A stretch of 64,000 nucleotides of DNA from Deltaproteobacteria bacterium (GTDB lineage Bacteria; Myxococcota_A; UBA9160; PR03), in assembly GCA_035063765.1 (NCBI GenBank), contig JAPSFT010000014.1, forward strand, positions 1 to 64,000. The letters run 5' to 3'. Below are positions 1 through 64,000 of the stretch, piece by piece (positions within the stretch are counted from its first letter, which is position 1; each line of letters begins with the position of its first letter). The notes beneath the pieces were generated by a model. The model was not told the DNA's origin. It made no database searches and worked only from the letters and a program-made list of their open reading frames with translations. The position numbers were made by a program, and so were the translations under genes.

Positions 1-86
1 TCCTTGCACCCACCTCGACCGCCGCCGGGTCGCCGGTCGGCGACGGACGGGCTCACGCCCGAGACGAGGTGCGCCGCGTCCGGGCA

Positions 87-121
87 GCCCCGCAGACGAC
101 GATTCCTGGCAACCCTCTCAG
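87..121. repeat. half copy of a dispersed palindromic element
   Basis: Thirty-one of 35 bases match positions 57746-57780. Read on the minus strand, the unit begins with the TGA stop of the radical SAM gene and runs away from the gene end. Only one arm of the hairpin seen in the other copy is present here, because no matching right arm is found between 1 and 86. It is probably a REP-like intergenic element. The rest of the 1-117 region shows no gene. Confidence 0.55.
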
Positions 122-1713
122 CGGGTGTGGGATTCCTCGAGCTGGAGCCCGGCCGCAAGCGGCCCGGCCGCGGCCACGGCGGCCTCGGCCCGCGCGCCGC
201 GCTCGAGCTCCGCGATGGCGCGGTCGAGGTGGCGCCCGAGCGCCTCCATGTACTCGGAGAGCGCCTTGTGGACGACCGCGAAGGACACGGCGTCGCGGAA
301 GGCGCTCGGCCGGCGCAGCAGGGTCTCGCCGAGCAGGCGCAGGGTGAACCAGGCCCGGCGCGGATCGGCCACGAGGAGCGTCCGGCGCAGGACCCGGCCG
401 AGCAGGCGCAGATCGCTCCAGCGCAGGTCGAGCCGCTCGGTGATCTGGCGCCCGCGGCCGAGGAGGAACGCGAGCGTGCGCTCCCGGTAGTTGCGGAAGT
501 CGTAGAGGTCCGCGATCAGGCGCCGGTAGCCCTCGTAGAGCTCGCGCCGCGTCATGCTGCGCGGCTCGATGTTCGAGAACACGAACTGGTCGCCGGTCGA
601 GTCCGCGAGCAGGCGGCCCTCGCGCTCCACCCGCTCGTGGAGCGGCGTCTTCGGCATCGCCTGCAGCATGCCGGTCATCGAGACGGGGATGCGCGCCTCC
701 TGGATGAAGCGCAGCTGCTCCTCGAAGATGCCGGTGTCGTCGGCGTCGAAGCCGACGATCATGCCCGCCTGGACCTGGATCCCGTAGTCGTGGATGCGGC
801 GCACGTTCGCGACCAGGTCGCCGCCGCGCGTGTTCTGGGTCTTCTTCGACTGCTGGAGCGACGCCACCCGCGGGCTCTCGATGCCGACGAAGACGGTGGT
901 GAAGTGGGCGTCGCGCAGCAGCCCGAGCAGCTCCTCGTCCTGGGAGACGTTCAGCGACACCTCGGTGTTGAAGTCGATCGGGAAGCCGCGCTCGCGCCCC
1001 CAGCGCGCCATCTCGCGCAGCAGCTCCTTGGCGAGGTTCTTGTTGCCGATGAAGTTGTCGTCGACGATGAAGACCTGGCGTACGCCCAGCCGGTGGCACT
1101 CCTCGACCTCGGCCAGCACCTGCTCGACGCGCTTGGCGCGCGGCCGGCGTCCATACACCACGATGATGTCGCAGAATTCGCACTGGAACGGGCAGCCGCG
1201 TGCGAACTGGATCGTCATCGCGTGGTAGCGGTCCACGTGCAGGAGGTCGAAGCGCGGGACCGGTGTCATCGACAGGTCCGGCTTCTCGTCCGGGCGGTAC
1301 TCGGTCTTCCAGGTGCCGGCCCGGAAGTCGTGCAGGAACCGGGGCCAGGTCTCCTCGGCCTCGTCGACGAAGAGCACGTCGCAGCGCCCGCGCCATTCCT
1401 CGGGGCACAGCGAGGCGTGCGGGCCGCCCACCACCACGAAGCGGCCGCGGCGCCGGAACTCCTCGACGATCTCCGCCATCCGCCGCTTGTGGACGATGTA
1501 GCCGGTCACGCCGACGATGTCGGCCTCCACGTCGAAGTCGATCTCCTCGACGTTCTCGTCGCAGAGCGTGATCTCGTGCTCGCGGGGCGTGAGGCCCGCG
1601 ATGGTCGGCATCGAGAGGTTCGGGAAGATGCAGCGCTTGCCGAGGATCGGGAGGATGCGGTCGTAGGTCCAGAAGCTCGGCGGGTTCTTAGGCGTGACCA
1701 GGTGGATCCGCAA
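118..1713 (-). CDS. B12-binding radical SAM protein (DUF4070-like)
   Basis: A 531-residue cytoplasmic protein with a two-part layout. The N-terminal third (about residues 1-140) looks like a cobalamin-binding Rossmann domain, with GVTGYIVHKRR and VVGGPHASLCPEE. It is followed by a radical SAM core whose cluster motif is CPFQCEFC at residues 174-181. The C-terminal part resembles the DUF4070 extension found in this class. Such enzymes use SAM plus cobalamin for methylation or rearrangement of unreactive carbons; HpnP, the hopanoid C-2 methylase, shares the layout, but nothing here proves that substrate. The start is taken as TTG at 1713, because GAGGAG lies just upstream and the next residues (RIHLVTPKNPP) match a domain start. 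An open frame continues far upstream but has no convincing start. The gene stands alone and ends at the dispersed repeat. Confidence 0.85.
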   Translation of the reverse strand: MRIHLVTPKNPPSFWTYDRILPILGKRCIFPNLSMPTIAGLTPREHEITLCDENVEEIDFDVEADIVGVTGYIVHKRRMAEIVEEFRRRGRFVVVGGPHASLCPEEWRGRCDVLFVDEAEETWPRFLHDFRAGTWKTEYRPDEKPDLSMTPVPRFDLLHVDRYHAMTIQFARGCPFQCEFCDIIVVYGRRPRAKRVEQVLAEVEECHRLGVRQVFIVDDNFIGNKNLAKELLREMARWGRERGFPIDFNTEVSLNVSQDEELLGLLRDAHFTTVFVGIESPRVASLQQSKKTQNTRGGDLVANVRRIHDYGIQVQAGMIVGFDADDTGIFEEQLRFIQEARIPVSMTGMLQAMPKTPLHERVEREGRLLADSTGDQFVFSNIEPRSMTRRELYEGYRRLIADLYDFRNYRERTLAFLLGRGRQITERLDLRWSDLRLLGRVLRRTLLVADPRRAWFTLRLLGETLLRRPSAFRDAVSFAVVHKALSEYMEALGRHLDRAIAELERGARAEAAVAAAGPLAAGLQLEESHTR

Positions 1714-1824
1714 CGGCGATCTCCTCGGGGGTGCGCCGAGGGTACGCCAGGAGGGCCGCCCGGGGCGTGAAAGTTCGGCAAAAGACGGACCCGGTCCTAG
1801 GATGCCGGCCGGGGAGGAGCCGCC

Positions 1825-2304
1825 ATGGACCTGCACGAGCTCGAGGCGATCAAGCGCCTCAAGTACCGCTACCTGCGCTGCCTCGACCAGAAGCTGTGGG
1901 ACGAGCTGGCCGACTGCTTCACGCCCGACGCCCGCTCCTCCTACGGCGGCGGCCGCCATGCCTTCGAGGGCCGCGACGCGATCCTCGGCTTCCTGCGCGA
2001 GGCGATGGGCGCCCCGTCCTTCCTCTCGAGCCACCACGCCCACCATCCGGAGATCGAGCTGACCGGGCCGGACTCGGCGACCGGCGTCTGGGCGCTCGAG
2101 GACACCGTGATCGAGACGCGCGCCGGGGTGACGATCCGGGGCGCCGCGTTCTACCACGACGAGTACGTGAAGGTTGGCGGCGCCTGGAAGATCCGCTTCA
2201 CGGGCTACAAGCGCACCTACGAGGAAGTCGAGTCGCGCCGCGACCGCCCCGGCCTGCGGCTCACGGCGAGCTGGTTCGAGACGGACGGCCGCAGCGAGGC
2301 GTGA
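1825..2304 (+). CDS. SnoaL/NTF2-like family protein
   Basis: A 159-residue cytoplasmic protein starting MDLHELEAIKRLKYRYLRCL, the typical first helix of SnoaL-like NTF2-fold proteins. The cone-shaped fold usually binds a small hydrophobic ligand and may act as an isomerase, cyclase or hydratase. The segment ADCFTPDA and the later KIRFTGYKRTYEE fit the family. GGGAGGAG precedes the ATG. The next gene, a thioesterase on the same strand, lies 91 bases downstream, so the two may be co-transcribed. The substrate cannot be told from sequence. Confidence 0.75.
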   Translation: MDLHELEAIKRLKYRYLRCLDQKLWDELADCFTPDARSSYGGGRHAFEGRDAILGFLREAMGAPSFLSSHHAHHPEIELTGPDSATGVWALEDTVIETRAGVTIRGAAFYHDEYVKVGGAWKIRFTGYKRTYEEVESRRDRPGLRLTASWFETDGRSEA

Positions 2305-2395
2305 TCCGTCCCGCCGCCAGCCGTCCGGTTGCCGAGGCCGGGGACTCGGGTGGCCGGCGTGGCTATCGTGAGCGCGCGCGACCAGGAGGGACGCC

Positions 2396-3097
2396 GTGTC
2401 CGAGGAGCAGCCGCCGGTCACCCCGCACTGGGGTGACGCCACCAAGGCCTGGGGGCAGGATGCGTGGGAGCAGAAGCGGCGGCTCGCGCGTGCGATGCGC
2501 CTCGTGATCGAGCGGCTGGTTCCGAGCAACGCGCCCGAGGACGAGCTGCGCCGGGCGGCCGAGGGGCTCGAGCGCTACGCCGAGGTGCTGCGCGCCCATC
2601 CACGCCTCAAGCACTTCCACGGGTTCGCGGAGTCGGCCAACGCCGGTGACGTCGGCGCCTTCTTCGACCAGAGCCCGATGATCGGGCTCGCGAACCCGCT
2701 CGCGCCCCCGATCACGATCGGCCGGTCGGGGGAGCGCACAGCCGTCGCGACGGTCCGCTTCGGCTCCGCCTACGAGGGCCCTCCCGGCTGCGTGCACGGC
2801 GGCTTCGTCGCGGCGGCTTTCGACGAGGTGCTCGGCTACGTCCAGTCCCTGGGTGGGAACCCCGGCATGACGGCGCGGTTGACCGTCCATTACCGGGCCC
2901 CGACCCCGCTCCACACCGAGCTGCGCTTCGAGGCCGAGCTCACGCGGATCGAGGGCCGGAAGATCTTCACGCAGAGCCGCGTCATGGCCAACGGAAAGGT
3001 CACGGCGGAGGCGGAGGGACTCTTCGTCTCGGTGGATCGCGCCCGCTTCCTGGAGCTGCTCGAGCAGCGCCGGAGGCGCGAGGCGGGAGAGGCCTGA
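2396..3097 (+). CDS. PaaI-type hotdog thioesterase
   Basis: A 233-residue protein with a helical N-terminal part of about 100 residues and a C-terminal hotdog domain. The signature GCVHGGFVAAAFDEVLG spans residues 131-147, with the HGG loop at 134-136, and is followed by TARLTVHYRAPTP. These enzymes hydrolyse acyl-CoA thioesters. It starts at GTG directly after CAGGAGGG. The long N-terminal extension is also seen in PaaI-like proteins of actinobacteria and deltaproteobacteria. The preceding NTF2-like gene may be its partner. The acyl substrate is unknown. Confidence 0.8.
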   Translation: MSEEQPPVTPHWGDATKAWGQDAWEQKRRLARAMRLVIERLVPSNAPEDELRRAAEGLERYAEVLRAHPRLKHFHGFAESANAGDVGAFFDQSPMIGLANPLAPPITIGRSGERTAVATVRFGSAYEGPPGCVHGGFVAAAFDEVLGYVQSLGGNPGMTARLTVHYRAPTPLHTELRFEAELTRIEGRKIFTQSRVMANGKVTAEAEGLFVSVDRARFLELLEQRRRREAGEA

Positions 3098-3438
3098 ACG
3101 TCCCGCGTCCTCGTGGACCGGGCGGTGGTGCGGAGCGATCGGAGGCCCGGATCGACCCGCGGGCCCTCGCTCCCGGAAGCCCCACGAAGGCCCATCCAGA
3201 CACGCGCAGATGTCATGCACGTCATCGCCCCATCATCCCGCTGCAACGTCGGAAGTGACCCGCGCGGAGCACGCTGCTAACTAGCGCGTGATCGCGGTCA
3301 CACCGTGGTGACACGCCCCCTCCGATCAAGGGCGTGGACCGCATCACGGGCCTGGGTCGCGGCGGCCTGCCGGGGGGTGGGGCGCCAAGGGGGTGTGCGG
3401 GGGAGCTGCCCCCGGATCCGGGCCGATCGGAGGCTCGA
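3098..3438. other. intergenic region, no gene seen
   Basis: These 341 bases separate the thioesterase from the small lipoprotein gene. A dyad GTCAC-N6-GTGAC lies at 3297-3312, next to a small AT-rich patch (CTAACTAG). The dyad has the opposite half-site order to a Crp site, so I do not name a regulator. No other coding frame looks real. It is probably the promoter region for the lipoprotein gene. Confidence 0.4.
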
Positions 3439-3879
3439 ATGCGTTGCAGCGCACTGCGCGGCGCCGTCCTGGCGCTGGCATTCCTCTCCCTGCCGATGCT
3501 GGGCTGCGAGATCAGGACGATCCAGATCCAGCTCCCGGGCTTCGCGGACGGCACGATCGAAGGGATCCGCCTCTACAAGCAGGTTCCGGATACCAACGGG
3601 GACGGCAAGCCCGACTGGAGCTTCGCCTGCCAGATCACCTTCGAGGATCTGCGCTACACGCAGCAGGGCGAGACGCTGTTCTACGTCCAGAACTGCATCG
3701 ACGAGCGGCCGGGGCAGGGTCTCGTGCTGCCCGCCGAGGTGCAGCGCCTCCCCGGCGACCCGACCACGATCATCGTCGAGCTGTACTACATGCGCTACGA
3801 GGCCGCGGGGCTCTATACGGCGACGGCCTTCAACGACTACGGCGAGTCGGCGCCGTCGCCGAGCTCGGTACAGCTCTGA
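3439..3879 (+). CDS. small lipoprotein of unknown function
   Basis: A 146-residue protein with a short basic start, a hydrophobic stretch and a lipobox ending LPMLGC at about residue 23, so it should be lipidated and held in the outer membrane or facing the periplasm. The segment VPDTNGDGKPDWSF resembles a calcium-loop repeat, and the C-terminal YTATAFNDYGESAPS has the look of a fibronectin III last strand. I do not recognise the family. The start at ATG 3439 was chosen because it gives the signal peptide and has GGAGG just before it; an upstream in-frame start at 3334 has neither. It faces the EPS locus across a 138-base convergent gap. Confidence 0.7.
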   Translation: MRCSALRGAVLALAFLSLPMLGCEIRTIQIQLPGFADGTIEGIRLYKQVPDTNGDGKPDWSFACQITFEDLRYTQQGETLFYVQNCIDERPGQGLVLPAEVQRLPGDPTTIIVELYYMRYEAAGLYTATAFNDYGESAPSPSSVQL

Positions 3880-4017
3880 CCCGCGTCCCGGGCCTTCCGG
3901 GCGGCCTGCTGGGACCCGCGCTTGCGCTGCTGCAACCAGGCGCTCCCGTCGCCGATCGGCATGCGGCCGTGCGTCGCGAGGTCGGCGGTGGCTTGCGGCC
4001 CCGCCTCGCAGGCGGGA

Positions 4018-4752
4018 TCACGGAGGCGCCTGCGCGCGGTGCGCCGGCGCCCCGGGCGCCGGCACCGCCCAGCGCTCCTCGTGCGAGCCCGGCCGCCCCG
4101 GCCAGAAGCAGCACTTCGTCCAGGCCAGGCCCAGGATCTCTCCGAACAGGTCCTTGAAGGCCGGGCTGCTCGTCCACCAGCGCTGCTCGTCGTAGCTGGC
4201 GGGGCTCGTGGACAGCACGCCGATCCGGGTCTCGGGCCCGAAGGCCATCCGGTAGAGGAGCCGGGTCCGGCGCGCGTGCACGCTGCTCGACACCACGTCG
4301 AACGCCTCCATCGCGACGCCCCGATCCGCCGCCCAGTCGCGCACCCAGACGGCGCTCGCGAAGGTGCGGTCCTGGGCCGTTTTCGGCGCCGGTACGGCAT
4401 CGAGCGGCAGGCCGGCGAGCCCGTGGCGGCGCAGGAAGTCGGCCGCGCGCTCGGCGAAGCTCGGGAAGGTGGCGAACGACTCGATCGGACCACCGGAGGT
4501 GATCGCGCGCCGATAGCCCCCGCGGCGGAAGATCACGGCCGCCTGCGCGAGCTCGTCTTCGCCGAGCCAGCCCTCGATCACGAGCACGGGCGCAGGGCGG
4601 CCGTCCGGCAGGACGGCGGGCTCGTCGAGCGCAAGGAAGCCGTTCGCCGCGCGCAGGAGCCAGGCCACCAGGCCGGCCGCGGCGGCGGTCAGGACCAGGA
4701 CGCCCCACGGCGTCGGAAGCCAGACCTGGCGGCGGCGGAACAAGGCGGGCAA
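4018..4752 (-). CDS. DUF218 (YdcF/SanA/ElyC-like) membrane protein
   Basis: About 244 residues. One N-terminal membrane segment (WGVLVLTAAAAGLVAWLL) is followed by a DUF218 domain with VLVIEGWLGEDELAQAA, ITSGGPIESF and later VRDWAADRGV and VVSSSVHARRTRLLY. DUF218 proteins are linked to envelope and EPS metabolism, but their chemistry is poorly known. The gene follows epsI on the same strand. The start is unsure: TTG at 4752 is the nearest usual start after the epsI stop (4764) but lacks a clear ribosome site, so initiation may depend on coupling. The C-terminus is alanine/proline-rich. Confidence 0.7.
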   Translation of the reverse strand: MPALFRRRQVWLPTPWGVLVLTAAAAGLVAWLLRAANGFLALDEPAVLPDGRPAPVLVIEGWLGEDELAQAAVIFRRGGYRRAITSGGPIESFATFPSFAERAADFLRRHGLAGLPLDAVPAPKTAQDRTFASAVWVRDWAADRGVAMEAFDVVSSSVHARRTRLLYRMAFGPETRIGVLSTSPASYDEQRWWTSSPAFKDLFGEILGLAWTKCCFWPGRPGSHEERWAVPAPGAPAHRAQAPP

Positions 4753-4763
4753 GGAGATGCGGG

Positions 4764-5450
4764 TCAGCGCCGCGTCGCGGCCACCCGTGCGGCCACCGGC
4801 TCCAGCCCCGTCTGTTCGCGCGGCCAGTGCGCGGCGAGCTGCGCGTCGAAGGCGCGTGCGAAGGACTGGAGCCGGCTGCGCGCCGGCAGGAGGTCGTCGT
4901 CGTGCAGCGCCGTCGAGACGCGCACCAGCGAGCCGTCCGCGCGGCCCTGGAGCAGGCGGCCGAGCAGCCGGTCGAGCGTCTGATCGAGGCCGCCGCGCAG
5001 CCCGGTGGCCCGGAACGAGCGGAACCAGTAGTGCACGAGCTCGCGCTTGCCATCGAGCGAGACGACCATCTCGTTCACGCCCAGTCCGCTGCCCTCGTCG
5101 ATCTTCCGGTGATCGAGGATCTTCCAGCCGTGCGCCTCGTAACACTGCGTCGGCGTGTGCTCGGGGCGGCCGCCGCGCTCGGTCCCGTAGTAGCCGAAGT
5201 ACACCCAGACGCGATCGCCCAGCGGATGGTCGTAGGCGCGCTGCACGTTGTAGTCGGCGCGCAGCATCGCCTCGACGTTCGATTCGAGCGGCACGTCGCG
5301 CGCGGCCCACGGCCCGAGCTGCCTCGGCAGCGACGCGAGCGGGCTCGCGTCGACGTGCAGCGCCGGCCGCAGGGCGAGCGCCCAGGCACCGGCCCCGACG
5401 GCCAGGAGGAGGGCAACGAGCAGGCTGCTGATCCGGTCGTCGTGCGTCAT
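4764..5450 (-). CDS. epsI: EpsI family exosortase-associated protein
   Basis: A 228-residue protein with an N-terminal membrane anchor (about residues 8-27) and a periplasmic EpsI domain. The domain carries SLPRQLGPWAARDVPL, then RVWVYFGYYG, and the conserved cysteine region PTQCYEAHGW with Cys103. EpsI proteins are either fused to exosortases or encoded beside them, and take part in EPS and PEP-CTERM systems; their exact activity is unknown. The ATG overlaps the stop of the exosortase-like gene by four bases, so the two are translationally coupled. Confidence 0.85.
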   Translation of the reverse strand: MTHDDRISSLLVALLLAVGAGAWALALRPALHVDASPLASLPRQLGPWAARDVPLESNVEAMLRADYNVQRAYDHPLGDRVWVYFGYYGTERGGRPEHTPTQCYEAHGWKILDHRKIDEGSGLGVNEMVVSLDGKRELVHYWFRSFRATGLRGGLDQTLDRLLGRLLQGRADGSLVRVSTALHDDDLLPARSRLQSFARAFDAQLAAHWPREQTGLEPVAARVAATRR

Positions 5451-6286
5451 CGGCGGGCCTCGGCGACGGTGCAGAGCGGGAGTGCGCGCGCGGTGCGCGC
5501 TGCCCGGCGGGCCGTCACCAGGAGGGCGAGAGCGATCGCCGCCCACGCCCCGTGGTCCAGGAGGGCGCGCGCGCCCGCACCCGTGCGGGCGGCGGCAAGC
5601 GTTGCCATCGCGAAGCACAGGAGCACCGCCTGCGCGACGAGCCCCCAGGGCGCGAGCCGCAAGGCGGCCGCCGCACACTCGCGTGTCCCTCCAGCGTGGC
5701 GCGCGACGCTCCACCAGGCGAGCCCGCCGAGCGCGAGCGCCAGGGGGAGGCCACCGTCGGGCGCGTCGAGCAGCAACGAGGCGTCGTTCAGGAGCAGGTC
5801 GTCCTTGACGAAGCTCGCCGTGCCGCCGAGCGACCGCGTGACGCCCACCGCGGCCCAGGCGAGGGCGGACTCGAGGCCGGGCGAGAGCGCCGTGAGCAGC
5901 GCCTTGGGCGGCGGGACCGCCCAGCACGCGAGCAGGGCGATCGGGAGCACCGGCCGGCCGAGCGCCAGCGCCATCCCGACGATCGCGAGCGGCAGGCCGG
6001 GCCGGCCGAGCCGGGTCATGCCGCCGCCGACGGTGACCAGCGCGAGCGCGACGCCGGCCGCGACCAGCAGGAATCCGAGCGGCCGCCGCCCGGCACGGCG
6101 CGGGTCGCTCCAGGCCGCCGCCAGTCCGAGCGTGCCCACCAGCAGGAACGGGCGCGCCCAGGGCTCCACGGCGACGTGTCGCACGAAGTCGAGCAGGGTG
6201 GGCGAGAGCGCTGCGGCAAGCGCCAGCCACAGCAGCGGCTCGCGCGGGTGCGCGAGGCCCTCGCTGCGCGATGCCACCCCGTTCAC
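5447..6286 (-). CDS. exosortase-like membrane protein, probably inactive
   Basis: A 279-residue protein with about eight hydrophobic segments and the general shape of an exosortase. The stretch ending DLLLNDASLLLDAPDGGLP (about residues 162-180) lines up with the exosortase active-site region, where EACSG is expected. Here the cysteine position holds proline (Pro176). The expected arginine in the next helix is also not seen, although ARALLDHGAW may match the later histidine region. It should therefore not process PEP-CTERM proteins by the known mechanism. It is coupled to epsI by an ATGA overlap, which supports its family. An intact exosortase is encoded at 31899-32753. Family assignment is by layout and neighbour, not strong identity. 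Confidence 0.65.
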   Translation of the reverse strand: MNGVASRSEGLAHPREPLLWLALAAALSPTLLDFVRHVAVEPWARPFLLVGTLGLAAAWSDPRRAGRRPLGFLLVAAGVALALVTVGGGMTRLGRPGLPLAIVGMALALGRPVLPIALLACWAVPPPKALLTALSPGLESALAWAAVGVTRSLGGTASFVKDDLLLNDASLLLDAPDGGLPLALALGGLAWWSVARHAGGTRECAAAALRLAPWGLVAQAVLLCFAMATLAAARTGAGARALLDHGAWAAIALALLVTARRAARTARALPLCTVAEARR

Positions 6287-6340
6287 GACGATCTCGAGCC
6301 GCTGACCCGGGAGGGGTGGCGGGGCCGGCGTGCCGCCGCG

Positions 6341-7210
6341 CTACTCCCCACCCGGGTCTCCGTAGTACCCGTAGGAGCTCGCGCGGACCGGCAGCACCCC
6401 TTCGTTCAGGATCGCACCGATCAGGCGGTCCTTCGGGATCAGCTTGCAGGTCGCCTCGAGGGAGCTGCGCGTCGACCTCCCGGCACGGCCCACGACGATC
6501 GCGGTCCCGATCGGCCCGAGGATCAGGGCGGCGTCGGGGACCAGCAGCATGGGCGGGGTGTCGACGAGGACGATCTCGTAGCGGCGCTCGAGCTCGCGGA
6601 CGACCCCCGCGAGCGACGGCATCGAGAGCGTCCGGTAGGCGTCGGGCTGGGGACGGAACGCGGGATAGACGTCGAGCTGCGGCAGGTCGAGCGACACGCA
6701 GGCGGACGGGAGGTCGGCGCGCCCGGCGAGGACGTCCTCGATGCCGGTCCCGGCGCGCAGCTCGAAGCTCGACGCGACGCGCGGCTTGCGCAGGTCGAGG
6801 TCCACGAGTGCGACCGTTCGCTCGCTGCTGACCGAAGCAAGCGCGAGGGCGAGGTTGCAGGCGAGCGTGGTCTTGCCTTCTTCGCGGACGGCACTCAGCA
6901 CCGCGACGCTGCGCGCGTTGCGGGCCTCGAGCTCGCGGCGCAGGCGCAGCGCGAGGTGGCGCAGCGACTCGGACGCAGGCCCCTGCGCGTCGACCACCAC
7001 CTCGCGTGACTGCCAGCGCCCGCTCTTGTCGTGGGAGACCCGGCCGACCCGGCCGGGCGGGGCCTCCGCTGCCGGCTTCGGCGCCATCGTCCGGAACGCC
7101 TCCACGATCTCCGGGTCCGGCTGCCGTTCGCGCAGCGGGTCGGGCGGCGGCGGACCGGAGGTTCCCGGGACCCGGTTGGCGCGGCGCAACGCCTCGTGGA
7201 TCTCACCCAC
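6341..7210 (-). CDS. CpsD/CapB-type P-loop tyrosine kinase-like protein
   Basis: A 289-residue cytoplasmic BY-kinase-like ATPase without the Wzz membrane part, which is encoded separately at 10757. The Walker A region is SAVREEGKTTLACN with Lys113, slightly unlike the usual PGEGKS/T form. Walker A' is ALVDLDLRKPRV and Walker B is YEIVLVDTPPML. The C-terminal SSYGYYGDPGGE holds a short tyrosine cluster, the usual autophosphorylation site. It should control EPS polymerisation and chain length together with the Wzz-like partner. It overlaps the ATPase gene to its right by eight bases. Confidence 0.85.
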   Translation of the reverse strand: MGEIHEALRRANRVPGTSGPPPPDPLRERQPDPEIVEAFRTMAPKPAAEAPPGRVGRVSHDKSGRWQSREVVVDAQGPASESLRHLALRLRRELEARNARSVAVLSAVREEGKTTLACNLALALASVSSERTVALVDLDLRKPRVASSFELRAGTGIEDVLAGRADLPSACVSLDLPQLDVYPAFRPQPDAYRTLSMPSLAGVVRELERRYEIVLVDTPPMLLVPDAALILGPIGTAIVVGRAGRSTRSSLEATCKLIPKDRLIGAILNEGVLPVRASSYGYYGDPGGE

Positions 7211-8063
7211 GGCTTCCGCTTCCGAGGCCCGTGCTCGTGTTGGGCTGCCCCACCCGTAGGGCCGCGATCTGCTCGGCCTTGCGCTCGAGCAGGCTCGCCT
7301 CGACGGGCTTCATCTGGCGCGAGTAGGCAGCGAGCAGGGCGCGGTCCGCCAGCAGGCTGATCAGGCGCGGGCAGCCAAGCGACGCGGCGTAGAAGATGGG
7401 CTCGAGCCCGCCCTCGAAGAGATCCTCGTACTTGCCGCCCGCCACCTCGATCCGATGCCGGAGGTAGAGCCCGATCTCTTCGGGCCGGAGCGCCTCGACG
7501 TGGTGCTCGAGGGCGATCCGCTGGCGGAGCTGGCGCATGCCGGGCTCGGCGAGCCGATCCAGGAGCTCCGGCTGCCCGGTCAGCACGATCTGGAGCAGCT
7601 TCTCGGTGTCGGTCTCGAGGTTGGAGAGCAGGCGGATCTCCTCGAGCGCGGGTGTGTCGAGGTTCTGGGCCTCGTCGACCACGAGCACGGTGTTCAGGTG
7701 GCGCTTCAGGCGGCCCAGCAGGAAGCGGTTGAGCGAGATCAGGAGATCGGACTTCGAGGCTCCGCTCGGATCGAGGCCGTACTCCGTGGCGATCAGCTTG
7801 AGCAGGTCGAGCGGGCTCAGGCCGGCGGTGTTCAGGATCAGGGCCGTCTCGGTGTCGGCAGGAAGCCGGTCGAGCACGGCGCGCAGCAGGGTGGTTTTCC
7901 CCGCTCCCACCTCCCCGGTGAGGAGGACGAATCCCTTCCGCCTGGCGATGCCGTAGTAGAGGGAGGCCAGGCCCTCCTCGTGCGTCTCCGACAGCCAGAG
8001 GAAACGCGGGTCGGGCGTCAGCGAGAAGGGGGGCTCCCGGAGGCCGAAGAAGGGCTCGTACAT
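7203..8063 (-). CDS. GspA-like AAA ATPase of EPS/PEP-CTERM loci
   Basis: A 286-residue AAA ATPase starting MYEPFFGLREPPFSLTPDP, the hallmark N-terminus of the ExeA/GspA-like ATPases found in exosortase-linked EPS loci. Walker A is GEVGAGKTT with Lys56; Walker B is VLVVDEAQN with Asp130 and Glu131. It is probably cytoplasmic and may control EPS export or assembly; the precise role is not known. The ATG at 8063 is preferred because the conserved N-terminus starts there; an in-frame extension to 8165 looks noncoding. It is the first gene of the left arm, transcribed away from the sugar-transferase gene. Confidence 0.87.
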   Translation of the reverse strand: MYEPFFGLREPPFSLTPDPRFLWLSETHEEGLASLYYGIARRKGFVLLTGEVGAGKTTLLRAVLDRLPADTETALILNTAGLSPLDLLKLIATEYGLDPSGASKSDLLISLNRFLLGRLKRHLNTVLVVDEAQNLDTPALEEIRLLSNLETDTEKLLQIVLTGQPELLDRLAEPGMRQLRQRIALEHHVEALRPEEIGLYLRHRIEVAGGKYEDLFEGGLEPIFYAASLGCPRLISLLADRALLAAYSRQMKPVEASLLERKAEQIAALRVGQPNTSTGLGSGSRG

Positions 8064-8427
8064 GGCTTCCTGGATCGGTCGGCTCGATCGCGACCGAAAG
8101 TTAACCCACCGGCAACCGGCGGCGAATCGAATCCCCCGGGGCGGAACCGCCGGCCCCTCGTCCAACGACGTGAGTGGCTGCGGAAACCCGGAAGGTTACG
8201 AGGCGAGCCCGGTTCGGCGGCGATCGCCGGGCGACACCGGGAGGGTTCGCCGGCCTCGCGCACTCGGTGGCGCAGGCGGCACGCGGCCCGGGGTCCCATC
8301 CGCGGGTTCGGCAAGGGTTTCCCTTCCAAAGCCACGCCGCGGCGGATAAGATTTTGCCTCGGTTGCGGAAACCAAAGCGGGAGGAAGCGGCACTCAAGAG
8401 GGGGGTAGAGGAAGGAGCACTCGGTTC
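8064..8427. promoter_or_regulatory. divergent EPS promoter region with repeated boxes
   Basis: These 364 bases lie between the divergent ATPase and sugar-transferase genes and must hold the promoters of both arms. The exact 10-mer TGCGGAAACC occurs twice (8179-8188 and 8364-8373). Its core also occurs inverted as GGTTTCC at 8316-8322, close to an unusual AT-rich patch (GGATAAGATTTTG, 8343-8355). The arrangement looks like binding sites for one regulator, but no family can be named. No coding frame here is convincing. Confidence 0.45.
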
Positions 8428-9828
8428 ATGCTGCGTTCCCAAGCTGCGCGCCTGCACACTCTGATTCTCGTGATCGACATGGCGCTCAGCGCGTGCCTGC
8501 TCGCCGCCGTCCTGTCACGGCCGGAATTCGAGGCGGTGATCCGCACACCGGGGCTCGGCCTCCTGGGCGTGGTCCTCGCCGGGACGTTCTCGCTGCCGAT
8601 CCTGTTCGATTGGGTGGGGCTCTACGGCTCCCAGCGCCGGACCCAGCTGTCGGAGCTCCTGGGCCGCATGGCGCTGGCCGCCGTGGTCTCGATCACGGCG
8701 ATCGGCGCGATGATCGTCGTCACGGGCTCACCCCTGACGCTCGACTTCGCGCTCCTCGTAGGGGGGCTCCAGCTCGGCGTGGTGGGCGGGCTGCGCCTCG
8801 CGATCTTCGGCGCGCTGCGCTTCGTGCGCCGCCATGGCCGCAACTACCGCAACGTCCTGGTGATCGGCTCGGGCCGCCGCGCGGCGCAGCTCCAGCAGAC
8901 GCTCGAGGCCAACCGCAGCTGGGGCCTGCGGATCCTGGGCTTCGTCGACGACTGCGACGGTCCGGCCGATCCGCGCCTGCGGGACGCCCAGCTCTTCAAG
9001 CTGGCCGACGTACCGTCCGTCGTGCGCGAGCACGTCGTCGACGAGGTGGTCGTCGCCTGCCCGCGCTCGATGCTGGAGCAGATCACGCCGCTGATGGGCT
9101 TGTGCGCCGAGATCGGCGTCCAGGTGACCCTGCTCGCCGACCTCTTCACGGACTTCCTGCCCAGCCCGAGCGCCACGAGCCTCGGCGAGGTGCCGGCGCT
9201 CTCCTTCGCCACGGTCCGCCACAACAGCACCCAGCTCGGCGTCAAGCGCCTGATCGACGTGGTGGTGTCGTTCACGGCACTGGTCGCCAGCGCACCCGTG
9301 CTCGCGGTCGCCGCCGTGCTGATCCGGCTCGATTCGCCCGGACCCGTGTTCTTCCGCCAGAGCCGCTGCGGCCTCTACGGGCGCGTCTTCACCATGCTCA
9401 AGCTCCGGACCATGTACGAGGATTCCGAGGCGCGGAAGGCCGAGCTCGCGCACCTGAACGAGCTCGACGGTCCCGTCTTCAAGATCGCCAACGATCCACG
9501 CGTGACGCGGGTGGGGCGCTTCCTGCGCCGCTACAGCGTGGACGAGCTGCCCCAGCTCTGGAACGTGCTGGTCGGCCACATGAGCCTCGTGGGGCCGCGC
9601 CCGCCGATTCCGGGCGAGGTCGACGAGTACCGCCTGAGCCAGCGCCGACGGCTCTCGATGCGCCCCGGTCTCACCTGTCTCTGGCAGGTGGGGGGGCGCA
9701 ACCACATCGGATTCGAGGAGTGGGTCCGGCTCGACCTCGAGTACATCGACCACTGGTCGCTCTCGGAAGACCTGCGGATCCTCGCGCGGACCGTACCCGT
9801 GGTGTTGCGCGGGGAGGGCGCCAGCTAG
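8428..9828 (+). CDS. undecaprenyl-phosphate sugar-1-phosphate transferase
   Basis: A 466-residue polyisoprenyl-phosphate hexose-1-phosphate transferase of the WbaP/WcaJ type. Four N-terminal membrane segments are followed by a Rossmann-like CoA_binding_3 domain with VLVIGSGRRAAQLQQ. The C-terminal catalytic domain starts near residue 270 with KRLIDVVVSFTAL and holds SPGPVFFRQSRCG, FTMLKLRTM, DELPQLWNVL and GPRPPIPGEV. It should load the first sugar onto undecaprenyl phosphate at the inner membrane and so start EPS repeat-unit synthesis. AAGGAG-like bases precede the ATG. It heads the right arm of the locus, followed by the export and Wzz-like genes. Confidence 0.93.
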   Translation: MLRSQAARLHTLILVIDMALSACLLAAVLSRPEFEAVIRTPGLGLLGVVLAGTFSLPILFDWVGLYGSQRRTQLSELLGRMALAAVVSITAIGAMIVVTGSPLTLDFALLVGGLQLGVVGGLRLAIFGALRFVRRHGRNYRNVLVIGSGRRAAQLQQTLEANRSWGLRILGFVDDCDGPADPRLRDAQLFKLADVPSVVREHVVDEVVVACPRSMLEQITPLMGLCAEIGVQVTLLADLFTDFLPSPSATSLGEVPALSFATVRHNSTQLGVKRLIDVVVSFTALVASAPVLAVAAVLIRLDSPGPVFFRQSRCGLYGRVFTMLKLRTMYEDSEARKAELAHLNELDGPVFKIANDPRVTRVGRFLRRYSVDELPQLWNVLVGHMSLVGPRPPIPGEVDEYRLSQRRRLSMRPGLTCLWQVGGRNHIGFEEWVRLDLEYIDHWSLSEDLRILARTVPVVLRGEGAS

Positions 9829-9916
9829 CAGGAGCTACACGTTGCCCTCCGAGCGGCCGATGGAAGCCTGTTGCCGCGTGCGGTATAGGAGCGGCTTCCG
9901 TCTGGGGGAGGGAACC

Positions 9917-10660
9917 ATGCGCTCGTGTCTCTCGTGGGTCTCGGCGGCGTCGAGCCGCCGTGGTGCAGGCGCCGCCGCCGTCGCGGTCGTCACGGCCAGC
10001 CTCGCGGTCGGCTGCGCTTCGCCGCTCATGCCGAGTGGAGAGGCGCCTCCGCCCTCGTCCGCCGCGGCGAGCAGCGAGCTCTACCAGGTCGGCGCCTCCG
10101 ACCGGCTGGTCGTGCGCGTGCTACCCGATCCGGCGATCGAGCGCATCGTGATCGTGCGCCCCGACGGCTTGTTCTCGATGGACCTGATCGGGGACGTGCA
10201 GGCGGCCGGCCGGACGACCAACGAGATCGCCGCCGACGTCCAGACGCGCATGGAGGAGTACCGCCAGAGCCCCAGTGTCTCGGTGGCGCTCGAGAGCCCG
10301 CTCAGCAACGCCGTGGCCGTGATGGGCGAGGTGGAGACCCCCGTGCTGTTCCCGCTCGAGCGCGACACCCGCCTGTCCGAGGCGGTCGCCCGGGCCGGCG
10401 GCGCCACCGAGCTGGCTGCCGCCTCGCGGGTGCGGGTCGTGCGCAAGACCGCCGAAGGCGAGACCCTCTTCATCGCCAACCTCGACAACATCCAGGGTGG
10501 CCAGACGGCGACCGACATGCTCCTCCAGCGGGGCGACCTGGTCTTCGTGCCGCCGGCCATGACCGTCGAGGCCGGCTACGCGCTGCGCCGCTTCCTGTAT
10601 CCGCTCGAGCAGGTGATGCGGACGATCGCAGGCCCGCTCCTGGGCTTCCTGATCCGCTAG
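9917..10660 (+). CDS. Wza-type polysaccharide export lipoprotein
   Basis: A 247-residue outer-membrane lipoprotein with its lipobox at SLAVGC (Cys33). The Poly_export domain begins YQVGASDRLVVRVLPDP, and a SLBB-like part follows with NAVAVMGEVETPVLFPL. It should form the periplasm-spanning export channel for the EPS. The ATG at 9917 is chosen because GGGAGGG precedes it and it gives a proper signal peptide; an in-frame start at 9842 would place extra charged residues ahead of it. A GC-rich inverted repeat separates it from the Wzz-like gene. Confidence 0.9.
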   Translation: MRSCLSWVSAASSRRGAGAAAVAVVTASLAVGCASPLMPSGEAPPPSSAAASSELYQVGASDRLVVRVLPDPAIERIVIVRPDGLFSMDLIGDVQAAGRTTNEIAADVQTRMEEYRQSPSVSVALESPLSNAVAVMGEVETPVLFPLERDTRLSEAVARAGGATELAAASRVRVVRKTAEGETLFIANLDNIQGGQTATDMLLQRGDLVFVPPAMTVEAGYALRRFLYPLEQVMRTIAGPLLGFLIR

Positions 10661-10705
10661 CCCCCGGGGATCCCTCGGACGTGACGCCAGGGGCGGATCC
10701 GGGGG
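10661..10705 (+). terminator. GC-rich imperfect hairpin between export and Wzz genes
   Basis: CCCCCGG-GG-ATCC directly after the stop of the export gene pairs with GGATCCGGGGG at 10695-10705, leaving a two-base bulge and a loop of about 21 bases. No T-run follows, so it is not a classic intrinsic terminator. It could attenuate transcription or shape mRNA decay, giving unequal expression of the two genes. Confidence 0.35.
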
Positions 10706-10756
10706 CACTCACGGTTCGAGCGCCGCCGGGCGCGGGCGAGCGGGAGGTCACGAGGC

Positions 10757-12130
10757 ATGGACGACGACTCGGAGGACCTTCTCGGCGGCCCGCTCGCCGA
10801 GATCCTTCGCGATCCGCGTGGCGTGCTCCGGCGGCGCTGGAAGCCGATGCTGGCGGCGGCCGTGGCCATCCTGGCGGCGACCGGCGTGTTCGTCGCGCTC
10901 CAGCCGCCCGAGTACGCCGCCAGCGCCACGATCCTGATCGCCAGCCAGAAGCTCTCCGAGGAGTTCGTCCGCCCGACCATGGAGGAGGACGTCCTCGAGC
11001 GGGTGAACGCCCTCACGGCCGAGGCCCTCTCGCGCGACAAGCTCACCCCGATCGTCGAGAAGTACGACCTGTTCCCGGACCTGCGCGCCGAGTACGGCGA
11101 GGTGGGTGCCGTCGCGGAGCTGCGCAGCCGGCTCGCGGTCGGGCCCGAGGCCCCGACCGTGCAGTCGCGCGGCGCCCGGGCACTGGTGCTGCTCGTGGGC
11201 TTCACCCACAAGGACCCGAAGATCGCCGCGGACGTGACCAACGACGTCGCCCAGGTGTTCGTCGAGTCCGGCGTGCGGCTGCGTACCGAGCAGGCGCGCC
11301 TCACGACCAGCTTCATGCGTCGTGAGCTCGAGGCCGCCGAGGCCGCGCTGAAGGCGCAGACCAAGGAGATCAGCGAGTTCCAGGCCGCCCATCGCGGGGA
11401 GCTTCCGTCGGAGCTCGCCTCCAACCTGCACCGGCTCGAGCGCCTCCAGCAGCAGCGCAACTCGCTGGCCATGCAGATCACCGAGGCCGAGACGCAGCGG
11501 GCGATGGCGATCGCCGCCGCGAACGCGGCGCACCCGGATCCCGCCCTGCTGCAGCTCCAGGAGCTCGAGGCGGCGCTCGCCCGCGAGCTCGGGGTCAACA
11601 AGGAGACCCACCCCAACGTGATCTCGCTGCGCCGGCAGATCGCGGCGGCGCGCAGCCAGATCGGCCGCAGCGGCTTTGGGGGTGCCGGCGCCGCGGCCAT
11701 CGGTGAGCGCGAGGTGGACCTCCTGCGCGAGCAGCTCGCCGAGACCGACCGCGAGCTCCAACAGCTCGACGCCGCGGTGGCGGCCATCCCCCAGCGGCAG
11801 GAGCAGCTCGCCGGGATGCTCGAGCGTCAGAGCGTGCTCCAGGAGAACTATCTCGAGTTCCTGCGCAAGGTGAAGGAGGCGGAGCTCGCGCAGAGCCTCG
11901 AGATGGCGCAGCAGGGCGAACGGGTGGCCGTGCTCGACGGGGCCTCCCCGCCCTCCAGTCCGGAGAACGCACCCTGGAAGTACGCGATCCTGGGCGTCGC
12001 CGCGTCGCTCGGCCTGTCGCTCGCGCTCGGCGTGCTGCTCGAGCTGCGCGATCCCGTCCTGGTCTCGCCCGCGGCCCTCGAGGCCGCGACCGGGGTCCCG
12101 GTGCTCGGCACCGTGCCGCACATGCGCTGA
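10757..12130 (+). CDS. Wzz/GumC-like chain-length determinant
   Basis: A 457-residue inner-membrane protein. The first membrane segment is near residues 30-50 (LAAAVAILAATGVFVAL) and the second near 412-432 (YAILGVAASLGLSLALG). The periplasmic part between them holds long coiled-coil helices rich in Leu, Glu, Gln and Arg. The proline-rich stretch GASPPSSPENAPWK before the second helix matches the family. It should set chain length and link to the export channel. Unlike BY-kinases it carries no ATPase domain; that is supplied by the gene at 6341. It is probably co-transcribed with the export gene 96 bases upstream. Confidence 0.9.
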   Translation: MDDDSEDLLGGPLAEILRDPRGVLRRRWKPMLAAAVAILAATGVFVALQPPEYAASATILIASQKLSEEFVRPTMEEDVLERVNALTAEALSRDKLTPIVEKYDLFPDLRAEYGEVGAVAELRSRLAVGPEAPTVQSRGARALVLLVGFTHKDPKIAADVTNDVAQVFVESGVRLRTEQARLTTSFMRRELEAAEAALKAQTKEISEFQAAHRGELPSELASNLHRLERLQQQRNSLAMQITEAETQRAMAIAAANAAHPDPALLQLQELEAALARELGVNKETHPNVISLRRQIAAARSQIGRSGFGGAGAAAIGEREVDLLREQLAETDRELQQLDAAVAAIPQRQEQLAGMLERQSVLQENYLEFLRKVKEAELAQSLEMAQQGERVAVLDGASPPSSPENAPWKYAILGVAASLGLSLALGVLLELRDPVLVSPAALEAATGVPVLGTVPHMR

Positions 12131-12175
12131 GGGGGTTGCCTGCCGGCGCCGGACTCGATCGACGCCGCGGCCTGC

Positions 12176-13192
12176 TCATCCGGTCCGGGCCTCCCCGGAG
12201 CTCTTGTACTCGATCAACTGGCGGCTGCGCCCGAGCAGGCACGCCACCGCGAAGCGGCGTGCCCCCTCCAGGTGCGCGGCCTTGGTGAGCACCAGCAGGA
12301 GCGCCAGCGCATCGACGTCGCGCGAGCTGCCGTAGGTCCGATACCAGCGTCGCACCCGCCACGCGAGCAGTCCGTAGCCGGCCAGCAGGAGCAGCAGGGT
12401 GAGCCCGCGGGTCCAGGGGGCCAGCGCGAGCGCGAGGGCCGGCAGTGCGAGGGCCCAGAAGCATGCCGAGAGGAGGGGGCGGATGCCGTATCGGCCGGAG
12501 GCGAAGCCGTGCTTGAGGGTCGTCTCGGCGTAGGCGTGTCCCGCGCGGATGGCGCGCCGCCACCAGGCACCGAAGCGCGTCATGGCCGCATCGTGCAGGG
12601 TCATCTCGTCCGCAAGGCGAAGGATCCGCCAGCCCCGCTGGCGGAGGCGGAGGCACAGCTCGGGCTCCTCTCCGGCGATCATCTCCTCGTCGAAGCCGCC
12701 CACCGCCTCGAAGGCGTCGCGCCGCACCAGGCAGTCGCCACCGCAGGCCTCGGCTTCGCCGACGGGCATGTCCCACTCGATGTCGCAGAGACGGTTCCAG
12801 AGCGACTGCTCCGGGAATCGCTCCCGGCGGCGCCCGCAGACGACCGCGACGTCCGGCTGGGAGGTCAGGGCGCGCAGGGCGGCCGGCAGCCACCCGGCGT
12901 CCACCAGGCAGTCCCCGTCCACGAACTGTACGAACCGCAGGCTCGGATGGGTGCTGCAGAGCTTGTGGAAGCCGGCGTTCCGGGCGCGCGCCGCGGAGAA
13001 GGGCCGGGCACGGTCCAGCTCCACGACGGACGCACCGACAGCGGCCGCGTGGGCGACGCTGCCGTCGCACGACCCCGAATCCACGTACACGATCGCGACC
13101 TGCCGGGTGGCGAGGGATGCCAGGCAGGCCTTCAGGCGGTCCCCCTCGTTGCGGCCGATCACGACGACGCCGAGCGCGCTGGCTTCCTTCAT
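12176..13192 (-). CDS. family 2 glycosyltransferase
   Basis: A 338-residue GT-A glycosyltransferase. The N-terminal domain has GVVVIGRNEGDRLKACLASL, VYVDSGSCDGS and the metal-binding region VQFVDGDCLVD. The acceptor side has GGFDEEMIAGEEPELCLR. The C-terminal hydrophobic segments (about residues 240-285) tie it to the membrane. It should add a sugar to the lipid-linked EPS repeat unit on the cytoplasmic face. The ATG at 13192 overlaps the stop of the sulfotransferase gene by four bases, which marks a coupled operon of GT, sulfotransferase and GT on the minus strand. Confidence 0.87.
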   Translation of the reverse strand: MKEASALGVVVIGRNEGDRLKACLASLATRQVAIVYVDSGSCDGSVAHAAAVGASVVELDRARPFSAARARNAGFHKLCSTHPSLRFVQFVDGDCLVDAGWLPAALRALTSQPDVAVVCGRRRERFPEQSLWNRLCDIEWDMPVGEAEACGGDCLVRRDAFEAVGGFDEEMIAGEEPELCLRLRQRGWRILRLADEMTLHDAAMTRFGAWWRRAIRAGHAYAETTLKHGFASGRYGIRPLLSACFWALALPALALALAPWTRGLTLLLLLAGYGLLAWRVRRWYRTYGSSRDVDALALLLVLTKAAHLEGARRFAVACLLGRSRQLIEYKSSGEARTG

Positions 13193-14079
13193 GCAGCGTG
13201 GCCCGGCGCGCATCTCGACCAGGAGAGGTCCGGGGCGCAGGTGACCCGGGAGAAGTTGTCGCAGCGGAGATCGATGCCGAGCCAGGCGCCGAGCTCTGCC
13301 AGGTCCTCGTCGAAGCACGCGGCCAGCGCGTTCCGTCGCTCCGGCGAGAGCGCCGGGGGCTCCTTCATGCGCCAGAGGTCGCGGATCCGCTCGCGAAGCG
13401 CCTTCGGAACGAGCGCCCGCCGCAGGACGCGCAGGAGCGGCTGCTCGACCACCGCATCGCGCAGCGGACTGCGCCGCATCCGCTGGCTCGAGACGTTCTG
13501 CCGCTCGACGTCGGCGTGCCACCGCGGCTCGCGCCCGTAGCCCAGGAACCGGCAGATGCGAACCAGCTCCTGGTGCGGTTCGGTGCGCAGGCGGTCGAAG
13601 AACACCGGCAGCACGCGATCGTCTCCGAAGCGCGTCAGGTAGGGCCGGAGCTGCATGGCGTAGCGTCCGTACGCGACGAGCTCGGGATGACGTTCGATCG
13701 CCTGCTCGATCGGCTTCTCGATGCGCCGCTCGCTCCAGTCGTGGATGTAGTGCGAGACGAGACGATCGATCGGGTGCCGCATCACGTAGATCAGCTTCAC
13801 CTGCGGCAGGTGACGCGCGATGCGCTCCACGGCGTGGGGGTGGGTGGGCAGCTTGGTGTAGTGGGTGCTCGACTCTCCCCGGAGCAGCGCCTCGGCACCG
13901 CCGGCGAACAGGCCCCGATACCACTCGAACCCCCGCGCGTAGATCGGGTCGTCGCTGAAGAAGTTCGGCTCCTTGGGCGTGCTCATGAAGACGCCCGGCT
14001 GCCGTGCGAGCTGCTCGTGCAGCGTGCTGGTCGCGCTCTTCATGGCCCCGATGATCAGGAAGTCGGGAGCCGGGCTCAC
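13189..14079 (-). CDS. PAPS-dependent sulfotransferase
   Basis: A 296-residue sulfotransferase. The 5'-phosphosulfate loop is FLIIGAMKSATSTLHEQL (about residues 7-24) and the 3'-phosphate site is VMRHPIDRLVSHY (about residues 99-111). Such enzymes move sulfate from PAPS to a hydroxyl or amine. It sits between two EPS glycosyltransferase genes and overlaps both by four bases, so the likely acceptor is the EPS or its lipid-linked precursor; that is inference. The start is GTG at 14079. No PAPS synthesis genes are in the window. Confidence 0.87.
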   Translation of the reverse strand: MSPAPDFLIIGAMKSATSTLHEQLARQPGVFMSTPKEPNFFSDDPIYARGFEWYRGLFAGGAEALLRGESSTHYTKLPTHPHAVERIARHLPQVKLIYVMRHPIDRLVSHYIHDWSERRIEKPIEQAIERHPELVAYGRYAMQLRPYLTRFGDDRVLPVFFDRLRTEPHQELVRICRFLGYGREPRWHADVERQNVSSQRMRRSPLRDAVVEQPLLRVLRRALVPKALRERIRDLWRMKEPPALSPERRNALAACFDEDLAELGAWLGIDLRCDNFSRVTCAPDLSWSRCAPGHAA

Positions 14080-15044
14080 CGTGCCTCCTCGCGGGTCCGG
14101 GCCAGCGACGCGAAGGGGTCCAGGCTATGGCGCCAGATGTCGCGGCCGGCCCCCTCGCAGGTGTGCGCCTGCTTGGCCCCGAAGGTCTCGCGCAGGAGCG
14201 AGACCGTGCGGCCTGCCCACCACGCCAGGTTCGCGAACCAGAGGCCGTAGCGGCCGTAGAACTTCGCGAAATAGCGTGCTCGCGAGTGGTAGTAGTAGGG
14301 GGGGGGAGGGCGCCGGGCCGCGATGGCGGCCTTGAGCGGCGAGGTGCCCCCGCGCAGGTGCACGACGCGAGCAGCCGGCCAGTGGAGGACCTCGAAGCCG
14401 CTCCGCCAGGCCCGCCGGCAGTAGTCCACGTCGTCGAAGTACATGAAATACCCATCGTCCATCGGCCCGAGGGTCTCGAGCACCTCGCGGTGGAGCAGGA
14501 CACAGGCGAAGCTCGTCCAGGCGGGTGAGAGCGGTGCGTCCGAGACCGGCAGGGGGACGTCCCAGCGCGAGAGCAGGCGCGTGACGACGCTCGTCCCGGC
14601 GGCCTCGATCAGCTCGCTTGCCGGCGAGCGGAAGCGGAAGCAGCTGATCTGCGCGGTGCCGTCCGGCCACTCGAGCCGCGGGCTCACGATGCCGGCGCGC
14701 GCGCGGCCGCCTGCCGCACGCAGGAGCTCTGCGATGGCTCCGGGCCGAACGTACGCATCCGAGTTGAGCAGCAGGTAGAACTCCGCAGACTCCGCGGCCA
14801 GCCCGACGTTGTTGCCGGCCGAGAAGCCGCCGTTGTCGGGGGAGCGGATGACTCGCGCCCACTCCCGCCAGCCCTTCGCGTGGATCGCTGCCTCGATGAC
14901 CTCGGCGGATCCGTCCCCCGACGCATTGTCGACGACCAGCGCGCGGTCCCGGTCGCGGTCCAGCTCGCCCGCGAGGGAAGCGAGCGCTCCGAGGGTCAGC
15001 TCGGGCGTGCGGTAGTTGACGATGACCACGGCGAGGCGGCGCAT
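14076..15044 (-). CDS. rhamnosyltransferase-like family 2 glycosyltransferase
   Basis: A 322-residue GT-A enzyme starting MRRLAVVIVNYRTPELTLG. It carries ALVVDNASGDGSAEV, the GNNVGLAAE-type loop, LLLNSDAYVRPGA and the acceptor region GYFMYFDDVDYCRRAW, all typical of the WbbL/rhamnosyl branch. It should act on the cytoplasmic side of EPS synthesis. It is the first gene of the coupled GT-sulfotransferase-GT operon. A run of nine G (C on the coding strand) at 14298-14306 encodes consecutive prolines, just before three tyrosines. Such a run can slip during replication and would switch the gene off by frameshift. Confidence 0.87.
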   Translation of the reverse strand: MRRLAVVIVNYRTPELTLGALASLAGELDRDRDRALVVDNASGDGSAEVIEAAIHAKGWREWARVIRSPDNGGFSAGNNVGLAAESAEFYLLLNSDAYVRPGAIAELLRAAGGRARAGIVSPRLEWPDGTAQISCFRFRSPASELIEAAGTSVVTRLLSRWDVPLPVSDAPLSPAWTSFACVLLHREVLETLGPMDDGYFMYFDDVDYCRRAWRSGFEVLHWPAARVVHLRGGTSPLKAAIAARRPPPPYYYHSRARYFAKFYGRYGLWFANLAWWAGRTVSLLRETFGAKQAHTCEGAGRDIWRHSLDPFASLARTREEAR

Positions 15045-15286
15045 GAGGCTCAGGGCACCCCCGAAGGCACGAAGTGGATGGCTCCCGGCCGCGCGCTCTT
15101 CCCCGGGGGTCCAGTCCTTCCTGGCCGTACCCCTTTCATGGGTCGCTGCGGGTGGCCTAAAGGTGACTGCTGGCGATCCCGATCGCACCCGGGCGGCTCG
15201 CTCCGCTCTCGGATCCGCTCTCGGAGCAGAGGGCGATCCTCCCGGTGGACCCCGGAGGAGCGCGCCCGCGGCGCTCGAGGTCGCAC

Positions 15287-16504
15287 ATGACAGCCAAGCG
15301 GATCGGGGTCCTGGCCAGCGAATATCCGGCGGCCTCCCACACCTTCATCCGTCGTGAGGTGGCCGCCCTGCGGCGGATCGGCTTCGAGGTCTCGACCTAC
15401 TCGGTTCGCGCTGCCAGCCCGGACCCTGGCTCGCCGCAGGACCGACGCGCAGCCGACACGACGTTCTCCGTCCTGCCGATCCGAGCGGCTGCGCTGCTCC
15501 GCGCGCACCTGGCCCTCGTGGCCTCGCGACCGGTCCTCTACGGCCGGACGCTGGCCCTGGCCTGTCGCCATCGCCTGCCCGGCCTGCGGAACGCCCTGTG
15601 GGCCCTCTTCCACTTCGCGGAAGCGGGGCTGCTGGCGGCACGGCTGGGCCGCGACCGCATCGAGCACCTCCACACCCACTTCTCGAACTCCGGCGGGACG
15701 GTGGGCATGCTCGCCGCGCGGCTCGCGAGGATCCGCTGGAGCCTCACCCTCCACGGCCCGGCCGACTTCGACGCCCCGACCAGACCCCTGATCCCGGAGA
15801 AGGTCGACCACGCGGAGTTCGCGATCTGCATCTCGGCCTTCGGACGATCGCAGGCCCTCTTCGTGTGCCGCCCCGATCAGTGGGGCAAGATCCACGTGTC
15901 GCGCTGCGGTCTCGAGTCTCCCGAGCGGATGAGACGGGTGCGCGAGCCCGAGAACCCCCGGGTTCGACTCCTCAACGTCGGCCGCCTCGCTCCGGCGAAG
16001 GGCCAGCTCGGGCTCGTGGAGGCGCTGGCCGCCCTCGTCTCGCGAGGCGTCGATGCGGAGCTCCGGATCGTCGGCGAGGGTCCGGAACGGGGAGCCCTGG
16101 AGGCGAGCATCCGCGAGCACGGCCTGGAGGAGCGCTGCATCCTGCTCGGCGGTGCGCCCGAGGAGGTGGTTCTCTCGGAGATGGCGGACGCCGACCTCTT
16201 CGTCCTTTCGAGCTTCGCCGAGGGCCTGCCCGTCGTCCTGATGGAGGCGATGGCGGTCGGGCTTCCGGTGACCGCTCCGCATCTCGCCGGCATTCCGGAG
16301 CTCGTGGAAGACCGCGTCACGGGGCGGTTGTACGTTGCTGGCCGATGGGACCAGCTCGCCGACGTGCTCGAGGAGCTCGCGCGGGATCCGGAGCAGCGCC
16401 GCAAGCTTGCGAAGGCGGGGGGCGAACGGGTCCGGGAGCAGCACGCGATCGACGTCAGCGTGCGGCCGCTGGCGGCTCTTCTCGCCAGGGAATCCGGCGG
16501 ATGA
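15287..16504 (+). CDS. family 4 glycosyltransferase
   Basis: A 405-residue GT-B glycosyltransferase. The N-terminal acceptor domain starts RIGVLASEYPAASHTFIRRE, and HLHTHFSNSGG resembles the loop of colanic-acid-type GT4 enzymes. The donor domain has LLNVGRLAPAKGQLGLVEAL and the EX7E region FAEGLPVVLMEAMAVG. It should transfer a sugar from a nucleotide donor to the EPS intermediate. The start at ATG 15287 has GAGG just upstream. It diverges from the minus-strand GT operon across 242 bases that hold the promoters of both, and it is followed by the polymerase gene. Confidence 0.9.
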   Translation: MTAKRIGVLASEYPAASHTFIRREVAALRRIGFEVSTYSVRAASPDPGSPQDRRAADTTFSVLPIRAAALLRAHLALVASRPVLYGRTLALACRHRLPGLRNALWALFHFAEAGLLAARLGRDRIEHLHTHFSNSGGTVGMLAARLARIRWSLTLHGPADFDAPTRPLIPEKVDHAEFAICISAFGRSQALFVCRPDQWGKIHVSRCGLESPERMRRVREPENPRVRLLNVGRLAPAKGQLGLVEALAALVSRGVDAELRIVGEGPERGALEASIREHGLEERCILLGGAPEEVVLSEMADADLFVLSSFAEGLPVVLMEAMAVGLPVTAPHLAGIPELVEDRVTGRLYVAGRWDQLADVLEELARDPEQRRKLAKAGGERVREQHAIDVSVRPLAALLARESGG

Positions 16505-16558
16505 CGGGCGAGCGCCGCGATCCCGCCGCGTCGCGCCCGGCAGCGTGAGGGAGTTCGC

Positions 16559-18025
16559 ATGACTTCGAGGATCGCGATGATGGCCTGGCCCTTCGTCGCG
16601 CTCCTGGCGTTCTCCACCTTCCGTGCCTCCGTCGCCGTCTCGGTGACGGTGCTCGGTGGGGTCCTGCTGCTTCCGGGCAACTACGCCTTCGATCTGCCCA
16701 TGATCCCGGACATCGATCACTTCCGGATGTCCGCCCTCAGTGCCCTGCTCGCCGGGCTGCTCCTGCGCTCGCGGTCCGCGCGGATCCCGGCTGGCTCGCG
16801 CGCGTTCCTGCTGCTGCCGGCCATGGCTGCGGCCTTCGCTGCCACGACGGCCCTGTTGAATCGGGATCCGCTCGCCCTGCCGGACCGGACCTTGCCGGGA
16901 ATGGCGCTCCACGACCTCGTCTCGTCGGTGCTGTCCCAGCTCCTGGACTACGGCGTCCCGTTCGTGCTCGGAATGCTGTTCTTCCGGCGCCGTCGGGACC
17001 TCAGCGATCTCGTCGCCTGCATGGCGGCCGCCGGGGTCTGCTATTCGCCCCTCATCCTCTTCGAGCTCCGGATGAGCCCGGATCTGCACCGCATCGTCTA
17101 CGGGGTGCTCCACACCTTCGATCACACGATGACGAGGCGATTCGGCGGCTGGCGCCCGGTGGTCTTCCTGCCCCATGGCCTCGCCCTCGCGATGTTCGTG
17201 CTGACGGCGGCCTGTGCGGCCGCCGTGGCCTGGAAGGCGCGTCTCCGGCGCGTCCTCGGCATCCCTTGGCAAGCGATCCTGGCCTTCCTGGCCACCCTGT
17301 TCGTGGCGTGCAAGAGCCTGGGCTCGCTCGTCTACGGGGCGGTCGTCCTGCCCGCGCTGGCGATGTCGAGACCCGCCGCGATCGCCCGGATCGCGGCGAT
17401 CCTCGCGGTCCTGGTGCTGGCCTATCCCGCGCTCCGCGTGCTTGGGTGGTTCCCCACGGAATTCCTGGTCGAGACGGCCGAGCGGATCGACCCGCTCCGC
17501 GCGCAATCCCTCGACTTCCGGTTCGAGAACGAGGAGCTGCTCGTGGAGAAGCTCAGCCTCCGCCCCTGGTTCGGCTGGGGAACCTGGGGGAGGAACCGCA
17601 GCTACGACCCGGTGACCGGGGAGGACGTCTCCACGACCGACGGGCGCTGGATCATCGTCATGGGCGCGCAGGGCGTCCTGGGATTCGCCGCGGTCTTCGG
17701 CATGCTCGTGGTGCCGGTCTTCTCGGTGTGGTGGAACCTGTCGCGCTTCCGTTCCGCCAGCTCCCGCCACCTCCTTGCCGGGTCGTCGCTCCTCCTCATG
17801 GTCAACGTCGTCGACCTGCTGCCGAACGGCTTCCTGCTCACCTCGACGATCATGCTGTCCGGGGCGCTCGCGAGCCTCGTGCCGGGGATGCTCCGCGAGC
17901 AGGCGCGAGCCGCACGCGAGGCACCGGCCGGGGAGCCCGGGTGCGCGCCGGTGCCGGCGCGGCGCGAGGAGGCCCCCGTGAGGCTCGGCGAGGAGCTCCT
18001 GCGAGGCGCTCGCCGCTCGGGCTAG
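16559..18025 (+). CDS. O-antigen ligase/polymerase-like membrane protein
   Basis: A 488-residue protein with about ten to twelve membrane segments. A long periplasmic loop (about residues 300-365) has LVEKLSLRPWFGWGTWGRNR, the pattern common in Wzy/WaaL-like proteins, where a P-x-x-G-x-G segment precedes loop residues used in catalysis. It is the best candidate for the EPS polymerase in this locus. The tail after about residue 450 is charged and cytoplasmic. It follows the GT4 gene by 54 bases on the same strand. Confidence 0.75.
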   Translation: MTSRIAMMAWPFVALLAFSTFRASVAVSVTVLGGVLLLPGNYAFDLPMIPDIDHFRMSALSALLAGLLLRSRSARIPAGSRAFLLLPAMAAAFAATTALLNRDPLALPDRTLPGMALHDLVSSVLSQLLDYGVPFVLGMLFFRRRRDLSDLVACMAAAGVCYSPLILFELRMSPDLHRIVYGVLHTFDHTMTRRFGGWRPVVFLPHGLALAMFVLTAACAAAVAWKARLRRVLGIPWQAILAFLATLFVACKSLGSLVYGAVVLPALAMSRPAAIARIAAILAVLVLAYPALRVLGWFPTEFLVETAERIDPLRAQSLDFRFENEELLVEKLSLRPWFGWGTWGRNRSYDPVTGEDVSTTDGRWIIVMGAQGVLGFAAVFGMLVVPVFSVWWNLSRFRSASSRHLLAGSSLLLMVNVVDLLPNGFLLTSTIMLSGALASLVPGMLREQARAAREAPAGEPGCAPVPARREEAPVRLGEELLRGARRSG

Positions 18026-18080
18026 GACCGGGAGGCCCTTCGTGACCGGGCCGGCGGCGGCGGGTGCCTCGCCGCGCGCG

Positions 18081-19187
18081 TCAGTCGAGAAGGTGCTGGC
18101 CCTCGATCAAGGCGGCCAGGGCCTCGCCGGAGAGGCGGTGGCTGAGCGGCGTCCAGTGGTAGTGGGAGCGCGGGTAGTAGAGCGGCTCGCGCCCGGCGTA
18201 GGGCGCGAGCACGGCTGCCGCCCGCAGGAGGTGGACGCCCTCCTGGGTGGAGTCGAATCCCTTCGGGAGGCCGTCGACGAGCTCCTTCGTCGCGGGGATC
18301 TCGTAGGGGATGCTCTGCAGCACGAACGGGACGCCTCGCGCCCGGCAGCTCGCGGCGATCGCGTCGAGGATGGCGACGGTCAGGCGCTGGCCGTAGGGCG
18401 CTTCGGCGGGCTCTGCGCCGGGGGCCGGTCCGGCTGCGGCGGCGGCACCCGAGACGTTCTGGAGGTTCTCCTCGACCATGCGGCGCTTCAGGAGCAACGT
18501 CGCCTTCTCCTTGAGGAGGGCGAACGCGTCCGATCGCTCCGAGAGCAGATTGAAGACGAAGTTCGTGTTCAGGAAGTTCCCGATCGCGCCGGCCGGCACG
18601 TAGCTCTGGGCGCGCGGGACGAGAGTGCCGTTCTCCAGGGCGAAGAGACCGGTTCGCACGTTGTCCACGATGTCGTTCACGAAGAACGAGAGCAGCACCA
18701 CGTCAGGCTCGTAGCGCCACAGCTCGCGCTCGAGGTAGAGCAGCTCCTCGGCGTTGCTGAAGCCCGACACACCGGTGTTCAGGACCTCGACCCGGCGGCC
18801 CTTGCTGTTCAGCTCGCGCTCGAGGACGGCGGAGAAGGTCTCGTTGCCCTCGACCTCGTAGCCGGCGGTGAAGGAGTCGCCCAGGGAGACGATCCGCTGC
18901 ACGCCGGGAGGCTTCTCGTACGCGTAGTCGCGATCGGCACGCATGCCCTGTGCATCGATCCGGAACCAGATCAGGACATCGGGCGAATGATGGCGGTAGA
19001 CCGCACCCGGCTCGTTGATGCGCAGGCCCCAGGGCGCTCCGACCACGTGGCGCGGGAACTTCACCTGGGTGCCCAGGAAGGTGCGGACGCCGAGCTCGAG
19101 GATCGCGGCCGAGATCGCCAGTGCCGTCACGAAGAGCAGCAGCGCGGCCAGCGCCGTGCGTGCGCGCGAGGGCGTCGATTCGCTCAC
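18081..19187 (-). CDS. membrane-anchored SGNH/GDSL hydrolase
   Basis: A 368-residue protein with one N-terminal membrane helix (TALAALLLFVTALAISAAI) and a periplasmic SGNH domain. Block I is RIVSLGDSFTAGYEV with the Ser nucleophile, a later block is VLLSFFVNDIVDN, and the C-terminal HWTPLSHRLSGEAL supplies the likely catalytic His. Proteins of this kind in EPS loci often O-acetylate or deacetylate the polymer (compare AlgX/AlgJ), so this one may modify the EPS. The start is GTG at 19187. It converges on the polymerase gene. Confidence 0.8.
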   Translation of the reverse strand: MSESTPSRARTALAALLLFVTALAISAAILELGVRTFLGTQVKFPRHVVGAPWGLRINEPGAVYRHHSPDVLIWFRIDAQGMRADRDYAYEKPPGVQRIVSLGDSFTAGYEVEGNETFSAVLERELNSKGRRVEVLNTGVSGFSNAEELLYLERELWRYEPDVVLLSFFVNDIVDNVRTGLFALENGTLVPRAQSYVPAGAIGNFLNTNFVFNLLSERSDAFALLKEKATLLLKRRMVEENLQNVSGAAAAAGPAPGAEPAEAPYGQRLTVAILDAIAASCRARGVPFVLQSIPYEIPATKELVDGLPKGFDSTQEGVHLLRAAAVLAPYAGREPLYYPRSHYHWTPLSHRLSGEALAALIEGQHLLD

Positions 19188-19508
19188 CGGATCCCCTCCG
19201 CGTCGATCGCCCGGACCCGCCCCGGTCTCGCGGGCACTCGGCTCGTGCTGCTTCTTCCGGGAACCGTAGGGATCTCAGGCGGCCCTGCGGGGCTGGTGGT
19301 TGCGACCTTTCACGACGCCACCTGCCGGAGAGCGAACAGCGAGCCGGCAGGGTGCCACCTATCCTGCCCGGGTTTCAAGCGCCGTACGCCCCTTGCGACG
19401 CGCGGCGGATCCCCCGGGGGTCCGGACTTCGGGTCCTGATCGATGCCGCGCTCGAGTCGCTTCGAACGCCGGCCGAAGACCCTTCGAGGCAAGGAGTACG
19501 CAGCCGCC
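19188..19508. other. divergent intergenic region with one hairpin
   Basis: These 321 bases lie between the divergent SGNH-hydrolase and GT2 genes and probably hold both promoters. CCTGCCGG at 19321-19328 and CCGGCAGG at 19344-19351 form an 8-bp perfect stem with a 15-base loop. GCCACCT also occurs on both sides of the stem. An upstream in-frame start for the GT2 gene (19443) would use part of this region, but it lacks a ribosome site. I see no other gene. Confidence 0.35.
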
Positions 19509-20411
19509 ATGCAGGGACGCCCGCCGCAGATCCCCACGCCGCGCATCGCCGTGATCTCGCCGGCGCGCGACGAAGCGGCGACGCTGCCGAGCACGATCGC
19601 CAGCATGGCGGCCCAGACGCTCCGGCCCGCCGCCTGGGTCATCGTCGACGACGGCTCGACGGACCGGACCGCCGCCCTCGCGGACGAAGCGGCGCAGCAG
19701 CACCCCTGGATCCGCGTCGTCCGCCGCGCCGATCGCGGCTTCCGCAAGGTGGGCGGCGGCGTGATCGACGCCTTCTATGCGGGGCTCGAGGCGGTCGACG
19801 TCCCCTACGACTTCGTCGCGAAGATGGACGTCGACCTCGAGTTCGGACCGCGCTACCTGGCGCTGCTCATGGAGGAGTTCGAGCGCGATCCGAAGCTCGC
19901 TGCTGCGAGCGGCAAGGTCTATCGGCGCGAGGGTGGCGGCTTCGTCGAGGAGTTCATGATCGACGAGATGGTGGCCGGCCAGTTCAAGCTGTATCGGCGC
20001 GATGCCTTCGAGCGGATCGGCGGCTTCGTTCGCGAGGTCATGTGGGACGGGATCGACTTCCACCGGGCCCGCCTGCTCGGCTTCCGGACGAGGAGCATCG
20101 AGTCTCCAGACCTGCGGATCATCCACCTCCGCCTCATGGGATCGTCCGATCGCAGCGTGTATCGGGGACGCCTCCGCTGGGGCCGGGGCCAATGGTTCAT
20201 GGGCTCCTCCTTCTCCTACGTCGTCGCCAGCGGCATCTTCCGCATGCGCGAGAAGCCCTACGTCCTGGGAGGGCTCGCGATCATCGCAGGGTTCCTGCAC
20301 GCGGCCCTGCGACGCGAGCCGCGCTACGAGGATCCCGACTTCCGTCGCGAGCTGCGCCGCTGGCAGCGGGGCCGGCTGCGCGCCCTCCTGAGCGGACGCG
20401 GAGCACGCTGA
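19509..20411 (+). CDS. family 2 glycosyltransferase
   Basis: A 300-residue GT-A glycosyltransferase with IAVISPARDEAATLPSTI, WVIVDDGSTDRTA and the metal site FVAKMDVDLEFGPRYL. The acceptor region is VMWDGIDFHRARLLG. A hydrophobic segment lies near residues 235-265. It should act in EPS repeat-unit assembly. The ATG at 19509 is preferred because AAGGAG lies about 11 bases upstream; the longer form from 19443 has no such site. It is followed after six bases by the WecB-type gene, so the two are very probably one operon. Confidence 0.85.
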   Translation: MQGRPPQIPTPRIAVISPARDEAATLPSTIASMAAQTLRPAAWVIVDDGSTDRTAALADEAAQQHPWIRVVRRADRGFRKVGGGVIDAFYAGLEAVDVPYDFVAKMDVDLEFGPRYLALLMEEFERDPKLAAASGKVYRREGGGFVEEFMIDEMVAGQFKLYRRDAFERIGGFVREVMWDGIDFHRARLLGFRTRSIESPDLRIIHLRLMGSSDRSVYRGRLRWGRGQWFMGSSFSYVVASGIFRMREKPYVLGGLAIIAGFLHAALRREPRYEDPDFRRELRRWQRGRLRALLSGRGAR

Positions 20412-20417
20412 GGAGCC

Positions 20418-21194
20418 GTGGAGGTCCAGCCCGCGCTACAACACGTCGCGATCGATGGCCTTCGCTTCGCCAAGATCACCCAGGAGGGGTTGATCGCCCT
20501 GGTGCTCCGCGCCGCGGGCGACGGGCGTGGTGGCTGGATCGTGACTGCCAACACGGACTACCTGCACCGCTACGTCACGGACCCGTCGATGCCGGAGCTG
20601 CTCGAAGCGGCAGACGTCGTGGTTGCCGATGGCGTTCCCCTGCTCTGGTCCGCCGCGATCTCCGGAAGCCCCTTGCCCGAACGCGTCGCCGGATCCGACC
20701 TGGTCCATCGCCTGGCCGGTGCGGCCGCCGGAGCCGGGCTCTCTCTCTACCTGCTGGGCGGCGCGCCGGGAGCGGCGGAGGGTGCGGCACGCCGCCTGCG
20801 AGCCGATTTTCCTTCGCTTCGCATCGCCGGCCATGCGAGTCCTCGGGTGACGGATCCGCCGACCCCGCAGGAGATCGCGACGATCGAGCGGCAGCTTGCT
20901 GCGTGCTCCCCGGGGATCGTGTACGTGGCACTGGGCTCGCCGAAGCAGGATCGCCTGATCGTCGCCCTTCGCGAGCGGATGCCAGGCGTCTGGTGGATCG
21001 GAGTCGGCGTCAGCCTGAGCTTTCTCGCCGGCGACATTCCCCGCGCGCCACGATGGATGCAGCGCGTCGGGCTCGAATGGCTCCACCGCATGCTGCAGGA
21101 GCCCGGACGCCTGTGGCGGCGCTACCTCGTAGCCGATCTGCCCTTCGCTGCGCGACTCCTGTGGCGCTCGACGCTCGCTCGCTTCCGCAAGTGA
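20418..21194 (+). CDS. WecB/TagA/CpsF family glycosyltransferase
   Basis: A 258-residue GT26 enzyme. The signatures are WIVTANTDYLHRY near the start, ADVVVADGVPLLWSA, the SLYLLGGAPGAAEGAA motif, and IVYVALGSPKQDRLI followed by GVGVSLSFLAGDIPRAPRW. Family members move ManNAc-type or glucuronic-type sugars onto lipid carriers. It starts at GTG 20418 next to GAGGAG. It shares an operon with the preceding GT2 gene and converges on a sulfotransferase gene. Confidence 0.9.
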   Translation: MEVQPALQHVAIDGLRFAKITQEGLIALVLRAAGDGRGGWIVTANTDYLHRYVTDPSMPELLEAADVVVADGVPLLWSAAISGSPLPERVAGSDLVHRLAGAAAGAGLSLYLLGGAPGAAEGAARRLRADFPSLRIAGHASPRVTDPPTPQEIATIERQLAACSPGIVYVALGSPKQDRLIVALRERMPGVWWIGVGVSLSFLAGDIPRAPRWMQRVGLEWLHRMLQEPGRLWRRYLVADLPFAARLLWRSTLARFRK

Positions 21195-21241
21195 CCGGGG
21201 CCCGGAGCCGGCGACCACATGGGTTCGCAGGAGCGACCGAG

Positions 21242-22192
21242 CTACCGGATCCGGTTCGAGATGACCTCGTTCTTCCGCAGCGCCACGCTCCGTTGCCAGG
21301 CTCGCAGTCGGAGCCGACGCGACAGGATGTCGGCGAGCCGGAGCCGCCATCCGAAGACCCGCCACGCAAAGCGGGCCCGCGCCACGCGGTCCTGCGCTCG
21401 CAGGTGCACGCGCGCCAGGGGGCCGACGCGGATCGCCGGCAGCCCGCTGCCCGTGTAACCCACTGTCTCGAGCAGCTCCCCGGTGCGCGCCTCGACGAGC
21501 TGGATCTCGCGCGTACTCAGGGTCCTGCGCCATTGCTCGACCAGCGTCGGATCGGGCCGCTCGTAGCTGCTGCGCGCACCGTACTCGAGCATTTCCGCCG
21601 ACCAGCGCAAGCCCAGGAAGTCGCAGATCCTGCCGAGCTCCTCCTCGGGGCGGACGATCAGCTTCTCGTAGCGAAGCTCGAGAAAGCGATCCTTCTCGAG
21701 GAGCACGGACAGGCGAGCCCAGAGCGTCTCGGCCTCGACCCACCGCTCGACACCCGTCCAGACGTTGCCCGCCCACCCCATTCCGATGCACGACCGGGCG
21801 ACGTCCCGGGGATCGCGGGCCAGATGGAGGAAGCGCGCATCGGGCCAGATCCGCAGGAGCCGGTCGAGATGCCGGTGCACGGTCGCTCCCACGAAGGCCT
21901 TGCCGGCGCGTGCCCTTCGCTGCTCGAGGAAGCTCCGGACCAGGTCGGGGTAGGCGAGGGTCGGGTCGATCTCGTAGCGGGCAGCCCGGAAGATCCGGTG
22001 CGTCTCGAGGGAGCGGACGTAGTCTGCTGCCGCAGGCCAATCCGCCCCGTCCATGCCGTCGACGGCGTACTCGAACTCGTTCACCCAGGCCAGCTCGGGA
22101 TGCGAGTCCAGCATCAGTCGGAGCACCGTCGTTCCCGAGCGCTCGGCGCCGACGAGGAAGACGGGGCATTCGGGCGTGGGAGGCTTGGTCAT
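21242..22192 (-). CDS. second sulfotransferase
   Basis: A 316-residue Sulfotransfer family protein. The 5'-phosphosulfate loop is VFLVGAERSGTTVLRLML (about residues 11-28) and the 3'-phosphate site is FLHLARDPRDVARSCI (about residues 120-135). It differs clearly from the enzyme at 13189, which has GAMKSATS in place of GAERSGTT, so it is not a recent copy. Its place among glycosyltransferases suggests a second sulfation on the EPS, or sulfation of another envelope molecule. The start is ATG 22192. Confidence 0.85.
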   Translation of the reverse strand: MTKPPTPECPVFLVGAERSGTTVLRLMLDSHPELAWVNEFEYAVDGMDGADWPAAADYVRSLETHRIFRAARYEIDPTLAYPDLVRSFLEQRRARAGKAFVGATVHRHLDRLLRIWPDARFLHLARDPRDVARSCIGMGWAGNVWTGVERWVEAETLWARLSVLLEKDRFLELRYEKLIVRPEEELGRICDFLGLRWSAEMLEYGARSSYERPDPTLVEQWRRTLSTREIQLVEARTGELLETVGYTGSGLPAIRVGPLARVHLRAQDRVARARFAWRVFGWRLRLADILSRRLRLRAWQRSVALRKNEVISNRIR

Positions 22193-22626
22193 TCCAGCTC
22201 GAGACCCCGTTCGCAGCACTGGCCGCACCAGACTGCCCGTCACTGGGAAAGCATCGGCCCGTTCGCCGGTCTCCACCCGAACCGTCGGGCCCGGTCGGTT
22301 CACGCACGCCAGGTTCGCGCCCGGCGCGACGTCACCCCTCCGCAGATGCCGGTTGCCGGTCAGCATGTTGTCATAACATCTGCCTATCATCTCCGAAACA
22401 CCGCTGCCCCTCCTGCCCTTGCTGCGGCCATGGCGCTCTCGTGCGAGACCCCTCGCGTTTGTGAAGCGGAGGCGCAGCCAAAGGGCAACCTGCTGCATCT
22501 GGACGGACAAGAAGGGTGTGAGCCTCGTCACCGAGGGCAGCGCGGGAAGGCCGATACTCCCATTGCGCATCTTCGGGGGATCGGGCGCATCCCCGGCCCC
22601 GATCGATGGAGTGGGAGGGACTCGTC
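22193..22626. other. divergent intergenic region, no gene seen
   Basis: These 434 bases separate the second sulfotransferase (minus) from the secreted beta-helix gene (plus). They include the most AT-rich patch of the locus (about 22365-22395) with the dyad ATGTT-GTCAT-AACAT at 22365-22379, which could be an operator or part of a promoter. Long antisense frames cross the region but have no start or family pattern. Confidence 0.4.
22365..22379. promoter_or_regulatory. operator-like dyad ATGTT-N5-AACAT
   Basis: A perfect five-base inverted repeat in an AT-rich island inside otherwise GC-rich DNA. It lies about 250 bases before the beta-helix gene and 170 bases before the sulfotransferase gene. 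It could bind a dimeric repressor. The regulator is unknown. Confidence 0.3.
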
Positions 22627-24441
22627 ATGGACGCGCTCAGGAAGACAGCTCTAGGCCTCGTCCTTGCGGTGGCAGTGGCCGGTGGTGCCGGTGCCCAGAC
22701 CATCGGCGTCGCCATCGCGCCCAGCCGGACCAGCGGTGTCGCTCCGCTGGCCGTCCTCTTCGACGCAACGGGCACGACCTATAGCGCCACCGGGTCGAGC
22801 CCCTTCCACGATCTCGTCTACCAATGGAGCTTCGGGGATCCGAGCTCCGGGACGTGGTCGGTATCCGGCAAGAGCAAGGATGCGGCCCTCGGGCCGATCG
22901 CGGCCCACGTATTCGAGCAGCCGGGGACCTACACCGTCAGCCTGGACGTCTGTGACGCCTCGCGCTGCAGCCGGTCGCAGGTGACGATCCAGGTGCAGGA
23001 CCCGAACGCGGTGTTCGCGGGGGACCGGACGATCTGCTTCCGGGCGACGGCGAGCGGGGGCTTCACCGGCTGTCCGGCGGGCGCCCAGCAGCAGACGAAC
23101 TCGAGCTGGAGCGCGGTGGCCGCCGCGGCGACGGCGGGCCGGCGGATCCTGTTGCGCCGGGGAGACGTCTGGTCGACGGGAGGGGGAGCGACGCTCAAGA
23201 ACCCGGGCCCCGGGATCATCGGGGCCTTCGGATCGGGCGCGAAGCCGCGGATCGCAGTCGGTACGACCGTGCTGGTCTTCGCCACTGCGTGGGACTGGCG
23301 GCTCATGGATCTCGCCGTCGATCACGGAAGCCTCGTGAACGAGAATGCGTTCTGGGACGAGGGTCGTGACGGAGAGAACCGCAATCTGCTCTTCCTGCGC
23401 GTCGACGTCACCGGGTTCTACCGGGGCGTCTCCATCTCGAACAACGGTCTGGATTACTACGGCCACCGGAACAACCACAACGGGATCTTCCTGGTCGATG
23501 GGAACTTCGACCGCATCACGGGCGGACACGGGGCGTATCTTGGCGGTGAGCGCATGGCGATCATGGGGATGCGAATCACCGAGAAGTCCGGTTCGCACAA
23601 CATCCGGCTTCCCTATGCCGCCCACTCCGTCCTGCAGCATTGCTACCTGCAAGGTTCCGGATCCGACCAGCACGTGTTGAAGCTCCATGCCGGCAAGTGG
23701 AACGAGCGCGGGGTGACCGATGCCCGTTACGGCGAGTACACCGTCGTGTCGGACAACGTGATCGACGGCAGGAACGCGGGGCCCTGGCTGATGGCCATCG
23801 GCCCCCAGAACAGCGCGAGCGATGAGCGGGTCCGCAACGTGATCGTGGAGCGGAACGAGTTCCGCTCGATCCCGGCGGTGGGCGTAGGCATCCAGGTATG
23901 GGCAGCGTCGGTGTCGGTGAGGAACAACATCTTCAACCTGTCGGGCCAGAGTGGCGGCGCCACCGGCATGCAGCTCGGGCGCCGTGGGATCGAGCCCATC
24001 CCGGCGGGCAACCGGTTCCTCAACAACACGTGCTACCGGAGCGGTGCGGGCGGCCGGACGACCTGCGTCGGGATCGACGCGGAGGCGTCGGGCTCGATCG
24101 TCAGGAACAATCTCCTCTATGCGCCGTCGGCCTCTCCGCGCCAGGTCCTCGCCAACAACAGCGGCAGCACCACGGCAGGGGACAACCTGGACCTGACGGC
24201 GAATCCCTTCGCCGTATCCAGCCCGGCGAGCGCCCAGGACTTCCGGCTGGCCGCCGGCGGCCCTGCGGTCGACGCCGCGGCGAATACGGGATCGAACCTG
24301 CTGGACTTCGCAGGGAACCGCCGCCCGCAGGATGGGAACGGAGACGGTACGGTGAGGGCGGACGTGGGCGCCTTCGAGTTCATCGGGGCAACGCCGCCGG
24401 GGCCACCGCCGGCGCCGGTACTCCTTCCTGCGGGATCCTGA
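22627..24441 (+). CDS. secreted PKD-domain / parallel beta-helix protein
   Basis: A 604-residue secreted protein. The signal peptide is about 23 residues long (LGLVLAVAVAGGAGA). A PKD-like domain spans about residues 28-120, with GTYTVSLDVCDASRCSRS at its end. A right-handed beta-helix with pectate-lyase-like repeats follows (about 150-540: RNLLFLRVDVTG, GIFLVDGNFDRITG, VIVERNEFRS). The end is VGAFEF plus a proline-rich tail, as in choice-of-anchor proteins, yet no PEP-CTERM or other membrane anchor follows. It could cut, epimerise or bind the EPS. GGGAGG precedes the ATG. It is surrounded by EPS genes. Confidence 0.8.
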   Translation: MDALRKTALGLVLAVAVAGGAGAQTIGVAIAPSRTSGVAPLAVLFDATGTTYSATGSSPFHDLVYQWSFGDPSSGTWSVSGKSKDAALGPIAAHVFEQPGTYTVSLDVCDASRCSRSQVTIQVQDPNAVFAGDRTICFRATASGGFTGCPAGAQQQTNSSWSAVAAAATAGRRILLRRGDVWSTGGGATLKNPGPGIIGAFGSGAKPRIAVGTTVLVFATAWDWRLMDLAVDHGSLVNENAFWDEGRDGENRNLLFLRVDVTGFYRGVSISNNGLDYYGHRNNHNGIFLVDGNFDRITGGHGAYLGGERMAIMGMRITEKSGSHNIRLPYAAHSVLQHCYLQGSGSDQHVLKLHAGKWNERGVTDARYGEYTVVSDNVIDGRNAGPWLMAIGPQNSASDERVRNVIVERNEFRSIPAVGVGIQVWAASVSVRNNIFNLSGQSGGATGMQLGRRGIEPIPAGNRFLNNTCYRSGAGGRTTCVGIDAEASGSIVRNNLLYAPSASPRQVLANNSGSTTAGDNLDLTANPFAVSSPASAQDFRLAAGGPAVDAAANTGSNLLDFAGNRRPQDGNGDGTVRADVGAFEFIGATPPGPPPAPVLLPAGS

Positions 24442-24470
24442 GCCAGGCGCGCCGGGCTGCGAGCGCCATC

Positions 24471-24485
24471 CCCTCGGTGGGAGGG
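24471..24485. terminator. weak hairpin between convergent genes
   Basis: CCCTC-GGTGG-GAGGG forms a five-base stem and five-base loop in the 51-base gap between the beta-helix gene and the asparagine-synthetase-like gene. It may end transcription from both sides, but it has no T-run and could be chance. Confidence 0.25.
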
Positions 24486-24492
24486 CTCGGCG

Positions 24493-26313
24493 TCAGCGGG
24501 CTTCTCGAGCCGTCCCGGGGAGCGGAACGGAAGCGGAGGCCTGCTCGACCGAGCGCAGGAACGTCTCGAAGGTGACGAGGCAGCCGAGCACCGCGGTGTG
24601 ATCAGCGCCTCCGGCATCGTGGGCTCGCACCAGATCCGCGACGGTGTCCCTGCGGATCACGGCCTCGTAGCGCGGCCTGCTCGAGAGGAGCGTGTCGTGA
24701 AGCAGGTCGCGAAGCTCGTTCCTCCACCACTGGCGATACGAGGTAGGCTGGCTTGCGCCGTCCCACGGGGTTCCGGGCGGGAGCAGGGGGACGCGCCGCC
24801 GCGCGAAGTCGAGCGCCCGCTTCGCGAATCGGGACGGAGCAGAGCGCGAGAGCGGGAGGCCGCGCCTCGCGTCGGGCACGGCCGCGAGCGCCGGGAAGTG
24901 CTCGCGATGCATTCGCAGGTAGACGCGCTGCTCTGCCAGGTACCGGGCAGGAAGAGTGCGGAGAAGGCTCCAGACCCCCCGCCCGTAGAAGGGGGCCCGG
25001 ACGTCCGCGAACGGCCGGAGCAGGTGCGCGCCCATCTGGATGAAGCGGCGCTGCCGCTCCAGCAGGTCGAATCGGTGCGCGCCTTCCCAGGGACGGCCCG
25101 GGCCGCGAGGCTCGAAGTGGGCTCGAATCGCCTGGACCGGGTCGTAGGCGGAGGCCTGCTCGAGGAAGACCGGATCGAGGAGGGCCTCGAGATCCGCACG
25201 CGCTGCGCAAGCCGTGGCGCGCATGCGATGGGTCGCCCGGACGGCTGCTCGAGGATCTCGAGCCAGGAGCATGCGCCATTCGAGGTGTCCGCCCGTGAGG
25301 GCATCCCCTCCGAGGCCGTCGAGGACGACACCTCCGTCCGCGGCGAGGTCTCGTGCCAGGCGGAGGATGTGATAGTGCACGCAGCTCATCATTCCACCGG
25401 AGACGTAGACCCCGTGGTCGAGGGATTCCAGGAGATAGCGGCCATCGATCGTCCGGTGGACGTGAGGCAGCGAAGCCCTGCGACTCAGCTCTCGTGCGAT
25501 CACGACGTCCGCGCAGTCGGGTGGACCGAAGGTGTAGGTGCGAACGGGCCTGGTGGTGCGAACGGCTGCGCCGAGGATCGCGCGGGAGTCGAGTCCTCCC
25601 GAGAGGGGTAGGGCGATGCTCGATGCGCCCTGGGAGCATTCGGTCACGGAGGCCGTCAGCTCCTCCGCCAGGATCCGCGCGACGTCCCTTGCGCTTCGGG
25701 TCTCGACGGGCGCCGGAGCCGGATCGCCCAGGTAGGAGCGGACGGTCCCCTCCCCGCGCTCGAAGCGGAGAACGGATGCGGGCGCGAGCAGGCGGACCTC
25801 CCGCGCGAACGTCCGGTCCCCGGTCACGTGTTCGAAGCTGAAGAAGTCGAGGACCGCTTCGGGGCAGAGGGACCACTCCAGGAGTCCGGAGGAGAGGATC
25901 GGTGCGAGCTTCGTCGAGAAGACGAGGAGCCCGCGGCTGAGGGCGTAGTACACGGGATGATGTCCGAAGCGATCGGAGACGAGCTGGACCGACCGCTCCT
26001 GCCCGTCGAGCAGGCAGCCGGCCGTCGGCGGATCCAAGGCCTGGAACGCATCGTGCGATGCGAACGACCCTTCGGACGCCTCGCGTGCGCTCGCGCCGAT
26101 CCAGGCGTGCCGAAGGGGACACCGCGGATCTTCGGCGAAGGCGGTCCGGTCTCCCGCGTGCTGGGAGAGGATGCCGACGCGGCACCAGGGCAGTTGTCCG
26201 GTTCGCAGCCCTCCTCGACGGAAGGCGTGGAGCCTCTGCGCCATCCTCTCGAAGCCCTGGGCGTCCGGGGGCGTGAGCTCCTGGGTGCGTGCGACTCCGA
26301 AGAGCTCGGCCAT
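24493..26313 (-). CDS. asparagine-synthetase-like protein lacking the glutaminase cysteine
   Basis: A 606-residue protein. The N-terminal glutamine-amidotransferase-like domain (about residues 1-190) ends with LLVFSTKLAPILSS, but it starts MAELFGVA where active enzymes have MCGI/MCG, so the Cys2 nucleophile is absent. The C-terminal adenylating domain has the PP-loop LPLSGGLDSRAIL near residues 234-246 and VVLDGLGGDALTGGH. It may therefore use free ammonia, another amine or a separate amide donor, and could amidate a sugar acid or amino acid on the EPS; that role is inferred only from its place. It is downstream of the flippase gene on the same strand (83 bases). Confidence 0.8.
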   Translation of the reverse strand: MAELFGVARTQELTPPDAQGFERMAQRLHAFRRGGLRTGQLPWCRVGILSQHAGDRTAFAEDPRCPLRHAWIGASAREASEGSFASHDAFQALDPPTAGCLLDGQERSVQLVSDRFGHHPVYYALSRGLLVFSTKLAPILSSGLLEWSLCPEAVLDFFSFEHVTGDRTFAREVRLLAPASVLRFERGEGTVRSYLGDPAPAPVETRSARDVARILAEELTASVTECSQGASSIALPLSGGLDSRAILGAAVRTTRPVRTYTFGPPDCADVVIARELSRRASLPHVHRTIDGRYLLESLDHGVYVSGGMMSCVHYHILRLARDLAADGGVVLDGLGGDALTGGHLEWRMLLARDPRAAVRATHRMRATACAARADLEALLDPVFLEQASAYDPVQAIRAHFEPRGPGRPWEGAHRFDLLERQRRFIQMGAHLLRPFADVRAPFYGRGVWSLLRTLPARYLAEQRVYLRMHREHFPALAAVPDARRGLPLSRSAPSRFAKRALDFARRRVPLLPPGTPWDGASQPTSYRQWWRNELRDLLHDTLLSSRPRYEAVIRRDTVADLVRAHDAGGADHTAVLGCLVTFETFLRSVEQASASVPLPGTAREAR

Positions 26314-26396
26314 GGGGCGATCCTAGGTGGGCCGCGCGCAGGGTGCGCCGCCGCGGGCCGGCGAGCCGGCCCGGATCGGATCCCTTGCGATCCGGT

Positions 26397-27764
26397 TCAT
26401 CCGAAGCTTCCCCGCAGCGCAAGCCCACCGAGCACCGCGAGGGTGGAGAGGCCGATCGCGAGCAGGTCCTGCGCGGCGCTCCACACACCGTAGCGCCGGG
26501 AGAGCCAGACCTGGACCGGGTAGTACACGAAGTAGGAGGCGCCGATCCCGACCACGGTGCCGAAGGTGCCGGCCACGGCGTGGCCGATCCAGATTCCCGC
26601 GAGCAGCGCGGCGCCGTGGGGCCCGGTCGCCAGGAGGCCGATGAAGGACTCGCCGCGGGCGAGGTTCAGGGGGCCGATCCAGCTCAGGAACCGGAAGATC
26701 GAGCCGGCCGCGAGGATCTGGAGCATCCAGCCCGCATCCTGGTAGCGGGCGTCGTAGAGCACGGCGACCACCTGGTCGCCTGCGACGGCGAGGAGCCACA
26801 GCGGTGGGAGCACCCCGAAGGTCACCATCGTGCGGATGCGGGTCACGTAGCGCTCGAGCTGCGGCGTCGTCTCCTGTCCGATCTCCGAGTACATCGGGAA
26901 CAGCACGCGGTTCGCGAGCATCGTGATCGCCTGCACGAGCGACTTCAGCATGAGCGTGGCGATCGCGTACTGGCCGAGATCGGCGAGCGAGAGGAGGTTG
27001 CCCATCAGGAGCCGGTCGCCCTGGTTCGTGAGCCAGGTGAAGAAGGTGCTGAGGAAGATCCAGCGCCCGAACCGGTACATCGAGCGGGCGACATCGGGGT
27101 CCCAGTGCAGGCGGTGCGCGTGGTGGGACCAGGCGTGGCTCCAGACGAGCTTCACGAGGGCTCCGGCGATGCTGCCGAGCGCGAGTGCCCAGACGCTGCG
27201 CCAGGCGAGCGCCAGCGCGATGGTGGCGATCACCGAGACGACGCTCGCGGCCAGCTCGATCGTCGTTACGCGCCAGAGCTCGAGCCGGCGGCGCCAGGTG
27301 TGCATGTTGACCGCGTTGAAGCCGGCGATCGCGGCGTTCACCGCGGCGGCCGGGATCAGGGCGGCCAGCGAGGGCTCGCCGAACTGGCGCGAGAGCGGCC
27401 AGGCGAGCAGGGCGGCGATCGCCCACAAGGCGAAGCCCCGCACCACCTGGATCGTCCAGGCCGTGTTCAGGAAGCCGGGCTCGAGGCCACGCTTGTCGCG
27501 GATGATGCTGGGCCCGATCCCGACGTCCGAGATCAGCCCAAGGCCCTGCACCACGGCATTCACCATGGCCATCACGCCGAAGGCCTCGGGGAAGAGCAGG
27601 CGGGTCAGGACGAGGTTCGAGCCGAGATGGAGGACCCTGTCGGCGATCTGTCCCCCGACGGTCCACACCGACGCGGCGAGGACGCGCTGGCGCAGGCTCC
27701 GGCCGGTTGCCGGAGCAGCGGCGGTCGACTCCCCCGGCGGGACTGCGTCGCTCGGAGCGGTCAA
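26397..27764 (-). CDS. Wzx-type oligosaccharide flippase
   Basis: A 455-residue MOP-superfamily protein of the lipopolysaccharide-biosynthesis (PST) type with about twelve to fourteen membrane segments. It starts, after a short cytoplasmic arm, with QRVLAASVWTVGGQIADRV and continues TRLLFPEAFGVMAMVNAV, a strong family pattern. It should flip the undecaprenyl-linked repeat unit to the periplasm, where the polymerase at 16559 can use it. The start is TTG at 27764, with AGAGGA about eight bases before it. It lies between the Crp/Fnr gene and the asparagine-synthetase-like gene, all on the minus strand. Confidence 0.9.
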   Translation of the reverse strand: MTAPSDAVPPGESTAAAPATGRSLRQRVLAASVWTVGGQIADRVLHLGSNLVLTRLLFPEAFGVMAMVNAVVQGLGLISDVGIGPSIIRDKRGLEPGFLNTAWTIQVVRGFALWAIAALLAWPLSRQFGEPSLAALIPAAAVNAAIAGFNAVNMHTWRRRLELWRVTTIELAASVVSVIATIALALAWRSVWALALGSIAGALVKLVWSHAWSHHAHRLHWDPDVARSMYRFGRWIFLSTFFTWLTNQGDRLLMGNLLSLADLGQYAIATLMLKSLVQAITMLANRVLFPMYSEIGQETTPQLERYVTRIRTMVTFGVLPPLWLLAVAGDQVVAVLYDARYQDAGWMLQILAAGSIFRFLSWIGPLNLARGESFIGLLATGPHGAALLAGIWIGHAVAGTFGTVVGIGASYFVYYPVQVWLSRRYGVWSAAQDLLAIGLSTLAVLGGLALRGSFG

Positions 27765-27928
27765 CCTGGTCCTCTTGGCGGCCGGAGTCCGTGGCGGCCA
27801 ACCCCCCGTAGGTAGCCGCCAGCCGTGGATCGGTCACAGAGGATGCCGGGTTGAACCCGCCCGCGCCGCAGGCGGCCGGAGCGCTCGCCACCCCGGAGCG
27901 GACGGCCGGCCGGAGCTGGAGCGGGGCG

Positions 27929-28615
27929 CTACTCGAGGCCCTCGTCCTCGGTCAGCGCCTCCGGATCCCGGACCACGAGCCGGCGGTCGACCGTCTTCAC
28001 GAGATCGGCCTGGACGAGCTGCCCGAGGACGCGCGTCACCGTCTCGCGCGAAACCCCGGCGATGCTGGCGAGGTCCCGGTGGGTGAGCGCGAACTCGATG
28101 CGCGTCCCGTCGGGGGTCCGGGTGCCCTCGCGGTCGCAGAGCTGGCGGAGGGCCACGCGTACGCGTGCGTCGGCCGTGTGGTAGGTGAGCGCCTCCACCT
28201 GCTTCCAGCTCGCGCGGCAGCGCGTGCACAGCTCGCGCAGCAGGGCCAGCGCAAAGGAGTGTCGGCGCAGCAGATCCAGGAAGCCCGGACGATCGAGGGT
28301 CAGGACGACCGATGCATCGACCGCGGTGATCGTCGCCGGCTCGGTGCGGCCGTCGATCAGGCCCATCTCGCCGAAGTAGTCGCCGGCGGGGTGCAGGGCG
28401 AGGATCACCTCGCGCCCGCTCGGGAGCCAGCGCGACGCCTTCACCAGGCCGTCGCGGACGACGTACATCGCCTGGCCCGTCTCGTCTTCCGCGAACACGA
28501 CCTGTCCGCGGCGGAAGCGACGCTCGGCGAGGCGCTGGGAGAGCGCCGAGAGATCGTCGTCGGTGAGGTCGCGGAAGAGCGACAGCCGCCGCAGGAAATC
28601 CTTGTCGACGGCCAT
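27929..28615 (-). CDS. Crp/Fnr family transcription regulator
   Basis: A 228-residue regulator. The cyclic-nucleotide-binding-like domain (about residues 8-120) has GQAMYVVRDGLVKASRW, HPAGDYFGEMGLIDGRTEP and a long dimer helix. The HTH domain has LTHRDLASIAGVSRETVTRV near residue 180. The N-terminus carries no FNR-type cysteine cluster. The GEMGLIDGRTEPAT loop is close to cAMP-binding CRP, so it may sense cAMP or c-di-GMP. Its place next to the flippase gene suggests EPS control. A perfect palindrome lies 27-45 bases upstream of its ATG. Confidence 0.88.
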   Translation of the reverse strand: MAVDKDFLRRLSLFRDLTDDDLSALSQRLAERRFRRGQVVFAEDETGQAMYVVRDGLVKASRWLPSGREVILALHPAGDYFGEMGLIDGRTEPATITAVDASVVLTLDRPGFLDLLRRHSFALALLRELCTRCRASWKQVEALTYHTADARVRVALRQLCDREGTRTPDGTRIEFALTHRDLASIAGVSRETVTRVLGQLVQADLVKTVDRRLVVRDPEALTEDEGLE

Positions 28616-28642
28616 GCCCCTTCCTCTGCATCGCCACGCCCT

Positions 28643-28660
28643 CCGGCGTCGCGACGCCGG
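28643..28660. promoter_or_regulatory. 18-bp perfect palindrome upstream of the Crp/Fnr gene
   Basis: CCGGCGTCG-CGACGCCGG reads the same on both strands and extends to 22 bases with one mismatch pair. It lies in the promoter region of the Crp/Fnr gene, so it is a good candidate for an autoregulatory operator. Chance is not excluded in such GC-rich DNA. Confidence 0.45.
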
Positions 28661-28732
28661 GGTGGTTTCCCGGCATCATCGCCCGGACGGGACTGCGACT
28701 TGACACGTTCCTGCCCCCCGCGGGTAGCGCCG

Positions 28733-29218
28733 CTAGAAGTGGAGCAGCTCCGTCTCGAGCGAGCCCAGGTCGACGACTCCCACGGCGTTGTGCCCGGGCA
28801 GGTGGCCCGCGCACTCGCCCGGGTTGAAGACGAGCCGGCCGGGCCCGCGCTCGAGGTGGTGGCGGTGGGTATGACCGTGGAGGAGCACCTGGTGCCCGTC
28901 CCGCCCCAGGGTGATCCCCCGTGGGTCGTGGACGACCACGATCCGCCTGCCCGCCCACGAGAGCTCCAGCGGCGGCTCGCCGAGCCGCATCCCGAGCCGC
29001 CCGGCGGCGCTCTCGAGCGCCGCCTGCTCGCCCCGGTCGTTGTTGCCGAACACGCCGCACAGAGGCGCTTCGAGCCGCGCGAGCACCTCGAGGGTCGCGG
29101 CCTGCGTGATGTCGCCGGTGTGGACCACCCGCTCGACGCCGGCGGCGTTCAGCAGCTCGACGATGCGGGCGACGTTGGGCAGGTGGTTGTGCGTGTCGCT
29201 CATCACGCCGATGCGCAT
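28733..29218 (-). CDS. YfcE/MJ0936-type metallophosphoesterase
   Basis: A 161-residue single-domain calcineurin-like phosphoesterase. The metal-binding motifs occur in order: MSDTHNH near the start, HTGDI, GVFGNNDRG, VVVHDPRG and HGHTHRHH. Members of this group hydrolyse phosphodiesters with two metal ions; natural substrates are mostly unknown. The size is usual for the family. The start is ATG 29218. It lies between the thiolase gene and the Crp/Fnr gene on the same strand. Confidence 0.88.
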   Translation of the reverse strand: MRIGVMSDTHNHLPNVARIVELLNAAGVERVVHTGDITQAATLEVLARLEAPLCGVFGNNDRGEQAALESAAGRLGMRLGEPPLELSWAGRRIVVVHDPRGITLGRDGHQVLLHGHTHRHHLERGPGRLVFNPGECAGHLPGHNAVGVVDLGSLETELLHF

Positions 29219-29304
29219 GGACGTCCGATCGGAGCCGGTTCCCCGCGTGCTGGTGTCCCGAGATCGCCCTCGCCCGGCTTCGCCTCGCCCCCGGCTCCCG
29301 GCGG

Positions 29305-30453
29305 CTACGCCACCTTCTCGAGCACGTGGATGCCGCAGGCGCTGCCGAGCCCGATCACGTGGGTCAGGCCGAAGCGGGCATTCGGCACCTGGCGCTTGTC
29401 GGCCTCGCCGCGCAGGTGGGTCGACACCTCGTAGATGTTGGCGATGCCCGTGGCGCCGAGCGGGTGGCCCTTCGAGAGGAGGCCTCCCGACACGTTGACG
29501 GGGATCTTGCCGCCGAGGGCGACGGCGCCGGTGTCGATCATCCGGCCGGCCTCGCCTTCGCCGCACAGGAGCAGGTTCTCGTAGTGCAGGATCTCCGCGG
29601 TGGCGAAGCAGTCGTGCAGCTCGACGAGGCTCAGGTCCTCGGGCCCGATCCCGGCCATCTCGTAGGCCTTCTTCGCCGCGTTGCGCGTGCAGGTGTTGAC
29701 GTCGGGCATGACCAGGTCGCGCTCCTGCCAGGGGTCGCTGGTCATCACCGAGGCCTTGATGCGCACGGCGCGCTTCATGAGCCCGAGCTCCTTCGCCTTC
29801 TTCTCCGAGGCGAGCACCGCTGCCGCGGCGCCGTCCACGTTCACCGAGCACATCAGCTTGGTGTTGGGATAGGCGATCATCTCGGCGTTCATCACCGTCT
29901 CGAGCGGCGTCTCGATCTGGTACATCGCCTTCGGGTTCAGCGTCGAGTGGTGGTGGTTCTTGACCGACACCTTGGCGAACTGCTCGAAGGTGGTGCCGTA
30001 CTTGCGGGCGTGCTCCTGGCCGGCCTCGGCGAAGACGGCTGGCATCGTCGCCGAGCCGAGCAGGCCCTCCTTGGGAATCCCCTTCGCGCCGCCGCCGCCG
30101 CCCAGCAGGCCCGCGCTCATCTGCTCGACGCCGACCGCCAGCACGAGGTCGTAGGCGCCGGCCTGGATCGCCATCCAGGCCTCGCGGAACGCGGTGGCGC
30201 CGGTGGCGCAGGCGTTCGCCACGTTCACGACCGGGATGCCGGTCTGGCCGATCTCCTGGAGGATCCGCTGCCCCACCATGGCGCCCGCCTGGTAGAGGTT
30301 TCCGCAGTAGAGGGCCTCCATCTGCTGGATCGTGAGCCCCGCGTCCTGCAGCGCGAGCAGCGCGACGCGTCCGCCGAGATCCTGCACGCTCTTTGCGGTG
30401 CCGGCCTTCTGGAACTTCAGCATGTCGATCCCGACGACGTAGGCGTCGCTCAT
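29305..30453 (-). CDS. thiolase-like acyltransferase (SCP-x/Ltp type)
   Basis: A 382-residue thiolase-fold protein. The nucleophile region is NVANACATGATAF with Cys82, and the histidine region is GGLLSKGHPLGATG. At the C-terminus the second thiolase cysteine motif is replaced by LGSACGIHVLEKV. This is the SCP-x/lipid-transfer-protein branch, whose members often work as a complex with a DUF35 protein. Exactly such a protein is encoded next in the same direction, 78 bases upstream. Reactions known for such pairs include thiolysis and retro-aldol cleavage of acyl-CoAs (compare steroid side-chain enzymes). The substrate is unknown here. Confidence 0.87.
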   Translation of the reverse strand: MSDAYVVGIDMLKFQKAGTAKSVQDLGGRVALLALQDAGLTIQQMEALYCGNLYQAGAMVGQRILQEIGQTGIPVVNVANACATGATAFREAWMAIQAGAYDLVLAVGVEQMSAGLLGGGGGAKGIPKEGLLGSATMPAVFAEAGQEHARKYGTTFEQFAKVSVKNHHHSTLNPKAMYQIETPLETVMNAEMIAYPNTKLMCSVNVDGAAAAVLASEKKAKELGLMKRAVRIKASVMTSDPWQERDLVMPDVNTCTRNAAKKAYEMAGIGPEDLSLVELHDCFATAEILHYENLLLCGEGEAGRMIDTGAVALGGKIPVNVSGGLLSKGHPLGATGIANIYEVSTHLRGEADKRQVPNARFGLTHVIGLGSACGIHVLEKVA

Positions 30454-30531
30454 CGGAGGTCTCCTGTCGGTTGGACTTCGCTCGCCTGCGGCTCGCTGCG
30501 CGGCCCCGCCGAGCCGGGACCTTGCGGCGCT

Positions 30532-30957
30532 TCAGGCCGGTTCGAAGAAGTAGGAAAGATACGAGTTGCCGTCCCGGTCCTTGCGGCCGAGCGCGTCCTG
30601 GAACACCACGCGCACCGGCATGCCCATCTTGATCTTCTCGGGGCTCGGGTCGATGCCGATCAGGTTGCCCTTCACGGTGCCGCCGCCCTTCAGGTCGACG
30701 ACCGCGGAGACGTAGGGAACCTGCACGCCGGGGAACGAGCGGTGGACGATGCTGTAGACGTAGAGCTCCCCCTCGTTCGCGAGCCGCTTCGGTTCGAGCT
30801 GGCCGACGGCACCGCACTTCGAGCAGGCGCTGCGCTCGCCGAGGTACACCGAGCCGCACGCCTTGCACCGGGTGCCTTCGAGGTACGGCTCGCCGGCGTC
30901 GGGGATCTTCAGGAAATCGACGACCGGCAGGGGCCGGGCAGCCGCTTCGGAAGCCAT
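30532..30957 (-). CDS. DUF35 zinc-ribbon/OB-fold acyl-CoA-associated protein
   Basis: A 141-residue protein. An N-terminal helix is followed by a rubredoxin-like zinc ribbon with CKACG and CSKCG (about residues 31-48), then an OB-fold with LYVYSIVHRSFPGVQVPYVS and GTVKGNLIGIDP. Such proteins pair with SCP-x/Ltp-type thiolases and hold or position the acyl-CoA. It precedes the thiolase gene on the minus strand, which supports a two-subunit enzyme. The start is ATG 30957. Confidence 0.88.
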   Translation of the reverse strand: MASEAAARPLPVVDFLKIPDAGEPYLEGTRCKACGSVYLGERSACSKCGAVGQLEPKRLANEGELYVYSIVHRSFPGVQVPYVSAVVDLKGGGTVKGNLIGIDPSPEKIKMGMPVRVVFQDALGRKDRDGNSYLSYFFEPA

Positions 30958-31125
30958 GGGGGGAGCGCTCCTGGAGAGAGGGAAGGGACGGGGCGACCCG
31001 CGGGCCGATCGGCGAGTCAACCCGGGCGGAGAATGCCAGCCCGGCCGGAGCCCTGCAACGAGCGGCGCCGGCGCCGGCTCGTGCAGGCGGCTCGGGTGGG
31101 GGCTCCCGGGCTAGAATCGGGCGCC

Positions 31126-31902
31126 GTGCAGATCGTCCGAGCCGATCACGCCTCGCGCGACCTCGCAGACGCCGCGCGGGCGGAGGCCGTCGGGCGGGAG
31201 CGCGATCCCTGGATCGGGGATCTCTTCGACCCCGAGGTGCTCACCGGCTCGCTCGCGATCGCAGCGGCGGATCCCGGCGCGCTGCTGCCCGAGGAAGCCG
31301 CTCTGGCGGCGCGTTTCGCGCCGGCGCGCCGGCGCGAGTTCGCGGCGGGCCGGCAGTGTGCGCGGCGGCTGCTGGCCGAGCTCGGGGCGGGGGAACCGCT
31401 CCTGATGGTCGATGCCCACCGGGCGCCGGGCTGGCCGGAGGGTGTGGTCGGCTCGATCTCGCACGGCGCGGGCCTGTGCGTGGTGGCGGTGGCGCGGCGC
31501 GGCCCGGTGCGCGGGCTCGGCGTCGACGTCGAGTCCGGCGAGCCGCTCGCTGCGGCCGTGCGCCGGCGGGTGTGGAGCGAGCCGGAGGCGCAACGGCTCG
31601 CCCGGGCGTCCGACCTCGAGGCGGGCCGCAGCGCGAAGCTGCTCTTCTGCGCCAAGGAGGCGGTGTACAAGTGCGTCCACCCGCTCCTGCGGACCCCGCT
31701 CGGGCTGCGGGCCGTCGAGATCCGGCTCGAGCCCGCCGCAGGCCGCTTCCGAGCGATTGCGCTCGCGGGCGCCGGGGAGGGCGCCGCGGCACTCGTCGGC
31801 GCCGTCGAGGGGCGCTTCGCGGTGCGGCGCGGGCGCGTGCTCGCCGGCGCCGTGCTGCGCCCGGACGGCGCCTGCACCGCGCCGGTCGGAGCGCCGGGGT
31901 GA
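31126..31902 (+). CDS. Sfp/EntD-type 4'-phosphopantetheinyl transferase
   Basis: A 258-residue protein of the EntD/Sfp class. The substrate-site signatures are ARRREFAAGRQCARRLL, GSISHGAGLCVVAVA, GLGVDVES (metal-binding Asp) and LLFCAKEAVYKCVHP. It should move phosphopantetheine from CoA onto a carrier protein of a fatty-acid, polyketide or peptide synthase. No such synthase is in the window. The start is GTG 31126. Its stop overlaps the GTG of the exosortase gene by four bases, an odd partner for such an enzyme. Confidence 0.88.
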   Translation: MQIVRADHASRDLADAARAEAVGRERDPWIGDLFDPEVLTGSLAIAAADPGALLPEEAALAARFAPARRREFAAGRQCARRLLAELGAGEPLLMVDAHRAPGWPEGVVGSISHGAGLCVVAVARRGPVRGLGVDVESGEPLAAAVRRRVWSEPEAQRLARASDLEAGRSAKLLFCAKEAVYKCVHPLLRTPLGLRAVEIRLEPAAGRFRAIALAGAGEGAAALVGAVEGRFAVRRGRVLAGAVLRPDGACTAPVGAPG

Positions 31903-32753
31903 CGCGCCGCGAGATCGGCTTCGCGCTCGCGCTGCTCGTGGTGTTCGCCCCGGGGCTCGCCGCGCTGGCCGGCGCGTGGTCGGCGGCCGAGTACCAGTCG
32001 CACGGCTTCCTGGTGCCGGTCGTCTCCCTGCTGGCGGCGCGCCAGCGGGCCCGGCGCGGGCCGGCCGCACGCAGCGACGGCCGCGGGGCCCTGGTCCTGG
32101 TGGGTGCGCTGCTGCTCTACGGGTTCGGGATCGCCGCCGGCTCGGTGACTGCACAGGGGCTCGCGCTGTGCGCGGCGGTCACGGGCGCCGTGTGGTACCT
32201 GCGCGGCCCCGCCTGGCTGCGACGCCTCGCCTTCCCGCTCGGCTACCTGCTCTTCCTGGTGCCGCTGCCGCTGCCGTGGGTCGCGGCGGCGGTCGTCCCG
32301 CTGCTCGAGTTCGTCACCGCCGGTTCGGTCGAGGTGCTGCGCGGCGCCGGCGTCGCCGTCCTGCGCGAGGGCAGCGTGATCCAGCTCCCGAACGGCGAAT
32401 CGCTCTTCGTCGCCGAGGCGTGCAGCGGCCTCACCTCGCTGGTCACGCTGATGCCGATCGCCGTCCTGATCGCGTGGCTCGCTCCGCTCCCGGCCGGGCG
32501 CAGGACCGCCCTGGTCGCGCTCGTGGTGCCGATCGCGATGGGCGCCAACCTGTTGCGCGTGGTCGCCACCGTGCTCGGCAGCGAGGCGTTCGGGACCGCT
32601 GCGATGACGGCCGAGCCCACGCACTCGCTGCTCGGGCTCTCGGTGTACGTGGTCGCCTGTCTCGCGCTGCTGGCCCTGGCGCGGTGGCTCGAGCCCGCTT
32701 CGAGCACGGGTCCGGCTGCGGCGCCGCGCCCGCGGCCCACCCCGGGCGCGTGA
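31899..32753 (+). CDS. exosortase (intact active site)
   Basis: A 284-residue inner-membrane protein with about eight helices. The active-site residues are all present: Cys175 in VAEACSGLTSLVTL, Arg220 in ANLLRVVATV and His242 in PTHSLLGLSVY. Exosortases recognise PEP-CTERM tails on secreted proteins and cut them, probably passing the protein to a surface carrier. A candidate substrate is encoded at 58409. The gene overlaps the phosphopantetheinyl transferase gene by GTGA and has no EpsI domain or epsI neighbour of its own; the only EpsI in the window is at 4764. Confidence 0.9.
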   Translation: MTRREIGFALALLVVFAPGLAALAGAWSAAEYQSHGFLVPVVSLLAARQRARRGPAARSDGRGALVLVGALLLYGFGIAAGSVTAQGLALCAAVTGAVWYLRGPAWLRRLAFPLGYLLFLVPLPLPWVAAAVVPLLEFVTAGSVEVLRGAGVAVLREGSVIQLPNGESLFVAEACSGLTSLVTLMPIAVLIAWLAPLPAGRRTALVALVVPIAMGANLLRVVATVLGSEAFGTAAMTAEPTHSLLGLSVYVVACLALLALARWLEPASSTGPAAAPRPRPTPGA

Positions 32754-32757
32754 CTCC

Positions 32758-34137
32758 TCAGGCCGACTCGAAGCGGGTCCCGGCGCGGGCCGGCGGGCTC
32801 GCGAGGACGCGCTGCCAGCGCCCGGAGCGGAAGCGGCCGGTGAGCAGCGCCACCTTCAGGACGTAGTCGGCGATCAGCGCCGCGTAGATCCACTCGACGG
32901 GGAGCCCCCGCCAGGCGAACAGGGCGGCCAGCGGCACGCGCGCGCCGATCAGGCCCGCGAACACCGCGAAGAGCGGGAAGCGCGTGTCGCCGGCGCCACG
33001 CAGCGCCCCGCCGAGCGCCGCCTCGACCGCCATCAGCGGCTGCACCGAGCCGAGCACGTAGATGAAGGTCACGGTGAGCTCCACCACGCCCTCGTCGTCG
33101 ATCATGAGCCGTGCGAGCGGCCGGGCTGCCAGCACGATGGCGAGCCCGAAGGCCGTCATCGCCGCCACCGAGAGCCGCATCGCCCGCCAGCCGGAGCGGG
33201 TGGCGCCACCCGGGTCACCGGCGCCGAGCGACTGCCCGACCAGCGTCGAGGCGGCGATCGAGAAGCCGAAGCCGATCACGAACGAGAAGGAGAGCAGGCT
33301 CACGCCGATCCCGTAGGCCGCGTAGGCGCCGGTGCCGTAGAGCGACACGATCCAGAGGAAGGCCACGAAGCCGCTCTGCCAGACGAGCTGTTCGATCCCG
33401 GCCGGGTAGCCGATGTCGACGATCCGGCGCAGGCGCCCGTCCGCGAACGAGCCGGCGACGGTGCCGGTGCGATGCAGCAGGAGCCGCCCGCGTACCCACA
33501 GCACGGTCAGGGCGAGGGCGCCGACCGCGAAGGCGATCCCGCCGGCGAGCGCCGCGCCGCCCACGCCGAGCGCCGGCAGGCCGAGCTTGCCGTACACGAG
33601 GGTGTAGGCAAGGGCCACGTTCACCACGTTGCTGAGTGCGCCGATCCAGAGCGGCGTACGGGTGTCGCCGGCCGCGCGCAGCGCGGCGCCGAGCGCGAAG
33701 AACACCCCGAACGCGATCTGGAAGGGCGCGTGCCAGCGGATGAAGAGCGCCGCGAGCCGCACCGCCTCGGCGTCCACGCGGAAGACGCCGGCGAGCCGGT
33801 GCGGGATCACGAGCGCCACGGCGCTCATCGCGACGGCGATCCCCATGCACAGCCACAGCGAGGCCCGCGTCACGCGCTCGGCCTCGGCGCGGTCGCCGGC
33901 GCCCCAGGCGCGCGCCACCAGCGCGGTGGTGCCGGCGGTCACCGCCATCAGGAGCGCCTGGAGGACGAAGAAGATCCGGTTGCCCGTCGTGACCGCCGCC
34001 ACGGCCGGCGCGCCGAGGGCACCGACGATCTTCATGTCGACGACGCCGACCAGCGCGGCCAGCAGGTTCGCGGTGATCGCAGGCCAGGCGAGCTGCCAGA
34101 TGCCCGGCGTCGCGCGCGCCGGGTCCGGCGCCGTCAC
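32758..34137 (-). CDS. MATE family efflux transporter
   Basis: A 459-residue protein with twelve predicted membrane segments in two similar halves. It begins WQLAWPAITANLLAALVGVVDMKIVGALG and has the typical GAALRAAGDTRTPLW in the first half and GGALRGAGDTRFPLF in the second. MATE proteins export drugs or metabolites using Na+ or H+. The start is GTG 34137. It converges with the exosortase gene (four-base gap) and diverges from the Rieske gene. Confidence 0.9.
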   Translation of the reverse strand: MTAPDPARATPGIWQLAWPAITANLLAALVGVVDMKIVGALGAPAVAAVTTGNRIFFVLQALLMAVTAGTTALVARAWGAGDRAEAERVTRASLWLCMGIAVAMSAVALVIPHRLAGVFRVDAEAVRLAALFIRWHAPFQIAFGVFFALGAALRAAGDTRTPLWIGALSNVVNVALAYTLVYGKLGLPALGVGGAALAGGIAFAVGALALTVLWVRGRLLLHRTGTVAGSFADGRLRRIVDIGYPAGIEQLVWQSGFVAFLWIVSLYGTGAYAAYGIGVSLLSFSFVIGFGFSIAASTLVGQSLGAGDPGGATRSGWRAMRLSVAAMTAFGLAIVLAARPLARLMIDDEGVVELTVTFIYVLGSVQPLMAVEAALGGALRGAGDTRFPLFAVFAGLIGARVPLAALFAWRGLPVEWIYAALIADYVLKVALLTGRFRSGRWQRVLASPPARAGTRFESA

Positions 34138-34262
34138 CGGCGCCCTCGGCGCGCGGCGCCCGCGCTCGGGCGCTCGGGGGGTTGCATCCGGCGTAGGGTA
34201 GCTGCCGGGCCCCGGCCGCTCCTCTACCCTCCCGCGTCTCGCGCCGATCCGGAGGACGAGCC

Positions 34263-34352
34263 ATGGACCCGCGACGCGATTGCCCGGCGCCCGGAGACGA
34301 CGCGGTGGCGCCCGCGCTCGGGGATCCTGCCACCGACGGGGCGCTCGCCTGA
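34263..34352 (+). CDS. possible 29-residue leader reading frame
   Basis: An ATG with a strong GGAGG ribosome site opens a frame of 29 codons whose TGA overlaps a CTG codon of the Rieske frame (CTGA at 34349-34352). The peptide is acidic and has no family pattern. It could be a coupled leader peptide. The alternative is that it is the true N-terminus of the Rieske protein, shifted out of frame by a mutation or sequence error near 34350. Confidence 0.3.
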   Translation: MDPRRDCPAPGDDAVAPALGDPATDGALA

Positions 34353-34726
34353 CGCGCCGGGAGCCCGTCGCGCCGGGCGGGCGGCTCGCCGCCCTCGAGG
34401 AGATCCCGGACGGGGAGGCGCGCGGCTTCGCGGTGCGCGCGGCGGGCGGCGTCGTCGCGATCCTCGTCGTGCGCCAGGGAAGCTGGGTCGGGGCGTACGA
34501 GAACGTCTGCCCCCACGTCGGCACGCCCCTCGACTGGATCCCCGACGAATTCCTCGACCGCGAGCGACGCCATCTCGTGTGCGCCACGCACGGGGCGGTC
34601 TTCCGCATCGAGGACGGGGTGTGCCTCGCCGGACCCTGCCAGGGCGACCAGCTCGAGCCCTGGCCGGTCGCGCTGCGCGAGGGGGCGGTGTGGGACGCGT
34701 CGGCTACGCTGCCGGATCCGGCGTGA
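34280..34726 (+). CDS. Rieske [2Fe-2S] protein
   Basis: A single-domain Rieske protein of up to 148 residues. The cluster motifs are CPHVGTP and, about 22 residues later, CATHGAVF, followed by IEDGVCLAGPC. It should be a soluble electron carrier or a ferredoxin part of an oxygenase. The N-terminus is unclear: TTG at 34280 has no ribosome site, and the domain itself begins near PGGRLAALEEI. See the leader frame at 34263. It precedes the peroxiredoxin gene by 23 bases on the same strand. Confidence 0.8.
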   Translation: MPGARRRRGGARARGSCHRRGARLTRREPVAPGGRLAALEEIPDGEARGFAVRAAGGVVAILVVRQGSWVGAYENVCPHVGTPLDWIPDEFLDRERRHLVCATHGAVFRIEDGVCLAGPCQGDQLEPWPVALREGAVWDASATLPDPA

Positions 34727-34749
34727 GCTGCCGGGCGGAGGAGGAGACG

Positions 34750-35232
34750 ATGGCGATCCAGGTGGGCGAGAAGCTCCCGGGCGGGACGCTCCAGGTGGCC
34801 GGGGCCGGCGGCATCGAGGGGATGACGACCGACCAGCTCTTCGCCGGCCGGAAGGTGGTGCTGTTCGCCGTACCGGGCGCCTTCACGCCCACCTGCTCGG
34901 CGAAGCACCTGCCGGGCTTCGTCCAGCACGCCGCCGCGATCCGCGCCAAGGGCATCGACGCGATCGTGTGCCTCGCCGTGAACGACGCCTTCGTGATGGG
35001 CGCCTGGGGCCGCGACCAGCAGGTCGGCAGCGAGGTGGTGATGGCCGCCGACGGCAACGGCGAGTGGACGCGCGCGCTCGGCCTCGAGCTCGACGCGAGC
35101 CGCTTCGGGATGGGCACGCGCTCGCAGCGCTTCGCGATGGTGGTGGACGACGGCGTGGTCCGGAGCCTCGCCGTCGACGTGGGGGGCAAGCTCGAGGTTT
35201 CCAGCGCCGAGGCGATCCTGCGCAGCCTGTAG
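34750..35232 (+). CDS. Prx5-type peroxiredoxin
   Basis: A 160-residue peroxiredoxin with the peroxidatic cysteine at Cys49 in PGAFTPTCSAKHLPG, followed by DAFVMGAWGRDQQV and RSQRFAMVVDDGVV. This is the Prx5/redoxin pattern, which reduces H2O2 and alkyl peroxides with glutathione or thioredoxin. The full family length is present. GAGGAG precedes the ATG. It follows the Rieske gene and converges on the YqeY-like gene. Confidence 0.92.
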   Translation: MAIQVGEKLPGGTLQVAGAGGIEGMTTDQLFAGRKVVLFAVPGAFTPTCSAKHLPGFVQHAAAIRAKGIDAIVCLAVNDAFVMGAWGRDQQVGSEVVMAADGNGEWTRALGLELDASRFGMGTRSQRFAMVVDDGVVRSLAVDVGGKLEVSSAEAILRSL

Positions 35233-35291
35233 CCCCGCTCCCCGCGAGGCGCTGGCGGAGCCCGGTGCACCCCGAGGCTCTCGCGAGCGGC

Positions 35292-35741
35292 TCAGCCCGC
35301 GAGCAGCTCCTGCGCGAGCCGGCGCGCGAGCTGGCCGTCGACCTCGCCCCTGTGCGCCTTCATCAGGGCCCCCATCACCTTGCCGAGGTCGCCCGGCGCG
35401 CCGGCCGCGGTGGCGGCGATCGCCTCGCGTACCCAGGCGCGGGTGGCAGCCTCGTCGGCGAGCCGCGGCAGGTACTCCTCGATCACGGCGAGCTCTGCGC
35501 CCTCCAGGGCGGCGCGCTCGGGCCGTCCGGCGGCCTCGAAGGCCTCGATGCTCTCGCGCCGCTGCTTGGCGAGCCGGCGCAGCACCTCGACGCTCACCTC
35601 GTCGCTCAGGGTCTTCGCGTTGTCCTTCTTCATCTCGTTCAGGAAGGCCGCGCGGATCCCGCGAAGGGCCGCCACGCGCGCGGTGTCACGCGCCTTCATC
35701 GCCTGCGCGAGGCGCTCGTTCACGGTCTGCTCGATGCCCAT
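35292..35741 (-). CDS. GatB/YqeY domain protein
   Basis: A 149-residue protein that starts MGIEQTVNERLAQAMKARD and carries RVAALRGIRAAFLNEMK, LAVIEEYLPRLAD and DLGKVMGALMKAHRGEVDG. These match the stand-alone YqeY family, related to the tail domain of GatB. It is thought to bind tRNA or aid tRNA-linked amidation, but its role is not settled. It is a single gene, often near rpsU/dnaG in other genomes but not here. The length is normal. Confidence 0.9.
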   Translation of the reverse strand: MGIEQTVNERLAQAMKARDTARVAALRGIRAAFLNEMKKDNAKTLSDEVSVEVLRRLAKQRRESIEAFEAAGRPERAALEGAELAVIEEYLPRLADEAATRAWVREAIAATAAGAPGDLGKVMGALMKAHRGEVDGQLARRLAQELLAG

Positions 35742-35840
35742 CGTGCGCTCCCGGGCGGGATTCTAGGCTGGCCGGATCCCCGGCGCCGGCTATTCCTGGT
35801 GTCAGCCGCGCCGGGCGCGCGGCCACGCGAAGGAGAGCGA

Positions 35841-36104
35841 ATGCGACGTGCGATCCGGATCGGAGCCCTGGTGACCGTGTTCGGGGCCGGCTACCTGCTC
35901 GGCACGCTGGCGCAGCCGGCGGCCGAGGCGCAGGTGGGCGAGCTCGGCAAGAAGGCGATGGAGCAGGCCGCGGGGCAGGGCGGAGCGCTCGGCACCGCCG
36001 CGCAGCTCGGCACGACCATCACCGGCCTCCAGGAGAACGTGAACGAGCTCCAGGGCCACATCGACACGCTGAACAAGATCAAGGCGGCCCTCCCGGGCGG
36101 CTGA
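35841..36104 (+). CDS. short secreted protein with coiled-coil tail
   Basis: An 87-residue protein with an N-terminal membrane helix or signal peptide (IRIGALVTVFGAGYLLGTLA) and a Gly/Ala/Gln-rich middle. A helical tail of about 35 residues, TTITGLQENVNELQGHIDTL, has heptad-like leucines and isoleucines. I do not recognise the family; it could be a small periplasmic oligomerising protein. AAGGAG precedes the ATG. It converges closely on the DHDPS-like gene. Confidence 0.7.
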   Translation: MRRAIRIGALVTVFGAGYLLGTLAQPAAEAQVGELGKKAMEQAAGQGGALGTAAQLGTTITGLQENVNELQGHIDTLNKIKAALPGG

Positions 36105-36110
36105 TCCGGG

Positions 36111-37085
36111 TCAGCGCGGCAGCACCGCCTCGATCCGGCGCGCGCAGTCGGCCAGCAGCTCCCGGTCGGCTTCGGGGCGGCGCGGTGCCTGCGGGTGGAT
36201 CGCGTCGCTGGCGAGGCCGCCGGTGAGCTGGAGGTAGAGCGCAGCCGCGTGCTTGTAGGCGGGCACCGGCGCGCGGAAGCCCACGTTGCCGAGGTGCTGG
36301 AGCGCGTCGTCGAGCGCGAGGAAGGCGGCGTCGCCGGCCGCGAGCGCGCGGTCGCGGGCGGCGAAGGCCTCCGGTGCGAAGGTGGCGAGGCCGAGCAGGT
36401 AGTCGCTGCCGTAGGCGACCATGTCGATCGCGAGGTCGTTGCCGGTGTAGACCCGGAAGCCGGGCCGCGCACGGTCGCGAGCGGCCAGCCGGCGCAGCTC
36501 GGTCGCGCGGTCGAGCGACGAGTGCTTCGCGCCGAGCAGCCCCGGCACGTCGAGCAGGCGCGCGAAGGTCTCGTCGTCCCAGATCTCGCCGTGTGCGGCG
36601 AAGCGGGGGGAGAGCTCGAAGGCGAGCGCGCCGCGCTCGCTGGCGCCGGCCACCGCGGCGTAGAGCGCCGCCCGGGCCGCGGCGTCCATGGCGTGCATCG
36701 CCGGGCACTGCACGATCACGGCGGTGCCGCCGCGGCGCTCGATCGCCGCCACGGCCGCGCGATAGGCGGGCAGCGGGTCCGCGGCGCCGAGCGCGAAGGC
36801 CCCCGCGTAGAAGCCCGGGCCCGGGCCGAGCGCGCGGCGCGTGGCGTCGAGCACGCGCTCGCGTTCGGCGGGCGCGAGCAGGTCACCGAAGCCGGTGTCC
36901 ATGTTCACGGCGACGTCGAGACCCGCCGCACGCGTGCGCGCGACGTGCCGCTCGAAGGCGGCGAGATCGATCGTACCGCCCGGCGTGTAGGGCAGGAGCG
37001 CCGCCGCGATCCCGTGGACGCTCCGTCCCGGCCGCAGTCGCGCCCAGGCCGCGGCGAGCCCCGCACCCGGCCCCGTCCCGATCAT
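36111..37085 (-). CDS. DHDPS/NAL family aldolase or lyase
   Basis: A 324-residue TIM-barrel protein of the dihydrodipicolinate synthase/N-acetylneuraminate lyase superfamily. It has GIAAALLPYTPGGTIDLAAF at the start and the Schiff-base lysine in LLGAKHSSLD (Lys187), followed by RVYTGNDLAIDMVAYG. Family enzymes join or cleave pyruvate with an aldehyde. The start ATG overlaps the stop of the flavin-oxidoreductase gene. Together with that enzyme and the TIM-barrel isomerase it suggests breakdown of a sugar acid or cyclic compound. Confidence 0.8.
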   Translation of the reverse strand: MIGTGPGAGLAAAWARLRPGRSVHGIAAALLPYTPGGTIDLAAFERHVARTRAAGLDVAVNMDTGFGDLLAPAERERVLDATRRALGPGPGFYAGAFALGAADPLPAYRAAVAAIERRGGTAVIVQCPAMHAMDAAARAALYAAVAGASERGALAFELSPRFAAHGEIWDDETFARLLDVPGLLGAKHSSLDRATELRRLAARDRARPGFRVYTGNDLAIDMVAYGSDYLLGLATFAPEAFAARDRALAAGDAAFLALDDALQHLGNVGFRAPVPAYKHAAALYLQLTGGLASDAIHPQAPRRPEADRELLADCARRIEAVLPR

Positions 37086-38524
37086 CCCGCCGCTCCTCGC
37101 TTCGCCCGCTCGAGCGCGGCGCGCTCGGGCCGCGTCCGGTAGAACCCGTCGAGCGGGTAGCAGCCCGACACGAGCCCGTTTCGCGGCGCCGTCGTGCAGT
37201 CGCTGAAGGTGCGGCACAGGCGGCCGCGCACGAGGGGCCGCCCGGCCAGCGCGTCGGCCGGCAGCTCCGGGTACGAGAGCACCATGCGGCCGAGGCCCAC
37301 CGCGTCGAACCAGCCGGCGCGCAGGCAGGCCTGCGCCACGTGGGGGATCCACTCCTGGAGGTAGCTCCAGCCCGACGACACGATCACGGCCTCCGGGACG
37401 GCATGCTTGAGGTCGCGGGCAGCGCCGAGCAGGCGCGCGACACCGGCCAGCGGATCCTCGGGCGGCGGATAGCCGTCCGAGGGCGGGAACAGCGCCGGGC
37501 GCTGCGCGTGCGGTGCGTAGTAGGGGCTCGCCGCGGTCACGTTGATCCAGTCCACGCCGGCCTCGCGCAGTGCGCGCACGAAGGCGATCGGCTCGGCGAG
37601 GTCGATGCGCTCGGGATGCTCGGCATCGAGCCCGAAGCCGAGCGCGTAGGGACGTGCGCAGGGCTCGGGCTCGCCGCGACCGCCCGGGCCGGTCCGGTGC
37701 GGGAGCAGGTCGAAGACCGAGAGCCGCACGCCGATGCGCAGGCCCGGCGCCGCCGCGCGCACCGCCGCGACGAGCGCGTGGGCGAGGCGCGTGCGCGCCT
37801 CGAGCGAGGTCCCGCCCCAGCGGCCCGCGCGGCCGCGGGCGCCCAGGAACTCGTGGAGCAGGTAGCCGTGGCAGTGCTTCACGTCGACGAAGGCGAAGCC
37901 GGCCTCGGCGGCGCGCGCCGCGGCGCGCGCGAAGGCGGTGACGAGGACGTCGACCTCGTCGTCGCGCAGCACGGCGCCGTCGTCGGTGACGCCCGAGCGG
38001 CGGTCGAGGAGCTCGTGGCGCTGGGCCACGCGCGGGCGGCGAGCGCCCGGCTCCGGCACCGACCAGCGCCCGCTGTGGGTGAGCTGGAGCCCGATCACGG
38101 GCTCGGGGTGGCCGGCGCGGCGCGCCTCGTCGAGGAGCGCCTGGCGCAGGCCGGCAACCGCCGGCACCGTGCGCTCGTCGAGCACGAGCTGGTGCGGGTT
38201 CGCGCGCCCCTCGGGCTGTACCGCCACCGCCTCGCCGCCCCAGATCCAGCCGGCCCCCGACGCACCGAAGCGTCGCCAGCGGCGCTCGGTGAGCGGCGTC
38301 GGCAGGCCCTCGCGGGTGCCGTCCCAGCCCTCCATCGGCTGCACGACGAAGCGGTTCGCTGCCACCAGGCCGCTCCCGAGCGCGAGCGCGCGCCCGAGCG
38401 GGGAGGCGGGGCCCGTCTCGAGCGCGTCGTCGCAGGGCAGCTCGAGGCCGAGCGCGGCGAGCCGCGCGCGCAGCGCAGCGGGCTCGCGCAGCGAGGCGAT
38501 CCGCGGAAAGCGCTCCGGGCTCAC
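37082..38524 (-). CDS. old-yellow-enzyme family NADH:flavin oxidoreductase
   Basis: A 480-residue FMN TIM-barrel enzyme. It has NRFVVQPMEGWDG, IGLQLTHSGRWSVPEPG and FVDVKHCHGYLLHEFLG, the barrel strands that bind FMN and the substrate carbonyl, and later IGVRLSVFD. Length and pattern are nearest to the NADH:flavin oxidoreductase/2,4-dienoyl-CoA reductase group, but without its C-terminal Fe-S/FAD part. It reduces activated C=C bonds. The start is GTG 38524, one base after the isomerase stop; its stop overlaps the aldolase start. Confidence 0.85.
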   Translation of the reverse strand: MSPERFPRIASLREPAALRARLAALGLELPCDDALETGPASPLGRALALGSGLVAANRFVVQPMEGWDGTREGLPTPLTERRWRRFGASGAGWIWGGEAVAVQPEGRANPHQLVLDERTVPAVAGLRQALLDEARRAGHPEPVIGLQLTHSGRWSVPEPGARRPRVAQRHELLDRRSGVTDDGAVLRDDEVDVLVTAFARAAARAAEAGFAFVDVKHCHGYLLHEFLGARGRAGRWGGTSLEARTRLAHALVAAVRAAAPGLRIGVRLSVFDLLPHRTGPGGRGEPEPCARPYALGFGLDAEHPERIDLAEPIAFVRALREAGVDWINVTAASPYYAPHAQRPALFPPSDGYPPPEDPLAGVARLLGAARDLKHAVPEAVIVSSGWSYLQEWIPHVAQACLRAGWFDAVGLGRMVLSYPELPADALAGRPLVRGRLCRTFSDCTTAPRNGLVSGCYPLDGFYRTRPERAALERAKRGAAG

Positions 38525-38525
38525 G

Positions 38526-39434
38526 TCACCCGCCTCCCGCGCCCAGCTCCGCCAGCACGCCGCGCAGCCACGCCACGTCCTCCGCCAGCTTGTCCTCGAC
38601 GGGTCTCGGCTCGAAGGACAGGAACTCGATGGTGAGCGGGCCTGCATAGCCGGCGGCGAAGGCGGCGGCCAGGATCGCGCGGTAGTCGAGGACTCCGCTC
38701 GCGAGCGAGCCGCCCGGCGGCATCGGGCCGGCGCCGTCCGCGGCGGGCCGCGTGTTCTTGAGGTGGAAGTAGCGGGCGCGCGCCACCAGGCGACGCGCGT
38801 CCTCGGGCTGCTGTGCGGCAAGGCGCTGCGGCAGCCCGTCGAGCACCTGGTAGTTGAGCGCGAGGTTGGGCCGCGCCACGGCCTCGAGGAGCGCGTCGAT
38901 GCGCTCGGGCGTGTCGGCAAAGGAGCCGACGTGGCGCTCGACGACGACCGTCACGCCGGCGTCGGCCGCGGCGTCGCAGGCCGCGCGCAGCGTCGCGACC
39001 ACCTCGGCGAAGCCGGCGTCCGGCGCACTCGCGATGCAATCGGCCCAGACCCGCAGGAGCGGCGCGCCGAGCAGCGCGGCGATCCGCGCCTCGCGGACGG
39101 CCGCCGCGACACCGCGAACGGGAGGAGCGCCCGCACCCGGGTTCCGGGGACCCGCGCCTTGGCCGAGATACGAGCCGTAGGCCGTCACGGCTACGCCGGC
39201 TTCGCGTACCGCCCGCCCGGCCTCGCGGATCACCGCGTCCGGAGCCGAGGCATCGAGGTGCGGCGGCCGCGCCGTGATCTCGAGGCCGTCGAGGCCCTGT
39301 GCGGCGGCGAGCGAGGCAGCCGCCGCGAGCGGGCGGTCGAGGGCGGAGATCGAGCACAGGGCGAGCGGCCGGCGCGGCCGGGTCGCGCCGCACGCGTCCG
39401 TTCCACCTTGGCTCTGCGATCGCCGGCCGGTCAT
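38526..39434 (-). CDS. TIM-barrel sugar-phosphate isomerase/epimerase family protein
   Basis: A 302-residue AP-endonuclease-2-like TIM barrel. It carries GLDGLEITARPPHLD, LLRVWADCIAS, VTVVVERHVGSFADTP, YFHLKNTRPAADG and GPLTIEFLSF, strand ends with the usual metal-binding Glu, His and Asp. These proteins isomerise or epimerise sugars, inositols or keto acids. The ATG at 39434 overlaps the stop of the STT3-like remnant by four bases. It shares an operon with the flavin enzyme and the aldolase. Confidence 0.82.
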   Translation of the reverse strand: MTGRRSQSQGGTDACGATRPRRPLALCSISALDRPLAAAASLAAAQGLDGLEITARPPHLDASAPDAVIREAGRAVREAGVAVTAYGSYLGQGAGPRNPGAGAPPVRGVAAAVREARIAALLGAPLLRVWADCIASAPDAGFAEVVATLRAACDAAADAGVTVVVERHVGSFADTPERIDALLEAVARPNLALNYQVLDGLPQRLAAQQPEDARRLVARARYFHLKNTRPAADGAGPMPPGGSLASGVLDYRAILAAAFAAGYAGPLTIEFLSFEPRPVEDKLAEDVAWLRGVLAELGAGGG

Positions 39435-39955
39435 CTCGCCTCCTCACCGGAGTCCACAGGCACGTGCGCACCCGATCGCACCTGCGCGTTGCTCACGTCG
39501 ACCTCGACGGTGCGGTCGCCGAGGTGGACACGATGGTGGCCCACCGCGCGCACGGAGCCCTCCCCCCGGTCGGGTAGGGCACCCGGAGCGGCGGCCAAGG
39601 GCGTGGACCGGAAACACGGCGGCCGCACCGGTGAGGACCGGCAGCCAGGCGGCCGCGAGCTCGAAGCGCCGATGCGTTCCCCCGGCCAGGTGACCGGCAG
39701 CGGCGAGCGCGAGATCCCAGAGCGGCGGCCACGGTACGGGCGCGCCGTGCGGGTTGGCGAGGCTGGGGTCGAAGCGCAGGTAGTCCGGGAAGTGGGCGAA
39801 GCTGAAGAGTGACGGCGCAGGAGATACCACGGGTCACCGCCGGTGAAGACCACGCCGCCGTCGTCGCAGAAGGCGATCGCGCTGCCGAACGAGCGGGCGA
39901 GGAGGGCGAGCGCGAAGATGGCCAGCAGGGTCGTGACGCCCGAAAGGCGCTTCAT
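39431..39955 (-). pseudogene. remnant of an STT3/PglB-like oligosaccharyltransferase
   Basis: The first 49 codons (MKRLSGVTTLLAIFALALLA, then GGDPWYLLRR) read like the first helix and DxD-type loop of STT3/PglB proteins. At about 39808-39822 the coding pattern jumps to another frame, where it goes on as SLFSFAHFPDYLRFDPSLAN, PHGAPVPWPPLWDLALAAA, again typical of STT3. At about 39540-39585 it returns to the first frame for a tail with GDRTVEVDVSNAQVRSG. Only about 170 codons remain against the 600-700 usual for the family, so a large middle part, including the WWDYG-type region, is gone. The stop still overlaps the next gene as ATGA. Assembly error is the main alternative. Confidence 0.65.
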
Positions 39956-40080
39956 GGGCAGCGCATCCTAGCCGGGACCCCTCTCGTCGGCCCGCTCGCG
40001 AGCAGCGGCCCCGGTCCGGGTACCACGGGAGGGGCCCTGGCGAGCTCGCGGGTCGGGCGGAACCGGCCGGCATCGCTGGC

Positions 40081-40620
40081 TTACGGGCGCTCGAAGACGA
40101 ACAGCCAGTTCAAGCCGAGCTGGAAGCGCCGGTCGGCAATCGTCCGGAAGCCGGCCCGCTCGAACACGCTGCTCGTCGTCGAAGCGTCGAAGCCGTGATG
40201 CTGCCCGGTCTCCATCCCGTCGATCCAGCGGAGCCGGAGCAGGATCTCGAGGATCCGGTCCACGACCGGATGGGGCACGGTCAGGACGACACGCCCGCCG
40301 GGCACCAGGACACGGTGACACTCGCGCGCGAGCGCGTCGGGGTCGGCGACGTGCTCGAGCACGGCGAGCAGCGTCACGCAGTCGAAGTCGCCGGCCGGAA
40401 GGCGCGGCTCGCCCGGGAAGGTCCCGCGCAGGATCTCCACGCGGCCCTGGGCGGGAGTGGCTTCGGGATCGACGCCGAGCGCGCGTCGCAGGGTCGGCGA
40501 GAGCCGGCGCAGCAGGACGCCGTCTGCGCAGCCTACGTCGAGCAGGCGCGCCCCCGGCGGCACGCAGGCGCCGGCTACCCGCGCGCGCCAGCGCTGGAGC
40601 AGGCGGTCGAGCGGCTTCAT
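40081..40620 (-). CDS. class I SAM-dependent methyltransferase
   Basis: A 179-residue methyltransferase with the SAM site ARLLDVGCADGVLLRRL near residue 25, GVDPEATP, DFDCVTLLAVLEHVADPDAL and PGGRVVLTVPHP. This is the Methyltransf_11 pattern. The ATG overlaps the stop of the glycosyltransferase gene, so the acceptor is likely a lipid-linked sugar or polyprenyl compound. A 125-base gap without features separates it from the STT3 remnant downstream. Confidence 0.87.
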   Translation of the reverse strand: MKPLDRLLQRWRARVAGACVPPGARLLDVGCADGVLLRRLSPTLRRALGVDPEATPAQGRVEILRGTFPGEPRLPAGDFDCVTLLAVLEHVADPDALARECHRVLVPGGRVVLTVPHPVVDRILEILLRLRWIDGMETGQHHGFDASTTSSVFERAGFRTIADRRFQLGLNWLFVFERP

Positions 40621-41804
40621 CGGCGCGGGACGCCACGCCGTCGCGGAATCCCGAGCATGCTGTAGACGAACGAGACGAGGACGGTCTGGATGCCGACCGC
40701 GGCGAGGGTGGCGCCCAGCACGGTCGGCCGCATCGTCTGGGAGACGTCGAGGGGCCCGAAGCCGGTGAGCCACCACGACCACGCCTGGACTCCGATGAGC
40801 GCGACGCCCACCACCGTGAGCGCCGCCCCTGCGAGCAGCCCGCGCTCCAGCGTGAACACCGAGAACGACCGCTCGAGGCGCGGAGCAGGCGCGCCGAGCT
40901 CCTCGACCAGCGCGTAGATTCGCATCGCCAGCGCCGTCGTGGCGGCTCCGTAGCCGACCAGGACCAGCAGGCTGCCGATGACCAGCGTGTGCACGTCGAG
41001 GGTCACCGCGCGCACGGTCCGCGGTCCGAAGAGCACGAGGCCCATCAGCAGCGCGCCCAGGCCCGCCAGCACGACGCCCGGGACCAGCAGGGTCCAGCGT
41101 GGTGAGAGCGTGAGCAGGAAGCGCAGGTGGCGCCAGCCGTCGCGCCAGCGTCGCAGGTGGGGCGCGCGCGAGCGGCCGTCGGGCCGGAGGGTCACCGGCA
41201 CCTCGTCGATGCGCATCCTTCGCACCGCCGCCTTCACCACGATCTCGCTCGCGAACTCCATGCCGCTCGTGCGCAGCTCCATCGCCCGGTAGGCGTCGGC
41301 CGTGAGCGCACGCAGCCCGCAGTGGAAGTCCGATGTGGGTGCGCGGAAGAGCCGCCGTTCGAGCCACGAGAGCACCGGGTTGCCGAGGTAGCGGTGCAGC
41401 CATGGCATCGCTCCCGGCTCGATCCGACCCCGAAAGCGCGAGCCCATCACGAGGTCGGCGCCGTTGCGCAGCCGCTCGATCAGCCGGTACGCCTCGCGGA
41501 AGTCGTAGGAGAGGTCGGCGTCGCCCATCACGAGGAAGCGCCCGCGGGCGGCGTCGAAGCCGCCCATCAGGGCGCTGCCGTAGCCACGCTCGGGCACCGC
41601 GACCACCCGTGCGCCGAGCCGTTCCGCGAGCTCCCGCGAGCCGTCGCTGGAGCCGTTGTCCGCGACGATGATCTCGGCGTCGAGCTGGTGCGCTTCGATG
41701 CAGGCGCGCACCTCGGCGACGCAGCGCTCGAGCGTGTCCGCCTCGTTCAGGCAGGGCATGACGAACGAGACCTCGACGTGCGATCGTTCCGCTCTGGTCG
41801 ACAC
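40617..41804 (-). CDS. DPM1-like family 2 glycosyltransferase with membrane tail
   Basis: About 395 residues. The GT-A domain has VSFVMPCLNEADTLERCV, IIVADNGSSDGSRELAE, FLVMGDADLSYDFREAY and SDFHCGLRALTADAYRA. Four C-terminal membrane segments follow. The pattern is that of polyprenyl-phosphate sugar transferases (dolichol-phosphate-mannose-synthase-like), which put one sugar on a lipid carrier. The start is taken as GTG 41804 because the domain begins just after it; ATG 41858 is also possible, but it has no ribosome site. Such a lipid-sugar would have fitted the STT3-like protein two genes downstream before that gene decayed. Confidence 0.87.
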   Translation of the reverse strand: MSTRAERSHVEVSFVMPCLNEADTLERCVAEVRACIEAHQLDAEIIVADNGSSDGSRELAERLGARVVAVPERGYGSALMGGFDAARGRFLVMGDADLSYDFREAYRLIERLRNGADLVMGSRFRGRIEPGAMPWLHRYLGNPVLSWLERRLFRAPTSDFHCGLRALTADAYRAMELRTSGMEFASEIVVKAAVRRMRIDEVPVTLRPDGRSRAPHLRRWRDGWRHLRFLLTLSPRWTLLVPGVVLAGLGALLMGLVLFGPRTVRAVTLDVHTLVIGSLLVLVGYGAATTALAMRIYALVEELGAPAPRLERSFSVFTLERGLLAGAALTVVGVALIGVQAWSWWLTGFGPLDVSQTMRPTVLGATLAAVGIQTVLVSFVYSMLGIPRRRGVPRR

Positions 41805-41928
41805 CGGCGCCGTCTCATCCTGCCATCGGGGGCGGCATGATACCCTGGCCGTCGCCATCGTACCGCGCCGCCGGTAGCGGTCGCTTCCCGCCAGCCGGAG
41901 GATCGCCAGGATCACCGGGAGGTCCAGC

Positions 41929-42711
41929 GTGGGGGATCGGCATGACGGGGCTGCCATGACGGCGCGTGATCGCGAGGACCGGGAGCGGGGGTTCTTCGAC
42001 CGGCACTACGAAGGTGTTTCCTACCACCCCGATGGGTGGAAGCTGCGGATGGAGCGCGACCTGCGCGTCCTGCTCGACGAGCTCGGCGACCACGGTCCGG
42101 GTCGCGTGCTCTCGATCGGCTGCGGGGACGGGGCCTTCGAGCTCCTGCTCGCGCGCCACGCCACCTCGGTGCTGGGCGTGGACCTCTCGCCGGCTGCGAT
42201 CGCCGCTGCCGAGCGGGAGCGGGCGCGCCAGGGCGTCGCCAACGCCTCCTTCCGCTGCACCTCGTTCCGCGACCTGGCCTGGCAGGATCCATTCGACACG
42301 ATCGTGTGCCTGGCGTTCCTGCACCACGTCCCCGAGCCCGAGCTGGACGGGTTCCTCCGCTCCTGTCGCGAGCACCTGGCGCCGCGGGGGCTGTTCTTCT
42401 CGCAGGATCCCAACGTGCACGGCGCGCTGCGCGCCGCGGGACGGGTCCTGCTCGGCCGGCGCTACGACGCCTTCCACACGCCCGACGAACGCGAGCTCGA
42501 TCCCGAGCAGCTGCGTGGCGCGCTGCGCGCCGCCGGCTTCGGCGCCGCTGCGATCCGCCACGTCGACCTGGCGCTGATCCCCGCCTGCTACCTGCTGGCG
42601 CGAGGGCCGGCCTGGCCGTTGCGCGCTGCGGCGTGGGCCGATCGGCTGTGGTGCGCGAGCCCGCTCGCACGCTGGAGCAGCGGCTTCGTCGCGGTCGCCC
42701 GAAACGGCTGA
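41929..42711 (+). CDS. class I SAM-dependent methyltransferase
   Basis: A 260-residue methyltransferase with RVLSIGCGDGAFELLLARH, VLGVDLSPAAIAAAE, FDTIVCLAFLHHVPEPEL and HLAPRGLFFSQDPN. It belongs to the general Methyltransf_11/25 group. The start at GTG 41929 is preferred because GGGAGG lies six bases upstream; an inner ATG at 41956 is possible. It diverges from the glycosyltransferase gene and may act in the same glycan or lipid pathway. The substrate is unknown. Confidence 0.85.
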   Translation: MGDRHDGAAMTARDREDRERGFFDRHYEGVSYHPDGWKLRMERDLRVLLDELGDHGPGRVLSIGCGDGAFELLLARHATSVLGVDLSPAAIAAAERERARQGVANASFRCTSFRDLAWQDPFDTIVCLAFLHHVPEPELDGFLRSCREHLAPRGLFFSQDPNVHGALRAAGRVLLGRRYDAFHTPDERELDPEQLRGALRAAGFGAAAIRHVDLALIPACYLLARGPAWPLRAAAWADRLWCASPLARWSSGFVAVARNG

Positions 42712-42740
42712 CCCGCATCCGGCCAGCGATCGCGACGCCC

Positions 42741-43772
42741 TCAGGCGACGTGCGCGAGGTCCTCGCGCCGGACTTCGTGCGCGAGCGGCTCGCCGCGCAC
42801 CAGCCGCTCGAGCTCGTCGAGTGCGAGCGCCGCGAGCCGCTGGGTCTCGGCGCCCATCGCGCCCGCGACGTGCGGGGTCAGGAACACGTTCGGCAGGTCG
42901 TAGAGCGGGGAGTCGGCGGGCAGGATCTCGGGGTCCGTCACGTCGAGCACCGCGTCGAGGCGGCCGCTCACGAGCTCGTCGGCGAGCGCGGCCGGGTCGA
43001 CGAGGCCGCCGCGGGCGGTGTTGACGAGCACCGCGCCGTCGCGCAGCAGGGCGAGGCGGCGGCGGTCGAGGAGTCCGCGCGTCTCGGGCAGGAGCGGCGC
43101 GTGGAGGCTCACGACGTCGGCGCGCGCGAGCAGCTCGTCGAGCGCGAGCGGCTCGGCGCCGAGCGTGTGGGCCTCGCCTGGCACCAGCAAGGGGTCGTGG
43201 ACGAGCCGCGCGAAGTCGAAGGGGCGCAGCCGCTCGAGCACGAGGCGGCCGATCCGCGACGCGCCCACGATCCCGACCGTGCGGCCGAGGCTGCCGAGCG
43301 GCCCCGGCACCTCGCGCGGCCACAGGCGCAGCGCGCGCACCTCGCGATAGAGCCGCTGCAGGCGGAAGGCGCGCTTGCTCGCCAGCAGGATCGCCGCGAC
43401 CGTGAACTCGGCGACCGGCACGGCGTTGGCCGCGGCGGCCGACGACACCCGGATTCCGCGCTCCCACACGGCCTCGCCCAGGTGTCCCTTCACGGTCCCA
43501 GCCGCGTGGAGGATCGCGCGCAGGCGCGGCGCGCGGGCCAGCACGCCGGCGCCGACGGACGGGCAGCCCCAGCCGGTCAGCAGCACGTCGGCACACGCCA
43601 GCAGACGCCCGGCGCGCTCGTCGTCGAAGCGCTGGAGCGGCTCGGGGTCGGGCACCTCCGCCAGCGTGGCGAGGCGCGCGCGCAGGGCCGACGAGAACAG
43701 CTCGGGCGTGAGGGCCGGGGCCATCGCCAGCACCACGGTCGGCCGCGCCGCCACCGGCCGGCCGCCGCTCAC
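42741..43772 (-). CDS. D-2-hydroxyacid dehydrogenase family protein
   Basis: A 343-residue NAD-dependent dehydrogenase. The nucleotide loop is TVGIVGASRIGRLVLERL (GxSxxG in place of the usual GxGxxG), followed by LVHDPLLVPGE. The catalytic arginine region is LVNTARGGLVDPAAL, the glutamate lies in DVTDPEILP and the histidine in FLTPHVAGAMG. Family members reduce 2-keto acids. The GTG at 43772 overlaps the stop of the big lipoprotein gene, so the two are coupled; this suggests the substrate comes from the same pathway. Confidence 0.87.
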   Translation of the reverse strand: MSGGRPVAARPTVVLAMAPALTPELFSSALRARLATLAEVPDPEPLQRFDDERAGRLLACADVLLTGWGCPSVGAGVLARAPRLRAILHAAGTVKGHLGEAVWERGIRVSSAAAANAVPVAEFTVAAILLASKRAFRLQRLYREVRALRLWPREVPGPLGSLGRTVGIVGASRIGRLVLERLRPFDFARLVHDPLLVPGEAHTLGAEPLALDELLARADVVSLHAPLLPETRGLLDRRRLALLRDGAVLVNTARGGLVDPAALADELVSGRLDAVLDVTDPEILPADSPLYDLPNVFLTPHVAGAMGAETQRLAALALDELERLVRGEPLAHEVRREDLAHVA

Positions 43773-45967
43773 TGCACGCGGAAGGGCGTGCGCACCGCAC
43801 CCTCGACCTGGTCGTTCCCGAGGAAATGCAGGAGGCCGCTCCCGGTCTCGGCGTCGAGGAAGAACGCGTTGCGCTCCTCGAACGGGATCTGCACCCAGGG
43901 GTTGTCCATGCGCGGGTAGCCCGTGATCGGCACCTCGCTGCCGGCGACGACGAGCGGGCCCGTCCAGGCGAACTCGACCGTGCCCTGGCTGGGGGAGCCG
44001 TAGGAGACCGTGAAGAAGGGCGGCAACGTGCCCGCGGGCAGGCCGGTGGTCGCCGCGGTCACCGTCACGGGCGCTGCACGCAGCGCGTCGCGGAAGGCCT
44101 GGAACGAGCCCCAGTCCGCCGCGCGCCCGCACTCGACGATCCACACGTTGTCCGGCCCACCCGAGGCCACGAGGTCCCACGGGAGGGTCATCCCGTCGTT
44201 CGGTACCTCGGGCCCGTGATCGACGAACTCGGCGAGCCGCCACGAGTAGAGGCCGACGTAGCCGTCGCGGAAGCGCGCGAAGGTCCAGTGGCCGTCGCGC
44301 ACGACCTCGTCGAAGTGGTCCTGCGGCAGGTAGGCGTGGGTGTAGGGCTCGTAGCGGGTGATCGCGTCGGCCGGCGGGAACGCCAGCGGCTGGTACTGCG
44401 GCGCGTACAGGTGGATCGCCACGTTCTCGTGTTGCGCCGACCGCGGCTGCGAGGCGGTGCCGGTCCAGTCGCCGGGCTCCCCGTCGTCGCCCCAGGAGGT
44501 GTCGTGCCGCGGGGCGTGCCCCGGATGGGTCGTGAAGATCTGGGCGTTGGCGTCGAAGGTGAGCTGCCAGGAGTGGTACTGGAAGCCCCGGTAGCCCTTC
44601 CGGTAGTCCTGGGCGGACGAGAGCATGTAGTCGGGCGTGCGCCAGGTGTAGGTGTTCACCTGCTCGTTCAGGCCGCCCGAGATCGAGGCCGCGAGGAGCT
44701 GGGCGATCGGCATCGCCGTCGCCGCGTCCGGGAAGCCCGCCTTCAGGGCGGCGTAGGGCAGGAACAGCTCGCTCTCCCAGAGGTCGTAGCGATCGGCGAC
44801 GTCGAAGAGCTTCGGGATCACCGGCCAGGTGATCAGCGCGCTCATCGCCCACCAGACGTGGATGTACTCCTCGCTGAAGTCGAAGCCGTAGGGGCCCGGC
44901 GGGACGACGTAGCCGCCCTCTCCGTCGGGGACCAGTGGGGCATCCTCGTCGAGCGCGATTCCCATGCGCTCGCGGTCGGCGAAGGAGGCCTGGCTGCGCG
45001 CCACGTCGAGGACGAGCTGGGGCAGCCGGTACTTCTTGGCTCGTGCCAGCAGCACCGCGCCGGCATCGGTGGCGGCAGGGTAGGGGTACTCGGTCTGGTC
45101 GAAGAGCAGCTTGGCGAGGCCGAAGGTGTCCTCGTCGAGCGCCGTCATCTTGTCCTTCTTGTAGGAGCGCCCGTGGGTGGCCCCGAACGCGCCGCGGAAG
45201 CTGTGGAGTGCGATGTCGAGCAGGACGCGGTCGAGCAGGATCGCAGCGCCGGTCGCGATCTCCGGGTCGTCCGCGAACTCGACGAGGGTGAGCAGCGGCG
45301 TCACGTCCTTCTGGTAGTAGACGTTCGAGTGCCACTCGTCGAAGCCGAAGCGCGCCTTGTGGTCGAGCCAGCGGCGGATCCAGGCGGCGGCCCGCTCGCG
45401 ATGCTGCGCGCCGGTCCAGCCGGTGATCGTGAAGGTTGCCTCCGGGAACTCCTGGCCGATCAGGTACTCGAGCGTGTGGAAGATGATCTGGTGGTTCTCG
45501 GACCAGTACCACTTGTCGTCGACGATCCCTTCGGGCTGGGGATCGGTGTACCAGAACTTGAAGGAGAGGAAGGCGTCGGCGGTCTTCTGCCAGAGCTCGG
45601 GCGCCACGGCCGGGTTCGGGTGGTAGCCGAGGTAGGCGTTCAGCATGTAGAGCAGGGTGAAGTCGGTGGTGTCCTCCATCGCCGCGATGCGGGCGAAGTC
45701 GGCGTCCCACGCGTCCGGGCCCCAGGTGCCCGGCATCATGACGCCCATCGGTTCGCGCGCCTCGCGCTCCATGTGCGCGATCGCCGAGGTCTGGCTCGTG
45801 GTGTGGATCGCCGCGGTCGCGAAGTCCAGGAACGCGTCGATGCGCGCCTCGTAGGCGGCGGCGTCCGCCGGGGAGAGCTCGCCCGGGCCGAAGGGGTCCT
45901 GTTCGCACGCGAGGGCGGACGCCAGCGGGAGCAGCGCGAGAAGGAGCATCCGAGGGGGCGGGGCCAT
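43769..45967 (-). CDS. large lipoprotein of unknown function, lyase-like appearance
   Basis: A 732-residue lipoprotein with its lipobox at SALAC (Cys21), so probably held to the outer membrane. The segment KWYWSENHQIIFHTLEYLIG near residues 155-174 and the many aromatic helix repeats after it resemble an (alpha/alpha) toroid as in alginate or heparin lyases. The C-terminal third is beta-rich. I do not recognise the family, so polysaccharide cleavage is only a guess from the Asn-His-Gln motif and aromatic content. It is coupled by GTGA to the hydroxyacid dehydrogenase gene and diverges from ppk1. Confidence 0.75.
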   Translation of the reverse strand: MAPPPRMLLLALLPLASALACEQDPFGPGELSPADAAAYEARIDAFLDFATAAIHTTSQTSAIAHMEREAREPMGVMMPGTWGPDAWDADFARIAAMEDTTDFTLLYMLNAYLGYHPNPAVAPELWQKTADAFLSFKFWYTDPQPEGIVDDKWYWSENHQIIFHTLEYLIGQEFPEATFTITGWTGAQHRERAAAWIRRWLDHKARFGFDEWHSNVYYQKDVTPLLTLVEFADDPEIATGAAILLDRVLLDIALHSFRGAFGATHGRSYKKDKMTALDEDTFGLAKLLFDQTEYPYPAATDAGAVLLARAKKYRLPQLVLDVARSQASFADRERMGIALDEDAPLVPDGEGGYVVPPGPYGFDFSEEYIHVWWAMSALITWPVIPKLFDVADRYDLWESELFLPYAALKAGFPDAATAMPIAQLLAASISGGLNEQVNTYTWRTPDYMLSSAQDYRKGYRGFQYHSWQLTFDANAQIFTTHPGHAPRHDTSWGDDGEPGDWTGTASQPRSAQHENVAIHLYAPQYQPLAFPPADAITRYEPYTHAYLPQDHFDEVVRDGHWTFARFRDGYVGLYSWRLAEFVDHGPEVPNDGMTLPWDLVASGGPDNVWIVECGRAADWGSFQAFRDALRAAPVTVTAATTGLPAGTLPPFFTVSYGSPSQGTVEFAWTGPLVVAGSEVPITGYPRMDNPWVQIPFEERNAFFLDAETGSGLLHFLGNDQVEGAVRTPFRVQ

Positions 45968-46046
45968 GGGCGCGCATGCTAGCGAAGCCCCGCGGGCCGC
46001 GGCCGGCCGACTTGGCTCGTTCGCACGGGTAGCCGATCCTCCCGGC

Positions 46047-48107
46047 ATGCCCCCCGGCGACGGCGAGCACCCCGACTGGTTCGTCAACCGCGAGCTGTCC
46101 TGGCTCGCGTTCAACGAGCGCGTGCTCGAGGAGGCCCGTGACCCGGCCAACCCGCTGCTGGAGCGGGTCAAGTTCCTCGCGATCTTCGACGCGAACCTGC
46201 TCGAGTTCTACGAGATCCGCGTGGCCGGCCTGCGCCAGCAGGAGGAGGCCGGCATCGGCAAGAGCGGCCCCGACGGCATGACCGCCGCCGAGCAGCTCGA
46301 GGCGATCGACGCCCGGGTCCGCGAGGGGGTCGCCGCCTTCTACACGTGCTGGAACGACGAAGTCCGCCCGGCCCTCGAGAAGGAGGGCATCGTCGTGGCG
46401 CACCCCGAGCAGCTCGACGGTGAACGGCAGGCCTGGCTGCGCGCGCACTTCCAGCGCGAGATCTTCCCGGTGCTGACCCCGATCGCGGTCGACCCCACCC
46501 ACCCGTTCCCCTTCGTCGGCAGCGGCAGCCTCAGCATCGCGGCGCTGCTCGACACCGAGGACCCCGAGGAGCCCGTACGGCTCGCCGTGGTCCAGGTCCC
46601 GCAGGTGCTCCCGCGCATCTTCCGCGTGCCGGGCGGCGGCCCGCGCACCTACGTCTTCCTCGCCGACACCGTCCGCTGGCAGCTCGCCGAGCTCTTCGCG
46701 GGCGCCACGATCCTCGACCACACCGCCTTCCGGGTGACCCGCAACAGCAACCTCTACGTGGACGAGGAGGAGGTCGAGAACCTGCTCACCGCGATCGAGC
46801 AGGAGCTGCGCCGCCGGCGGCGCGGCGACCCGGTGCGGCTCGAGGTCCGGGGCCCGGTCGGGGAGCGCCTGCGCCAGGAGCTGCTGGAGGTGTTCGAGCT
46901 CGGGCCGGGCGAGCTCTTCGAGTGCCAGGGGCCGGTGAACCTCTCGCGCCTGCTGCAGCTCGTCGAGCTCGAGAAGAGCGAGCGGCTCTCGGCGCCGCGC
47001 TTCGTGGCGCCCGTGCACGTCGCGCTGCGCGACCCGGCCAAGCTCTTCCCGGTGATCCGCTCCGGCGACGTCCTGCTCCACCACCCCTTCGACTCCTTCG
47101 ACAGCGTGGTCGAGTTCCTCGAGCAGGCGGCGCTCGATCCGCGCGTGCTGGCCATCAAGCAGACGCTCTACCGGACCAGCGAGGACTCGCCGATCGGGCG
47201 CGCGCTGCTGGCGGCCGCCGAGCGCGGCAAGCAGGTGACCGCGCTGGTGGAGCTGAAGGCGCGCTTCGACGAGGAGAAGAACATCCGCTGGGCGCGGCGC
47301 ATGGAGGAGGCCGGCGTCCAGATCGTGTACGGCCTGGTGGGCCTGAAGACGCACTGCAAGCTGATGCTGGTGGTGCGCCGCGACGAGGACGGCCTCCGCC
47401 GCTACGCACACATCGGCACCGGCAACTACAACCACACCACCGCCCGCCAGTACACGGACTTCGGGCTCTTCACCGCCGACCCCGACGTGACCGGCGAGGT
47501 CGCGAGCGTCTTCAACCTGCTGACCAGCCTCTCGAGCCGCGAACGCTGGCAACACCTGCTGGTGGCGCCCTTCAACCTCCGCTCGGGGCTGCTCGAGCGG
47601 ATCCGGCGCGAGACTGCGCACGCGCGCGCAGGCCGGCCCTCCGGGATCGTCGCGAAGCTCAACGCGATCCAGGACGAGGAGCTGATCCTTGCTCTCTACG
47701 AGGCCTCGCGCGCCGGCGTCGGGATCGACCTCGTCGTGCGCGGCATCTGCGCGCTGCGCCCGGGCGTGCCCGGCCTCTCCGAGCGGATCCGGGTGCGCTC
47801 GATCGTGGACCGCTTCCTCGAGCACACGCGCGCCGTGCGTTTCGAGAACGACGGCCGGCCGGAGCTGTGGATCGGGAGCGCCGACTGGATGCCGCGCAAC
47901 CTCTCGGGTCGTGTCGAGGTGATGTGCCGGGTGCGAGCCCCCGCGCTCGTCCAGCGGCTCGAGGAGATCCTGGCGCTCTACCAGCGCGACGACGTGAAGG
48001 CGCGCGAGCTCGGCCCCGACGGGCGCTACCGCCGCGCCGCCCGCGGGCCGGGCGTGCGCGCCCAGGAGTGGCTCATCGGGCGCGCGAGCCAGGGCCTGCC
48101 GTCCTAG
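46047..48107 (+). CDS. ppk1: polyphosphate kinase 1
   Basis: A 686-residue PPK1 of full length. It starts WFVNRELSWLAFNERVLEEA and has FPVLTPIAVDPTHPFPF, then IKQTLYRTSEDSPI and LVELKARFDEEKNIRWAR. The catalytic histidine is His455 in YAHIGTGNYNHTTA. It makes long polyphosphate chains from ATP at the inner membrane, and the reverse. The ATG at 46047 is chosen because the conserved N-terminus follows directly; an in-frame start at 45966 would add 27 atypical residues. It overlaps the end of the convergent MFS gene by 35 bases. No exopolyphosphatase gene is next to it. Confidence 0.95.
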   Translation: MPPGDGEHPDWFVNRELSWLAFNERVLEEARDPANPLLERVKFLAIFDANLLEFYEIRVAGLRQQEEAGIGKSGPDGMTAAEQLEAIDARVREGVAAFYTCWNDEVRPALEKEGIVVAHPEQLDGERQAWLRAHFQREIFPVLTPIAVDPTHPFPFVGSGSLSIAALLDTEDPEEPVRLAVVQVPQVLPRIFRVPGGGPRTYVFLADTVRWQLAELFAGATILDHTAFRVTRNSNLYVDEEEVENLLTAIEQELRRRRRGDPVRLEVRGPVGERLRQELLEVFELGPGELFECQGPVNLSRLLQLVELEKSERLSAPRFVAPVHVALRDPAKLFPVIRSGDVLLHHPFDSFDSVVEFLEQAALDPRVLAIKQTLYRTSEDSPIGRALLAAAERGKQVTALVELKARFDEEKNIRWARRMEEAGVQIVYGLVGLKTHCKLMLVVRRDEDGLRRYAHIGTGNYNHTTARQYTDFGLFTADPDVTGEVASVFNLLTSLSSRERWQHLLVAPFNLRSGLLERIRRETAHARAGRPSGIVAKLNAIQDEELILALYEASRAGVGIDLVVRGICALRPGVPGLSERIRVRSIVDRFLEHTRAVRFENDGRPELWIGSADWMPRNLSGRVEVMCRVRAPALVQRLEEILALYQRDDVKARELGPDGRYRRAARGPGVRAQEWLIGRASQGLPS

Positions 48108-49497
48108 CCGCTCCCCGCGTGGCCTCGCGGCGCGCGATCTCGCGCAGGATCTCGGCGTGCCGCTCACGGGTGAGCGGATAGCCGCGCAGCAGCCACACGC
48201 CGATCACGAGGAAGAACGGCGGCGCGAGCGCCGTCATCCAGCGGATCGCCTGGCGCGCGGTCTCGCTCTGCTCGGCCTGGCCGGGCGCGAAGCCGAGCAC
48301 GTCGAGGAGCCCCATCACGAGCGCCACCCCGAGCGCGCCGCCGAGCTTGCGCAGGAAGGTGAAGATGCCGTTGTAGAGGCCCTCGCGGCGCTCGCCGACC
48401 CGCACGTCGTCCTCGTCGATCACCTCGCCGAGCATCGACCAGGGCATCACGTCCACCGCCGCGTAGCCGAGGCCGATCACCGGCATCCACGCCAGCAGGA
48501 GCCACCGGGGGGTCTCCGGCTCGACGAAGGCCAGCACGAGGCTCGTCGCGGCCCACCAGAGCGAGCCGATCGCGAAGACCTGCGCCTTGTCGCGGCCCCG
48601 CGCGAGCCACAGCCAGCCGGGCAGGGCGACCACCGCCGCGGCCAGGAAGAGCGTCATGGCGGGCTCGAAGTCGCGGGAGCGGCCGAGCCAGAAGGTGACG
48701 TGGAGGATCAGGAGCGCGCCCGCCAGGTCCATCGCGATGCGGCCCATGATGTAGACCGCCGTCAGCTGGTTGAAGCTGCGGTGGCCGAAGGCTGCGCGCA
48801 GGCCCTCGCCGAAGGGCTGCTCGGCCGGGCGCTCCTGGAAGGCGGGCCGCTCGAAGGTCGTGAGGTACACCGCCACCCAGGGCAGGGCCAGCAGCACGCC
48901 GAAGCTGGCGCCGGCCAGCGCGAAGCCCTCGCGGCCGCCCCCGAAGAGCTCCGCCACGGGCCGGATCGACACGGCCGCGAAGACGCCGAGCAGCGCGCCC
49001 ACCGTCCGGTAGGTGTTGAGCGAGGTGCGCGCGTCGTAGTCGAGTGCCATCTCGGGCAGGATCGCCAGGTACGGGACCGAGAGGACGGTCATCGAGAGCG
49101 CGTGCAGGAGATAGACCGTGGCGTAGTAGGCGAAGCGGCCCGCCATGCCGTCGATCGGCGCGTCGACCCACATCAGGGCGAAGCTCGCGCCGTAGGGGAT
49201 CGCGCCGAGCAGGAAGTAGGGCCGGCGCCGGCCGATCCGCCAGCGCGTCCGGTCCGAGAGCCGGCCCATCAGCGGATCGGCGAAGGCGTCGACCGTGCGC
49301 CCGATCAGGGGCACCAGGCCCGCCAGCGCCGGGCGCAGGTCGGCGACCTGGGTCAGGAAGTAGGAGGCGTAGAGGAGCCCGAGCGCGGCCAGCGAGGTGT
49401 TGACCGTGAAGTCGCCGAGGCCGTAGACGCTCTTGCGCAGGGGACCGAGCCGGGGCTCGCGCGCCGCCCGCGGTGCCGGCAGCGCCGCCCGGCTCAC
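48073..49497 (-). CDS. MFS transporter of the glycoside-pentoside-hexuronide type
   Basis: A 474-residue protein with twelve membrane segments. SVYGLGDFTVNTSLAALGL near the start, GRTVDAFADPLMGRLSDRTR and RRRPYFLLGAIP are typical of the GPH cation symporter group (MFS_2). Later GEVIDEDDVRVGERREGLYNG fits as well. It probably imports a sugar or a lipid-like solute with Na+ or H+. The start is GTG 49497, overlapping the stop of the exonuclease gene. Its 3' end overlaps ppk1 on the other strand. Confidence 0.88.
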   Translation of the reverse strand: MSRAALPAPRAAREPRLGPLRKSVYGLGDFTVNTSLAALGLLYASYFLTQVADLRPALAGLVPLIGRTVDAFADPLMGRLSDRTRWRIGRRRPYFLLGAIPYGASFALMWVDAPIDGMAGRFAYYATVYLLHALSMTVLSVPYLAILPEMALDYDARTSLNTYRTVGALLGVFAAVSIRPVAELFGGGREGFALAGASFGVLLALPWVAVYLTTFERPAFQERPAEQPFGEGLRAAFGHRSFNQLTAVYIMGRIAMDLAGALLILHVTFWLGRSRDFEPAMTLFLAAAVVALPGWLWLARGRDKAQVFAIGSLWWAATSLVLAFVEPETPRWLLLAWMPVIGLGYAAVDVMPWSMLGEVIDEDDVRVGERREGLYNGIFTFLRKLGGALGVALVMGLLDVLGFAPGQAEQSETARQAIRWMTALAPPFFLVIGVWLLRGYPLTRERHAEILREIARREATRGAARTAGPGSRAR

Positions 49498-50303
49498 CCG
49501 AGCACCGCCGGGTCGAGGTCCACGCCGACCGGGCAGTGGTCGGAGCCGAGCACGCCGGGCCGATGGAAGGCGGCGCGCACGAAGCGCATCGCGGCGGGCG
49601 AGGCCAGCACGTAGTCGATCCGCCAGCCGACGTTCCGGGCCCGCGCGCCGCCGTTGCGGAGGGCGTGGCGCTGGCTCCACCAGGTGTAGTGGCCGGGCTC
49701 GGGATGGAAGGCGCGGAAGCAGTCGACCCAGCCGGCGCGAATCCAGCGGTCGAGCTCGGCGCGCTCCTCGGGGAGGAAGCCGCTGGTCCGCCGGTTCGCG
49801 CGCGGGTGCGCGAGGTCGATCTCGCGGTGTGCGGTGTTGAGGTCGCCGAGCGCGAGCACGCGCCAGCCGGCGCGCCGTAGCCGCGCGAGGCGCTCGAAGA
49901 CGGCGTGGTAGAAGGCGAGCTTGTAGGGAACGCGCGCGTTGTCGCGCAGCGCGCCGCTGCCCTTCGGGAAGTACCCGTTCGCGACGACCAGCCGGCCGAA
50001 GCGCGCCAGGACGAAGCGCCCCTCGACGTCGAAGCGCGGCACGCCGAGCCCGTGCGCCACGGCGTCGGGCTTCCGGCGGCTCCAGAGCGCGACGCCGCTG
50101 TAGCCGCGCCGTTCGGCGGGCGCCCACTCGACCTGCCAGCCCGCGTGCAGGGCCGGCTCCACCTCCGCGGGCAGCGCGCGCACTTCCTGGAGCCCGACCA
50201 CCTCGGCGCGCTCCGCGTGCAGCCAGTCTGCGAAGCCCTTGCGCGCGCAGGCGCGCAGGCCGTTCACGTTCCAGGAGACGACCCGCAGCCGCCGTGTGCT
50301 CAC
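49494..50303 (-). CDS. xthA: exodeoxyribonuclease III
   Basis: A 269-residue AP endonuclease/3'-5' exonuclease of the ExoIII group. The motifs occur in order: VVSWNVNGLRACARKG, VVGLQEVRALP (metal-binding Glu), GYSGVALWSRR, LALGDLNTAHREIDLAHP (catalytic Asp and Asn), NVGWRIDYVLAS and GSDHCPVGVDL with the catalytic His. It repairs abasic sites. The start is GTG 50303. It is coupled by GTGA overlaps to the zinc-ribbon gene upstream and the MFS gene downstream. Confidence 0.93.
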   Translation of the reverse strand: MSTRRLRVVSWNVNGLRACARKGFADWLHAERAEVVGLQEVRALPAEVEPALHAGWQVEWAPAERRGYSGVALWSRRKPDAVAHGLGVPRFDVEGRFVLARFGRLVVANGYFPKGSGALRDNARVPYKLAFYHAVFERLARLRRAGWRVLALGDLNTAHREIDLAHPRANRRTSGFLPEERAELDRWIRAGWVDCFRAFHPEPGHYTWWSQRHALRNGGARARNVGWRIDYVLASPAAMRFVRAAFHRPGVLGSDHCPVGVDLDPAVLG

Positions 50304-50605
50304 TGCGGCTCCTGGCACATCCGCAGGATCGTGGCGAGGATCGCCAGCAGGACCCACGCCGCCGTCGTGGCGATCCGCACGCCCCGCACGCGGCGTGCCT
50401 CGGGTGCCTCGTCCGCCGGCGTGCCGGCGCGCTCCTCCCCGGCCCCCGCGCTCGGGTCGAGCCGCGCCCCGGCCGCCGCGCGCGGGTCGAAGGCGCTGGC
50501 GCCCTCGCGGCTCGGCTGCACGCGCCCTCCGCAGTGCACGCACTGCTTGCGCCCGGGCGGATGCGTGACCTGGCAGCGCGGGCACCACCACTCGTAGTAC
50601 GCCAC
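50300..50605 (-). CDS. zinc-ribbon protein with C-terminal membrane helix
   Basis: A 101-residue protein. The N-terminal zinc ribbon has CPRCQ and CVHCG (about residues 8-25), a linker of about 40 low-complexity residues follows, and then one membrane helix, TAAWVLLAILATILRMC. The family is not recognised. The ribbon would face the cytoplasm if the helix is a tail anchor. Its GTG start lies two bases after the NUDIX stop, and its stop overlaps the exonuclease start, so it is translated with both. Confidence 0.75.
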   Translation of the reverse strand: MAYYEWWCPRCQVTHPPGRKQCVHCGGRVQPSREGASAFDPRAAAGARLDPSAGAGEERAGTPADEAPEARRVRGVRIATTAAWVLLAILATILRMCQEPQ

Positions 50606-50607
50606 GG

Positions 50608-51231
50608 CTAGCGCGTTCCCCGGGCGCTCGGGAGCGCGCGCAGCTTGCGCGCCATGCGCAGCACGCCCTCGTCGACCCCGAGCGCGCCGAGCGCCTCGAT
50701 CGGGAACCAGCGGACCGCGTGCGACTCGGCGCTCGCGCGGGCCTCCTCGGCGCCCGGCGCCGCAACCAGCAGGAAGCGCACGTCGTGGTGGTCGTGCGCG
50801 GGCTCGCCGGGCCGCGCCGGGATCTCGTGCACGTCGAGGTCGAAGGGCGCGGGGGCCTCGTGAGCAGCAGGCGTGCCGTCCGGGCCCAGGAATCGGAGCC
50901 CGGCGAGGCCGGTCTCCTCCGTAGCCTCGCGCAGCGCCACCTGCGCCACGTCGCTCTCGCCGTCGGCGTGGCCGCCGGGCTGGAGCCAGCGGTCGAGCTT
51001 GCGGTGGTGCACGAGCAGCACGCGCGCGAGGTCGGCGGACGCCACGAATGCGGAGCCGGTCACGTGGCCCGGGACGCAGCGGCGCTCGAAGCAGTCGGGG
51101 TGCGCGTGGACCAGTGCGCGTACGCGCGCGACGCAGGCTCCCTCGCCGGGATGCCACGCCTCGTAGCGGTCGAGCAGCTCGAGCAGCGGTTTGCGGTGCA
51201 CGCGCAGGTCCCCTCGGCCCAGGGCGCCCAT
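50608..51231 (-). CDS. NUDIX hydrolase
   Basis: A 207-residue NUDIX protein with an N-terminal helical part of about 55 residues. The NUDIX box is GGHADGESDVAQVALREATE with ETGL directly after, and LVHHRKLDRWLQPGGH comes before it. The QPGGHADG form is common in a little-studied group near MutT/DR1025. It hydrolyses nucleoside diphosphates linked to a further group; the substrate is unknown. It heads the operon with the zinc-ribbon protein, exonuclease III and the transporter. Confidence 0.87.
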   Translation of the reverse strand: MGALGRGDLRVHRKPLLELLDRYEAWHPGEGACVARVRALVHAHPDCFERRCVPGHVTGSAFVASADLARVLLVHHRKLDRWLQPGGHADGESDVAQVALREATEETGLAGLRFLGPDGTPAAHEAPAPFDLDVHEIPARPGEPAHDHHDVRFLLVAAPGAEEARASAESHAVRWFPIEALGALGVDEGVLRMARKLRALPSARGTR

Positions 51232-51350
51232 GCTAGCCGAGCGCCGCCGCCGTCCGCGCCGGCCCCGGCCGGAGCAGGGAATGCGGGGCGCGCGGGCCGC
51301 CGGGGGCCGGCTTCCGTGCTCGAGACGCGCACCCGGCCGCTGGGAGGGCT

Positions 51351-51938
51351 TCAGAGCTCTGCGGCGCTCCGGATCACCTTGCCGACGATCCCGTAGGCCT
51401 GCGCCTCCTCGGGGCCCATCCAGAAGTTCCGGTCGGTGTCCTGCGCGACCTTCTCGAGCGGCTGGCCGGTGGCCTCGGCGATGGTCTTGTCGATGCGCGC
51501 GCGGGTGCGCAGGAGCTCCTCGGCCTCGATCCGGATGTCCGACGCGCGACCGTGTCCTCCACCCATCGGCTGGTGGATCATGAAGCGGGTGTTGGGGAGC
51601 GCATAGCGGTCGGCCTTCGGGACCGCGAGGTAGATGTGCACGCCGGCGCTCGCCACCCAGCCGGTCCCGATCATGCGCACGCGCGGCTTCACGAAGCGGA
51701 TCATGTCGTGGATCGTGTCGCCGGCCTCGACGTGGCCGCCCTCGGAGTGCACGAACATCGTGATGTCGGCGTCCGAGTCCGCGGCCATCGCGAGCAGTTG
51801 CGCCGTGACGGCCTGCGCGAGCTTCGAGGAGATCTCGCCGTGGATCAGGATCGTGCGGGCCTCGAGCAGGCGCTCGCTGATCCGGGGGTGGATCGGGGCG
51901 AACGAGATCGAGCCGGGCTCGGAGTCCTTGTCGCGCAT
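51351..51938 (-). CDS. ClpP-like serine peptidase with altered triad
   Basis: A 195-residue ClpP-fold protein of normal length. The nucleophile is Ser97 in WVASAGVHIYLAVP and the histidine is His122 in TRFMIHQPMGGG. The aspartate position holds Asn171 (QDTDRNFWMG, where ClpP has DTxRDxF). Listeria ClpP1 has the same Asp-to-Asn change and needs a partner ClpP2 for full activity. No second ClpP, ClpX or ClpA is in the window. HSEGGHVEAGDTIHDMIRF matches the ClpP core. The start is ATG 51938, with GGGAGGG in front. Confidence 0.87.
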   Translation of the reverse strand: MRDKDSEPGSISFAPIHPRISERLLEARTILIHGEISSKLAQAVTAQLLAMAADSDADITMFVHSEGGHVEAGDTIHDMIRFVKPRVRMIGTGWVASAGVHIYLAVPKADRYALPNTRFMIHQPMGGGHGRASDIRIEAEELLRTRARIDKTIAEATGQPLEKVAQDTDRNFWMGPEEAQAYGIVGKVIRSAAEL

Positions 51939-52046
51939 GCGGGCCCTCCCTGGCGGCGGGCCGCGAGACTAACCGCCGCGCGCCGGCCCGGGTAGACTCC
52001 TGCGCCCGCGCGCCTCCCCGGCGCCGCAGCGGCGCGAGAGGAGGCC

Positions 52047-52805
52047 ATGGCGGCCGCGAGGAAGGAGCCCTGGTGGGTGGCGCTGCCCGACGAGGAGCTG
52101 CTCGACGTCCGGCTGTGCGACCTCGAGCTGCGCATCGAGGGCACCGACGTCGAGGACCGCCTGCGGCGCCTGTACGCCGAGCTCGAGCGGGCCGGCGTGC
52201 GGCGCTTCCGGCCCTACGCCTGGCTCTCCACGAGCTGGTTCACGCCCCACGGCTCGACCGGCTTCGCGGTGCCCTTCTTCCTGGCGCACCAGCGGCTGGT
52301 CCGGCTCGAGCGCTGGCAGGTCGGCGAGGCGGAAGGCGCCTCGCGCGAGGGCTGCCTGCGGCTCATGCGCCACGAGGCCGCCCACGCCTTCGACAACGCC
52401 TACCGGATCCACCAGCGGCGCGACTGGCGCGAGAGCTTCGGCCGCTTCAGCCAGCCCTACCGGGCGAGCTACGTGCCCAAGCCGGGCAGCCGACACTTCG
52501 TCGTGAATCTCGACTACTGGTACGCGCAGAGCCATCCGGGTGAGGACTGGGCCGAGACCTTCGCGGTGTGGGCGCGCCCCGGCTCGCGCTGGCGCTCGCG
52601 CTATCGGGGCTGGCCGGCGCTGCGCAAGCTCCGCTACGTCGACGAGCTGGTGCGCGAGCTCGGCGATCGCCGCCCGCTCGTGCGCACCCGCGAGCGGTTG
52701 GATCCGCTGCCGGACCTGCGCCATACCCTCCGCCAGCACTATCGCCGCAGGCACGTGCGCTGGGAGCGCGTGCTGCGCCGGGGGCGGCGGGAGTACCTGC
52801 GATGA
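52047..52805 (+). CDS. putative zinc metallopeptidase (Peptidase_Mx-like)
   Basis: A 252-residue cytoplasmic protein with a zincin motif. MRHEAAHAFDNAYRIHQRRD holds His109, Glu110 and His113, and the third zinc ligand is probably the Glu in HPGEDWAETFAVW about 60 residues later. The charged Arg-rich C-terminus is unusual. Family members are largely uncharacterised. The gene overlaps the following ATP-grasp gene by four bases (ATGA), a strong sign that the two work together, one breaking and one forming an amide bond. It diverges from the ClpP-like gene. Confidence 0.82.
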   Translation: MAAARKEPWWVALPDEELLDVRLCDLELRIEGTDVEDRLRRLYAELERAGVRRFRPYAWLSTSWFTPHGSTGFAVPFFLAHQRLVRLERWQVGEAEGASREGCLRLMRHEAAHAFDNAYRIHQRRDWRESFGRFSQPYRASYVPKPGSRHFVVNLDYWYAQSHPGEDWAETFAVWARPGSRWRSRYRGWPALRKLRYVDELVRELGDRRPLVRTRERLDPLPDLRHTLRQHYRRRHVRWERVLRRGRREYLR

Positions 52806-53842
52806 AGCGGCTGCGCGTGCTCGTCCTGACCCACGAGGACCTGGTCCCGCCGGACTCGCTGCGCGGTCTCTCGGAGAAGGACGCGCAGGCCGTGCAGAAG
52901 GAGTTCGACGTCGCCCAGGGCCTGCGCGAGCTCGGCCACGAGGTGCAGATCGTGGGCGTCTCGCACGACCTCTCGCCGATCCGCCAGCACGTGGAGGGCT
53001 TCCAGCCGCACGTCGTCTTCCACCTGCTGATGGAGTTCCAGGACATCGCGGTGTACCAGGCGCACGTGGCGAGCTACCTCGAGCTGCTGCGGGTGCCCTA
53101 CGCGGGCTGCAACCCGCGCGGCCTCCTGCTCGCGCGCGACAAGGCGCTCTCGAAGAAGATCCTGCGCTATCACCGGATCCCCTCGCCGAGCTTCCAGGTG
53201 TTCCGGCTGGGCCGGCCGGTCCGGGTGCCGAAGGACGTCGACTTCCCGCGGATCGTGAAGTCGGTGGACGAGGAGGCGTCGCTCGGGATCGCCCAGGCCT
53301 CGATCGTGCGCGACGAGGAGAAGCTGCGCGAGCGGGTGGACTTCGTGCATCGCCGGCTCGGCTGCGATGCGATCTGCGAGCAGTACATCCCGGGCCGCGA
53401 GCTCACGGTGAGCGTGATCGGCAACGAGCGGCTCCAGACCTTCCCGGTCTGGGAGCTGTTCTTCGACAAGCTGCCGGCCGGCAGCCACCCGATCGCGACC
53501 CAGCGCGCCAAGTGGGACCCCGACTACCAGCTCCGCGCCGGGATCGGAACGGGCCCGGCCGAGAACCTGCCCGAGGGCCTGGCCGAGCGGATCGCGCGCC
53601 TCGCCAAGCGCAGCTACCGCGCGCTCCATCTCTCGGGCTACGCGCGCATGGACCTGCGCCTCGCCGAGGACGGCCGCGCCTTCGTGATCGAGGCCAACCC
53701 GAATCCGGACCTGCGCCGCGCGGAGGACTTCGCGGCCTCGGCGGCGGCGTCCGGGCTCGCCTACCCGCAGCTCCTCCAGCGCATCCTGAACCTCGGGCTG
53801 CGCCACCGCTCGCCGTGGAAGGCGCTCGAAGAGGGCGCGTAG
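52802..53842 (+). CDS. ATP-grasp (D-Ala-D-Ala-ligase-like) protein
   Basis: A 346-residue ATP-grasp enzyme. The N-terminal domain has LRVLVLTHEDLVPPD and VVFHLLMEFQDIAVYQ. The middle has VPYAGCNPRGLLLARDKAL and the lysine of FPRIVKSVDEEASLGI. The C-terminal has CEQYIPGRELTVSVIG and FVIEANPNPDLRRAED with the metal-binding Glu and Asn. It should form a peptide or amide bond with ATP. It is not a housekeeping Ddl, because the usual Ddl substrate loop is not seen and the partner gene is a metallopeptidase. The CoA-transferase gene starts at the very next base after its stop. Confidence 0.87.
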   Translation: MKRLRVLVLTHEDLVPPDSLRGLSEKDAQAVQKEFDVAQGLRELGHEVQIVGVSHDLSPIRQHVEGFQPHVVFHLLMEFQDIAVYQAHVASYLELLRVPYAGCNPRGLLLARDKALSKKILRYHRIPSPSFQVFRLGRPVRVPKDVDFPRIVKSVDEEASLGIAQASIVRDEEKLRERVDFVHRRLGCDAICEQYIPGRELTVSVIGNERLQTFPVWELFFDKLPAGSHPIATQRAKWDPDYQLRAGIGTGPAENLPEGLAERIARLAKRSYRALHLSGYARMDLRLAEDGRAFVIEANPNPDLRRAEDFAASAAASGLAYPQLLQRILNLGLRHRSPWKALEEGA

Positions 53843-55012
53843 GTGCGAGCCGCCCCCTTCGCCGACCTGCGCGTGGTCGAGCTCGCCCAGGTGCTCGCGG
53901 GGCCCTACGGCGGCCGCCTGCTCGCCGAGCTCGGCGCCGACGTCGTGAAGGTGGAGGCGCCGGCCGGCGACCTGGCGCGGCGCATCGCGCCCCCGCGCGA
54001 TCGCGGCCAGTCGGGCCTCTACACCTGGGCGAACCTCGGCAAGCGCAACGTGTGCCTCGACCTGACCCGCCCGGAGGGCCGCGCGGTCGCCCTCGACCTC
54101 GTGCGCGCGAGCCACGCGGTGATCGAGAACTTCCGCCCCGGGGTCGCCGACCGCCTCGGGGTCGGCTGGCGCGACGTGCACGAGGCCAACCCGCGCGCCG
54201 TGATGGTGTCGGTGTCGGGCTACGGCGGCGACTCCTCGCTGCGCGAGCACGGCGCCTTCGCGCCGACCATGCACGCCGCGACCGGTCTGATCGAGTACCA
54301 GCGCCGCAAGGGAGGCCCCGGCGCTGCCCTCGTGAACCTGCCCGATGCGCGGGCCGACCTCACGACCGCGCTCCACGCGACGATCGGCCTGCTCGCGGCG
54401 CTGCGCACGGCCGAGCGGACCGGCGTCGGCCAGCACCTCGACCTCGCCATGTTCGACGCCGTCCTCGCGACCTACCCGGAGACGCCCTTCGAGCTGCTCG
54501 ACCCGCCCGAGGTGCGCGAGGAGCCGCCGCCCTACGACGCCGGCCCGAACGGCCACGTCGTCGTGGCCGGCCCGCCCCAGCACGTGTGGGCGGTGGTCGC
54601 GCGCGCCTTCGGCCTCGCCGATCCCGCGCCGCCGGAGGCCGACGTGCCCGCCAAGGCGCGCCTGCGCCACGCCGCGATCGAGCGCTGGATGGCGGCCCAG
54701 CCCGGCCGCGAGGCGCTGCTCGAACGGCTGGCCTCGGCGCGGATCCCCGCGGCGCCGGTCGTCTCGCTGCGGGAGGCGCTCACGGGCGCCTTCGCCGAAG
54801 AACGCGGGCTCCTCGTCGCGGTCGACGACCGGCGCGGCGGCACCCGGCCCGTGGTGCGGCTCCCCTACCGCTTCTCGGAGACGGCCGCCGGCGCCCGGCG
54901 GCCGGCGCCGCGGCGCGGCGAGCACAACGCCGAGGTGCTGCGCGAGGTCCTCGGCTACGACGCGGCGCGGATCGGGGCGCTCGAGGAGGCAGGCGTCCTC
55001 CAGGCGGAGTAG
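53843..55012 (+). CDS. class III (CaiB/BaiF) CoA-transferase
   Basis: A 389-residue CoA-transferase. LRVVELAQVLAGPYGGRLLA and ELGADVVKVEAPAGDLAR mark the N-terminus. RPGVADRLGVG follows, and the acyl-accepting aspartate probably lies in NLPDARADLTTAL near residue 170. It moves CoA between carboxylic acids. The start is GTG 53843, directly after the stop of the ATP-grasp gene. A second, different family member is encoded at 59154. Confidence 0.9.
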   Translation: MRAAPFADLRVVELAQVLAGPYGGRLLAELGADVVKVEAPAGDLARRIAPPRDRGQSGLYTWANLGKRNVCLDLTRPEGRAVALDLVRASHAVIENFRPGVADRLGVGWRDVHEANPRAVMVSVSGYGGDSSLREHGAFAPTMHAATGLIEYQRRKGGPGAALVNLPDARADLTTALHATIGLLAALRTAERTGVGQHLDLAMFDAVLATYPETPFELLDPPEVREEPPPYDAGPNGHVVVAGPPQHVWAVVARAFGLADPAPPEADVPAKARLRHAAIERWMAAQPGREALLERLASARIPAAPVVSLREALTGAFAEERGLLVAVDDRRGGTRPVVRLPYRFSETAAGARRPAPRRGEHNAEVLREVLGYDAARIGALEEAGVLQAE

Positions 55013-55035
55013 CGTCCGACCGGAGGCCCTCGCGC

Positions 55036-56043
55036 GTGACTCCTTCCCCGAGCTCCGGCTGGCGCATCTTCGGGATCGAGCTGTCCCCCTACTCGGTCAA
55101 GGTCCGCTCCTACTTCCGCTACAAGCGGATCCCCCACGAGTGGGTGGTGCGGCACCTCGGCAACATGGCCGAGTTCCAGAAGCACGCGAAGCTGCCCCTG
55201 GTGCCGCTGGTGCTGGCGCCCGACGGCGGCGCGCTCCAGGACTCGACGCCGATCGTGGAGGCGCTCGAGGCGCGCTTCCCCGAGCCCTCGATCCACCCGC
55301 CGGGCGCCGCGAGCGCGTTCCTCTCGGCGCTCCTCGAGGAGTACGGCGACGAGTGGGGCAACAAGTGGATGTTCCACTATCGCTGGTGGTACGAGCCCGA
55401 CCAGAAGTCCGCCGCCCGGCGGATCGCCGCGGCCAACCTGCCCGGGGCGCCCGAGGCGGAGGTCGCGAAGATGGCGGTCGCGATCGAGCGGCGGATGGTT
55501 CCGCGCCTGTCGTTCGTCGGCTCGAACGAGGCGACGCGCCCGCTCATCGAGGCGTCCTTCGAACGCGTGGTGGCGCTGCTCGAGGCGCACCTGGCGGCGC
55601 GGCCCTACCTCTTCGGGGGCCGGCCCGCCTTCGCCGACTTCGGGGTCTGGCCGCAGCTCTACGAGCTCTCGACCGACCCCACGCCGGGAGCGCTCCTGCG
55701 CGCGCGCGCCCCGCGCGTGCTCGCCTGGGTCGAGCGCATGCTGGACCCTGCGGGCGGGGGCCCCTTCGAGCCCTGGGAAGCGCTCGCGCCGACCCTCGAG
55801 CCGCTCCTGCGCGAGGAGGTGGCGGGGCGCTTCCTGCCCTGGTCCACGGCCAACGCGCGGGCGCTCGAGGCTGGAGAGCCGGAGTTCACGGTAGACCTGG
55901 GCGGGCGCCCGTTTACGCAGCAGACCCAGAAGTATCACGCGAGGTCGTTGCGGGTCCTCCGGGAGCGCTACCGGGCGGTGCCCGACCGCAGCGCCCTCGA
56001 CCCGATCCTGGCGCGCACGGGGTGTCTGGCCGGGCTTGCCTGA
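55036..56043 (+). CDS. glutathione-S-transferase-like protein with long C-terminus
   Basis: A 335-residue protein. The thioredoxin-like N-terminal domain has FGIELSPYSVKVRSYFRYK, PLVPLVLAPDGGALQDSTPI, a GST pattern with Ser in place of the usual Cys. The helical C-terminal domain has RPYLFGGRPAFADFGVW. About 100 further residues follow, ending TQQTQKYHARSLRVLRERYR, which is longer than classic GSTs (about 210). It may conjugate or reduce a lipophilic compound. The start is GTG 55036, 24 bases after the CoA-transferase stop. Confidence 0.82.
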   Translation: MTPSPSSGWRIFGIELSPYSVKVRSYFRYKRIPHEWVVRHLGNMAEFQKHAKLPLVPLVLAPDGGALQDSTPIVEALEARFPEPSIHPPGAASAFLSALLEEYGDEWGNKWMFHYRWWYEPDQKSAARRIAAANLPGAPEAEVAKMAVAIERRMVPRLSFVGSNEATRPLIEASFERVVALLEAHLAARPYLFGGRPAFADFGVWPQLYELSTDPTPGALLRARAPRVLAWVERMLDPAGGGPFEPWEALAPTLEPLLREEVAGRFLPWSTANARALEAGEPEFTVDLGGRPFTQQTQKYHARSLRVLRERYRAVPDRSALDPILARTGCLAGLA

Positions 56044-56080
56044 AGCGAGCGGGCCGGGCGGCGGCGCGCGGGGACTTCCG

Positions 56081-56848
56081 TCACTCGAAGCGCCCGTGGC
56101 GGCCCGCGCCGCCGGCGAAGCGGCCGGCGCCCGCGAGCGTCTCGCCCGAGGCGATCACCTGGAGGCCGAGCCGGGTCTCGTTGGCCAGCGCGCCCGGCAG
56201 GTCGAGGCCCGCCTGCTGGTAGGCGGAGAGGCGGTCGCTGCGCAGGCAGTGCTGGGGGAAGCGGGTGAGCTGCGCCGCCAGCTCGCGGGCTCCCGCGAGC
56301 GCGCCGCCCGGCTCGACGAGCCGGCTCACGAGCCCCATGCGCAGCGCCTCCTCGCCCGAGACGCCGCGCCCGGTGAGGATCAGGTCGAGCGCGTGGCCGA
56401 GCCCGGCGATGCGCGGGAGCCGCACGGTGCCGCCGTCGACGAGCGGCACCCCGAAGCGGCGGCAGTAGACGCCGAGGACGGCATTGCGCGCGGCCACCCG
56501 CAGGTCGCACCAGAGCGCGAGCTCGAGACCGCCCGCCACCGCCGGGCCCTCGATCGCCGCGACGACCGGCTTCGAGAGGAGCATGCGGGTCGGGCCCATC
56601 GGGCCGTCGCCGTCCTCGGCGACGCGGTTGCCGCGGCCTGCGGCGGCCGCCTTCAGGTCGGCGCCCGCGCAGAAGGCTCCGCCGGCGCCGGTCAGCACCG
56701 CGGCCAACAGGTCGCTGTCGGCCTCGAAACGCCGGAAGGCGTCGGCCAGGGCGGCCGCGGTCGCGCGGTCGACGGCGTTGCGCACCCCGGGCCGGTCGAT
56801 CGTGACGACGGCGAGCGCGCCATCGGTCTCGTAGCGCACGGTGGTCAT
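56081..56848 (-). CDS. enoyl-CoA hydratase/isomerase family protein
   Basis: A 255-residue crotonase. VVTIDRPGVRNAVDRATAAA and GAGGAFCAGADLKAAAAG form the first oxyanion half, PAVAGGLELALWCDLRVAA the second. GVYCRRFGVPLVDGGTVRLP follows, with Asp in place of one of the two catalytic Glu residues of classic hydratases, so isomerase or other chemistry is possible. The start is ATG 56848, with GGGAGG in front; a longer form to 56878 is less likely. It diverges from a membrane-protein gene across 62 bases. Confidence 0.9.
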   Translation of the reverse strand: MTTVRYETDGALAVVTIDRPGVRNAVDRATAAALADAFRRFEADSDLLAAVLTGAGGAFCAGADLKAAAAGRGNRVAEDGDGPMGPTRMLLSKPVVAAIEGPAVAGGLELALWCDLRVAARNAVLGVYCRRFGVPLVDGGTVRLPRIAGLGHALDLILTGRGVSGEEALRMGLVSRLVEPGGALAGARELAAQLTRFPQHCLRSDRLSAYQQAGLDLPGALANETRLGLQVIASGETLAGAGRFAGGAGRHGRFE

Positions 56849-56910
56849 CGCACCCTCCCGCTCTGCGGACTGTGGCACACTGCCGCCTCCGCTGTCTCCG
56901 GAGGACGCCG

Positions 56911-57708
56911 TTGGAGCCGTTCGCGCCGCCGCCCGTTCCCGCCGGCCCCGCCCCGCGCTCGCTCGGACAGATCCTCGACGCGGGCTTCGACGTGGTGCGC
57001 CGGCACTGGGTGGTGCTGGTCGGGCTCGCGGCGCTCGTCTACGTGCCGGTCTCGTTCGTCGAGGAGGTGCTGCCCGAGGATCCCTCGCAGCCGTTCGCCG
57101 GCGGCGCGGCGTGGCTGCTCGCGTTCGTGATCGTGGCGCTGCCGGTCGTGATCGCCGCCGTCACCGACGCGTGCGGCGACTACCACCACGGGCGCGAGAC
57201 GGACGCGGGCCGCGCGCTGCGCCGCGGGCTCGGCCTCGCGCTGCCGCTCTCCTGGACCTATCTCGTCCTGGCGCTGGTGGCCTTCGTCGTCCTGCTTCCG
57301 CTCTTTGCGGTGATCGCCGTCTGGGAGCCGCTCGGCTTCGCGGCCGTACCGGTCGCCCTGCTCGCGGTGGCGCTGCCGTTCGTGGTGATGCTGCGCTTCT
57401 CGCTGCTCACGCAGGTGGCGGTCCTCGAGGGTCGCTCCGGCCCGGGCGCGCTCGTCCGCGCGAGCCGGCTCGTCGAGGGCCAGGTGCTGCGCGTGTTCGG
57501 GGTCTACGTCGTCGTGGGGCTCCTGATGGGGCTCCTCGGCGGCGCCGCGGGGCTCGCGCTCGGCACGCTCGCGGGGCTCGCTCCGGTCGCGATCGGGCTC
57601 GTGCAGGCAGCGGGCTTCGCCTACACGACGGCGGTGGGCGTCGTGCTCTACGAGGACGTGCGCGCGCGCAAGGGCGAGCACGAGAGGTTCGCAGCGCCGG
57701 GCTCCTGA
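56911..57708 (+). CDS. integral membrane protein, glycerophosphodiester-phosphodiesterase-like membrane domain
   Basis: A 265-residue protein with six hydrophobic segments and no large soluble part. SLGQILDAGFDVVRRHWVVL at the start is typical of the membrane domain often seen beside GlpQ-type phosphodiesterases and in stand-alone DUF proteins of actinobacteria and deltaproteobacteria. The role is unknown. The start is TTG 56911, with GGAGG eight bases before. It ends 19 bases before a palindromic repeat. Confidence 0.7.
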   Translation: MEPFAPPPVPAGPAPRSLGQILDAGFDVVRRHWVVLVGLAALVYVPVSFVEEVLPEDPSQPFAGGAAWLLAFVIVALPVVIAAVTDACGDYHHGRETDAGRALRRGLGLALPLSWTYLVLALVAFVVLLPLFAVIAVWEPLGFAAVPVALLAVALPFVVMLRFSLLTQVAVLEGRSGPGALVRASRLVEGQVLRVFGVYVVVGLLMGLLGGAAGLALGTLAGLAPVAIGLVQAAGFAYTTAVGVVLYEDVRARKGEHERFAAPGS

Positions 57709-57726
57709 ACCGCGCCGGGGCCTCAC

Positions 57727-57780
57727 GGGGTTGCCAGGAACGAGCGCCCCGCGGACGACGATTCCCGGCAAGCCCCTCAG
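57727..57780. repeat. palindromic REP-like element, full copy
   Basis: The arms GGGGTTGCCAGGAA (57727-57740) and TTCCCGGCAAGCCCC (57761-57775 region) pair with one bulge and one wobble around a loop of about 20 bases. On the minus strand the unit starts with the TGA stop of the DsbA-like gene. Positions 57746-57780 match 87-121 at 31 of 35 bases. It could end transcription from the membrane-protein gene and the DsbA-like gene, which converge here, though no T-run is present. Confidence 0.6.
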
Positions 57781-58382
57781 GCCGCGGCCAGGGCCTTGCG
57801 GAACCAGCGCCGGTACACCGCCTCGGGCTGCGCGCCGACCAGCACGAAGTCCTGGCCGGCGAGCCGGACGGCGGGGACGCCGGTGGCCCCGAGCGCCTGC
57901 GCCTCCTCGTGGTCGGCGAGGACGCGCCCGGTGAGCGCCGGGTCCGCGATCGCCGCGAACGCACCCTCGTCGAGCCCGAGCTCGCGCCAGAGCGCGGCCA
58001 GGACGGCCTCGTCGCTGATGTCGCGGCTCTCGGCGAAGTAGGCGCGGAAGAGCCGCTCGCGCATGCGCCGCCCCGGCTCCGGGCCGAGCGCGGCCGCCGC
58101 CTTGGCGGCGAGCTGCGCGGGCAGGCTGTGGGTGGGCGGCCCGGCGTCGCCCTGCCAGGGCTGGAAGGGCGCGCGCGGCTCGTCCTCGGCCACCCGCCGC
58201 CACCCCTGCGTGTAGGTGCGGAAGGCCTCGAGCGCCGCGGCGCTGCGCGGCCGCGGCCGGGGCCGCAGCAGGTAGCTCCGCCAGTCGAGCGCGAGCGCGC
58301 CCGCGAGCTCGGCCTCGACGGCGGCGAGCCGGGTCGCCGCGTTCCAGCACCAGGGGCACAGGAAGTCCGAGTAGACGACCAC
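57777..58382 (-). CDS. DsbA-family (FrnE-like) thioredoxin-fold protein
   Basis: About 201 residues. The thioredoxin strand VVVYSDFLCPWCWNAATRL holds the CPWC redox motif, and GVPAVRLAGQDFVLVGAQP holds the cis-Pro. The helical insert and the absence of a signal peptide place it with the cytoplasmic FrnE/polyketide-synthesis-type isomerases. The start is unclear: GTG 58382 is the first usual codon, while GGAGG lies about eight bases before an ATC codon at 58394. It follows the PEP-CTERM gene on the minus strand. Confidence 0.83.
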   Translation of the reverse strand: MVVYSDFLCPWCWNAATRLAAVEAELAGALALDWRSYLLRPRPRPRSAAALEAFRTYTQGWRRVAEDEPRAPFQPWQGDAGPPTHSLPAQLAAKAAAALGPEPGRRMRERLFRAYFAESRDISDEAVLAALWRELGLDEGAFAAIADPALTGRVLADHEEAQALGATGVPAVRLAGQDFVLVGAQPEAVYRRWFRKALAAA

Positions 58383-58408
58383 CGTGATGCCGATCGGCCG
58401 TCCTCCCC

Positions 58409-59014
58409 TCAGCGGCGACGCAGGGCTCCCAGGGTGGCGATGGCGCCGAGCGCCAGGGCGAGGCCCGAGGGCTCGGGGGCGGGCACGAGCGGGCCGAAGC
58501 CGCCCTCGTCGTCGACGAGCGCCACGGGATCGACGAGGGTCTCGCCCTCGTGGCTCGCGACGAAGCTCCCGGAGTCGAGCGCGGTCCACGCGGTGCCGGC
58601 CGGGACGGTGAAGGAGAAGAGCGCGCTCGCGCTCGACCCGACGCCGAAGGCCGGGCCGGGGAGGTCGAAGCCCACGCCGAAGGGCGGGATCGCGACCTCC
58701 AGGTCCAGGACCCACTCCGTCGGCCCTGCTTCGCCGGCGACGTCGTCCAGGAGCCCCCCGAAGAAGAGCTTCAGCGACGAGATCCCGTTGGTGACGGTGG
58801 GCTCGGGATCCCAGTCGCCGCTGAGCTCGTACTCGAAGAGCCAGCGGCTCGGGTCGCCTTCGGCCTCGTCGTAGACGCGCGAGACGAGCGAGATCGTCCC
58901 GCCGTCGACGTCGACGGTGACCACGTTCGTGTCGACCTGCGCAGCCCCGGCCGGCGCTCCGACCGAGGCGAGAGCGCTGGCGGCCAGGGTGAGGAGGAGG
59001 TTCCGCGTCCGCAT
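58409..59014 (-). CDS. PEP-CTERM protein, likely exosortase substrate
   Basis: A 201-residue secreted protein. The signal peptide covers about 25 residues (LLLTLAASALASVGAPAGAA). The middle is beta-rich and acidic, with no known enzyme motif. The C-terminus is a full PEP-CTERM signal: VPAPEPSGLALALGAIATLG followed by three arginines. Exosortases recognise the PEP motif, helix and basic tail, and cut near the motif. The intact exosortase at 31899 is the obvious partner, 26 kb away. It is the only PEP-CTERM protein I find in the window. The start is ATG 59014. Confidence 0.9.
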   Translation of the reverse strand: MRTRNLLLTLAASALASVGAPAGAAQVDTNVVTVDVDGGTISLVSRVYDEAEGDPSRWLFEYELSGDWDPEPTVTNGISSLKLFFGGLLDDVAGEAGPTEWVLDLEVAIPPFGVGFDLPGPAFGVGSSASALFSFTVPAGTAWTALDSGSFVASHEGETLVDPVALVDDEGGFGPLVPAPEPSGLALALGAIATLGALRRR

Positions 59015-59153
59015 CGGGGGCGGACTCTACCGCAGGTCCGGCGCGGAAGGCGGGCCGGGACGAGCAGGCAGATCGCGCGCAGCCTGCCCGCGGACGACCG
59101 TCCGGGGCCCTGCCGCGCCATACTCGCCCGGGTACCCCCGCCTGGAGGACGAG

Positions 59154-60359
59154 ATGAAGGCGCCGCTCGAGGGGATCCGCGTCGTCGAGATCGCCCACTA
59201 CGTCGCCGTGCCGGCCGCGGGCGCGCTGCTCGCGGATCTCGGCGCCGACGTCGTCAAGATCGAGCTGCCGCCGGCCGGCGAGATCTACCGGCGCGGGCGC
59301 CCGAAGTACAGCGGCTACGCGAGCGACTTCCCCGAAGGCCCCGGCTTCCATCTCGACAACCGCGGCAAGCGCTCGCTCGTGCTCGACCTGGTCGATCCCG
59401 AGGCGCGCGGGGCGCTCCTGCGGGTGATCGACGGCGCCGACGTCGTCACCACCAACCTGCTTCCGGCGCGGCGCCGGAAGTACGGTCTCGACCACGAGTC
59501 GCTGCTGGCCCGCAAGCCGAGCCTGATCGTGGCGGGGCTCAACGGTTACGGCGGCGGCGGCGAGGAGGCCGATCGGCCCGCCTTCGACTACGCCGCCTAC
59601 TGGGCGCGCACCGGCATGATGGACCTGATGCGCGACGAGGGGGTACCGCCCTCGATGCTGCGGCCCGGGGTCGGCGACCACGCGGCGGCCTCGAACCTCG
59701 TGATCGCGATCCTGGCCGCGCTGCGCCTGCGCGACGCGAGCGGGCAGGGCCGCTACGTCGAGGTGTCGCTGCTCCAGACGGGGCTCTACATCCTCGGCTG
59801 CGACACCGCGATGGCGCTCGTGACCCGCGAGCCGGTCCCGCGCCACGACCGCAGGCGCGCCGCGAACCCGCTCTGGAACAGCTACCCGGTCGCAGGCGGG
59901 CGCTGGATCATGCTGGTGATGATCGACCCGACCTTCTACTTCCCGCGCCTCGCCGCCGCGGTGGGGCGCCCCGAGTGGCTCGACGACCCGCGCTATGCCG
60001 AGCCCTTCACGCGCGCGCAGAACGCGCCCGCGCTGATCGCGGAGCTCGAGGCCGAGCTCGCCCGGCACACGCTCGAGGAGTGGCGGCCCCGGCTCGACGC
60101 GGCGGGGGTGATCTGGGCACCCGTGAAGCGCCTGGAGGAGGTCCTCGACGACCCCCAGGCACGCGCGATGGGCTACTTCCGCTCGCTCGAACACGGGACG
60201 CACGGCCCCTTCGAGACCCTGGCGCCGCCCTTCTCGATCGCGGGCGTCCCGCTCGGCGCCGCCCGCCCGTGCTCGGCGGCGGACGCCGACGCCCGGGAGG
60301 TCCTGCGCGAGGCGGGCCTCGACGAGAGCGAGATCGCGAAGCTGCTCGCGGGCCGCTGA
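59154..60359 (+). CDS. second class III (CaiB/BaiF) CoA-transferase
   Basis: A 401-residue CoA-transferase, distinct from the one at 53843. IRVVEIAHYVAVPAAGALLA and DLGADVVKIELPPAG mark the N-terminus, and HLDNRGKRSLVLDLVDPEA the nucleotide-binding part. The catalytic aspartate is probably in RPGVGDHAAASNLV. GGAGGACGAG precedes the ATG at 59154. It diverges from the PEP-CTERM gene across 139 bases. The substrate is unknown; racemases of the same family (AMACR-like) are an alternative. Confidence 0.9.
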   Translation: MKAPLEGIRVVEIAHYVAVPAAGALLADLGADVVKIELPPAGEIYRRGRPKYSGYASDFPEGPGFHLDNRGKRSLVLDLVDPEARGALLRVIDGADVVTTNLLPARRRKYGLDHESLLARKPSLIVAGLNGYGGGGEEADRPAFDYAAYWARTGMMDLMRDEGVPPSMLRPGVGDHAAASNLVIAILAALRLRDASGQGRYVEVSLLQTGLYILGCDTAMALVTREPVPRHDRRRAANPLWNSYPVAGGRWIMLVMIDPTFYFPRLAAAVGRPEWLDDPRYAEPFTRAQNAPALIAELEAELARHTLEEWRPRLDAAGVIWAPVKRLEEVLDDPQARAMGYFRSLEHGTHGPFETLAPPFSIAGVPLGAARPCSAADADAREVLREAGLDESEIAKLLAGR

Positions 60360-60383
60360 GGGCCTCTGCGGCGGCGCGCGCGC

Positions 60384-61577
60384 TCAGCGCGCCCCCGGGC
60401 CGGCGGCCCACGCGCGCAGCCGTTCGGCCAGCAACTCGCTCGTGTTGCAGGCGGGGTCCTCGAGCACGCACTCGGCGAGATGTTGGAGCGCCCGGCCGAC
60501 CCGCGGGCCGGGCGGGATGTCGAGCAGCGCCATCACCGCGGCGCCGTCGAGGGCGAGGTCGCGGGGTCCGAGCGCGAGCGTGCCGGCGCCGCGCAGCCGG
60601 GCGATCCGCGCGGCCAGCGCCTCGAGCTCCGCGGACGGGCCCCCGAGCTCGGCGCGGCGGAGCGCCAGCAGGGCCTCGACGCCCTCCTCGCCGGCGCGTG
60701 CGAGGAGCCGGCGCAGGTCGGCGTCGCTGCGCTGCGGCTGGCGCTCGATCGGATGGCGGGCGAGCAGGCGCGCCACGGCGCGGGCGCGGCGCAGGCCGAA
60801 GCGCAGCGCGAGGAGCACGGACTCGGCGCGCGCGCCGCGCAGCCAGCCGGCCAGGCGCAGCTCGAGCTGCGCGGGCAGGGCGGCCACCACCGCGGGCGCG
60901 TCGGGGCGCACGCCGGGCGCCAGGTCCTCCTCGATCCCGCTCGCTCGCAGGAGCTCGAGCCCCGCCGCGGCGCCCGGCGCGAGCACGAGCTCCTCGAGCT
61001 CGCGGCGCACGCGCTCGCGGGCCACGCCGCGCAGGCCGGGGCGGGCCTCGCGCATGGCCGGGAGCAGCTCGGGCCCGGGGGCGAGCCCGAGCGTGGCCAC
61101 GAGGCGCGCGGCCCGCAGCGCCCGCACGGGGTCTTCCGCGAAGCGGTCCCGCGCCGCGCCCACCGCGCGCAGCCGCCCCGCCGCCAGGTCCGCGACGCCG
61201 CCGGCGGGATCGACCCAGAGCTCCGCCGCGGGGTCCCAGGCGATCGCGTTCACGCTGAAGTCGCGGTGTGCGAGGTCGTCCTCGAGGCGGGGGCCGGCGC
61301 GGAAGGTGGTCACGTCGAGGGGCGCGCCCGGGATCGGCACCATCACCGTGCCGTGTCGGATTCCCGTCGGGATCGCGCGCGGGAACAACGCGAGGACGCG
61401 CGCGGGCTCGGCGTCGGTCGCCACGTCGAAGTCGGCGACCGCGACGCCGCGCAGGAGGTCGCGCACGCAGCCGCCCACCAGGAACGCCCGATGGCCGCCC
61501 GCGCGCAGGGTGGCGAGCGCCGCCCGGACGGCGGCGGGGAGCACGTCGGCCGTGGGACGCGCGAGCGCGAGCGACAT
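60384..61577 (-). CDS. cca: CCA-adding tRNA nucleotidyltransferase family protein
   Basis: A 397-residue class II nucleotidyltransferase. AFLVGGCVRDLLRG and VADFDVATDAEP hold the metal-binding Asp residues. DDLAHRDFSVNAIAWDP, GGVADLAAGRLRAVG and EDPVRALRAARLVATLG follow in the usual order. It should add or repair the CCA end of tRNAs; a poly(A) polymerase is the main alternative, since the two are hard to separate by eye. The length is normal. It diverges from the dienelactone hydrolase gene across 60 bases. Confidence 0.88.
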   Translation of the reverse strand: MSLALARPTADVLPAAVRAALATLRAGGHRAFLVGGCVRDLLRGVAVADFDVATDAEPARVLALFPRAIPTGIRHGTVMVPIPGAPLDVTTFRAGPRLEDDLAHRDFSVNAIAWDPAAELWVDPAGGVADLAAGRLRAVGAARDRFAEDPVRALRAARLVATLGLAPGPELLPAMREARPGLRGVARERVRRELEELVLAPGAAAGLELLRASGIEEDLAPGVRPDAPAVVAALPAQLELRLAGWLRGARAESVLLALRFGLRRARAVARLLARHPIERQPQRSDADLRRLLARAGEEGVEALLALRRAELGGPSAELEALAARIARLRGAGTLALGPRDLALDGAAVMALLDIPPGPRVGRALQHLAECVLEDPACNTSELLAERLRAWAAGPGAR

Positions 61578-61637
61578 CGCGGCAGCGTACCTCTCGCGTG
61601 CGGGTTATTCTCGCCGCTCACGCCGGGAGGCCGAGGG

Positions 61638-62354
61638 ATGCCGAAGCGGGGCGGGCGCGAGATCCAGTTCACCAGCGGGCCGGCGAGCGGGCCGGGCGGC
61701 GGCGAGCCGGAGCGGGCACGAGGCTATCTCGCGAAGCCGGCCTCGGGCCGCGGCCCCGGCGTGCTGGTGATCCAGGAGTGGTGGGGCCTCGTCGACCACG
61801 TGCGCGACCTCTGCGACCGCTTCGCGCGCGAGGGCTTCGTCGCGCTCGCACCCGATCTCTACCGCGGCGAATCGACGGGCGATCCCGACGCCGCCGGGCG
61901 CCTCATGCTGGGCCTCGAGATCCCGCGCGCCGCGCGCGACCTCGACGGCGCGGTGAAGGCGCTCCGCGACGAGCCCGGGACCGAGGGCCCCAAGGTGGGT
62001 GCCGTGGGCTTCTGCATGGGCGGCCAGCTCGCGCTCTTCGCGGCTTGCCGCAATCCCGCGATCGGCGCGGTCGTCGACTTCTACGGGATCCACCCGAAGG
62101 TGACGCTCGACCTGGCGCCGCTCCAGGCCGCCGTGCTCGGGGTCTTCGCCGAGCACGACGCCTTCGTGCCGCCCGAGGCGGCGCGCAAGCTCGAGGCGGA
62201 CCTGCGCGCGGCCGGCAAGCGGGCGGTCTGCGAGGTGTACCCCGGCGTCGGCCATGCCTTCTTCAACGACACGCGCCCCGACGTCTACGACGCGCAGGCC
62301 GCCGCGCGCGCCTGGTCCGACACGCTGGCGTTCCTGCGCGCCGAGCTGCACTAG
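61638..62354 (+). CDS. dienelactone hydrolase family protein
   Basis: A 238-residue alpha/beta hydrolase. GVLVIQEWWGLVDHVRDLCD at the start contains the family Glu. The nucleophile is the Cys of VGAVGFCMGGQLAL, the Asp lies in VFAEHDAFVPPE and the His in GVGHAFFNDTRP. This Cys-Asp-His triad is that of carboxymethylenebutenolidase, although many relatives act on other esters. The start is ATG 61638, with GAGGCCGAGGG in front. It is followed after eight bases by the acyltransferase gene. Confidence 0.9.
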   Translation: MPKRGGREIQFTSGPASGPGGGEPERARGYLAKPASGRGPGVLVIQEWWGLVDHVRDLCDRFAREGFVALAPDLYRGESTGDPDAAGRLMLGLEIPRAARDLDGAVKALRDEPGTEGPKVGAVGFCMGGQLALFAACRNPAIGAVVDFYGIHPKVTLDLAPLQAAVLGVFAEHDAFVPPEAARKLEADLRAAGKRAVCEVYPGVGHAFFNDTRPDVYDAQAAARAWSDTLAFLRAELH

Positions 62355-62362
62355 GCGACAGG

Positions 62363-63274
62363 ATGGCGCGGCGCGCCGCGGCGCTGGTGCCCGTCGGGCG
62401 GCCGCGCGACCCGGGCGGGGGCCTCGCGCGGCGGCTGCTGCCGCCGCCGCTGCGCGCGCTCCAGGACGAGGTCGAGGCGCGCTTCGCCGAGCTGCCGGCC
62501 ACGCTCAACGAGTACGGGGTGGACCCCTTCGGCTTCGAGCCGCGCTACGCGGCATCGCTCCTGCTCCCCGCCGCGCTCCTCTATCGCTACTGGCTCCGCG
62601 TCGCGACGCAGGGCATCGAGCGCGTCCCCGCCGGCCGCGTCCTGCTGATCGCGAACCACGCCGGCAACACCTTCGCCTACGACGGCGCCATGCTCGCGAT
62701 GGCCATGCTGCTCGACGCGCGCCCCCCGCGCGCCGTCCGCGGAATGGCCGAGTACTACCTCCCGACGATCCCGTTCTTCTCGACCTTCATGCACCGGATG
62801 GGCTCGGTCGTGGGGACGCCCGGGAACTGCGCGCAGCTCCTCGAGCGCGACGAGGCGATCATGGTCTTCCCGGAAGGCGAGCGCGGCTTCGTGAAGACCT
62901 ATGCCCACCGCTACCAGCTCCAGCGCTTCGGCACCGGCTTCGTGCGCCTCGCGCTCGGGACGGGGACCCCGATCGTCCCGGTCGGGATCGTCGGTGCGGA
63001 GGAGCAGTCGCCGGGGCTCGTGCGCTCGCGCTGGCTGGGCCGCCTGATCGGCGCCCCGGTGGCGCCGATCACGCTGACCTTCCCGTGGCTCGGGCTCGCG
63101 AGCATGCTGCCGCTCCCGGTCAAGTTCCGGATCCACTTCGGCACGCCGATCCACTTCGAGGGCGACGCGAGCGAGGAGGACGCCGAGGTCGAGCGCAAGG
63201 TCGAGGTCGTGAAGGACGCGATCCGCGGCCTGGTTGCGGAAGGGCTGGAGGCGCGGCGGGGCTGGTTCCGGTGA
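62363..63274 (+). CDS. lysophospholipid-acyltransferase family protein
   Basis: A 303-residue membrane-associated acyltransferase of the PlsC-like superfamily. The catalytic histidine lies in LIANHAGNTFAYDGAML, a variant spacing seen in a deltaproteobacterial/actinobacterial subgroup in place of HX4D. The glycerol-phosphate motif is VFPEGERGFVKTY, and TPIVPVGIVGAEE follows. It should acylate a lysophospholipid or another lipid alcohol. Its TGA overlaps the GTG of the next gene. Confidence 0.87.
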   Translation: MARRAAALVPVGRPRDPGGGLARRLLPPPLRALQDEVEARFAELPATLNEYGVDPFGFEPRYAASLLLPAALLYRYWLRVATQGIERVPAGRVLLIANHAGNTFAYDGAMLAMAMLLDARPPRAVRGMAEYYLPTIPFFSTFMHRMGSVVGTPGNCAQLLERDEAIMVFPEGERGFVKTYAHRYQLQRFGTGFVRLALGTGTPIVPVGIVGAEEQSPGLVRSRWLGRLIGAPVAPITLTFPWLGLASMLPLPVKFRIHFGTPIHFEGDASEEDAEVERKVEVVKDAIRGLVAEGLEARRGWFR

Positions 63275-64000
63275 GCGCGAGCGGCCACGCGCATGCGCAT
63301 GGCCCCCCGGAGCCCGGCGGCACCGCCCGCGACGCCGACCGCCGCGCGCTGCGCCTCGCGCTCGCGATCACGGTGGCGTTCCTGGCCGTCGAGGGGGTGG
63401 GTGGCTGGCTGGCGGGCAGCCTCGCGCTGCTGGCCGACGCCGCCCACATGGCGACCGACGCCTTCGGCCTGGCTCTCGCGCTGCTCGCGGCGCGCCTGGC
63501 GGCGCGCCGCCCGACCTTCGAGAAGACCTTCGGCCATCGGCGGGCGGAGGTGCTGGCCGCGCTCGCCAACGGCGTCCTGCTCGGGGTGGTCGCCGTGCAG
63601 GTGGCGATCGAGGCGGTGCGCCGGATCGACGCGCCGCCCGCGGTCGAGGGCCGGCTGATGCTCGGGGTTGCCCTCGCCGGCCTGGCGGCGAACGTGGCGT
63701 CGGCCGCCGTCCTGGCCCGCACCGGCAGCGGCAGCCTGAACGTGCGCGCGGCGCTCTGGCACGTCGTCGGTGACCTGCTCGGCTCGCTCGGCGCGCTGGC
63801 CGCGGCCGGCGCCATCCTCGCCTTCGGCTGGGCCTGGACGGACCCGGCCGTCGCGATCGCGATCGCGCTCCTGATCCTGGTCTCGTCCTGGCGGCTCGTG
63901 CGCGAGTCGCTCGACGTCCTGATGGAGGGGACGCCCGCGCACGTCGACGTGGACGCGCTGCTGCGGGCGATCCGCGCGGTGCCCGGCGTCGTCGACGTGC
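63271..64000 (+). CDS. cation diffusion facilitator (CDF/ZnT-like), cut by window end
   Basis: The first 243 residues of a CDF transporter, open at the window end. The His-rich start (SGHAHAHG) is followed by six membrane segments. The zinc sites are visible in ADAAHMATDAFGLAL (helix 2, HxxxD) and NVRAALWHVVGDLLGSLG (helix 5, HxxxD). It exports Zn2+ or a similar ion in exchange for H+. The start is GTG 63271, overlapping the acyltransferase stop. The cytoplasmic C-terminal domain has just begun at the edge. Confidence 0.93.
   Translation, partial: MSASGHAHAHGPPEPGGTARDADRRALRLALAITVAFLAVEGVGGWLAGSLALLADAAHMATDAFGLALALLAARLAARRPTFEKTFGHRRAEVLAALANGVLLGVVAVQVAIEAVRRIDAPPAVEGRLMLGVALAGLAANVASAAVLARTGSGSLNVRAALWHVVGDLLGSLGALAAAGAILAFGWAWTDPAVAIAIALLILVSSWRLVRESLDVLMEGTPAHVDVDALLRAIRAVPGVVDV

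Follow-up and report, generated by a model that had tools for sequence, protein, structure and literature searches.

The window, by which we mean the whole 64,000-nucleotide stretch of DNA analysed here, encodes an exosortase-like protein of 279 amino acids that lacks the catalytic cysteine and whose gene lies directly beside epsI among EPS genes. The question that this locus raises is what such a protein does. A preliminary description, made from the letters of the window, proposed a non-proteolytic role in EPS synthesis, for example as a membrane scaffold for EpsI, with protein sorting given to an intact exosortase that is also encoded in the window.

The EPS locus

The gene for the Cys-less protein and epsI are preceded by the BY-kinase and ExeA-like ATPase genes and followed by the DUF218-like gene, and the genes for the sugar transferase, the export protein and Wzz are divergent from this group (Table 1). 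The rest of the EPS locus comprises glycosyltransferases, sulfotransferase-like genes, a multi-TM protein and the Wzx flippase. The multi-TM protein (16559-18025, 488 aa) has no Pfam match and is a candidate Wzy polymerase. Two genes are sulfotransferase-like, one by Pfam (21242-22570) and the other by sequence reading (13189-14079), which suggests that the EPS product may be a sulfated polysaccharide. The locus also encodes a secreted PKD plus beta-helix protein (22606-24441) with no evident PEP-CTERM tail. Just 5' of the intact exosortase, the region at about 31200-31900 reads like a phosphopantetheinyl transferase, again by sequence reading.

Table 1. Features of the EPS locus discussed in the text
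Feature	Position	Strand	Remarks
Pseudo-exosortase (Cys-less exosortase paralogue)	5447..6286	-	GTG start, 279 aa, about 8 TM
epsI (DUF3485/TIGR02914), subtype GYYGTERGGxPEHTPxxCY	4764..5450	-	HxPxxC intact
DUF218-like (YdcF-type) protein	4021..4767	-	Directly 3' of epsI; weak Pfam match 2.2e-5, below cut-off
XrtA-system-like tyrosine autokinase (BY-kinase)	6341..7210	-	TIGR03018 E 3.5e-30, below its cut-off; kept in cassette of relatives
ExeA-like AAA ATPase, XrtA/PEP-CTERM-associated type	7203..8165	-	TIGR03015 E 5e-78, below its cut-off; kept in cassette of relatives
Initiating polyprenyl-phosphate sugar transferase	8428..9828	+	TIGR03025 E 8.4e-119
Outer-membrane polysaccharide export protein (Wza/EpsE-like)	9842..10660	+	PF02563 E 4.2e-15
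Chain-length determinant (Wzz)	10757..12130	+	PF02706 E 3.3e-5, just below cut-off
Wzx-type flippase, same EPS locus	26397..27764	-	PF13440 E 1.2e-58
Intact exosortase (X type)	31899..32753	+	PF09721 E 5.5e-53

Homology to exosortases

Taken as a single sequence, the 279-aa protein has no match among the Pfam or NCBIfam models, so that a single-sequence search alone would have spoken against its homology to exosortases. The window protein by itself lies below every profile threshold, but 7 of 19 orthologues match PF09721 at E <= 0.01 (best 3e-10). On two members of the family, the PF09721 matches are 7e-10 and 2e-7 (39.3 and 31.7 bits, with a curated cut-off of 25.7). In the reverse direction, the profile of the Cys-less family recovers canonical exosortases (1e-9 to 1e-12), and the hhalign comparison of this profile with true exosortases gives 98.2% and an E of 4e-14, whereas the controls (one reversed and eight column-shuffled) fail, with E of at least 0.17. 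Because the family profiles match in both directions and the controls fail, we regard the 279-aa protein as a real exosortase homologue. Matches to it are present in 31 of the 61 genomes searched, its own genome included.

The AlphaFold models of the 279-aa protein and of the intact protein at 31899 agree in how the helices, the three-strand meander and the active-site helix follow one another, and the modelled Asp177 of the former opens the helix that follows the meander, as Cys175 does in the latter; the models were built on very thin alignments (4 and 3 sequences) and are of low to moderate confidence (pLDDT 70 and 62). Together with the two-way profile matches, this common order of elements bears out the exosortase layout that had been read from the sequence. 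A sequence search of the PDB and a fold search yielded no relative of the 279-aa protein, and no solved exosortase was found.

As a multi-TM protein in the core of an EPS cassette, the 279-aa protein might instead be a component of a polysaccharide polymerase or flippase that merely resembles an exosortase. This explanation is quite improbable: the homology to exosortases is clear, and the locus already has its own Wzx flippase and a possible Wzy polymerase, given which we judge a polymerase stand-in unlikely.

Loss of the active site

According to Haft and colleagues (PMC1569441), the Cys, NxxR and HxxxG motifs are invariant in the exosortase family. We aligned 37 members of the Cys-less family with 47 canonical (intact) exosortases from related genomes. 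At the Cys column, 47/47 canonical sequences have Cys, as against 0/37 family members, 24 of which have Asp there. The Arg of NxxR is likewise found in 46/46 canonical sequences and 0/37 family members, and the Asn column of the same motif is Gln in 34/37. For HxxxG, His is present in 45/45 canonical sequences and in a single family member (1/37), with Asp in 20/37, and none of the 37 has the Gly. Other parts of the fold are retained, namely the PxP motif (36-37 of 37) and the Gly two positions after the Cys column, which belongs to the CxG turn (35/37). A conserved Cys placed elsewhere was looked for in the family alignment, and none was found.

In the window protein, Asp177 occupies the Cys column, Gln219 the Asn column of NxxR, and Asp244 the His column. 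The preliminary description had placed Pro176 at the position of the catalytic Cys. This was off by one residue, since both profile alignments put Asp177 there, and that by-eye alignment is discarded: Pro176 aligns with the Ala before the Cys, and DGG[LI] replaces CSG[LI]. The loss of the conserved Arg, which it had also noted, is confirmed, and the His is gone as well. The alignments support the conclusion that the Cys-less protein cannot use the Cys-Arg-His chemistry of exosortases.

A further explanation is that Asp177, Gln219 and Asp244 form a rebuilt active site for hydrolysis or for glycosyl or acyl transfer. The prevalence of Asp, Gln and Asp at the three catalytic columns would fit such an enzyme, but Asp177 gives way to Q, R, W, H, E, F or A in 13/37 members, the His column is widely variable, and only the Gln is near-invariant. 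We consider a rebuilt enzyme very unlikely.

Coupling to EpsI

The EpsI protein of the window matches PF11984 (E 3.1e-40) and TIGR02914 (E 2.3e-29), in each case over the curated cut-off (138.5 vs 26.1 bits and 102.1 vs 42.8 bits, respectively). The stop codon of the Cys-less gene overlaps the start codon of epsI as ATGA. Forty genomes have the Cys-less gene, two of which (G025 and G054) rest on fragments, and in 25 of them it is directly beside epsI: 21 pairs are in tandem, 2 have epsI upstream and 2 are divergent. Stop and start overlap in 18 of the 21 tandem pairs (13 by exactly 4 bases), a count that favours overlaps in that the start codon nearest to the stop was chosen. The coupling to epsI that was noted for the window is conserved in related genomes. 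In the other 15 genomes epsI is not adjacent to the Cys-less gene and, where unlinked, often stands alone in the EPS cassette. The cassette that is conserved in relatives has the order ATPase - TyrKin - (Wzz) - Cys-less - epsI, and the Wzz gene adjoins the Cys-less gene in many of them.

Linked EpsI proteins belong to a subtype of their own: profile scores are bimodal, at 268 bits or more for this subtype and 111 bits or less for every other EpsI of the class. Of the genomes that have the Cys-less gene, 39/40 also have this subtype, as against 3/51 of those that lack it (Fisher p 5e-21, which ignores the relatedness of the genomes), and the association also holds where the genes are unlinked. 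Within genera g6, g15, g21, g31, g34 and g35, the Cys-less gene and the EpsI subtype are present or absent together; g10 is the exception. On these grounds, the partnership between the Cys-less protein and EpsI is well supported. A scan of the genome contigs for EpsI relatives found none.

In the HxPxxC...GW motif of the linked-type EpsI, the His, Pro, Cys, Gly and Trp are invariant in 26/26 sequences. Given the invariant HxPxxC, EpsI is the better enzyme candidate, if the unit has one. EpsI might then do the work in a separate unit for EPS modification, with its conserved His and Cys acting on the polysaccharide (or on a carrier) to process or attach it, and the pseudo-exosortase might be no more than its anchor. 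We think this rather unlikely; if true, the activity of EpsI would be independent of exosortase proteolysis.

Origin and constraint

In a tree with intact exosortases, the Cys-less paralogues form one clade (support 100/100), whose rate of evolution is about double that of the intact exosortases, so that part of the sequence is loosely constrained. In one close pair, dN/dS is 0.12 for the Cys-less gene, and the same pair gives 0.10 for EpsI, 0.13 for Wzz and 0.12 for the tyrosine kinase. The Cys-less gene is under purifying selection like the neighbouring EPS genes.

The loss of all three catalytic residues and the faster evolution might also be expected of a decaying, functionless duplicate. 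However, the open reading frames are intact in 37 sequences over many genera, and the overlap with epsI is conserved; this conservation and the dN/dS of the close pair rule out a decayed pseudogene, and we regard decay as extremely improbable.

Within the phylum sampled, the Cys-less gene was found only in one order of the window's class. None of the 11 genomes (0/11) from the other sampled family of the class had it, and a search of 379 genomes of the phylum, with only seven candidates scored per genome, found it in no other class. Named relatives that have the gene are MAGs labelled Deltaproteobacteria, Proteobacteria or Myxococcota. The conserved cassette, the loss of the triad, the single clade and the low dN/dS together uphold the original idea that the protein is tied to EpsI and the EPS genes without exosortase chemistry.

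Intact exosortases and protein sorting

The protein at 31899 is, as first described, an intact exosortase, with Cys175, Asn217-x-x-Arg220 and His242-x3-Gly246, and it is one of three intact exosortases in the genome. The genome also has many PEP-CTERM tails, so ordinary protein sorting is presumably carried out by the intact exosortases.

Orthologues of the 31899 protein, here called X type, accompany the Cys-less gene in 35/40 genomes and are present in 9/51 that lack it. They adjoin the Cys-less/epsI cassette in at least four relatives (G002, G005, G040 and G045); intact exosortases of the 31899 type were seen beside the cassette at L105:5272-6039, L106:967-1731, L057:8114-8878 and L056:11739-12494. 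These observations, as well as the many PEP-CTERM tails, would fit a two-part exosortase in which the Cys-less protein and EpsI form a non-catalytic subunit that binds or presents the sorting tails and the X-type exosortase cuts them. Nevertheless, five genomes (G004, G031, G037, G086 and G090) have both the Cys-less gene and EpsI but no X type, which rules out a tight dependence of the Cys-less gene on this exosortase, and the nine genomes with the reverse pattern also speak against a two-part enzyme. In the window, moreover, the X-type gene is 25 kb from the Cys-less gene, and the coupling to EpsI is tighter than that to the X type. A two-part exosortase is thus a doubtful explanation.

A proposed partner of EpsI in EPS assembly

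The explanation that we favour, and consider reasonably probable, is that the protein is a clade-specific pseudo-exosortase devoted to one EpsI subtype as its partner in the inner membrane, within Wzx/Wzy-type EPS assembly. Since the triad is lost, the gene is conserved across the order and the EpsI subtype is nearly always present, the protein probably does not cut other proteins but holds EpsI in the membrane or controls it there.

In the proposed course of events, one duplication followed by divergence would have given rise to an exosortase paralogue without the Cys, Arg and His that retained the 8-TM fold, the PxP loop, the beta-meander and the Gly of the CxG turn. On the periplasmic side of the membrane, the pseudo-exosortase probably binds EpsI and perhaps a substrate helix as well. 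With this binding site beside the Wzz/BY-kinase/Wza assembly machine, EpsI would be positioned or controlled during EPS assembly or export, and peptide cleavage would be left to the intact exosortases elsewhere in the genome. We infer the physical contact with EpsI, its positioning or control, the role in EPS rather than in protein sorting, and the scaffold mechanism from the gene patterns described above; the coupling of the genes could also stem from a shared pathway without contact between the two proteins.

Comparison with known systems

The 2006 paper that described EpsI together with exosortases gave it no known function (PMC1569441), and we found no later function for it in the open-access literature searched. 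The same search yielded no description of a pseudo-exosortase or Cys-less exosortase, and we found no NCBIfam model for it either. In the lineage studied here, the exosortase active site has been lost and EpsI has been kept under selection, which separates the role of EpsI from proteolysis. Any phenotype of the pair could not stem from the Cys-Arg-His chemistry of exosortases, and this makes the role of EpsI testable. In addition, automatic annotation may mis-score or miss exosortase-like genes in EPS loci.

The Cys-less family resembles the exosortases EpsH/Xrt (PF09721, TIGR02602; Haft 2006, PMC1569441) in profile homology, in the predicted 8-TM layout, in the PxP motif and the Gly of CxG, and in its site among EPS genes with EpsI as a neighbour. 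It differs from them in that it lacks the Cys, NxxR and HxxxG and forms its own clade; the window protein lies under all profile thresholds, and none of the NCBIfam models for Xrt subfamilies fits. Pairs and fusions of exosortase and EpsI (XrtA with EpsI, and XrtD-type fusions) have the same arrangement of an exosortase-fold protein followed by EpsI. In the two fused proteins that we examined (L073:3167-4918 and L046:1183-2865), however, the Cys is present in the exosortase half and the HxPxxC of stand-alone EpsI is missing from the EpsI half. The present pair shows the reverse, with a dead exosortase and an EpsI that has the HxPxxC. The locus is also comparable to pairs of a pseudoenzyme and its enzyme partner, in which the fold is conserved without the catalytic residues and the gene is retained beside that of the partner.
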